The translations under genes and the position numbers were made by a program. Positions 1 to 36,612 of a stretch of DNA of 36,612 nucleotides are shown in pieces. Under the pieces are notes generated by a model. That model did not search any database and had not been told where the DNA came from. It saw only the letters and a list, made by a program, of their open reading frames with translations. How positions within the stretch are numbered: position 1 is the stretch's first letter; each line of letters begins with the position of its first letter. Origin of the DNA: Opitutaceae bacterium (GTDB lineage Bacteria > Verrucomicrobiota > Verrucomicrobiia > Opitutales > Opitutaceae); NCBI GenBank assembly GCA_025352845.1, contig JANXSC010000137.1, positions 1 through 36,612 of the forward strand, given 5' to 3'.

Positions 1-2
1 AC

Positions 3-191
3 GGTAAAATTCCCACGCTCACCGTCGGCGGGCCAGACGATACCGGCCTCGGCCGCTGGATTCCCACCACGAGCGTCGACGAATACGCCGCCACGCTCGC
101 GAAATGGTTCGGCGTCAGCGCGACCGACATGTCCACCGTCCTCCCCAACATCGGCCGCTTCAAGACCCCCGACCTCGGCTTCATGGCCTGA
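3..191 (+). CDS. C-terminal fragment of DUF1501-like protein (5' truncated by window)
   Basis: Open frame from window start: GKIPTLTVGGPDDTGLGRWIPTTSVDEYAATLAKWFGVSATDMSTVLPNIGRFKTPDLGFMA*; resembles DUF1501 C-termini. Confidence 0.7.
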   Translation, partial: GKIPTLTVGGPDDTGLGRWIPTTSVDEYAATLAKWFGVSATDMSTVLPNIGRFKTPDLGFMA

Positions 192-260
192 CGGAGCGGC
201 GGTTTCCCAACCGCCGAAAATTCTCCGCCTCGCAAACCGCGCGCGTCTTTTCCCCACGCC

Positions 261-773
261 ATGAAACGCGCCCTCCTCGCCCTCAGCGCGATTGCCCTCG
301 TCGCCTTCCTCGCGTGGCAATTCCTGCGCTCGCCGGATCCGCAGCCTGCTTCCGACGCCACCGCCACGCCCCAATCGAAAATCGAGAATCCAAAATCGAA
401 AATCCCGCCGTCGGCCACCGCGCCCACCGAACTCTCCGATCTCGCCCAGGATCTCAACTCGCCCGCCACCGACATCCGCGCCGATCTCCGCCTCGTTTCC
501 GGCATTATCGAAACCTTCCGCACGAATTTTCTCCAGAGCGGCAACCCCGTCGGCACCAACGCCGAAATCACCGCCGCGCTCACGGGAAAAAACAAATTCG
601 CCAGCGCGTTTCTCCCGCCCAAGCACCCCGCGATCAACCGCGCCGGCGAACTCTGCGACCGCTGGGGCACGCCGTTTTTTTTCCACGCCGAGAGCGCCAC
701 CAAGATGGAAATCCGCAGCGCCGGCCCGGATAAAAAAATGTGGACCGACGACGACGTGGTGCTGAGCCCATAA
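261..773 (+). CDS. conserved hypothetical membrane-anchored/secreted protein
   Basis: 170 aa ORF, N-terminal hydrophobic segment, directly after the DUF1501-like gene. Confidence 0.7.
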   Translation: MKRALLALSAIALVAFLAWQFLRSPDPQPASDATATPQSKIENPKSKIPPSATAPTELSDLAQDLNSPATDIRADLRLVSGIIETFRTNFLQSGNPVGTNAEITAALTGKNKFASAFLPPKHPAINRAGELCDRWGTPFFFHAESATKMEIRSAGPDKKMWTDDDVVLSP

Positions 774-872
774 TTTCCCGAAACACATGGCGGGACGAAA
801 GGAAGCCTTTCACCGTCTTTTCCGGAATATCCGTTTGCGCCGCACTCTCTCACCGCTACCGTCCATTTCGTC

Positions 873-1238
873 ATGCTTCACCGCTTCTCAGCTCTACTCC
901 TCGCGATTGCCTGCGCATGCGCGCCGGTGATGGGGATGTTTGCCGCCGAAGAAGCCCCTGACTGCTGCTGCGGCGCGAAGTGCCCCTGTCCGCCCATGGA
1001 TCGCGGCGCGACGCCCAGCGTCGTGGTCACTTCCGCTCCGGTTGCCACCGCCTCTCTTGGGCAGCGCGCGGTCGCGCGCAAACCTTCCGCCCGGTCAGCG
1101 CGCGCGGCCTTCGCCCCTTTCATTTCCCCTTCGGAAAATTTGCCCGCGCCCGCCGCCGTCCGTCGTTCCGCGACCGATCGCGCCGCGCCCGCTGCCAGTG
1201 TCGCGCTGTTTCAGGCGCACTGCAGCCTGCTGCTCTAA
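873..1238 (+). CDS. small secreted Cys-rich protein (CCCGAKCPC motif)
   Basis: Signal peptide-like N-terminus, EAPDCCCGAKCPCPPMD; head of metal-efflux cluster. Confidence 0.55.
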   Translation: MLHRFSALLLAIACACAPVMGMFAAEEAPDCCCGAKCPCPPMDRGATPSVVVTSAPVATASLGQRAVARKPSARSARAAFAPFISPSENLPAPAAVRRSATDRAAPAASVALFQAHCSLLL

Positions 1239-1419
1239 GCGCCGCAGAGGCGCAGTGTGCCCGTAGCCCGGCGTCCCTCGCGAGGGATGTCTTTGCCCGC
1301 GACCGTTTTCACAGCGCGGTGCGTTTGGCAACCGCCATCACCTCCTCCCGTTTCCCATCCTCTTCTTTTCTCCGTTTCTCTTTCTCTCCGTCTTCCGCGC
1401 TTCCTTAAATTTTCCCGCC

Positions 1420-1737
1420 ATGAAAAAACACCTAATCCTCACCGCCGCCCTCCTCGGCGTTTCCATCGCCGGCTTCGCCGCCGACTCCAAAGCCACGGCC
1501 AAGGCCGACACCTACCCGCTCACCACCTGCGTCGTCTCCGACGAAAAGCTCGGCGGCCACGGCGACTACATCACCTACACCCACAAGGAGGCCGGCAAAC
1601 CCGACCGCGCCATCCGCCTCTGCTGCGACGGCTGCATCGACGACTTCAAGAAGGAGCCCGCGAAATTCCTCGCGAAGCTCGACGCCGCGGCCAAGGCCAC
1701 CGCGCCCGGCAAGAAACCCGCGAAGTCCGCCAACTGA
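1420..1737 (+). CDS. small secreted YHS/TRASH-like metal-binding protein
   Basis: MKKHLILTAALLGVSIAGFAAD signal; YPLTTCVVSDEKLGG...RLCCDGCIDDFKKEPAKFLAKL. Confidence 0.75.
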   Translation: MKKHLILTAALLGVSIAGFAADSKATAKADTYPLTTCVVSDEKLGGHGDYITYTHKEAGKPDRAIRLCCDGCIDDFKKEPAKFLAKLDAAAKATAPGKKPAKSAN

Positions 1738-1790
1738 ATCGCGCCCTCAACTCCCCCTTTCCGCCACCAAAACCATCCATCAATCCATCC

Positions 1791-2225
1791 ATGATTCGTT
1801 CATCCCGCCTCGTTCTCGTCCTCGGTTTCATTCTCGGCGCCGTCCCTCTCTCGGTGGCCGATTCCATGTCCATGAAAGGCGAAGTCCTCGCTTCCTACCT
1901 CAAAGTATCCGCGGCCTTGGCCGCCGACGATCTCGCGGCCGCGAAGACCGCGGCCGCGGCGGTCGCCGGACATGCCGGCATGGGCGACAAAAACATCGCG
2001 GCCAAGGCCGAAGCCGTGGCCAAAGCCGCAAAGATCGAAACCGCGCGCGAGAATTTCAAGGCGTTGAGCGCCGCCGTCGAGCCGCTCGCCGCCGGCGAAA
2101 AAAACTACGTCGTCATGCATTGCCCGATGGCCGGCGCCGATTGGGTTCAGGCGTCCCCGAAGGTGCAGAATCCGTATTTCGGCAAGGCCATGCTCACGTG
2201 CGGCGCGCCGAAGAAATCCAAATAA
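1791..2225 (+). CDS. DUF3347-like periplasmic protein
   Basis: MIRSSRLVLVLGFILGAVPLSVADS signal; helical LASYLKVSAALAADD...; HCPMAGADWVQASPKVQNPYFGKAMLTCG. Confidence 0.75.
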   Translation: MIRSSRLVLVLGFILGAVPLSVADSMSMKGEVLASYLKVSAALAADDLAAAKTAAAAVAGHAGMGDKNIAAKAEAVAKAAKIETARENFKALSAAVEPLAAGEKNYVVMHCPMAGADWVQASPKVQNPYFGKAMLTCGAPKKSK

Positions 2226-2270
2226 AGCGGACGGCACACTGTTTCGACTCCAGCGCACCACGCGCCCACC

Positions 2271-3620
2271 ATGCTCGCACGCATCGCGGCAATCTTCCTC
2301 GTTTCAGTTTTCCCCGTCGGCATTGCGAAGGCGGAAGCCGCCTCACCTTCGCCTGCATCGATCGAGCTGACGCCGGATCAGGTGGACACGCTGCTCGCTG
2401 AGGCGCAGGGCCGCAATCCGGCCATCGCGGCGGCGCGGGCGCGGGCGGATGCAGCGGCCTCGGGTGTCGATGCCGCCCGCACGTGGGAAGACCCGAGGTT
2501 TTCGGTTGGCCTGTCGATACCCACGGCGCGCGGCTTCAAATCGTCTGAAGAGGGCAATCTCCTCTACGGCGTGGAGCAAAAGCTGCCGATCTTCGACCGG
2601 CCAAAACTGGCGCGCGCCGCGGCGGCGGCCGACGCCGCGAGGGAAAAACTCGCCGTCGCTTCCGCGGTGGCGAAGCTGCGCCGCGATTTGTCGCTCGGCC
2701 TCGTCGAGCTGGCGCTGGCCGGCCGCACCGTCGAGCTGACGGAGCTGAACCTCGGCTGGCTGGACGCGACGCTGTCCGCCGTCGATCACCGTTATCGCGT
2801 TGGAAAATCATCGCAGGTCGAGTGGCTGAAAATCCAGACCGAGCGGGCGAAGACGCTGGACCGGATTAAGACGCTGAAACTCGGACGCGAGCACCGGCAG
2901 GTCGAGGTGAACCGGCTCCTCAATCGCGATCTGCACGCGCCGTGGCCCGCCGTCACACTGCCGCCAGTGCAGCTCCCCGTGGCCTACGACGACCACCTGC
3001 TCAACGCGGCCGCGCTCGCCGAGCCCCGGCTAAACGTGATGCGGCAGGAAACGGCGCAGGCCGAGGCGATGGCGCGCGTTACCCGTCAGCAGCGAAAACC
3101 GGAGATCGGGATCGGGCTGCAGGGCCGCACCTACACGGGCGACGCCGGTTTTCGCGAAGGCATGGTAACGGTCAATTTCACGCTCCCGTGGCTCAACGCG
3201 AAGCGTTACGACAGCGACTACGCCCGCGACCGCGCCAAGGTGCGCGCCAGCGAACACGACGCCGCCGACTACGCGCTCATGGTGCGCGAGGAGCTGCACC
3301 ACCTGATTGTCGAACTCGATGCGGCCCGCCGCCAGGCCCTTCTCTACCGCGACGAACTCATCCCGCTGGCGGAGCAGACGCTCTCCAGCGCGGGCGCCGC
3401 GTGGCAAAATAATCTCGGCCTGTTCCAAGACGTGCTCGATGCGCACCGGATGCTGGTCGATCACCGCCTGATGCTCGCGCAGGCGCTCGCCGCGCAGTCG
3501 CGCCAGATCGCCGAACTCACGCTGCGCGTCGGCGCGAAGGATCTCGCGGCCTTTTCCCGTCCCGTCTCCCCGGGCGATCAACCGATGGTCATGCCACGAG
3601 CAAGGCCCGAATCCAAATGA
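2271..3620 (+). CDS. TolC-family outer membrane efflux protein (CusC-like)
   Basis: 449 aa, signal peptide, OMF repeat architecture, 4-nt ATGA overlap with downstream adaptor gene. Confidence 0.88.
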   Translation: MLARIAAIFLVSVFPVGIAKAEAASPSPASIELTPDQVDTLLAEAQGRNPAIAAARARADAAASGVDAARTWEDPRFSVGLSIPTARGFKSSEEGNLLYGVEQKLPIFDRPKLARAAAAADAAREKLAVASAVAKLRRDLSLGLVELALAGRTVELTELNLGWLDATLSAVDHRYRVGKSSQVEWLKIQTERAKTLDRIKTLKLGREHRQVEVNRLLNRDLHAPWPAVTLPPVQLPVAYDDHLLNAAALAEPRLNVMRQETAQAEAMARVTRQQRKPEIGIGLQGRTYTGDAGFREGMVTVNFTLPWLNAKRYDSDYARDRAKVRASEHDAADYALMVREELHHLIVELDAARRQALLYRDELIPLAEQTLSSAGAAWQNNLGLFQDVLDAHRMLVDHRLMLAQALAAQSRQIAELTLRVGAKDLAAFSRPVSPGDQPMVMPRARPESK

Positions 3621-4909
3621 ACTCGAAACCGCTTTCGTTTTTTTCCGCCGCGCTGGCTGCGGTCATCGCCATTCTCCCGTTTTCCGCGTGCAGCAAGGCC
3701 GGCAAGATGGCCGCTGCGCCCGACAACGTGGATTACTATACGTGCGCGATGCACCCGTCGGTGAAGACGCACGATCCAAAAGCAAAGTGCCCGATCTGTT
3801 CGATGGACCTGACATCCGTGATGAAGAAAGGCCACGACCATGCCGGCCAAACGACAGCGGGCATGTCGGCCGATGCGATGGCCGCGCCCGCCACGGCGGT
3901 CGATCAGCCCACCGAGTTCACGATCCCGCTCGATCGCCAGCAGCTCATCGGCGTCACCTACGCGAAGGTCGTCCGCCAGCCGCTTCGTTCCGTCATCCGC
4001 GCCGCCGGCATGGTGGCGGTGGACAAGAAACGCCACTGGGAATACGTCGCGCGCGTCGAGGGCTACGTGCATGAACTCAGGGTTTTCGCACCGGGCGAAG
4101 TCGTCGAAAAAGGTCAGGTGTTGATGGACCTCTACAGTCCCGACCTCGTCGCAACGCAGAATGAATTTCTCGATTTGCTGAAAATGCGCGACGCGGCCGA
4201 AACGGCAGGCTCGCCCGCGACCCGGGAAAACGCCGAGCGGCTGCTCGCCTCCGCGCGCCAGCGGCTCCGCCAGTGGAATGTCACCGACGCCCAGATCGCC
4301 ACGCTCATGCAGTCCGGCAAGGCGGCCGAATTCCTCCCGCTCACGTCGCCGTTTCGCGGGGTCGTCGAGGCCGTGCCCGTCGATCAGGGCCGGCGCGTGA
4401 TGCCCGGCGAGCATCTCGTCGATATCGCCGATCTCTCCGGCGTGTGGGTGTGGGCGGAGTTTTATCAGGAGGAGCTTCCGCTCCTCAAGGTGGGTATGAC
4501 CGTCTCGGTCTCTTCGTCCTCACTGCCCGGCGAGGTTTTCGCCGGCAAGATCGCGCTCCTCGATCCGTTCATCAACGAAGCCAAGCGCACGGGGCGCGTG
4601 CGCGTCGACCTCGAGAATCCCGATTTCAAGCTGCGGCCCTCCATGTATGTGGACGCCGAGCTGGTGCTGGATCGCGGCGAAGGGCTGCTCGTGCCCTTCG
4701 GCGCCGTGCTGCCCACCGGCCAGCGCAACATCGTCTTCGTGGACAAGGGCGGCGGCAAATTGGAACCGCGCTTTGTCGAACTCGCCGGCAAGTTCGGGGA
4801 TTTCTACGCGGTCGCCTCGGGCCTGAAGGAAGACGAGCGCGTCGTCAGCAGCGCCAATTTCCTCATCGACGCCGAGTCGAAGGTGCAGGGCGCGTTGAAG
4901 TCCTGGTAA
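3617..4909 (+). CDS. RND efflux periplasmic adaptor (CusB-like) with N-terminal heavy-metal-binding domain
   Basis: YYTCAMHPSVKTHDPKAKCPICSMDL followed by membrane fusion protein barrel/lipoyl-like sequence. Confidence 0.9.
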   Translation: MNSKPLSFFSAALAAVIAILPFSACSKAGKMAAAPDNVDYYTCAMHPSVKTHDPKAKCPICSMDLTSVMKKGHDHAGQTTAGMSADAMAAPATAVDQPTEFTIPLDRQQLIGVTYAKVVRQPLRSVIRAAGMVAVDKKRHWEYVARVEGYVHELRVFAPGEVVEKGQVLMDLYSPDLVATQNEFLDLLKMRDAAETAGSPATRENAERLLASARQRLRQWNVTDAQIATLMQSGKAAEFLPLTSPFRGVVEAVPVDQGRRVMPGEHLVDIADLSGVWVWAEFYQEELPLLKVGMTVSVSSSSLPGEVFAGKIALLDPFINEAKRTGRVRVDLENPDFKLRPSMYVDAELVLDRGEGLLVPFGAVLPTGQRNIVFVDKGGGKLEPRFVELAGKFGDFYAVASGLKEDERVVSSANFLIDAESKVQGALKSW

Positions 4910-4919
4910 GCGTCGCGCC

Positions 4920-7900
4920 ATGCCTACGCCCGTCCCTCCGCCGCCAACGCTGATCGAACGGATCATCGCGGCCAGCGCCCGCAACCCGTTCCTCGTTTTC
5001 ATCTTCGTCCTCTTCGGCGTGGCGGGCGGCCTCTGGGCGCTGCAACGCACGCCGCTCGACGCCATCCCCGACCTGAGCGATGTGCAGGTGATCGTTTATA
5101 CGGATTGGGAGGGCCGCTCCCCGGACCTCGTCGAGGATCAAATCACCTATCCGATCACCACGCGGTTCATCGCCGCGCCGAAAGTGAAATTCGCGCGGGG
5201 CGAGTCGATGTTCGGAAAGTCCTTCGTTTACGTCATCTTCGAGGACGGCACCGATATTTATTGGGCGCGCTCCCGCGTCATCGAATACCTGAACTCTGTC
5301 CGCGGCTCCCTGCCCGAGGGCGTGAATCCCGTCATCGGCCCCGACGCCACCGGCGTCGGCTGGGTCTTCGAATACGCGCTCGTGGACGAGAGCGGAAAAA
5401 ACAATCTCGCCGACCTGCGCAGCTTTCAGGACTGGCATCTGCGTTACGCGCTTGAGTCCGTCAAGGGCGTCGCCGAGGTCGCGCCCGTCGGTGGGTTCGT
5501 GAAGCAATACCAGGTCGATCTCGATCCGAACAAGCTCGTCGCGCATGGCATCGCGCTTGGCGAGGTGATCGCGAAAATCCGCGCGTCGAACAACGACGTG
5601 GGCGGGAAAATTTTCGAGGTCGGATCGACCGAGTATTACGTCCGCGGCCGCGGCTACATCAAGTCCCTCGCCGACATCGAGAACATCCCGCTCAAGGTGG
5701 AAAAAGGCACGCCCGTTTACGTGAAGAACGTCGCCACGGTTCACCTCGGCCCCGATCTCCGCCGCGGTGTCGCCGAGCTCGACGGCAAGGGCGAGGTCGT
5801 CGGCGGCATCGTCGTGATGCGCTACGGCGAGAACGCGCTCACCGTCATCGACGGCATCAAGCGAAAGCTGAAGGAGATCGAGCCGTCGCTACCGCCGGGC
5901 GTGAAGATCGTGCCGACCTACGATCGCAGCGAGTTGATCAGGGCCTCCATCGCGACGCTCCGTGAAAAGCTGATCGAGGAGAGCATCGTCGTCGCGCTCG
6001 TCTGCCTTGTTTTTCTCTGGCACGTCCGCTCGGCACTCGTGGCCATCGTCACGCTGCCCATCGCCATCGTGCTCTCGTTTCTGCCGATGCACTGGCTCGG
6101 GCTCACCTCGAACATCATGTCGCTCGGCGGCATCGCGATCGCGATCGGCGCGATGGTCGATGCGGCGATCATCATGGTCGAAAACGCCCACAAATATCTG
6201 GAGCATTTCCGCGCGGAGCACGGCCGCGAGCCCACCGGCACCGAGCGCGTCGACGTCATCATTGCCGCCGCGCAGAGCGTGGGCCGCCCGCTGTTCTTCT
6301 CGCTCCTCGTCATCACGGTGAGCTTCATCCCGGTGTTTTCGCTCGCGGCGCAGGAGGGCCGGCTCTTCAAGCCGCTCGCGTTCACCAAGACGTTTGCGAT
6401 GTTCTTCGCCGCGCTGCTTGGCGTCACGCTTGTGCCCGTGCTGATGGTGCTGCTCGTCCGCGGCAAGATCACGCCCGAGATCAAGAACCCGCTCAACCGC
6501 TTTCTGATTTGGGCCTATAAGCCGTTCGCGGATTTTGTTTTGCGGTTTCGCTGGCTCACGATCGCCGCCGCGGTGGTGATTCTCGCGGCGACGATCTATC
6601 CGTTCCGCAAGCTCGGCAGCGAGTTCATGCCGCCACTCAACGAGGGCACAATTCTGTTCATGCCCACGGCCGTGCCGGGCATGGCGATCGGCGAGGCGAC
6701 CCGCATCCTGCAGCTCCAAGACCGGCTGCTGCGCGAGATTCCCGAGGTGGAGCGTGTGTTCGGCAAGGCCGGTCAGGCGGAAACTCCGACCGATCCGGCG
6801 CCGCTCTCGATGTTCGAGACCGTTGTGACGCTCAAGCCGCCCGGGCAATGGCGCAGCGGCATGACGTGGGAAAAGATCATCGCCGAGATGAACGTGAAGC
6901 TGAAGACCCCCGGCATGGCCAACATCTTCTGGATGCCGATTCAGACGCGCACGGAGATGCTCACGACCGGCTTTCGCTCCGTGCTCGGCGTCAAGGTTTT
7001 CGGCCCCGACCTAGGCGTGATTCAGGAGGTCGGCATCCAAATCGAAAAGGCGCTCGGCGATTTTCCGCAAACGCGCAGCGTGTTCGCCGAGCGCACCACC
7101 GGCGGCTATTTTTTGGATTTCGCCGTGAAGCGCGAGGCCGCTGCGCGCTTCGGCCTCACCGCGGGCGACGTGAACGAAATCGTCGAGACCGCCATCGGCG
7201 GCAAGACGATCGCCACCACCGTCGAGGGCCGCGAACGCTACCCGATCAGCGTGCGCTATGCGCGCGCCTACCGCGAGGATCTCGACGCGCTCAAGCGTGT
7301 GCTCGTGCCCACGCCGGGCGGCGCGCAGGTGCCGATCTCGGCGCTCGCGGATATTTCCTACCGCACCGGGCCGCCCTCGATTCGCAACGAAAACGGCCAG
7401 CTCGTCGGCTTCGTGTTCGTGGATGTCACGACGAATGACATCGACGGCTACGTGCAGGCCGCCGCGGCGCGCGTCCGCGATCGGGTGAAGTTTCCGCCCG
7501 GCTACTACATTCAATGGGCGGGACAGTTCGAGTATCTGAAGAGCGCGGAAAAACGCCTCGCCGTCGTGATCCCGTTCACGCTGCTCATTATTTTCGTGCT
7601 CATCTTCCTCAACACGAAATCGGTCGCGCGCACCGCGATCGTGCTGCTCGCCGTGCCGTTCTCGCTCGTGGGCGCGTTCTGGTTTCTCTACCTGCTCGAT
7701 TACAACATGAGCGTGGCCGTGTGGGTCGGGCTCATCGCGCTCGCGGGCCTCGATGCCGAGACGGGCGTCGTCATGCTGCTCTATCTCGATCACGCGTGGG
7801 ACAAATTCCAGGCCGCCGGCCGGCTGCGCACGCCCGCCGATCTGCACGACGCGATTATCGAGGGCGCCGTGCAGCGCATCCGCCCGAAAATCATGACGGT

Positions 7901-8573
7901 CTGCGCGATTCTCTTCGGCCTGCTGCCCATCATGTGGTCGCCAACGACGCAGGCCGGCGCCGACGTGATGAAACGCATCGCGGCCCCGATGATCGGCGGC
8001 GTCGTGACATCCGCCGTCCTCGAACTCCTGCTCTATCCGACGATCTACATGCTGTGGCGGCGACGCCATTTGCCCGAGCCGCGCGGGCCTGAGCATGTCG
8101 CCGCAGCCGCCGGCCCGGCGCGCCGCGGTTGGATTCCCGTCCTCGTGGTGGCCGTCGTCGCCGCGCTGGGCTCGGGCGGCTATTATTTTTGGAGACACTC
8201 GGAGGGCACCGAGCCAGCCGCAAACGCCGCCGGGCTCGGCAAGCTCTTCGCCACGCGCACCGCGAACGGGCTCACCGTGAATTTCTATCACCCGGAGGGC
8301 GCGCTGCGCCACGCGATGAACGACGTGCTGATCGAATTCCGCGACGCCGCGACCGACGCTCCGGCCGATGTCGGCACCGTAAAATTCGACCTCGATATGA
8401 ACATGCCCGGCATGGTCATGCACTCCGGCAGCACGGTCGCGCCGGCGGGGGAACCCGGTCGCTACCGCGCGAAAATCAAACCCGACATGGCGGGAGACTG
8501 GACCGCGCAACTCCACTACGACGGCCCGCGCGGCCCGGGCCAGGTGAGTTTCACCGTCAACGTGAAGCCCTGA
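4920..8573 (+). CDS. CusA/CzcA-family heavy-metal RND transporter with C-terminal YtkA-like domain
   Basis: 1217 aa; RND motifs (TPLDAIPDLSDVQV, GAMVDAAIIMVENAHK); Met residues in CusA-like contexts (LFMPTA, PLSMFETV, RTEMLTTG); extra TM plus LDMNMPGMVMHSG...YRAKIKPDMAGDWTAQL at C-terminus. Confidence 0.93.
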   Translation: MPTPVPPPPTLIERIIAASARNPFLVFIFVLFGVAGGLWALQRTPLDAIPDLSDVQVIVYTDWEGRSPDLVEDQITYPITTRFIAAPKVKFARGESMFGKSFVYVIFEDGTDIYWARSRVIEYLNSVRGSLPEGVNPVIGPDATGVGWVFEYALVDESGKNNLADLRSFQDWHLRYALESVKGVAEVAPVGGFVKQYQVDLDPNKLVAHGIALGEVIAKIRASNNDVGGKIFEVGSTEYYVRGRGYIKSLADIENIPLKVEKGTPVYVKNVATVHLGPDLRRGVAELDGKGEVVGGIVVMRYGENALTVIDGIKRKLKEIEPSLPPGVKIVPTYDRSELIRASIATLREKLIEESIVVALVCLVFLWHVRSALVAIVTLPIAIVLSFLPMHWLGLTSNIMSLGGIAIAIGAMVDAAIIMVENAHKYLEHFRAEHGREPTGTERVDVIIAAAQSVGRPLFFSLLVITVSFIPVFSLAAQEGRLFKPLAFTKTFAMFFAALLGVTLVPVLMVLLVRGKITPEIKNPLNRFLIWAYKPFADFVLRFRWLTIAAAVVILAATIYPFRKLGSEFMPPLNEGTILFMPTAVPGMAIGEATRILQLQDRLLREIPEVERVFGKAGQAETPTDPAPLSMFETVVTLKPPGQWRSGMTWEKIIAEMNVKLKTPGMANIFWMPIQTRTEMLTTGFRSVLGVKVFGPDLGVIQEVGIQIEKALGDFPQTRSVFAERTTGGYFLDFAVKREAAARFGLTAGDVNEIVETAIGGKTIATTVEGRERYPISVRYARAYREDLDALKRVLVPTPGGAQVPISALADISYRTGPPSIRNENGQLVGFVFVDVTTNDIDGYVQAAAARVRDRVKFPPGYYIQWAGQFEYLKSAEKRLAVVIPFTLLIIFVLIFLNTKSVARTAIVLLAVPFSLVGAFWFLYLLDYNMSVAVWVGLIALAGLDAETGVVMLLYLDHAWDKFQAAGRLRTPADLHDAIIEGAVQRIRPKIMTVCAILFGLLPIMWSPTTQAGADVMKRIAAPMIGGVVTSAVLELLLYPTIYMLWRRRHLPEPRGPEHVAAAAGPARRGWIPVLVVAVVAALGSGGYYFWRHSEGTEPAANAAGLGKLFATRTANGLTVNFYHPEGALRHAMNDVLIEFRDAATDAPADVGTVKFDLDMNMPGMVMHSGSTVAPAGEPGRYRAKIKPDMAGDWTAQLHYDGPRGPGQVSFTVNVKP

Positions 8574-8583
8574 AGTTCTCGCT

Positions 8584-8685
8584 CTACTTTTGCACCAGCT
8601 TCACGATCCACACGACAAGAAGGACGACAAGCAGAAGTCCGACCGCACATCCAATCCACATCATGCCTGACATTCCGTCCATCAT
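8584..8685 (-). CDS. Met-rich single-TM microprotein (33 aa)
   Basis: MMDGMSGMMWIGCAVGLLLVVLLVVWIVKLVQK; resembles the microproteins at 21907 and 24931. Confidence 0.55.
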   Translation of the reverse strand: MMDGMSGMMWIGCAVGLLLVVLLVVWIVKLVQK

Positions 8686-8753
8686 ATTTTGCGTTTGGTT
8701 TTCGATTCGTGGTTCCGACGATAGACTGACCCGGCCAGATCCGGCCGGTTCCG

Positions 8754-9269
8754 GTGAAACGCAATATGAACAACGAAAATTCAGTCCCATGCCGAACAGC
8801 CCGCGGCGATATGCGAGAGTGGTCATGGTATCTCGGCACAGCAATCGGCGCCGCCTTTGTGGCCAATTGGATTTGGGAAATGCTGCAAATGCCAGCCTAT
8901 CGCGATCTCGCCGAAAAACCATGGCGGCAGACGGTCGGGCTATGCACGCGCGCCGCGGCCGGGGACGTGCTCCTCACCTTGTTCGTGTATGCTGTCGGGG
9001 CTGCAATCTCGCGCTACTGGCGTTGGGCCTGGGCTGGTCGCCCGACAACATACTTTATGCTTGGCGCCCTGGGATTGGGCGTTGCGTGTGCGATCGAATT
9101 CGGCGGCTTAGCGCTCGGTTTATGGAGCTACAATGAGCACATGCCACTTTTCCTTGGGACGCGCTTGGGCGTTTTGCCATTGGCCCAACTGTCGCTCCTC
9201 GTCCCATTGTCGTTTTGGGCCGGGAATGTCGTGCGCCGCTTCGTTTTCAAAGCAAGGAGCCCACGCTGA
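8754..9269 (+). CDS. polytopic membrane protein (WEMxQM motif); ATG alternative start at 8766
   Basis: Multiple TM segments; paralogous to the 24380-24934 product. Confidence 0.8.
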   Translation: MKRNMNNENSVPCRTARGDMREWSWYLGTAIGAAFVANWIWEMLQMPAYRDLAEKPWRQTVGLCTRAAAGDVLLTLFVYAVGAAISRYWRWAWAGRPTTYFMLGALGLGVACAIEFGGLALGLWSYNEHMPLFLGTRLGVLPLAQLSLLVPLSFWAGNVVRRFVFKARSPR

Positions 9270-9369
9270 GCCCATCTGGGAATTACGTGATGTTAGTTGA
9301 ACGCAGCATCCACCATGAGCACCACTTTAAGGTTGGCGACGCCGACGGGCCAAAAATGGGGTCACTGAT

Positions 9370-9912
9370 ATGAATCAATCGAAACTATCGACCAAAATTC
9401 AAGATTCCCAGGCCACCAAACGGATCGTGCGCAAGGAAGATTATTTGCCGCTGATTGTTATAGTGCTGGTCGTGTCGTTGTCCGCCTGCGCGGATCAATG
9501 GGCTCGTGGGATGTGGAACAGCATGTTATTCATGCGTGAATTCATGGCCCTGTTTTGGCTGATTTTGGCCATGCTCAAGCTGTTCGACCTGCGTGGATTC
9601 GCCGGCCTCTTTCAGCAGTATGATCTCATCGGGAAACGCTCCAGGATCTACGCGTTGGTCTATCCGTTCATCGAACTACTGCTTGGTCTCGCATACCAGG
9701 CCAACGTGCTCCCCGCGCTGACCAATTCGGTCTCCCTCGTTCTCATGGTCATCGCTACGATCGGAGTTCTATTGGCGCTTCACAAAAAGATGGACACCTC
9801 ATGGTGCTGCCTCGGCGCAGTCCTCAAAGTTCCTCTCAGTCCTTTGGCGGTCTTGGTTGATCTTGGCATGGCAGCGATGGCTGGCGGCATGTTGCTGATG
9901 GGTGCGGCATGA
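9370..9912 (+). CDS. MauE/DoxX-like membrane protein
   Basis: 180 aa, four predicted TM segments; KLFDLRGFAGLFQQYDLIGKRSRIYALVYPFIELLLGLAY. Confidence 0.75.
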   Translation: MNQSKLSTKIQDSQATKRIVRKEDYLPLIVIVLVVSLSACADQWARGMWNSMLFMREFMALFWLILAMLKLFDLRGFAGLFQQYDLIGKRSRIYALVYPFIELLLGLAYQANVLPALTNSVSLVLMVIATIGVLLALHKKMDTSWCCLGAVLKVPLSPLAVLVDLGMAAMAGGMLLMGAA

Positions 9913-10082
9913 GTGTCCCAATCCGACGAAAGAAAAGCCATGAGCTGCGGCTCCGCCGTCCAAATTGATCCAACAACGCAGCAGCCCCGGCGTCGGCGGC
10001 ATGATCTTTTCTCTCATCCACATCCTCATTATTACCCCCTAATTTTCGCCTGGTTGCGCGAACGCCGGTTGCACTCCACTCC

Positions 10083-11186
10083 ATGATCACATCCCTGCTC
10101 TCTCGTTTCGCCCTTACGCTCGTCGCCGCGTCCATCGCCACCGCGTCCATCGCCACCGCAGCCATTGCGGCCGCGGTTCAATTTCCCAACGCCGCCCAGC
10201 CCCAGCTCGCCGCCACCTCCGACGATCGCGTGTGGCTCGCCTTTGGCCGCGGCCAGGAAATTTATGTCGCCCGCTCCACCGATCAAGGCGCGACCTTTGG
10301 TGAACCCGTCCGCGTCGCCGCGCTGCCGTCGCTCATGCTCGGCCGCCGCCGGGGGCCGCGCATCGCCGCGCACGGCGATCGCGTCACGATCACCGTGATG
10401 GCGGGTGAACTCCTTGCATTTCACTCGAAGGACGCCGGAAAAACGTGGGCCGGCCCCGCCGTCGTCAACGACGTGCCGCGCAGCGCGCGCGAAGGCTTGC
10501 ACGGATTCGCCGCCGCACCCGACGGCCGCCTCTTCGCCACGTGGCTTGACCTGCGAGACATCCCCGGCGCACGCACCCAACTCTTCGGCGCCGAGTCCGC
10601 CGACGGCGGAGCGACGTGGAGCGCCAACCGCCTCGTCTATCGTGCGCCCGCCGGCCAGACCGTGTGCGAGTGCTGCCACCCCTCCGCGCTCTTCAACGCC
10701 CGCGGCGATCTCACCGTGATGTGGCGCAACGGCGTCGACAACGCGCGCGACATGTGGAGCGCGACGCGGCCCGTCGGCACCGCCGAATTTGGCTCCGCCG
10801 CGAAACTCGGCGGCGGCACGTGGCTGCTCAAAGCCTGCCCGATGGACGGTGGCGCGATTTTTTGCGACGGCGACCGCGCGGCGTCGGTTTGGCAGCGCGA
10901 CGGCTCGGTTTATTTTTGTGCCGAAAGCCAACCCGAGCAGCTTCTCGGCAAAGGCACCCAACCCGTGGCGCTCACAACCGCGCAACGCCGCGTCGCCGTC
11001 TGGCAGCAGGGAGCGGATCTGGTGGTGGCCACCCCCGGTGATTCCGCTCCGCCTCGCGTGCTGGCTCGCGGCGCGCGTTTCCCGACGCTCATGGCGATCC
11101 CCGGCACGAACCGCGTGCTCGTCGCCTACGAACGCGTTGCCGATGTGGTCGTCGCGCCACTCGACGCCCCGCTCACCACGCCATGA
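10083..11186 (+). CDS. sialidase/BNR-like beta-propeller protein, Cys-containing
   Basis: Signal peptide; BNR-like ARSTDQGATFGEPV, SKDAGKTWAGP, SADGGATWSA; VCECCHPS and KACPMDGG motifs. Confidence 0.75.
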   Translation: MITSLLSRFALTLVAASIATASIATAAIAAAVQFPNAAQPQLAATSDDRVWLAFGRGQEIYVARSTDQGATFGEPVRVAALPSLMLGRRRGPRIAAHGDRVTITVMAGELLAFHSKDAGKTWAGPAVVNDVPRSAREGLHGFAAAPDGRLFATWLDLRDIPGARTQLFGAESADGGATWSANRLVYRAPAGQTVCECCHPSALFNARGDLTVMWRNGVDNARDMWSATRPVGTAEFGSAAKLGGGTWLLKACPMDGGAIFCDGDRAASVWQRDGSVYFCAESQPEQLLGKGTQPVALTTAQRRVAVWQQGADLVVATPGDSAPPRVLARGARFPTLMAIPGTNRVLVAYERVADVVVAPLDAPLTTP

Positions 11187-11238
11187 GCCCGCGCGCGCCC
11201 GCTGTAAGATTTATGTCCGCACTCCGTCATCCACTATC

Positions 11239-11649
11239 ATGAACATGAAAACCAAAACGATCCACACCCTCCGCCTCGCGTTCGCCCTCGCGGCGACCGT
11301 TTTCTCGACCAGTTCCGCCTCCGCCGCCGAAAGCAAGGACCACGTCAAAAAATCTGCCGCCCCGGCCGCCGCGGGCACGCTCACCCCTGCAAATGCAAAA
11401 ACCGACGCCGCCTGGCTCTCCCAGGCCGTCGCCGCCTACCCGCTCGACGGTTGCGTCGTCTCCGGCGACAAGTTCGACGGCGGTGCGATGGGCAAACCGC
11501 AGGACTACGTTTACAAAACCGCCGGCCAGCCCGACCGCCTCGTGCGGTTCTGCTGCAAAGACTGCGTGAAGGATTTCAACAAGGAGCCCGCCAAGTTCCT
11601 CAAAACGCTCGACGACGCCGCGGTCGCAAAGACCAAAGTCGGAAAATAA
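11239..11649 (+). CDS. small secreted YHS/TRASH-like metal-binding protein, paralogue of 1420-1737
   Basis: YPLDGCVVSGDKFDGGAMG...VRFCCKDCVKDFNKEPAKFLKTLDDA. Confidence 0.75.
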   Translation: MNMKTKTIHTLRLAFALAATVFSTSSASAAESKDHVKKSAAPAAAGTLTPANAKTDAAWLSQAVAAYPLDGCVVSGDKFDGGAMGKPQDYVYKTAGQPDRLVRFCCKDCVKDFNKEPAKFLKTLDDAAVAKTKVGK

Positions 11650-11730
11650 TCCGCCGCGCGTCACGCCTCTCACTCGCGATGCGGCGAACCATCCGTCGCC
11701 GCATCGCCTGCCACCGTTGTTCGTCCCCTC

Positions 11731-13209
11731 TTGCCGATTCCATCCATGCCACCCTCGACCGCCACGCCGCCGGTTCTTCGCAGCAGCTTCCTCGCACTCG
11801 CGCTCGTGCTGCTCGCCGGCTGCGCGACCACCGATCCCAAAGCCACGCTGCCCGCCGTGCAGCAGCAGATCGCCGCGCGCAGCGACCTCACCGTTTCTTG
11901 GCCACTAAACAATGACGAGCGCACTGCGGCCGATGACGCTACGCGCGCCCTGCTCGCCACCGAACTCACCCCCGCCTCCGCCGTCCAAATTGCCCTGCTC
12001 AACAACCGCCGCCTTCGCGCCACGTTTGAGGAACTCGGCGTTTCCCAAGCCGACCTCGCCGCCGCCACGCGCCTCCGCAATCCCACCTTCGCCGCCAGCG
12101 TGCGCTGGCCCGACCAACGCCCGCGCGGCCCCAACGTCGAATTCTCCCTCGTCGCCGATCTCCTCGACGATCTCCTCATCCCTCTCCGCAAAAAAGTCGC
12201 GCGCGAGCAGCTCGCGCAGGCCGGGCGTCGCGTCGCGCACGAAGTCCTCTCGCTCGCGGCCGAGGTGAAGGCCGCCGTCTATACCGCGCAAGCCCGGCAA
12301 CTTTTCGCGGACCGCCTCGCCGCCGTCGCCGAGGTCAACGCCGCCGCCACCGAACTCACGCAGCGCAAATACGACGCCGGCAACATCGGCCGTCTCGATC
12401 TCACCCTGCAACAATTTGCCGCCCGGCAATCGCGGCTCGAGCAGGCCCGCGCCGAAGCCCAGCTCAAGGCCGATCGCGAAAAGGTGAACCGGCTGCTCAG
12501 CCTCACCGGCGCGCAGAACGCTTGGAAAATCGCCCCCGGGCTCCCCGCCCTCCCCGCCCAAGAACCCGCCCTCGACCAGATCGAGACCGTCGCGATCGCG
12601 CAGCGGCTCGACCTTGCGCTGGCCGCGTCGCGCATCGCCCTCGCCGAATCCGCCCTCGCGTTGAAACGCTCGACGCGCCTCCTCCCCGTGGGGCTCAGTC
12701 TCGGCGTCGACATGGAGCGTGAGAGCTCCGGCACACGCCTCACCGGCCCGAAGCTCGAACTCGGCCTGCCGATTTTCGACCAGGGTCAGGCCGAACTCGC
12801 CCGTCTCGGCTCCGAACTGCGCCGCGCCCATGCGAACCACGAGGCCCTTGCCGCGGAAATCCAATCCGAGGTGCGCGAGTCCCGCGACGCCCTGCTCGCC
12901 GCGCGCGCCGCCGTCGACACCTTCACCGAAACTCTCCTGCCGCAGCGCCGCCTGATCCTGCAGGACACGCTGCTTCAGTATAACGCGATGCAGAAAAGCA
13001 GCTACGAGCTGCTCGCCGCGAAAGAGCAGCAGATCCGGGCCGAGCGCGAAAGCATCGAGGCGTTGCGCGACTACTGGATCGCGCGCGTGCAGCTTGAGCG
13101 TGCCCTCGGCGGCAAGTTGCCCGGCGATTCCGCACCACCCGCACCGAAGGCCGAAACTCCGGAAGGGAAAACAAGCGGCAACGAACCAGCCCACCACTCG
13201 CACAAATGA
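11731..13209 (+). CDS. TolC-family outer membrane lipoprotein (second OMF)
   Basis: Lipobox LLAGC; long coiled-coil OMF repeats; 4-nt overlap with downstream multicopper oxidase. Confidence 0.85.
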   Translation: MPIPSMPPSTATPPVLRSSFLALALVLLAGCATTDPKATLPAVQQQIAARSDLTVSWPLNNDERTAADDATRALLATELTPASAVQIALLNNRRLRATFEELGVSQADLAAATRLRNPTFAASVRWPDQRPRGPNVEFSLVADLLDDLLIPLRKKVAREQLAQAGRRVAHEVLSLAAEVKAAVYTAQARQLFADRLAAVAEVNAAATELTQRKYDAGNIGRLDLTLQQFAARQSRLEQARAEAQLKADREKVNRLLSLTGAQNAWKIAPGLPALPAQEPALDQIETVAIAQRLDLALAASRIALAESALALKRSTRLLPVGLSLGVDMERESSGTRLTGPKLELGLPIFDQGQAELARLGSELRRAHANHEALAAEIQSEVRESRDALLAARAAVDTFTETLLPQRRLILQDTLLQYNAMQKSSYELLAAKEQQIRAERESIEALRDYWIARVQLERALGGKLPGDSAPPAPKAETPEGKTSGNEPAHHSHK

Positions 13210-14663
13210 ATCCCTCTCCGCTCTCCCGCCGCGATTTCTTCTCCCTCGCCGGCAGTGCCGCGCTCGCCGTCCCCGCCGCCCGTCTCCTCGCCGCCGACGG
13301 CGAACGCCCCGCGCTCAAGCCGACGAGCACCGGCTCTACGCAACCGTTCGTCCCCGCGTCCGGCCCCTCCGGCTACAAGCCCGTCATCACACCCAACGGC
13401 GCGACGCTTCCGTGGAAAATCGTGGACGGTGTGAAAGTCTTTCACCTCATCCCCGAGCCCGTCACGCATGAGTTCGCCCCCGGTCTCGTCGCCGAGTGCT
13501 GGGGCTACAACGGCCGCGTGCATGGCCCGACGATCGAGGCCATCGAGGGCGACCGTGTGCGCATCTACGTCACGAACCGGCTCGCCGCACCGACGACCGT
13601 GCACTGGCACGGCGTCCTCCTGCCGAGCGGGATGGACGGCGTCGGCGGCGTTTCGCAGAAAGCCATCCAGCCCGGCGAGACGTTCAAGTATGAGTTCACC
13701 CTGCGGCAACACGGCACGCTGATGTATCACTCGCATCACGATGAGATGACGCAGATGCAGCTCGGCATGATGGGCCTCTTCATCATCCACCCGAAGCAGC
13801 CGACTCAGCCGCCACCCGACCGCGACTACGCCATCATGCTCAGCGAATGGAAAATCGAAGTCGGCGCGCGCCGCCCCGATCCCAACGAGATGACGGACTT
13901 CAATGTCTTCACAATGAACGGCCGCAGCTTTCCCGGCACGCAGGCGCTCGTCGCGAAGAAAGGCGACCGCGTCCGCATCCGTCTCGGCAACCTCAGCACC
14001 ATGAGCCACCACGCGATCCACCTGCACGGCTACTATTTCAAAGTCGTCGCCACCGATGGCGGCGAGATTCCCGTCGCCGGCCAGTGGCCCGAGACCACGG
14101 TCCACATGCCGACGGGCAGCACGCGCACCATCGAGTTCGTCGCCGACGAACCGGGCGACTGGGTGATGCACTGCCACATGCTCCACCACGTGATGACCCA
14201 GATGGGCCACAACTTCGGCAACCTCATCGGCATCGACGAAACCGGCCTGAACCAAGCCATCCGCCCGCTCGTGCCCGGCTACATGACGATGGGCGCGACC
14301 GGCATGGGCGACATGGGCGACATGGGGATGGCCGTTCCGCCCAACTCGCTCCCGATGGTCGGTGGCCCCGGTCAATACGACTACATCACGATGGGCGGCA
14401 TGTTCACGATTTTGAAAGTGCGCGAGGAATTGCCCGCCGACGGCTCCGAACCGGAGTGGTATAAATCGCCGCCCGGGACGCTCGCCGAGCCCGCGCCCGA
14501 AGCCGACCTCAAGCGCGACGGCATCGCCTTCGCCGCCGCGACCGCCAAGCTGGAAGCTCGCGGCAAAAAACCGCTCGAACTGTGCGACCCCGCCGCTCCC
14601 GCCGGCAATGCCAGTCCTCTCCTGCGGCAGCCGACGGCACGGGTGAAAATCGCGCTTCAATGA
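13206..14663 (+). CDS. multicopper oxidase with Tat-like signal
   Basis: SRRDFFSLAGSAALAVPAA; HWHGVLLPSG, YHSHHDEM, HHAIHLHGYYF, MHCHMLHHVMTQM copper ligand motifs. Confidence 0.92.
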   Translation: MNPSPLSRRDFFSLAGSAALAVPAARLLAADGERPALKPTSTGSTQPFVPASGPSGYKPVITPNGATLPWKIVDGVKVFHLIPEPVTHEFAPGLVAECWGYNGRVHGPTIEAIEGDRVRIYVTNRLAAPTTVHWHGVLLPSGMDGVGGVSQKAIQPGETFKYEFTLRQHGTLMYHSHHDEMTQMQLGMMGLFIIHPKQPTQPPPDRDYAIMLSEWKIEVGARRPDPNEMTDFNVFTMNGRSFPGTQALVAKKGDRVRIRLGNLSTMSHHAIHLHGYYFKVVATDGGEIPVAGQWPETTVHMPTGSTRTIEFVADEPGDWVMHCHMLHHVMTQMGHNFGNLIGIDETGLNQAIRPLVPGYMTMGATGMGDMGDMGMAVPPNSLPMVGGPGQYDYITMGGMFTILKVREELPADGSEPEWYKSPPGTLAEPAPEADLKRDGIAFAAATAKLEARGKKPLELCDPAAPAGNASPLLRQPTARVKIALQ

Positions 14664-14769
14664 GACCCTTTCAAAACCAATCTGCCCGCAACGCCGGCAT
14701 CCATCGTCACCACCGACCGCAAGGATACCGGTGCACCGGTTGCGCAAAAACCAGCTTGCCCGGTGACCC

Positions 14770-15363
14770 TCAGTGCTTGTGCGCCTGCGCCGGTTCTGAC
14801 GCGTGGGGCTGACCTTCGCGCGCGGGCCCTTCTTTAATGGCGGGGCGCTCCATCAGCGCGCGATAGCGATCCGGCGTGGTCGTCTCCATCTGCCGCACGA
14901 AGGCGGTGAGCGCCCAGAGTTCCTCGTCGTCATGGGAGCCACCGAAGGCGGACATGCCGGTGTCTTTGATCCCGTTCTTGATTATCCAAAACACTTCCGA
15001 ATCGCTCCATTGCATCGTGCGCAGGGCGTCGGCGAGGTCGGGCGCCGCGGGATAAAGCTGCCACGGTTCGGGCTTTTTTCCGGGAGCCCCGTGGCAGGTG
15101 CGGCACATCAGTTCGTAGTGCCCGGCGGCACCCTCCGCCAGCGCGCGGTTCTGCGGATCGAAGTTCGCGGGCACTTTGATATTTCGCGCGTGCGCGACCA
15201 CGGATCGCATCATCACCACGCGGAGAATCTGCTCCACCGGCTTCGCGTGCCGAGTCGTCGCCGCGACATCGTAGAACCCAGAGTAAACGAAGAGCGTTCC
15301 CACAAGGAGCAAGCCGACCACGATGAGCGCCAACTTTCCCAGCACGCGCGGGACTGTTTTCAT
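14770..15363 (-). CDS. membrane-anchored c-type cytochrome
   Basis: N-terminal TM; YELMCRTCHGAPG heme motif; distal Met (GMSAFGG); His-containing tail. Confidence 0.85.
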   Translation of the reverse strand: MKTVPRVLGKLALIVVGLLLVGTLFVYSGFYDVAATTRHAKPVEQILRVVMMRSVVAHARNIKVPANFDPQNRALAEGAAGHYELMCRTCHGAPGKKPEPWQLYPAAPDLADALRTMQWSDSEVFWIIKNGIKDTGMSAFGGSHDDEELWALTAFVRQMETTTPDRYRALMERPAIKEGPAREGQPHASEPAQAHKH

Positions 15364-15364
15364 G

Positions 15365-16816
15365 TCAGTGCGCCATCGCCGCGGCGCGGAGACGGAGAAA
15401 AACCCAAACGCCGACCGGATTTCTGCCGTAGCGCGCGTCGAGAACGGCCGGTTTAAACGAGTAGGTCACCGACGCTCCGAGCCCCAGTTGGTAAGGCTGC
15501 TTCTCCACGAGCTCACGCGTGAGGCCGACGCTCAGTTGCTTCACGCGAATTTTTCTGGCGTCGGGCAACAGCTTCAGTTCCTCGCCCGTTTTCTCGACGT
15601 ATTCCGCCCGGCCGAAGACCGCTATGCGCCCCGCCATATAATTCGATTCGAGCAGCCACGCATTGGTCGGCTCGCGGCCGGTGTCGTTTCGGCCCCACGC
15701 CGCCGTGGTGGCGATGTGCCGGTCGCCGGAAAGTTTGGTCAGGTGCATGAGCGACGCGGTCGTGCGCCACACGTGTTCGCGCGGGTGCAGCTCCTCGGGG
15801 CTCTTCAAATAGCCGTGCGAAACCTGCGCGCTCCAGGCCGCCGAGGGATTCCACGTGAATCGGCCCGAATAGGAATCGAGCTTGGGATGTTCGATATCCC
15901 ACCGATCCTCGTCCGGCTCGCGGCCGTTGAACCACGAACCCTCGAGTTGCCATGTTTTCTGCGCGACGCCGGCGGTGAGCACGCCAAACGCGATGTGCGT
16001 GGAGTCGAGCCAGTGGTGGCTGATCGGCGCGGCGGGATTGTCCATCGCCGACATGCGGTGGGGAAAGGCCGGCGGCCCGAGCGCCGGTTCGCCTGAAGGC
16101 GCGACATAGAGCGAGAGGACGGTGTCTGGATTCACGAGCCGGCGATAGCGCGCGGACAGCTCCATGAAGAAATCGTGCGGATGCTGGCGATCCACGAGCG
16201 GTTGCCCGCGGTAGGCTTCACCGGATTGAAAGAGCAGCGGATAACCCTTCCCGGTGGTCGTGAGCGGTTCTAAGCAGAACATCCCGCGAAACGTCAGCTC
16301 ATCTTCCGCGACGCGGCGCGTCGCCATCAGCATCAGCCAATTGACCGAGTTGAACTGGTCGTCACCACGCGGCCCGGACTGATCGTCATAGGCGAGAAAC
16401 GCATTGTAGTGAGTCATCACCTGCCAGTCCCCCAACATGGAGTGATGCGCGTGCATGGGAGTCGCCTCGGGCTGCCAGGCGGTGCCCGAGGCCTCCTGCG
16501 AGTCGGAGAGCGGGCCGAAGGACATGCTCATTTCGTGGCCCATCGGCAGGCCCATGCCCGCGTGACTCGTCCCCATTTTCATTCCGCCGTGATCGGTTGC
16601 GGGCATGGCCCCGTCGCCTTCGGCCTTTGCTCCGCTGCCGGACGATGGCGTGGAGCCCGCCGGCCGGGGTTGCGACGGCATGACGGGATGTTGGTGCGGG
16701 GTCGCCTGAGCGCGAGCGTCCGCCGTGATCGAGGCGGCCAGGCAACAGAGGAAAAGCACCGACATCACAAACTGTGGGGCTGGAGCGATCCAGCAAAGGT
16801 TAAGACGGCGGTGCAT
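15365..16816 (-). CDS. predicted outer-membrane beta-barrel protein with Met/His-rich N-terminus
   Basis: ATG at 16816 (MHRRLNLCWIAPAPQF...) gives a better start than the 17056 ORF start; DHGGMKMGTSHAGMGLPMGHEMSMSF; amphipathic strand-like remainder. Confidence 0.75.
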   Translation of the reverse strand: MHRRLNLCWIAPAPQFVMSVLFLCCLAASITADARAQATPHQHPVMPSQPRPAGSTPSSGSGAKAEGDGAMPATDHGGMKMGTSHAGMGLPMGHEMSMSFGPLSDSQEASGTAWQPEATPMHAHHSMLGDWQVMTHYNAFLAYDDQSGPRGDDQFNSVNWLMLMATRRVAEDELTFRGMFCLEPLTTTGKGYPLLFQSGEAYRGQPLVDRQHPHDFFMELSARYRRLVNPDTVLSLYVAPSGEPALGPPAFPHRMSAMDNPAAPISHHWLDSTHIAFGVLTAGVAQKTWQLEGSWFNGREPDEDRWDIEHPKLDSYSGRFTWNPSAAWSAQVSHGYLKSPEELHPREHVWRTTASLMHLTKLSGDRHIATTAAWGRNDTGREPTNAWLLESNYMAGRIAVFGRAEYVEKTGEELKLLPDARKIRVKQLSVGLTRELVEKQPYQLGLGASVTYSFKPAVLDARYGRNPVGVWVFLRLRAAAMAH

Positions 16817-16986
16817 GGGAAAAAAATTGGCGATGTCCGTGAAATGGAATGCCCCGCGTGAGGGCAGCGGCTCTTGTTCACCTAGTGACTGAACCGCGGG
16901 TCGCGTATGGGTTCCTTTCAATCCCGATGAAAATCCCGGTGCCATAATCAAGGATTCGGCTTCATCGGCAGACCGAACCGAGATTG

Positions 16987-17041
16987 TGCGCAGTCTTTCC
17001 CAAGAGATGCGCAGCGCAGTGATGAACTGATATGCGATACT
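16987..17041 (+). promoter_or_regulatory. putative AraC-type activated promoter: TGCGCAG direct repeat (21-bp period) plus -10 GATACT
   Basis: TGCGCAG at 16987 and 17008; GATACT at 17036, 28 bp after second repeat; same geometry as 20263-20317. Confidence 0.55.
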
Positions 17042-17054
17042 GCTCACAACACCC

Positions 17055-19244
17055 ATGAAGCGGCTTCTTCGTCACCTTCTCTTCGCGCTCGCGATGGGCT
17101 CTTCCGCGGCTTCGGCTAAACTCGTCGAATACGATCTGACGATTGCCGAACAAACCGTGAATTTCTCGGGACAGCCGGCTCAAGCGATCATGTTCAACGG
17201 AACTCTGCCGGGGCCGACCCTCCGGTTCACCGAAGGCGATACCGCGCGCATCCGCGTGCGGAACGCGCTGCGTGAGGAGACTTCCGTGCATTGGCATGGC
17301 CTCCTCGTGCCGAACGACCAGGATGGCGTGCCCCACGTCAACCGACCGCCGATCATGCCGGGCGAGACGCAGACCTTTGAGTTCACCCTCAAGCAGCACG
17401 GCACCTACTGGTTTCACTCGCACACGGTGTTGCAGGAGCAGCGCGGGATGTTCGGCGCCATCGTCGTCCTGCCGCGCGAGCCGCGCATCCGGGCCGACCG
17501 CGATTATGTGGCCATGCTTTCCGATTGGACCGATGAGGGTCCGGACGAAGTCCTGCGCACCCTCCGCCGCGGCAGCGATTATTATCAGCTCAAAAAAGGC
17601 TCCGTGCAGAGCATCGCCGGCGCTTGGCGGCACGATGCGCTTGGCGCGATGTTCAAGCGCGAGCTTGCGCGGATGCCACCGATGGATTTGTCCGACGTGG
17701 CCTACGACCGCTTCCTTTTTAACGGCCAGCCTGAACACGTGCTCGACGCCAAGCCCGGCGAGGTCGTCCGGCTGCGCCTCGTGAACGCCGCCGCCGCGAC
17801 TTATTTTTATCTCACCTACGCCGGCGGGCCGCTGCGCATCGTGGCGGCGGATGGCAACGACGTGCAGCCGGTCGAAGTCGAACGCTTCCTCTATCCCATT
17901 GCGGAAACCTATGATTTGCTCGTGCCCGTCCCGAGCGACGGTGCGTGGGAATTACGCGCGACGGCGCAGGACGGATCGGGCAAGACCTCGCTTTTCATCG
18001 GCAGCGGTTCACGCCACTTCGCACCCGACGTCCCCAAACCCAATATCTACCAGAGCATGGCTGGAATGACGGAGATGAGCGGGATGCCCTCCACCCAGGA
18101 GAAACCCGTCGCTGCCGCGCGCACCGGCGAAGCAATGGCCGGCATGACCATGCCCGTGGAAAAAACGGCCGCCGCGAGCGCGGATCACCGCGGACACGAA
18201 AAGATGGCTGCCATGCCGGGCATGACGATGCCAGCGACGCCAAAGCCATCCGCATCGGCCGACACCGTAATCCCGATGGGCGGGATGGATGACCCCACGC
18301 GTCCCAACGCTCCCTACGCCAGCCTGCGCGCCCTCACGCCGACCACCCTGCCCGGTGATCATCCCGTGCGCGAAATCACCCTGCGATTGCAAGGCGACAT
18401 GATTCGCTTCGTTTGGTTTCTCGACGGAAAAACCCTCACCGAGGCCGACCTGATTACGATCCGTCGCGGCGAGATCGTCCGGTTCGTGATGATCAACGAG
18501 AGCATGATGCACCATCCGATGCATCTGCATGGTCATTTCTTCCGGGTGTTGAACGGCCAGGGAGAATGGTCGCCGCTCAAACACACGGTCGATTTACCGC
18601 CGATGGCCACGCAGGTCATCGAGTTCGATGCCAACGAAGAGAAGGAATGGTTGTTTCATTGCCACATCCTCTACCATGCGAAAGTCGGCATGGCTCGCAT
18701 CGTGCATTACGAGGGCTCACCGCCGAATCTATTTCTCGCGCACTTGGACAAAACCGAACACGACCCGCGATTCTACTGGGGAGAAGTGCAGGCGTTGAGT
18801 CACATGACCGAGGGTTTCGTGACCGCGCAGAATAATCGCCACGGTCTCACCGCCGCATGGCAGGTCGGCTGGCAACACGTCGAACCCACCGACTACGAGG
18901 CGCAGCTCACCTACGACCGTTACGTGAACAGCTTTTTCAGCGTGTTTGCCGGGGCGGCCGTTGATCGAGAGAGTAATCGCGGCATTCTCGGCGTCCGCTA
19001 TTTGCTCCCGCTCATGTTCCAGTCCACGTCGTGGGTGGACTCCAAGGGCGACCTCCGCATCGACCTCACGCGGCGTTTCCGGCTGACTGATCGCGTTGAA
19101 ATCTTTGGCACCGGCGAATACGACACACGGCGGAAATGGGAAGGCTCTGCCGGCGTGGAATACATCCTCGGCAAACAATTCTCCGTCGTCGGTCGCTGGC
19201 ACTCGGAGTTCGGCTGGGGTGGCGGCCTGTATCTTCGTTTCTAG
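17055..19244 (+). CDS. multicopper oxidase (CopA-like) fused to C-terminal CopB-like outer-membrane barrel
   Basis: HWHGLLVPNDQDGVPH, HPMHLHGHFF, HCHILYHAKVGM; C-terminal GVRYLLPLMFQSTSWVDSKGDLRIDL...VVGRWHSEFGWGGGLYLRF. Confidence 0.9.
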   Translation: MKRLLRHLLFALAMGSSAASAKLVEYDLTIAEQTVNFSGQPAQAIMFNGTLPGPTLRFTEGDTARIRVRNALREETSVHWHGLLVPNDQDGVPHVNRPPIMPGETQTFEFTLKQHGTYWFHSHTVLQEQRGMFGAIVVLPREPRIRADRDYVAMLSDWTDEGPDEVLRTLRRGSDYYQLKKGSVQSIAGAWRHDALGAMFKRELARMPPMDLSDVAYDRFLFNGQPEHVLDAKPGEVVRLRLVNAAAATYFYLTYAGGPLRIVAADGNDVQPVEVERFLYPIAETYDLLVPVPSDGAWELRATAQDGSGKTSLFIGSGSRHFAPDVPKPNIYQSMAGMTEMSGMPSTQEKPVAAARTGEAMAGMTMPVEKTAAASADHRGHEKMAAMPGMTMPATPKPSASADTVIPMGGMDDPTRPNAPYASLRALTPTTLPGDHPVREITLRLQGDMIRFVWFLDGKTLTEADLITIRRGEIVRFVMINESMMHHPMHLHGHFFRVLNGQGEWSPLKHTVDLPPMATQVIEFDANEEKEWLFHCHILYHAKVGMARIVHYEGSPPNLFLAHLDKTEHDPRFYWGEVQALSHMTEGFVTAQNNRHGLTAAWQVGWQHVEPTDYEAQLTYDRYVNSFFSVFAGAAVDRESNRGILGVRYLLPLMFQSTSWVDSKGDLRIDLTRRFRLTDRVEIFGTGEYDTRRKWEGSAGVEYILGKQFSVVGRWHSEFGWGGGLYLRF

Positions 19245-19271
19245 GAACTGCACGGCGGAATTTTCACGCGA

Positions 19272-19291
19272 CGCGGGGTTGACTCCCCGCG
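19272..19291. terminator. GC-rich stem-loop after the CopA-like gene
   Basis: CGCGGGG-TTGACT-CCCCGCG, perfect 7-bp stem; no T-tract. Confidence 0.35.
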
Positions 19292-19349
19292 CGAGAGTGG
19301 GCCTTCACCCCATCGCGGAGGAACTGGAAGCAAGCCATCATGGATGATC

Positions 19350-20260
19350 ATGTATCTATCCACGTTGCGCGAACCCCGAGGCCGGCTCTACTCGGCCCTC
19401 TCGGAGTCAGCGATGTTCGGCGAATTCAAACCGGCCTTTGAAAAAGCGACGGGGCTGCCGCTCTCGATGCATCCGCCGGCGGAGGAAAGAGCGTGCGCTC
19501 TCCCCCAGGAAAACCCGCTGGCCCGGGATCGTTCTGCGCCCGGCTGGCGCGGACCAGCCGCGCCTGCACCGCCTGCTTTGCGCTGCAACAGCGATTGGAG
19601 GAGGAGGCGAAGCTGCAACCGAAGACCTTAAAATGCCTGGCCGGCTTGTGTGAGACCGCCGTGCCCGTGCGCGTGGGCGAAAGGCTCGTCGCCTTCATTC
19701 AGACCGGCGGAGTTCTCGTCGAAACCCCCAACCGGCGGCAGTGCGACGAGGTGGCCCGCGAGCTGTTGCGGCTGGGCACGCCGATCGACCTGAAAAAATT
19801 TGACGACGACTACCATGCCGCGCGGGTGCTCGTGCCGGAGCAGTATGAATCCATGGTCCGCCTCCTGGCGATTTTCGCGGATCAGCTCGGGGCCTGTGGC
19901 AGTCAGCTCGCCCTGCGCCAATCCGCACCCGAGACGCCGGCTGTTTCCCGCGCCCGCCAAATCATCGACGCGGACTTTCGCGAGGAGCTTTCGCTCGGGG
20001 CAGTCGCGCGGCAGGTCAACGTCAGTGTCGGATATTTCGGCACCCAATTCAAAAAAGACACCGGCTTCAACTTCGTCGACTACGTCGCCCGGCGGCGGGT
20101 CGGCGAGGCAAGGACTATGCTGCAAAATCCGAAATTTCGGATTAGCGAGGCGGCATTTGAGGTCGGGTTTCAATCGCTCTCGCAATTCAACCGTTCGTTT
20201 CACCGGATCGCCGGCATGTCCCCGCGGGCCTATCGGGCGTCGCTGGGCCATGCCGCATAA
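19350..20260 (+). CDS. PocR-ligand-domain/AraC-family regulator with apparent -1 frameshift near 19511-19530
   Basis: Frame of 19344 ORF gives MFGEFKPAFEKATGLPLSMHPPAEE...ENP; frame of 19493 ORF gives FCARLARTSRACTACFALQQRL...AraC HTH (SLGAVARQVNVSVGYFGTQFKKDTG...RISEAAFEVGFQSLSQFNRSFHR). Confidence 0.8.
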
Positions 20261-20262
20261 AG

Positions 20263-20317
20263 TGCGCAGTTTATTCGAGTGAATGCGTAGCGGGTGAGCG
20301 GCCGGTTCAGGCATAAT
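20263..20317 (+). promoter_or_regulatory. putative AraC-type activated promoter: TGCGCAG/TGCGTAG direct repeat (21-bp period) plus -10 CATAAT
   Basis: TGCGCAG at 20263, TGCGTAG at 20284, CATAAT at 20312 (28 bp after second repeat). Confidence 0.55.
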
Positions 20318-20323
20318 AACGGC

Positions 20324-20719
20324 GTGAAACCTGCCGCGTTCGAGACCTCCGACCAGCCAGGCCACACCGCGAGGGTTCTCTCAGACGAGAGTGCGGTCGA
20401 TATTGCGATTACCAGCGAGCGTGGCGACACGCGACGCTACCAGGCGCAGTCCGTGACCCTCCAGATTGTGCGCGGGGGGATGGAGGTCTTGCAGGACTAT
20501 CGCGGCTGCTACGCTTGGTTCGAACGCTGCCGGCTGGAAGCGCGCGTGGGTCGTGAGCGCATGGTGCTGGGTTTCGCAACGGGCGTCATGTCGAGCTGCG
20601 GCGGGGAAATGACCATCGTCGCCACTTCCGATTCTGCCGCTGTGCGATCTTCGGGAACTTCCTCGAACCACCAGCCGATCGGGAAAAGCAAAAATAACGG
20701 CCGGTCCAAATCGAAATGA
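20324..20719 (+). CDS. hypothetical protein (uncertain)
   Basis: ORF overlapping start of next CDS by 4 nt; GTG 20324 close to predicted transcription start; no family recognised. Confidence 0.35.
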   Translation: MKPAAFETSDQPGHTARVLSDESAVDIAITSERGDTRRYQAQSVTLQIVRGGMEVLQDYRGCYAWFERCRLEARVGRERMVLGFATGVMSSCGGEMTIVATSDSAAVRSSGTSSNHQPIGKSKNNGRSKSK

Positions 20720-21786
20720 AAACCACCCTGTCTCTTCCTCTATCCAAAGCGGCGTTTGCCGCGCTGTTCTTCACCGGCATTTTTGCCAGCGCACTCCAAG
20801 CCGCTACGCCACCGGTCGACCCGGCGGTTCACGCCGCACACGTCGCCGCTGGCACGATGCCTCCTGACTCACCCGCACCTGCCAACATGGGAATGGCAGA
20901 CCCCGCGCTTTCCCGGCAAGTTTCCGAACTCCAGGTGAAAGTCGCTCAACTCGAAGCGACGCTCGCCAAAAACGCACCGGCGATGGCCCCCGCTCCCGCG
21001 GGTGCGGCGATGGCGGGAATGCCGGCAGCCGCGCCCACCGCAAATCCGCCGATGAGCATGGGCATGGAAAAGATGAAGTCTCCCAGCATGAGCGCCGCCG
21101 CCATGCCGGCTCCCGCGATGGCAAGCATGAGCCCACCCGCTGCGCCTTCGTCTGGAGGGATGATGGCGATGATGGGCATGATGATGGGCATGATGGACAA
21201 AATGATGCCGATGCCCGGCGGTTCCATGCCGGCAGCGGCTCCCATGGCGGCGATACCCGCCGGCGGCATGGCGATGATGCAGATGGATAAGATGGAAATG
21301 GCCGGCATGATGGGCATGGCCCCGATGGGCGGCGGCGCTCCCGGTGCCATGCCGCAATCCGCGCTCCCTGGTTTCCCCGGCGCCTCACATCTCTACCACA
21401 TCGGCGCGACCGACTTTTTTCTCGACCATCCGCAGCACATCGCCCTTTCGACTGAACAGACGGCCGCGCTCAACAAAGCGAAGGAGCAGGCGCTACTCGC
21501 GAAGAGCACCGCTGATCGCGCTATCGAGCAAGCCGAGCAGGAACTCTGGACCTTGACCGCATCGGATCAGCCGGACTCGGCCAAGATCGAAGCGAAGGTT
21601 CGCCAAACCGAAAAGCTCACGGGCGATTCACGTCTGGCTTTCGTCCGCGCCGTCGGCGACGCCAGCAAGATTCTCACCGATGAGCAGCGCAAGATCCTCA
21701 CCGGTTTCGCGTCGCCGGCTCCCGCGATGCCCGCAGCGAACACGACAGCCCCGGCCGCTGCGATGGCCCCGATGAAAGGCATGTGA
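20716..21786 (+). CDS. Met-rich secreted protein with C-terminal CpxP/Spy/ZraP-like helical domain
   Basis: Signal peptide; about 44 Met in 356 aa by my count; HIALSTEQTAALNKAKEQALLAKSTADRAIEQAEQEL...ILTDEQRKIL. Confidence 0.85.
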   Translation: MKTTLSLPLSKAAFAALFFTGIFASALQAATPPVDPAVHAAHVAAGTMPPDSPAPANMGMADPALSRQVSELQVKVAQLEATLAKNAPAMAPAPAGAAMAGMPAAAPTANPPMSMGMEKMKSPSMSAAAMPAPAMASMSPPAAPSSGGMMAMMGMMMGMMDKMMPMPGGSMPAAAPMAAIPAGGMAMMQMDKMEMAGMMGMAPMGGGAPGAMPQSALPGFPGASHLYHIGATDFFLDHPQHIALSTEQTAALNKAKEQALLAKSTADRAIEQAEQELWTLTASDQPDSAKIEAKVRQTEKLTGDSRLAFVRAVGDASKILTDEQRKILTGFASPAPAMPAANTTAPAAAMAPMKGM

Positions 21787-21906
21787 GCGGACAGCGACCG
21801 GCCAACGGTCGCCAAAGGCAAAATACACAATGAATCTACGCAGGCCAAACTGGATCACGCCCGGAAGCAGTTCAGCGGAGCGGCACATTAACCAACTCAC
21901 TTCTTT

Positions 21907-22032
21907 ATGATGCACCAAAATGACGGATGGATGGGTGGATGGATGGGCGGAGGGATGTGGGTTTGGACGGTGATCGGCACCCTGGTGGTGGTCCTGCTCG
22001 TCGTCGTGATCACCAAGCTGCTCAAGAAATAG
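21907..22032 (+). CDS. Met/Trp/Gly-rich single-TM microprotein (41 aa)
   Basis: MMHQNDGWMGGWMGGGMWVWTVIGTLVVVLLVVVITKLLKK; near-duplicate at 24931-25056. Confidence 0.75.
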   Translation: MMHQNDGWMGGWMGGGMWVWTVIGTLVVVLLVVVITKLLKK

Positions 22033-22146
22033 CCCGGCACTCGCACTGTTACGAGGCCAGCCGCAGCGGCAAAAATCGAATTTGCGAACCCTTCGTTCGC
22101 TCAGCAACGAATCCAATCAAAACGCGAGAGAACGAAAGGCCCCGTT

Positions 22147-22281
22147 ATGAAAACAAAAAACAACCTCCTGAATAAAATTATCGTGATCCACCAATCGAAT
22201 TGGCTGAAGCCAGCCCTGCTGTCGCTGGCGCTCGCCGTCACCGTCCTCGGCGTGACCGGCTGCGGCACACCGCACCATTGA
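22147..22281 (+). CDS. micro-lipoprotein (44 aa) with predicted mature peptide CGTPHH
   Basis: MKTKNNLLNKIIVIHQSNWLKPALLSLALAVTVLGVTGCGTPHH*; lipobox VTGC. Confidence 0.6.
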   Translation: MKTKNNLLNKIIVIHQSNWLKPALLSLALAVTVLGVTGCGTPHH

Positions 22282-22317
22282 AGGTAGTGCAGATACCAAA
22301 CTGAAAAAGATCCGGAT

Positions 22318-22803
22318 ATGAAAACGACCAACACCCTCGTCAGTAGAATCAGCTTCGGTTCGGGACTCGCGCTCGCCGTGACTCTGGCGGCGTATTTTCC
22401 CGATGCGGCCCGCGCGGCGGAGCATGATCCCAAAATGGGAAAAATGCCCTCTGGCGCAATGCCGGGGGCTCAAGCCCCGATGAGCATGATGAACCACATC
22501 AAAACCCAGGCGGAGGCAGACGCGCTAAAGCCCGGCGACTCGATGTCGAGGCCCTGTAGTAAGTGCAAAACCATCATGGTGCAAAAGGTGGGCACCGACA
22601 AGGCTCACGTCAAAATGATGACCATTGGTGAAAAAACCTCGTGTGCGGAGTGCGGCGGCACGGCCGAAGTCGTCGGCACCGGCAAAGGCGAAGGAAAGAA
22701 CGAGGAGGTCAAGCACGTCTGCTCAAAGTGCGGTGACGACGCCATGTTTTGCTCCTCGACGAAGCCCGGCAGCGGTGCGATGCCACTGATGAAAATGAAG
22801 TAA
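22318..22803 (+). CDS. secreted protein with three CxxC knuckles and Met-rich segments
   Basis: Signal peptide; CSKCK, CAECG, CSKCG; MGKMPSGAMPGAQAPMSMMNH. Confidence 0.8.
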   Translation: MKTTNTLVSRISFGSGLALAVTLAAYFPDAARAAEHDPKMGKMPSGAMPGAQAPMSMMNHIKTQAEADALKPGDSMSRPCSKCKTIMVQKVGTDKAHVKMMTIGEKTSCAECGGTAEVVGTGKGEGKNEEVKHVCSKCGDDAMFCSSTKPGSGAMPLMKMK

Positions 22804-22940
22804 CCCCGTCCTCACTGCGGGTGGGCGTCGCCGTCCTTGGCGCGGCCCGCACCCACACTTGAGCATCGCGACAGTATAATGGGACGTGGTCCCGACGCGG
22901 GGGTTGCGCACCCGTAAGACAACCCGAAACAAAATACTCC

Positions 22941-23258
22941 ATGAGCAAATCCAGCCAAGGAAACAAGATTGAGCGCGAAGCTGCCCGGCCAATAACTTTC
23001 TCGTGCCGCGCGCCGGACGCCAAAGCGATTTTTGTCGCGGGCACGTTCAACGATTGGCGCGCCGATGCGGTGCCCCTCAAGCGCCAAGCGGATGGGCTTT
23101 GGCAAACGACCGTGCGACTCTCGCCCGGCCATCAGGAATTCAAGTTCGTAGTCGATGGCCAATGGTGCTGCGAGCCTGGCTGCGAGGGCGAACATCACGG
23201 CTGCCCGAAATTTTGCGCGAACGACTTCGGCACGATGAACCGCGTGCTGGAGGTCTGA
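22941..23258 (+). CDS. CBM48/AMPK glycogen-binding-like protein with Cys/His-rich loop
   Basis: IFVAGTFNDWRADAVPLKRQADGLWQTTVRLSPGHQEFKFVVDGQW then CCEPGCEGEHHGCPKFC. Confidence 0.82.
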   Translation: MSKSSQGNKIEREAARPITFSCRAPDAKAIFVAGTFNDWRADAVPLKRQADGLWQTTVRLSPGHQEFKFVVDGQWCCEPGCEGEHHGCPKFCANDFGTMNRVLEV

Positions 23259-23426
23259 AAAATGCCCGCCGACCACTGCGTCCATTGTGTCGCGCTCGCC
23301 ACTTAGTTTGCGGTGGCAGAGCGCAGCACCGAAAATTCGCCGAAAGCGGCTGCACCGCGGGCGTCGGTCGCTCCTTTGGTCGGTAGCATGAAAGCGACCT
23401 GAAAAAAGCGTCACCGAAACAAAATT

Positions 23427-24281
23427 ATGAAAACAAAATCAGTCGAATTGTCCTGCGCCGCGCCCATCGCGCCAGCCGTGTTGAGAGCCCTAACTGGGGC
23501 CACCGTGGGAATCGGACTGCTCCTCTCGATGATGACCTTGCAGTCCTGCTCCGCGACGAAGGTAGGTCCGAATGAAGGTGACGTTGTTCAGTTAAAAAAT
23601 AGCCAAGCGAAAGCCGAAGTCGTGGCCAACGCCGACACCGGCGAGGTGATGGTTCACACGTGGGACCAGAATTATTCGAAGGCGGCGGTGGCAAAGCTGC
23701 GCGAACATAAAATCGAAGTCGTGATGCTGACCGGAGACAACGCGGCCACAGCCAAACGCATCGCCGCGGACCTTGGCATCGACACGGTGTTGGCCGACGT
23801 GCTGCCGGGCCAGAAGGCTGAAAAGGTGAAGGCGCTGCAGGCTGCGGGGAAGAAGGTCGGCATGGTGGGTGACGGGGTGAACGACGCTCCAGCGCTGACT
23901 CAGGCCGATGTGGGTTTTGCCATCGGTGCCGGCACCGACGTTGCGATGGAAAGCGCCGATGTGGTGCTGATGAAGAGCGACCCGTATGACATCGTCAGCG
24001 CGATTGAGCTGTCGCGCGCCACGTTGCGAAAGATGCATCAGAATCTCTGGTGGGCGGTGGGCTACAACGTGATCGCGTTCCCGCTCGCCGCCGGCGTCCT
24101 GTATCCTTTCGTGCTGAGTCCCGAGGTCGCCGCCCTGTCAATGTCGGGCAGCACGCTCGTTGTGGCGATCAATGCGCTGATGCTGAAGCGCACCAAGCTG
24201 GCCGGAATCAAGAGCGTCGCGCCGAAAAATGCGCCGAAAACGGATGCTCCGGTTGCCGCGCCCGTGCCGGCACGAGCGTGA
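23427..24281 (+). CDS. chimeric ORF: lipoprotein-like N-terminus fused to C-terminal part of a copper P-type ATPase
   Basis: Lipobox LQSC...KAEVVANADTGEVMVHTWDQ joined to KAAVAKLREHKIEVVMLTGDNAATAKRIA...[12 protein letters not shown] and final TM pair; no DKTGT, TGES or CPC motif. Confidence 0.85.
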   Translation: MKTKSVELSCAAPIAPAVLRALTGATVGIGLLLSMMTLQSCSATKVGPNEGDVVQLKNSQAKAEVVANADTGEVMVHTWDQNYSKAAVAKLREHKIEVVMLTGDNAATAKRIAADLGIDTVLADVLPGQKAEKVKALQAAGKKVGMVGDGVNDAPALTQADVGFAIGAGTDVAMESADVVLMKSDPYDIVSAIELSRATLRKMHQNLWWAVGYNVIAFPLAAGVLYPFVLSPEVAALSMSGSTLVVAINALMLKRTKLAGIKSVAPKNAPKTDAPVAAPVPARA

Positions 24282-24379
24282 GCGATGGACGCTTATCAAA
24301 TCCATGGCGCAGTGCCCGATGATGAAGGGCATGGACGACAAATCGGGGACGCCCTCAAAAAACATCAAAAAGAACAGAA

Positions 24380-24934
24380 ATGATAGCTGAGGACCACAAC
24401 GCCCCGCAGCGCGATCTCCACGCCAACCGGGCTGGAAACGCCGGAGACCGCACATCCGGCACAAATTCCAGCCTGCCTTGGCGGCGGTTAGGACGGTTCT
24501 CTGCGGCCACGGTGTTGATGGGTTTCGCTCTGAATGAAATCTGGGAAATGGCGCAGATGGTCACTTACGGCGAAATGGCAGGACATGCTTGGACAAGCAC
24601 GCTCGGTCGTTGCACGGCGGCGGCGGCGGGCGACGTGGGAATCATCCTCGGCATTTACGCGGTGAGCGCGCTGGCCGCAGGCGATCCGGGCTGGGGCTTG
24701 CGCGGCCGGTGGCACATTTATGCCACGGCGGCTCTTTTGGGACTGGTTTCGGCGGCTCTGGTGGAACACGCGGCGCTGGCCGCCGGGAGTTGGTCTTACA
24801 TGGACAGTATGCCGATGGTGCCTTGGCTTCGAGCGGGTCTCTGGCCGCTTCTGCAAATGACACTGTTGCCTCCGCTCACGTTCTGGATTGCCCGGTGGTG
24901 GGCTGGTCGCAACCCAATTGAAAGGTCTTTATGA
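24380..24934 (+). CDS. polytopic membrane protein (WEMxQM motif), paralogue of 8754-9269
   Basis: ALNEIWEMAQMVTYGEMAGHAWTSTLGRCTAAAAGDVGIILGIYAVSA...GSWSYMDSMPM. Confidence 0.8.
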   Translation: MIAEDHNAPQRDLHANRAGNAGDRTSGTNSSLPWRRLGRFSAATVLMGFALNEIWEMAQMVTYGEMAGHAWTSTLGRCTAAAAGDVGIILGIYAVSALAAGDPGWGLRGRWHIYATAALLGLVSAALVEHAALAAGSWSYMDSMPMVPWLRAGLWPLLQMTLLPPLTFWIARWWAGRNPIERSL

Positions 24935-25056
24935 TGAACCAAACTGACGGATGGATGGGTGGATGGGCTGGCGGAGGAAGGTGGGTCTGGACGGTGGTCG
25001 GCATTCTCGCGGTGGTCCTGCTAGTCGTCGTTATCAACAAGCTGTCCAAAAAATAA
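24931..25056 (+). CDS. Met/Trp/Gly-rich single-TM microprotein (41 aa)
   Basis: MMNQTDGWMGGWAGGGRWVWTVVGILAVVLLVVVINKLSKK; 4-nt ATGA overlap with upstream gene. Confidence 0.75.
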   Translation: MMNQTDGWMGGWAGGGRWVWTVVGILAVVLLVVVINKLSKK

Positions 25057-25111
25057 TTCAGTGCTCGGCGCTGCTACGAAGTAAAATGTTAACCAACAAA
25101 AAAGAAAATCT

Positions 25112-25507
25112 ATGCTGATCAAATTACCCACTGAGAAAACCGTGCGCGAGGCTGCGGCTGCCTTGCAGGCTGCCGTCGTGGCGAATCACTTTGGCGTCAT
25201 GCAGGTTCACAACCTCCAAGAAACGATGGTAAAGAAGGGGGTGGATTTCGCTCATGAATGCCTGATCTTCGAGGTCTGCCAGCCGCAACAGGCCAAGAAG
25301 GTCCTCGATGAAAACATGAGCGTCTCGACCGCACTGCCCTGCCGCATTTCGATTTTCGAAGAGGGCGGTAAAACCGTCTTGGCGACGTTAAAGCCAACTA
25401 CAATGCTGGCGATGTTCAACACGCCGCAATTGGAAGGGGTCGCGCAGGAAGTGGAGAACGCGATCGTCAAAATTATGAAGGAGGCGGCGTTAGGGGGATC
25501 GTCGTGA
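25112..25507 (+). CDS. DUF302-like protein
   Basis: NHFGVMQVHNLQETMVKKGVDFAHECLIFEVCQPQQAKKVLDENMSVSTALPCRISIFEEGGKTVLATLKP. Confidence 0.88.
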   Translation: MLIKLPTEKTVREAAAALQAAVVANHFGVMQVHNLQETMVKKGVDFAHECLIFEVCQPQQAKKVLDENMSVSTALPCRISIFEEGGKTVLATLKPTTMLAMFNTPQLEGVAQEVENAIVKIMKEAALGGSS

Positions 25508-27594
25508 GCACAGGCAAAGACAAAGCGGTCGGTTTGCGTTTCTGCGCCGCGTGGTGTGCAGTCGCCGCGTGCATCATGCTCCCAACCGGGACTGCAATGG
25601 CACAGTCGCCCGAGGAACACGCGAGCCATCATCCGGGCGCTGCGCCGGCTGCGAGCGCCGGTGCGATGCCCGCCACCGCCGGCGCACCGGGAATGGTCGG
25701 CATGGGACCACCCGCAGGGGCGGGACCGCCTGCCGGTGCAGGCGGGATGATGGAAGGCATGGGCGAAATGATGAAGGGCATGATGGGCAAGCCGCCGCCG
25801 AAGCAGCTTTATCCCACGCTCATGGCCTTGCCGGAACTCACGCCGGAAAAACGGATGGAGGTTGAGCATGCGGCGGCCGAGCGGATGCACGCAGGCACGA
25901 CGCTGATGGGTCAAGCGCTGGACGCCCTCAACGCGGGCACGCGGTCCGGCGACTATGCCGCGATGCACGAGGCGACGACACGTTTGCGTGAAGGCACAGC
26001 GCAGCTTGAAAGCGGCATTGCGGCGCGCCGTGCGCTGGCGGAGGGCCGCGCACCGCGCGATGTCGCTCTGGCGTGGTTCAAACGCGAGCTGCGCCTCACC
26101 GCTCCCGTCTCAAGTGACGAACTCCACGGCAGTCGCGGTCTCTCGGTCTTGCATCTCTTCACGATGGCACTGCTCGTCATCTTCGCGTTCGCGATGCTCT
26201 TGATGTATTTCTTCAAGATGCGCCGTGCCGCCGCCTTGTTCGGGCGAATCGAGCCCGGCGCAGGGTCACCGCCACCGGGGTCGTCACCTCCGCTGGGCGG
26301 CGCTCCAGGGCCATCCGCACCGCCCGGAGGAAAAGCTTCCCCCGTCGAAGGCGCGCCGTCACCGTCAGCCAAGCCTAAAGCCGCAACAACGGCACCGCCC
26401 GCAGGCGACAAAGCGCCAGCGCCGCCGGCTTCACCGGACAAGTCGCCAGACCCGCCGGCTACTCCTGCCGGAAAGATAGCGGCACCGACTCAACCTCCGA
26501 AACCGCCGTCCCCTGCTGCTCCGGCGTCGCATCCGAACGGAGCGACGCCGTTATCATCGAAGTGGGGTGGTCAGCTACGCGTCGGGAGCATCGTCGACGA
26601 AACGCCCGCCGTGCGGACGTTTCGCCTTCATGCTCCCGCCGCCGGGGATTTGCCGTTCACCTTTACGCCCGGTCAATTCCTCAACGTCGCCTTCGGCATC
26701 GGCGGCGCGAGGATGAACCGATCGTATTCCATCTCCTCGTCGCCCAACGAGCGCAGCTACGTCGATCTGACCGTGAAGCGCGAGGATCGCGGCGCGGTCT
26801 CGCGCCACATCGTCGATCTGATCAAGGTCGGGGACGAACTCGAAGCGAGCGGGCCGGTCGGCAAGTTCACCTTCACGGGTGCGGAGGCGGATAGCGTTGT
26901 CCTCATCGGGGCCGGCGTCGGCATCACGCCGATGATGAGTATCGCGCGGTATCTCACGGAGCAGACCTGGTCCGGCGAGATTTTTTTTATCTACGGCTGT
27001 CGCGCTCCGACCGATTTAATTTTCAAAGACGTCATCGCGGCGCTGGCGCTTCGCAATCCGAAGTTGCACGTCGCGATCACGATGTCGAAGCCGACGCCGG
27101 ACTGGAAAGGACCACGCGGCCGCATCACGAAGGAGTTTCTCCTCCAATCGGTCCCGGACCTCCCTACACGGCGAGTGCAACTTTGCGGGCCGCCGACGAT
27201 GATGGATGCGATCAAGGTGCTTCTCACGGAGATCGGCGTCACACCGGAAAACTTGAAGACCGAGGCGTTCGGAGCGGTGAAGGCTCCTCCGTCCGCCGCC
27301 GGAACTTCGGCGAAACCACGCGCCTCCGCCACAGGACCGCTGGTCACGTTTTCGAACAATCACAAATCCGCCAAGAGTCGCGCCGAACAGACGATCCTCG
27401 AACTCTCCGAGGAACTCGGGATCGGAATCCAGTATTCCTGCCGCGTGGGAACCTGCGGGCTGTGCAAAGTGAAGATGACCGCCGGCGAGGTCGATCAGGA
27501 GGTGCAGGATGCGCTCGACGAGGACGACAAGGCCCACGGCATCATCCTCGCCTGCCAGGCGAAGCCGAAAACCGAAGTCGTGGTGGAGGCCTAG
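25504..27594 (+). CDS. membrane-anchored FAD/NAD(P)H/2Fe-2S reductase with periplasmic Met-rich helical domain
   Basis: Signal and Met-rich N-terminus, TM (LSVLHLFTMALLVIFAFAMLLMYFF), Pro-rich linker, RSYSISSSP, GVGITPMMSIARYL, SCRVGTCGLCKVKM...ILACQ. Confidence 0.88.
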   Translation: MSTGKDKAVGLRFCAAWCAVAACIMLPTGTAMAQSPEEHASHHPGAAPAASAGAMPATAGAPGMVGMGPPAGAGPPAGAGGMMEGMGEMMKGMMGKPPPKQLYPTLMALPELTPEKRMEVEHAAAERMHAGTTLMGQALDALNAGTRSGDYAAMHEATTRLREGTAQLESGIAARRALAEGRAPRDVALAWFKRELRLTAPVSSDELHGSRGLSVLHLFTMALLVIFAFAMLLMYFFKMRRAAALFGRIEPGAGSPPPGSSPPLGGAPGPSAPPGGKASPVEGAPSPSAKPKAATTAPPAGDKAPAPPASPDKSPDPPATPAGKIAAPTQPPKPPSPAAPASHPNGATPLSSKWGGQLRVGSIVDETPAVRTFRLHAPAAGDLPFTFTPGQFLNVAFGIGGARMNRSYSISSSPNERSYVDLTVKREDRGAVSRHIVDLIKVGDELEASGPVGKFTFTGAEADSVVLIGAGVGITPMMSIARYLTEQTWSGEIFFIYGCRAPTDLIFKDVIAALALRNPKLHVAITMSKPTPDWKGPRGRITKEFLLQSVPDLPTRRVQLCGPPTMMDAIKVLLTEIGVTPENLKTEAFGAVKAPPSAAGTSAKPRASATGPLVTFSNNHKSAKSRAEQTILELSEELGIGIQYSCRVGTCGLCKVKMTAGEVDQEVQDALDEDDKAHGIILACQAKPKTEVVVEA

Positions 27595-27596
27595 CG

Positions 27597-28340
27597 ATGA
27601 AAAATCGCGAACGCGCCGTCGTCATCAGCGTTTTCGTCGTGCTGGTGTTTGCCTGGCTCGGTTTTCTTTTGCACGTCTCGCCGCGCTTCGCCGGGAGCGG
27701 CCTCGGCGCAGTGTTCGGCATCGCGGGAGCGGTGCTGATGCTCCTCCCGCTCGCCTACGTCCTGGTGAAGCGCATTTCCTTTCTCAAGGAGCGCATCGCC
27801 AGATACATCTCCTTGCAAACGTGGCTGTCGATTCACATCTACACGGGAATCATCGGGGCGCTGCTCGCACTGATCCACACGGGACACAAATATGTCAGCC
27901 CGCTCGGCATTGCGCTCACCGCGACGATGCTGCTCGTCGTCGTAAGCGGGATCGTTCTGCGCTATCTCACGCCCTTCGTTAACCTCGATCTCAAGGACAA
28001 GCTTCTGCTGCTGCAGACCGCGCGGGGTGACCTCGACAGTGCGTGGGGCGTGATGGAGAAATCTGCCGCTGAGAAAAAGGGTCTCCCGAAACTGCCACCG
28101 CTGACCGCGGGCTTGGGCTCATTTGGTCTGGACTCTCCTCCCGGCAACTCGGCGGGCCGCGTGACGACGCTGGCGCAAGGTGTCGCCGACCTCGAATACT
28201 CGATCCGCACCGATGAGCTGCTGCGGCGCTGGTTTTCGTGGGCGCTAAATATCCACATCGTGGTTTCGGTGGCATTCTACGCGCTGCTCACCGCGCACAT
28301 TGCAGCCGGCATATATTTCGGGCTGAGGTGGCTGCGATGA
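27597..28340 (+). CDS. cytochrome b-like integral membrane protein
   Basis: Several TM segments; His pairs IHIYTGIIGALLALIHTGH and IHIVVSVAFYALLTAH. Confidence 0.8.
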   Translation: MKNRERAVVISVFVVLVFAWLGFLLHVSPRFAGSGLGAVFGIAGAVLMLLPLAYVLVKRISFLKERIARYISLQTWLSIHIYTGIIGALLALIHTGHKYVSPLGIALTATMLLVVVSGIVLRYLTPFVNLDLKDKLLLLQTARGDLDSAWGVMEKSAAEKKGLPKLPPLTAGLGSFGLDSPPGNSAGRVTTLAQGVADLEYSIRTDELLRRWFSWALNIHIVVSVAFYALLTAHIAAGIYFGLRWLR

Positions 28341-29119
28341 GCAGAGTCATCCTCTCATTTGCGCTCATCGTGGCGGCAGTCGCCGCAGCGACGCTCAGCG
28401 TGCTGCACTTCCCCCGCGCGCAGACCGTGGTCCGGCGCGCGATCCGTCCCGGCGATTTGTCTCAGCCGCACGCTTTCCTCGGAAACAACTGCGCGGCCTG
28501 CCACACGCCGCTGAAAGCTGTCGAGGCGAAAAACTGCATCGTCTGTCACGCGGATAACCTCGCGGTTCTCCAACGCCAGCCGAGCGCGTTTCACGCCGAC
28601 ATCGCTTCCTGCATCGCCTGCCACCTTGAGCATCAAGGCCGCATTCCGAGCACGACAAAAATGGACCACGTCGCCCTCGCGCAGATCGGCCTGCGACAAA
28701 TGCGGCGCGCAGCAGTCCCGCAGGAAAAAACGAGCGCCGACTTCGTCGCCTGGCTCACGAGCGGCACACGCGGCGCCCCGTCTTCGGTCACGCCGCAACT
28801 GCAGCGCGAAGAGGCGCAGCTCAACTGCGCGACGTGCCATCTGACCAAAGACCGGCACGCCGGTCTCCTCGGTGCCGACTGCGCTCAATGCCACGCCACC
28901 GCGAAGTGGACCATCCCGGAATTCCGCCACCCCTCGCCCGCCTCGCAGTCCTGCGCCCAATGCCACCAGGCTCCGCCCAGCCACTACATGATGCACTTCA
29001 AAATGGTGTCGATGACGGTCGCCCACATGGAGAAGGCCGATGTCAGCCAGTGCTTCCTCTGCCATCAAACGACCGCATGGAACGACATCAAGGGCGGCGG
29101 CTTCTACAAACATCACTGA
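28337..29119 (+). CDS. multiheme c-type cytochrome (seven CxxCH)
   Basis: CAACH, CIVCH, CIACH, CATCH, CAQCH, CAQCH, CFLCH; N-terminal anchor; 4-nt ATGA overlap with upstream gene. Confidence 0.9.
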
Positions 29120-29222
29120 CTGGTGCCGCCTGCTGGCGAGGTCCGCGCAGCTCGCACTTTGGCCAGTTGACTCCAATCTTTCTCCGCTCCGTCTGCCGGG
29201 TATGAATTTCCGCCATCGCCTT

Positions 29223-31556
29223 ATGAAAAAAGATCCTCACGACCACACTAACGCCCCGCTCGATCATGGTGCCGCAAAGCACACCAATGGACATTCCTGT
29301 CAACACCACGCCGGACATGCGGCAGTCAAGCCCTCCTCCACCGCCGCCTATTTTTGCCCGATGTGCGAGGGCGTCATGTCAGACAAACCCGGCGCCTGCC
29401 CGAAGTGCGGCATGGCGCTCGAGCGCAATCCCGCCGTCGCTGCGACGCGCGGCAAAACGATCTACACCTGCCCGATGCACCCGCAGATCGAGCAGGATCA
29501 TCCGGGCAACTGCCCCATCTGCGGCATGGCGCTGGAACCCAAGGGCGTGTCCGCGGGCGATGAGGAAAATCACGAACTGCACGACATGACGCGGCGCTTC
29601 TGGATCGGGCTCGCGCTCGCCGCGCCCGTGCTCGTGCTCGCGATGGGCGAGATGTTTCTGCACGGCGTCATCACGCCCGTCGCTTCACAATGGATTCAAT
29701 TCGCCCTCAGCACCCCAGTCGTTTGGTGGGCGGGTTGGCCGCTCCTCGTCCGCGGGTGGAATTCCGTGCGGACGTGGAACCTGAATATGTTCACGCTGAT
29801 CGCGATTGGTGTTGGCACCGCGTGGTGCTACAGCGTCGCGGCCTTTTTCCTGCGCGACAAATTTCCCGCGTCCTACCTCCAACATGGTGCGGTGCCGGTG
29901 TATTTCGAGGCGGCGGCCGTCATCACCGTGCTCGTGCTCCTCGGCCAGGTGCTGGAACTCCGCGCGCGCAGCCGCACGGGCCTCGCGTTGAAAGCCCTGC
30001 TCGACCAGGCGCCCAAGACGGCCCGCCGTGTGCGCGACGGAAACGAGGAAGAAATCCCCGCGGACGACGTGAAGGTCGGCGACATCCTCCGCGTGCGACC
30101 CGGCGAAAAAGCGCCGGTGGACGGCGTCATCACCGAAGGCCACAGCTCCCTCGACGAGTCGATGATCACCGGCGAATCGCTGCCCGTGGAAAAAAGCCTC
30201 CACGATAAAATCACCGGCGGCACGATCAACGGCACGGGCAGTTTTCTGCTGCGCGCCGAGCGCGTCGGTGCCGACACGGTGCTCTCGCAGATCGTCCACC
30301 TTGTCGCCGAGGCGCAGCGCAGTCGCGCGCCGATTCAACGCCTCGCCGACAAAGTCGCCGCGATTTTCACCCCGACCGTGCTTGCCGTCGCGGCGCTCAC
30401 GTTTGTCGCGTGGGCTTACTTCGGACCGGAGCCGAGCTACCTCCACGGCATGGTGAACGCCATCGCCGTGCTCATTATCGCCTGTCCCTGCGCGCTCGGC
30501 CTCGCCACGCCGATTTCCATCATGGTCGCGGTTGGTCGCGGCGCGCAGGCCGGCGTCCTGGTGAAAAACGCCGCCGCCCTCGAAGCGCTCGGCAAAATCA
30601 CGACGGTCATTGTGGACAAGACCGGCACGCTCACCGAGGGCAAGCCGAAGGTCGTGAACATCTGGACCGGCGCCGGTGGCAACGAAGCCGAGACGCTGGC
30701 GCTGGCCGCGTCGCTCGAAAACCGCAGCGAGCATCCATTGGCGCGCGCGGTCACCAAAGCCGCCGAAGAACGAAGCATCGCCCTGCGCGATGTCGCCAAT
30801 TTCGAATCCATTCCCGGCAATGGCGTGTCCGGTCTGATCAGCGGACAAACGATCCGCATCGGCAAAGAAGACTGGCTCGCCGCGAGTGGCGTCAGTGTTT
30901 CTCCAGAGTGGAACGCCGAGGCGACGAAACTCCGCGAGCAGGGCCAGACCGTGATTTTCGTCGCCGGCAATGATCGGATGCTCGCGCTCCTCGGCGTCGC
31001 CGATCCCATCAAAGCCACGACGCCGAAAGCGATCGAGGAACTGCACCGCCTCGGCATCCGCGTGATCATGGCGACGGGCGACAACGCCCAGACCGCCGAG
31101 GTCGTCGCAAAAAAACTCGCCATCGACGAGGTGCGCGCCGGCGTCGAACCGAAGGCCAAGCGCGAACTCGTGCTCGCGTTGAAAGCCAAAGGCGAGCGCG
31201 TCGCGATGGCCGGCGATGGTGTGAACGACGCCCCGGCGCTGGCCGAGGCCGACGTCGGCATCGCGATGGGCACCGGCACCGATGTCGCCATCGAGAGCGC
31301 CGGCCTCACGCTCTTGAATGGCGATCTACAGGCGCTCGTGCGCGCCGTCCATCTCAGCCGCGCCACGACGAGAAACATCCGGCAGAATCTTTTCTTCGCC
31401 TTTTTCTACAACGCGCTCGGCGTGCCCGTCGCCGCGGGCGTGCTCTACCCGTTCTTCGGCCTCCTGCTCAACCCGATGCTCGCGGGCGCGGCGATGAGCC
31501 TGAGTTCCGTCAGCGTCATCCTGAACGCCCTCCGGTTGCGTCGCGTGCGGCTGTGA
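29223..31556 (+). CDS. copper-translocating P1B-type ATPase with His-rich N-terminus and two heavy-metal-binding domains
   Basis: [36 protein letters not shown]..., [50 protein letters not shown]. Confidence 0.95.
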
Positions 31557-31673
31557 CGCGCCGGCATCGTTGCATCGTTCGCCTCCACATTCTCACCGTC
31601 CCTCCCGTGAGCCTCGTGTGTCTGCGCGAGCGTCGCCTTGCCTCCACTCGCACAATCGGTATGAACTGAAGCC

Positions 31674-31859
31674 ATGAGTAGCGTTCAAAAAATCGAAGCG
31701 GCCATCGAGCGCCTCGACGTGCGCCAGCAAATTCAACTGCTGCACGACCTGCCGGCGAAGTTGAAAATTTCTCCCGACGATCTCGCCTCCCTCAAAAACG
31801 CCGAGTCGGCGTTCGGTTTTTGGGACAATCCCGACGACGCGATCTACGATGAGCGTTAG
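31674..31859 (+). CDS. orphan antitoxin-like protein
   Basis: MSSVQKIEAAIERLDVRQQIQLLHDLPAKLK...FWDNPDDAIYDER; ATGAGCG overlap but no recognisable toxin follows. Confidence 0.55.
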   Translation: MSSVQKIEAAIERLDVRQQIQLLHDLPAKLKISPDDLASLKNAESAFGFWDNPDDAIYDER

Positions 31860-31890
31860 CCGCAGTCTCGTCGCGCTCGAGCCGATGCCT

Positions 31891-32073
31891 CACGCCAAGG
31901 ACACAAAGGGCGCAAAGGACTTTTCGGTCCAATGCCAACGTCCCGCTTGCTTCTGGACTGGCCCGGCCGCTGGCCGGGCTCAACCAGCCAGCGGCCGGTT
32001 CTACAACAAACCAAGAGTCCAAAACCGAAGGACCCTTGGTATTATCCTTTGCGACCTCTGCGATCTTTGCGTG
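31891..32073. repeat. 183-bp inverted-repeat (MITE-like) element
   Basis: CACGCCAAGGACACAAAGGGCGCAAAGGA (31891-31919) pairs imperfectly (about 23/29) with TCCTTTGCGACCTCTGCGATCTTTGCGTG (32045-32073); internal palindrome CCCGGCCGCTGGCCGGG. Confidence 0.6.
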
Positions 32074-32126
32074 GGGAAAACAATTCGCCCTTGAGCCAAG
32101 TCCTGCGGCCTGCCTGTGTCGCGGCC

Positions 32127-34322
<2,196 letters not shown>

Positions 34323-34331
34323 ATTCGGCGC

Positions 34332-34784
34332 GTGGGCAAACGTTCGACCAACGCCGCCAGTCTTATGGTCGCGGCGCTTGCGCTCGCTGCGGTGGGTTGG
34401 CCGCTGCCCGCGCAAATCGCGAACGACGATCCCATCGTGATGAAACCGTTCGTCGTCGCGACACCGTGCATCGACGTCCGGCTGTTTTGGTTCAAAGACC
34501 GGAAAAAAGTAGAGCGAACCCTGTTCGTCCAGGTGGCGAAGGTCGTGCCCGATTCGGCCGCCTTCAAGGCCGGCGTGCGCGAGCACATGGTCATTCATGC
34601 ATTCAATGGCAAGACCGTGAACGACCTCACCCGGCCGGAGATCATGAAGGTGTTGGACGGCCCGCTCGACAAGAAGGGGAATTTCGTCCTGACGGTTCTT
34701 TCGGGTTTGGAAACCCGCAAGATCGCCGTGCCCGGAACAAAAACCCTCGAAGAACGAAAGGAAAAATCACTCGCCCCAAAATAG
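34332..34784 (+). CDS. small secreted PDZ-like protein
   Basis: Signal peptide; VVPDSAAFKAGVREHMVIHAFNGKTVNDLTRPEIMKVLDGPLDKKGNFVLTV. Confidence 0.6.
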   Translation: MGKRSTNAASLMVAALALAAVGWPLPAQIANDDPIVMKPFVVATPCIDVRLFWFKDRKKVERTLFVQVAKVVPDSAAFKAGVREHMVIHAFNGKTVNDLTRPEIMKVLDGPLDKKGNFVLTVLSGLETRKIAVPGTKTLEERKEKSLAPK

Positions 34785-34806
34785 CCCAGCCAGATCGCGT
34801 CACGCC

Positions 34807-35160
34807 GGCCACCTCTTCGCCGCGCGCGTCAGCCCGAAACAAGTTCTTCTCCAGGATCTCGCCACCGGCGGCATGCGCCTCGACATCCAGACCGCGCGCC
34901 AGGCGAAACAAAAACTCACCGCCGACCAGCAACAGGCCCTCGTCGGTAAAGATAAAAAAATCCCCGCCACCCTCACCGTCGGCGAGTGGCACGACCTCCT
35001 CGTGAAAATCTCCGGCGACGAACTCACCGTCACCGTCGACGGCCAGCTCATGGGCACGCTCAAGTCCCCCGGCATCGCGCATCCTACGAAAAAGATGCTC
35101 CGCCTCGCCGTCCCCCGCAACGCCGTCGTCGACGACGTGAAGATCTGGCGGAAGAGTTGA
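34807..35160 (+). pseudogene. C-terminal remnant of DUF1080/LamG-like protein
   Basis: GHLFAARVSPKQVLLQDL...LTVGEWHDLLVKISGDELTVTVDGQLMGTLKSPGIAHPTKKMLRLAVPRNAVVDDVKIWRKS with no N-terminal domain upstream. Confidence 0.55.
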
Positions 35161-35169
35161 CCGATTGCG

Positions 35170-35305
35170 GTAATACCAACGGCTGTTGAACTCTGGCTGT
35201 CATTGCGAGGGGCGGAGCGACGAAGCAATCCAGCTAGATCGCCACGGCGCGCTGGGTGCACCTCGCGATGACAAAAGTCTGAAACATACGAGCCGTTGGT
35301 ATTAC
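35170..35305. repeat. 136-bp MITE/REP-like element with perfect 15-bp terminal inverted repeats
   Basis: GTAATACCAACGGCT (35170-35184) and AGCCGTTGGTATTAC (35291-35305); internal TGTCATTGCGAGG / CCTCGCGATGACA inverted repeat. Confidence 0.85.
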
Positions 35306-36309
35306 TTCGCTCGCGCGGCTGGCACCACACTCTCCGTCGCCGCCAGCGCCGCTCGCACCTCCGCCATCAGCTTCTTCACCTCGGCGCGGGCGTCGTAATC
35401 CTTCCGCCCCATTGAGAGCGTCTCGATCGGGATGTAACCGCGGTAGCCCGACTGGCGGATGATCGTGATCAGTTTCTTCATGTCCACGCGCGGCGAATTG
35501 ACCGTGCTTCGCGTCGTTTCCTTGATCTGCCAGTTCACCGCGTAGGGCGCCATCACCGCGATGTCGGCATACGGATCATCCGTGAGATATTTCCCGGTGT
35601 CGACGAGCGCCGCGCAATACTCGTGGTCCACCCGCTTCAAAAGACTCAGATGCTCCGCACCCGTGTTGATGAAGTCGCCGTGGTTTTGCACCGCGACAAT
35701 CACCCCAAACTTTCGCCCGTGTTCAGCCGCCTCGCGCAACGCATCCGCCATCCACGCCTCCACCTTTTCGCGCGGTGCGTTGCCCGCGGCCTGTTGCCAA
35801 TTCTTGAACGGCTGCTGCGAGTCCGCAAACGCGCGGACCGTCGGCGCGCCGAGCTTCGCCGCAACCTCGATCCAGTCCTTCAGTCGCTGCACACCCTCGG
35901 CTCGCACCGCCGGGGCGGCCGCCGTGAAGTCATTGCGCACGCCCGTGCCGCTGATCGCGAGGCCGAGCCCGAACGCATGGCGCTTGAGGCGGAAAAGGTA
36001 ACTGTCCTCCGGCGCCTTGGGATATCCCGGGAAAAAATATCCGGTGAGATCCACGGCATCGTAACCTTCCTCGGCGCAAAAATCGCAGACCTCAAACAGG
36101 CTCATGCCTTTCGTCGAATCTTTCAGGTTGGCATTGAGCAGTTCGAGAAACGAGTAGGCGTTGAGCGAGGTGCGCAGGTGCGATCCGCCTTTGCGAGCAA
36201 TGGGAGAATACGCCGCCCAAGCGGTTGCGGCCGGACAACTCGCGGCGGCGGCGAAAGGCAGCAGCGCGGCACGTTGCAGAAACGAACGGCGGGAAACGGG
36301 CAGGCTCAT
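35302..36309 (-). CDS. sugar phosphate isomerase/epimerase (TIM-barrel) with Tat-like signal
   Basis: MSLPVSRRSFLQRAALLPFAAAA; ALVDTGKYLTDDPYADIAVMAPYAVNWQIKET...GYRGYIPIETL. Confidence 0.85.
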   Translation of the reverse strand: MSLPVSRRSFLQRAALLPFAAAASCPAATAWAAYSPIARKGGSHLRTSLNAYSFLELLNANLKDSTKGMSLFEVCDFCAEEGYDAVDLTGYFFPGYPKAPEDSYLFRLKRHAFGLGLAISGTGVRNDFTAAAPAVRAEGVQRLKDWIEVAAKLGAPTVRAFADSQQPFKNWQQAAGNAPREKVEAWMADALREAAEHGRKFGVIVAVQNHGDFINTGAEHLSLLKRVDHEYCAALVDTGKYLTDDPYADIAVMAPYAVNWQIKETTRSTVNSPRVDMKKLITIIRQSGYRGYIPIETLSMGRKDYDARAEVKKLMAEVRAALAATESVVPAARAK

Positions 36310-36326
36310 GAGGTTTCGAGGACTGC

Positions 36327-36612
36327 TCAAAAATTATATTTGGCCGAGAGCGTGTAGTTGCGCGGAATGAGGTAGGAGTAATTGCCCGGGACGGTCACCC
36401 GCGCCGGAGAAGAGATGTCGGTGCGGGGACGGAGGTTCGTGGCGTTGGTGCCGATCACGCCGCCATTGCTGCCGTAGAGCGGCGTGCGGCGGTTGAAGAG
36501 ATTGTCCACGTTGAGATCGAGCTGTAGACTCCGGCCTTCCCGCAGCTTGAAAGTGTAGGACGCGCTCGCGACGCCCTTGTAATAGGAGGGCGCGTAAACG
36601 GAATCGCCGGGC
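36327..36612 (-). CDS. TonB-dependent receptor, C-terminal part (truncated by window)
   Basis: Open to window end: GDSVYAPSYYKGVASASYTFKLREGRSLQLDLNVDNLFNRRTPLYG...IPRNYTLSAKYNF*. Confidence 0.8.
   Translation of the reverse strand, partial: PGDSVYAPSYYKGVASASYTFKLREGRSLQLDLNVDNLFNRRTPLYGSNGGVIGTNATNLRPRTDISSPARVTVPGNYSYLIPRNYTLSAKYNF

Follow-up and report, generated by a model that had tools for sequence, protein, structure and literature searches.

A three-gene module of bacterial copper islands with the predicted architecture of an NAD(P)H-fed inner-membrane electron conduit

Organisation of the locus

The window, i.e., the whole stretch of DNA analysed, comprises 36,612 nucleotides from an Opitutaceae bacterium and contains three tightly packed genes on the same strand, referred to here as the trio (Table 1). 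As given in a preliminary description of the window, genes 1 and 2 are separated by a gap of 2 nt and genes 2 and 3 overlap by 4 nt, which can be read directly from the sequence. The copper island in which the trio had been said to lie is real: it contains genes for a CusABC-type RND efflux system, whose pump carries a C-terminal YtkA-like domain, two multicopper oxidases, a Met-rich Spy/ZraP-like protein and a CopA-type P1B ATPase. The operon probably starts one gene upstream of the trio with a DUF302 gene. This gene is a lineage-specific addition that precedes the trio only in this window (1/85 loci) and is absent from the other 84. The host encodes cytochrome c maturation genes; no defence-system proteins were found.

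Table 1. Features of the trio and of the surrounding copper island in the window.
Feature	Position	Strand	Evidence and remarks
CusCBA-type RND efflux genes	2271..8573	+	Same island
Multicopper oxidase	13206..14663	+	
CopA/PcoA-type multicopper oxidase	17055..19244	+	TIGR01480, 426 bits, below cut-off of 479
Met-rich Spy/ZraP-like (Metal_resist) periplasmic protein	20716..21786	+	
DUF302 protein, 131 aa	25112..25507	+	PF03625, E 1.8e-17; 4-nt overlap with gene 1
Gene 1, putative reductase chain, 696 aa, GTG start	25504..27594	+	Pfam domains, hydropathy
Candidate metal site HxxHH, aa 39-43, directly after signal peptide	25618..25632	+	
Met-rich segment GGMMEGMGEMMKGMMGK, aa about 81-97	25744..25794	+	
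Predicted single TM helix of gene 1, aa about 215-237	26146..26214	+	Hydropathy peak 2.6
Ferredoxin-NAD(P)-reductase-like module	26569..27591	+	
FAD motif RSYS	26719-26730	+	
NAD(P) motif GVGITP	26914-26931	+	
Plant-type 2Fe-2S motif CRVGTCGLC	27439-27465	+	
Gene 2, putative five-TM diheme cytochrome b-like protein, 247 aa, ATG start	27597..28340	+	
Gene 3, putative membrane-anchored periplasmic heptaheme cytochrome c, 260 aa, ATG start	28337..29119	+	
CopA-type copper P1B ATPase	29202..31556	+	Directly 3' of trio; TIGR01511, 584.6 bits vs. cut-off of 397

Features of the three proteins

The product of gene 1 is predicted to consist of a signal peptide, a His/Met-rich periplasmic helical domain, one transmembrane (TM) helix, a Pro-rich linker and a cytosolic FAD/NAD(P)/2Fe-2S reductase. 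The signal peptide and the single TM helix (aa 215-233) were recognised by hydropathy, and a fragment model shows a helix (182-212) of high pLDDT. The FAD, NAD(P) and 2Fe-2S motifs described previously are present; the FAD and NAD motifs are invariant across the trio homologues, as are the Cys ligands of the 2Fe-2S cluster (85/85 loci). With matches to PF00970 (FAD_binding_6), PF00175 (NAD_binding_1) and a C-terminal PF00111 (Fer2), all above cut-off, the module fits the FNR-type flavin/2Fe-2S reductases (Hcr, PaaE, GbcB-like); no NCBIfam equivalog cut-off was reached. In the periplasmic domain, the HxxHH site is conserved in nearly all homologues (H39 in 68/70, H42 in 69/71, H43 in 70/71), as is the Met-rich segment (M86 in 68/68, M89 in 71/71), and the Met content of the homologous domains is 6-11%. 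Since both motifs are kept in about 70 of the 71 full-length copies of gene 1, and the Met-rich domain remains adjacent where the gene is split, this domain is an intrinsic part of the system. A fold search with its model against the PDB gave no match at E <= 0.001.

For gene 2, hydropathy predicts five TM helices. The two His pairs with heme-b-like spacing were confirmed as H80-x13-H94 on TM3 and H220-x13-H234 on TM5, and these four His are conserved in 85/85 loci together with two further ones, H26 and H97. Two Hx13H motifs occur in 50/50 members of the gene 2 family and the motif SGxxxR[YF] in 44/50. In the AlphaFold2 model (pLDDT 81.7), the His pairs are carried by the helices 73-95 and 185-246. 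Judging by motif and homology, the pairs are putative ligands of two b hemes. A Foldseek search of the model against the PDB found no match at E <= 0.001, and sequence-profile searches against the PDB gave nothing of note. The ferric reductase domain (FRD, PF01794) reaches 21.3 bits on gene 2, which is below the cut-off of 28, and matches only 5/50 family members weakly; the TM3 His pair is in register with ferric-reductase domains at a probability of 31%, compared to <=1% for negative-control families. Alignment with the inner-membrane protein (IMP) of the PCC3 porin-cytochrome cluster (hhalign 99.4%, E 6e-22, 153 columns) shows that gene 2 is a divergent relative of this protein. DUF4405 was rejected as the parent family (hhalign probability 2%).

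The seven CxxCH sites counted previously in gene 3 were found again and occur in 84/85 loci, accompanied by exactly seven further invariant His (85/85). The protein has one N-terminal membrane anchor according to hydropathy, and its Pfam matches are MtrC/MtrF II-IV, C7 and c3. The ideas that an eighth heme was lost or the frame shifted near position 28695 (GLRQMRR) were rejected, as relatives share the heme-less stretch in an open frame. In current annotations, the trio genes appear as 'hypothetical protein', 'iron reductase' and 'cytochrome c3 family protein'.

Conservation and copper linkage of the trio

A conserved linkage of the three genes in other genomes had been named as a check, and it holds: the same order and strand are kept in 84/85 loci, which span nine phylum labels, and the trio is also present on conjugative plasmids. 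The three proteins co-diverge, their pairwise distances correlating with r 0.75-0.90 at a permutation maximum of 0.09. Because of the recurrence in 85 loci and the invariant motifs, the trio is far beyond chance.

The suggested co-occurrence with copper genes was likewise found. Of the 62 long trio loci, 55 have core copper genes at a distance of up to about 10 kb, as opposed to 2 of 29 control windows taken as genome stretches; counted by sequence cluster, the figure is 15/17. Seven of the 62 long loci have none. The trio thus belongs to copper islands by physical linkage above background. The commonest partner is a multicopper oxidase, present near 55/85 loci at a median distance of 3.6 kb, for which genome counts give an expectation of roughly 0.01 per 20 kb. 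Directly 5' of the trio, a Met-rich Metal_resist protein is the most frequent neighbour (13 loci), and the Metal_resist gene is located on the upstream side in 32/35 cases. A consensus motif scan upstream of the trio showed no enrichment of CusR/CopR- or CueR-like boxes or palindromes. Since the islands also carry non-copper cargo, such as an F-ATPase (16 loci), gnd and glycogen enzymes, it is possible that the trio hitch-hikes within a broad stress island.

Copper, assumed as the partner in the preliminary description, is the usual one and not the sole one, because in Alteromonas the trio stands at the head of the HynSL [NiFe]-hydrogenase operon. In the operon of Alteromonas macleodii, two members are named orf1 and cyt (PMC3102683); by gene order, orf1 corresponds to gene 2 and cyt to the seven-heme gene 3, with a homologue of gene 1 directly upstream. 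The direct neighbour there is a hydrogenase instead of a multicopper oxidase or copper pump.

Proposed function and alternative explanations

The trio is quite probably a porin-less, NAD(P)H-fed inner-membrane electron conduit serving the periplasm. This architecture, proposed previously, is supported by the recognisable modules, the invariant heme ligands and the FAD/NAD/2Fe-2S motifs, alongside the conserved gene order. From these features we infer the following electron flow, topology and copper binding. In the cytosol, the FAD domain encoded by gene 1 would oxidise NAD(P)H and hand the electrons to the C-terminal 2Fe-2S cluster, from where they would reach the inner and then the outer b heme of gene 2. 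Genes 1 and 2 would form a split NOX/FRE-like arrangement, with the reductase and the membrane domain on separate chains, and the b hemes would deliver electrons to the anchored heptaheme cytochrome in the periplasm. The His/Met-rich domain of gene 1 most likely extends into the periplasm and binds copper near the heme exit. In copper islands, the conduit would most likely serve periplasmic copper redox chemistry, either by reduction of Cu(II), with the His/Met domain or Met-rich partner proteins as the site, or by a supply of electrons to a multicopper oxidase or other periplasmic partner.

A special case of this explanation is a dedicated periplasmic cupric reductase. The HxxHH/Met-rich domain would be the place where Cu(II) becomes Cu(I), to be taken over by carriers or exporters of Cu(I), and the system would be the bacterial equivalent of yeast FRE1/FRE7, in split form. 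In favour of this, the reductase chain carries both a His motif of the Cu(II) type and a Met motif of the Cu(I) type, each conserved; the copper linkage, the FRE-like membrane domain and the precedent of FRE1/FRE2/FRE7 as cupric reductases (PMC3591440) point in the same direction. However, Cu(I) is more toxic than Cu(II), a CusA-type pump is found near only 16/85 loci, and most islands encode a Cu(I)-oxidising multicopper oxidase, so that the Cu(I) produced would be re-oxidised in a futile cycle; we regard a dedicated reductase as possible and somewhat doubtful. Only tentatively would we extend the picture to a mobile, dedicated copper-redox machine, an NAD(P)H-driven wire with a built-in His/Met domain that would reduce Cu(II) in the periplasm, with bound copper tuning its activity; it could be seen as a multi-chain, heme-extended bacterial analogue of the yeast FRE cupric reductases. 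The prominence of multicopper oxidases among the partners would also suit a conduit that feeds periplasmic oxidases or repair, with the oxidase as an O2 sink or with repair of oxidised Met-rich proteins, in the way that MsrQ/Fre, a known split FRD/flavin-reductase pair, feeds MsrP (PMC5676040). This is unlikely, as the recurrent neighbour clusters include no recognised MsrP-like gene and the multicopper oxidases close to the trio were found to lack a fused multiheme domain, the fusion partner in Legionella fallonii being CopB.

The Alteromonas operon raises the question of reverse or bidirectional use, in which periplasmic donors (H2 via HynSL) would reduce NAD(P)+, and no further protein of the published cluster is an obvious carrier of electrons in the membrane. 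Hydrogenase genes, however, occur near only one of the 85 sampled loci (L033) besides the Alteromonas plasmids, no strongly reducing donor is available in the periplasm from copper chemistry, and HynSL was active in E. coli without Orf1 and Cyt (PMC3102683), which makes this use rather improbable. A complex for extracellular electron transfer, as in the Mtr and PCC systems, is very improbable: the PCC3-family cytochrome b, the multiheme cytochrome and the CopB barrels near 41/85 loci could be taken for its parts, but a dedicated porin and a second, extracellular multiheme cytochrome are missing from the trio, and the single seven-heme cytochrome seems short for the periplasm. Mtr-type transfer was rejected, as only 3 of the 20 genomes with the trio gave matches to MtrB/PioB porins, and these were marginal, with scores of no more than about 25 bits.

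If the conduit reading is true, a system that invests reducing power of the cytosol in the copper chemistry of the periplasm has been disseminated on plasmids and among bacteria of many phyla. To our knowledge, the known copper-resistance parts (pumps, chaperones, multicopper oxidases) include no such system. Through the trio, copper resistance would be tied both to electron conduits of the PCC3 type and to the operon of a hydrogenase, and these links suggest one interchangeable membrane module with varying periplasmic partners. The genes annotated as listed above would gain a testable role.

Comparison with known systems

The trio is new as a copper-island module and apparently undescribed as a copper system. 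In agreement with the earlier statement that no characterised copper system of this composition was known, searches of the open-access literature found no heptaheme or cytochrome-c3 copper system. Hardly any specific cupric reductase is known from bacteria: a 2020 review lists only CcoG, which uses two 4Fe-4S clusters to reduce Cu(II) (PMC7558416) and resembles the trio in possible function, whereas its architecture is unrelated. In NOX/FRE and MsrQ-Fre, an FAD/NAD(P)H reductase hands electrons to an FRD membrane domain, as proposed here. However, the trio has two chains, an additional 2Fe-2S cluster, five TM helices and a heptaheme exit, and its sequence match to FRD is weak. The His pairs on TM3 and TM5 typical of FRD/NOX-FRE are present throughout; the FRD fold includes a sixth TM helix, and gene 2 is predicted to have five.

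The PCC3 IMP, itself ferric-reductase-like, is proposed to conduct electrons through the inner membrane by means of two b hemes (He et al. 2017, PMC5566968). It shares with gene 2 the five TM helices, the two Hx13H motifs on TM3 and TM5 and the SG motif on TM4, and a multiheme cytochrome c adjoins it as in the trio. However, gene 2 has 247 aa instead of about 300 aa, its family scores about 380 bits as opposed to <=77 bits, the reductase carries FAD and 2Fe-2S in place of a PCC3 4Fe-4S protein, one seven-heme cytochrome replaces pairs of 18-61 hemes, there is no porin, and copper genes were found at 0/9 PCC3 loci. The trio is not a PCC3 complex, because it has one seven-heme cytochrome, no porin or large periplasmic/extracellular multiheme cytochrome (MHC) genes occur among its recurrent neighbours, and MtrB/PioB is not convincing. 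Porin-less clusters of a multiheme cytochrome, an IMP and a redox protein are also mentioned by He et al. (2017, PMC5566968). In these, the IMP comes after the MHC, and no mention of a copper link or a Met-rich reductase was found for them; with the trio they share a periplasmic MHC, a shorter five-TM IMP with two Hx13H motifs and a further redox protein.

Organisation, spread and conservation of the trio

The positions of the three genes and their packing, a 2-nt gap followed by a 4-nt overlap as read from the sequence, agree with the preliminary description. Gene 1, the reductase, carries the expected Met-rich (His/Met-rich) segment, single TM helix and Pro-rich linker and also a signal peptide, as seen in sequence and hydropathy, and Pfam finds the FAD_binding_6, NAD_binding_1 and Fer2 domains in its reductase module. 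Gene 2, the cytochrome b, has five TM helices and two H-x13-H pairs, and the cytochrome c of gene 3 has the seven CxxCH sites together with an N-terminal anchor. A DUF302 gene, found beside the trio in this window only among the 85 loci sampled, shares 4 nt with gene 1 and is probably the start of the operon. In 8 loci (L085, L010, L126 and others) the next gene after the cytochrome c encodes a DUF1622 membrane protein, a possible extra subunit; in 14 loci one is encoded within 10 kb.

Features of the window and their coordinates
Feature	Position (nt)	Strand	Remarks
CusA-type RND pump	4920-8573		1217 aa; unusually, fused at its C-terminus to a YtkA-like domain (aa 1114-1199)
Small protein	22941-23258		AMPK-type glycogen-binding domain; relatives in 11/85 trio loci; glycogen enzymes on several trio islands
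Copper ATPase remnant or chimera	23427-24281		Lipoprotein-like signal sequence and C-terminal HAD half of a P-type ATPase
Gene 1, reductase	25504-27594	+
Gene 2, cytochrome b	27597-28340	+
H26 of gene 2	27672-27674		Invariant, besides the four heme ligands
H97 of gene 2	27885-27887		Invariant, besides the four heme ligands
Gene 3, cytochrome c	28337-29119	+	Residues numbered from ATG 28337
Short tandem repeat	~32180-32250		VSGVWCL / TPDTRHQ (two readings); within a long ORF downstream of the island

The source genome, assembled from a metagenome, comprises 5.5 Mb in 663 contigs. The closest relatives of its trio belong to Opitutaceae and other Verrucomicrobiota, and the trio is rare in the host family (7/252 genomes). 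Relatives number 219 in the GTDB species set, the best 80 of which were analysed. The trio is also carried by 52 plasmid records, of which 26 are conjugative. Hosts include Verrucomicrobiota, Planctomycetota, Pseudomonadota, Bacteroidota, Nitrospirota, Acidobacteriota, Myxococcota, Hydrogenedentota and one Cyanobacteria-labelled bin. Order and strand are the same in 84/85 loci, which bears out the conserved linkage; in the exception (L008) the reductase is IS-truncated and a second reductase gene lies elsewhere. The three proteins diverge together, with correlations between their pairwise distances of 0.75, 0.90 and 0.77 against a permutation maximum of 0.09. In the trio tree the phyla are not cleanly separated, which is what mobile DNA would give, though bins and paralogues preclude a firm transfer count. 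Legionella islands (L048-L061, L070-L079; plasmid L011) bear the trio and a second F-type ATP synthase gene set, and in Legionella fallonii (L011:12054-15422) a multicopper oxidase and a CopB domain are fused.

The 2Fe-2S cysteines of gene 1 are invariant (85/85) and its FAD and NAD motif residues are kept in at least 78/82. The HxxHH and Met-rich motif of its N-terminal domain, which has neither a Pfam match above cut-off nor a matching fold in the PDB, is kept in ~70/71 copies, and when two ORFs take the place of gene 1, this domain is still the adjoining one. Six His are invariant in gene 2 (H26, H80, H94, H97, H220, H234). H97 lies 3 residues past H94, near the site of the His-119 described for NOX enzymes, which is 4 past His-115. 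In gene 3, seven CxxCH are present in 84/85. Besides these, exactly seven His (H45, H86, H99, H111, H174, H198, H216) are invariant in 85/85, as many as seven bis-His hemes require. Heme loss by frameshift at its heme-less stretch GLRQM was ruled out because the stretch is common to close relatives.

Linkage to copper genes

The copper island, within which the trio had been proposed to form a transmembrane electron conduit, is genuine: it comprises a CusABC-type pump, two multicopper oxidases, a Spy/ZraP-like Met-rich protein, a PocR/AraC regulator and, directly downstream of the trio, a CopA-type P1B ATPase. The co-occurrence with copper genes extends to other genomes, as a core copper gene (multicopper oxidase, CopB, CusA-type pump, P1B ATPase, four-helix copper protein or DUF411) is present in 55/62 loci of at least 15 kb and in 15/17 clusters of cytochrome-b sequences, counts for which the query proteins were taken from the islands themselves and in which copper genes are clustered. 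Control windows elsewhere in the same genomes have one in 2/29, or 5/32 with three windows on the trio's own contigs. Multicopper oxidases occur in 55/85 trio loci, and their density in 20 whole genomes (~0.5-0.6 per Mb) gives ~0.01 expected per 20 kb.

Proposed electron path and possible acceptors

The sequences show that the trio combines all the redox modules and their ligands with fixed order, co-divergence and copper linkage. From family knowledge, FAD would pass electrons to 2Fe-2S in gene 1, the parallel TM3 and TM5 of gene 2 would stack two b hemes across the membrane, and the c-type cytochrome would be periplasmic; cytochrome c maturation genes are present in the host. Electrons would follow the path NAD(P)H - FAD - 2Fe-2S - b - b - seven c hemes - acceptor, and the reductase chain would have its His/Met domain close to the electron exit.

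On Alteromonas plasmid pAM1A3 (L125, L127), the trio, with HASHHP and the Met-rich segment kept, stands at the head of the operon of the [NiFe]-hydrogenase HynSL, and the same 49 kb encode CopC, CopD, a cupredoxin and a MerR regulator. Since the order matches the published cluster orf1/cyt/orf2/hynD/hupH/hynS/hynL/hypCABDFE (PMC3102683), orf1 corresponds, by gene order, to the cytochrome b and cyt to the heptaheme cytochrome; neither was needed for HynSL to be active in E. coli (PMC3102683), and the gene for the reductase is found immediately upstream of the construct that was published. The module can therefore serve different periplasmic partners. Cu(II) as a possible acceptor, reduced by the conduit, fits the His/Met domain and the analogy to the yeast FRE cupric reductases, supply of a multicopper oxidase or of repair fits the neighbourhood counts, and reverse electron flow fits the hydrogenase case. 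Mtr-type extracellular electron transfer is unlikely.

Relation to known systems

Against the Pfam ferric-reductase model gene 2 scores 21 bits, below the cut-off of 28, and its TM3 His pair aligns with ferric reductase domains (FRD; hhalign 31%, E 5e-4; negative-control families at most 1%). In 369 Gammaproteobacteria, the gene 2 profile retrieved two true members (~380 bits) and, after a sharp score gap, ~300-aa proteins (43-77 bits, ~40 genomes) neighboured by 18- to 61-heme cytochromes and a 4Fe-4S protein. These neighbourhoods match the PCC3 porin-cytochrome clusters described by He et al. (2017; PMC5566968), and hhalign between the gene 2 family and these ~300-aa proteins gives 99.4% (E 6e-22). 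The same authors also refer to other clusters that lack a porin and combine a multiheme cytochrome of the periplasm with a shorter protein of five TM helices and one more redox protein. The trio's reductase or Met-rich domain was found in 0/9 PCC3 loci, and a core copper gene likewise in 0/9 of these shorter loci (10-13 kb).

The trio is a real, conserved and mobile redox module tied to copper islands. New are its composition and copper setting, of which the open literature searched held no account; the underlying pairing of an FRD-like inner-membrane cytochrome b with a multiheme cytochrome c is of an already known kind.
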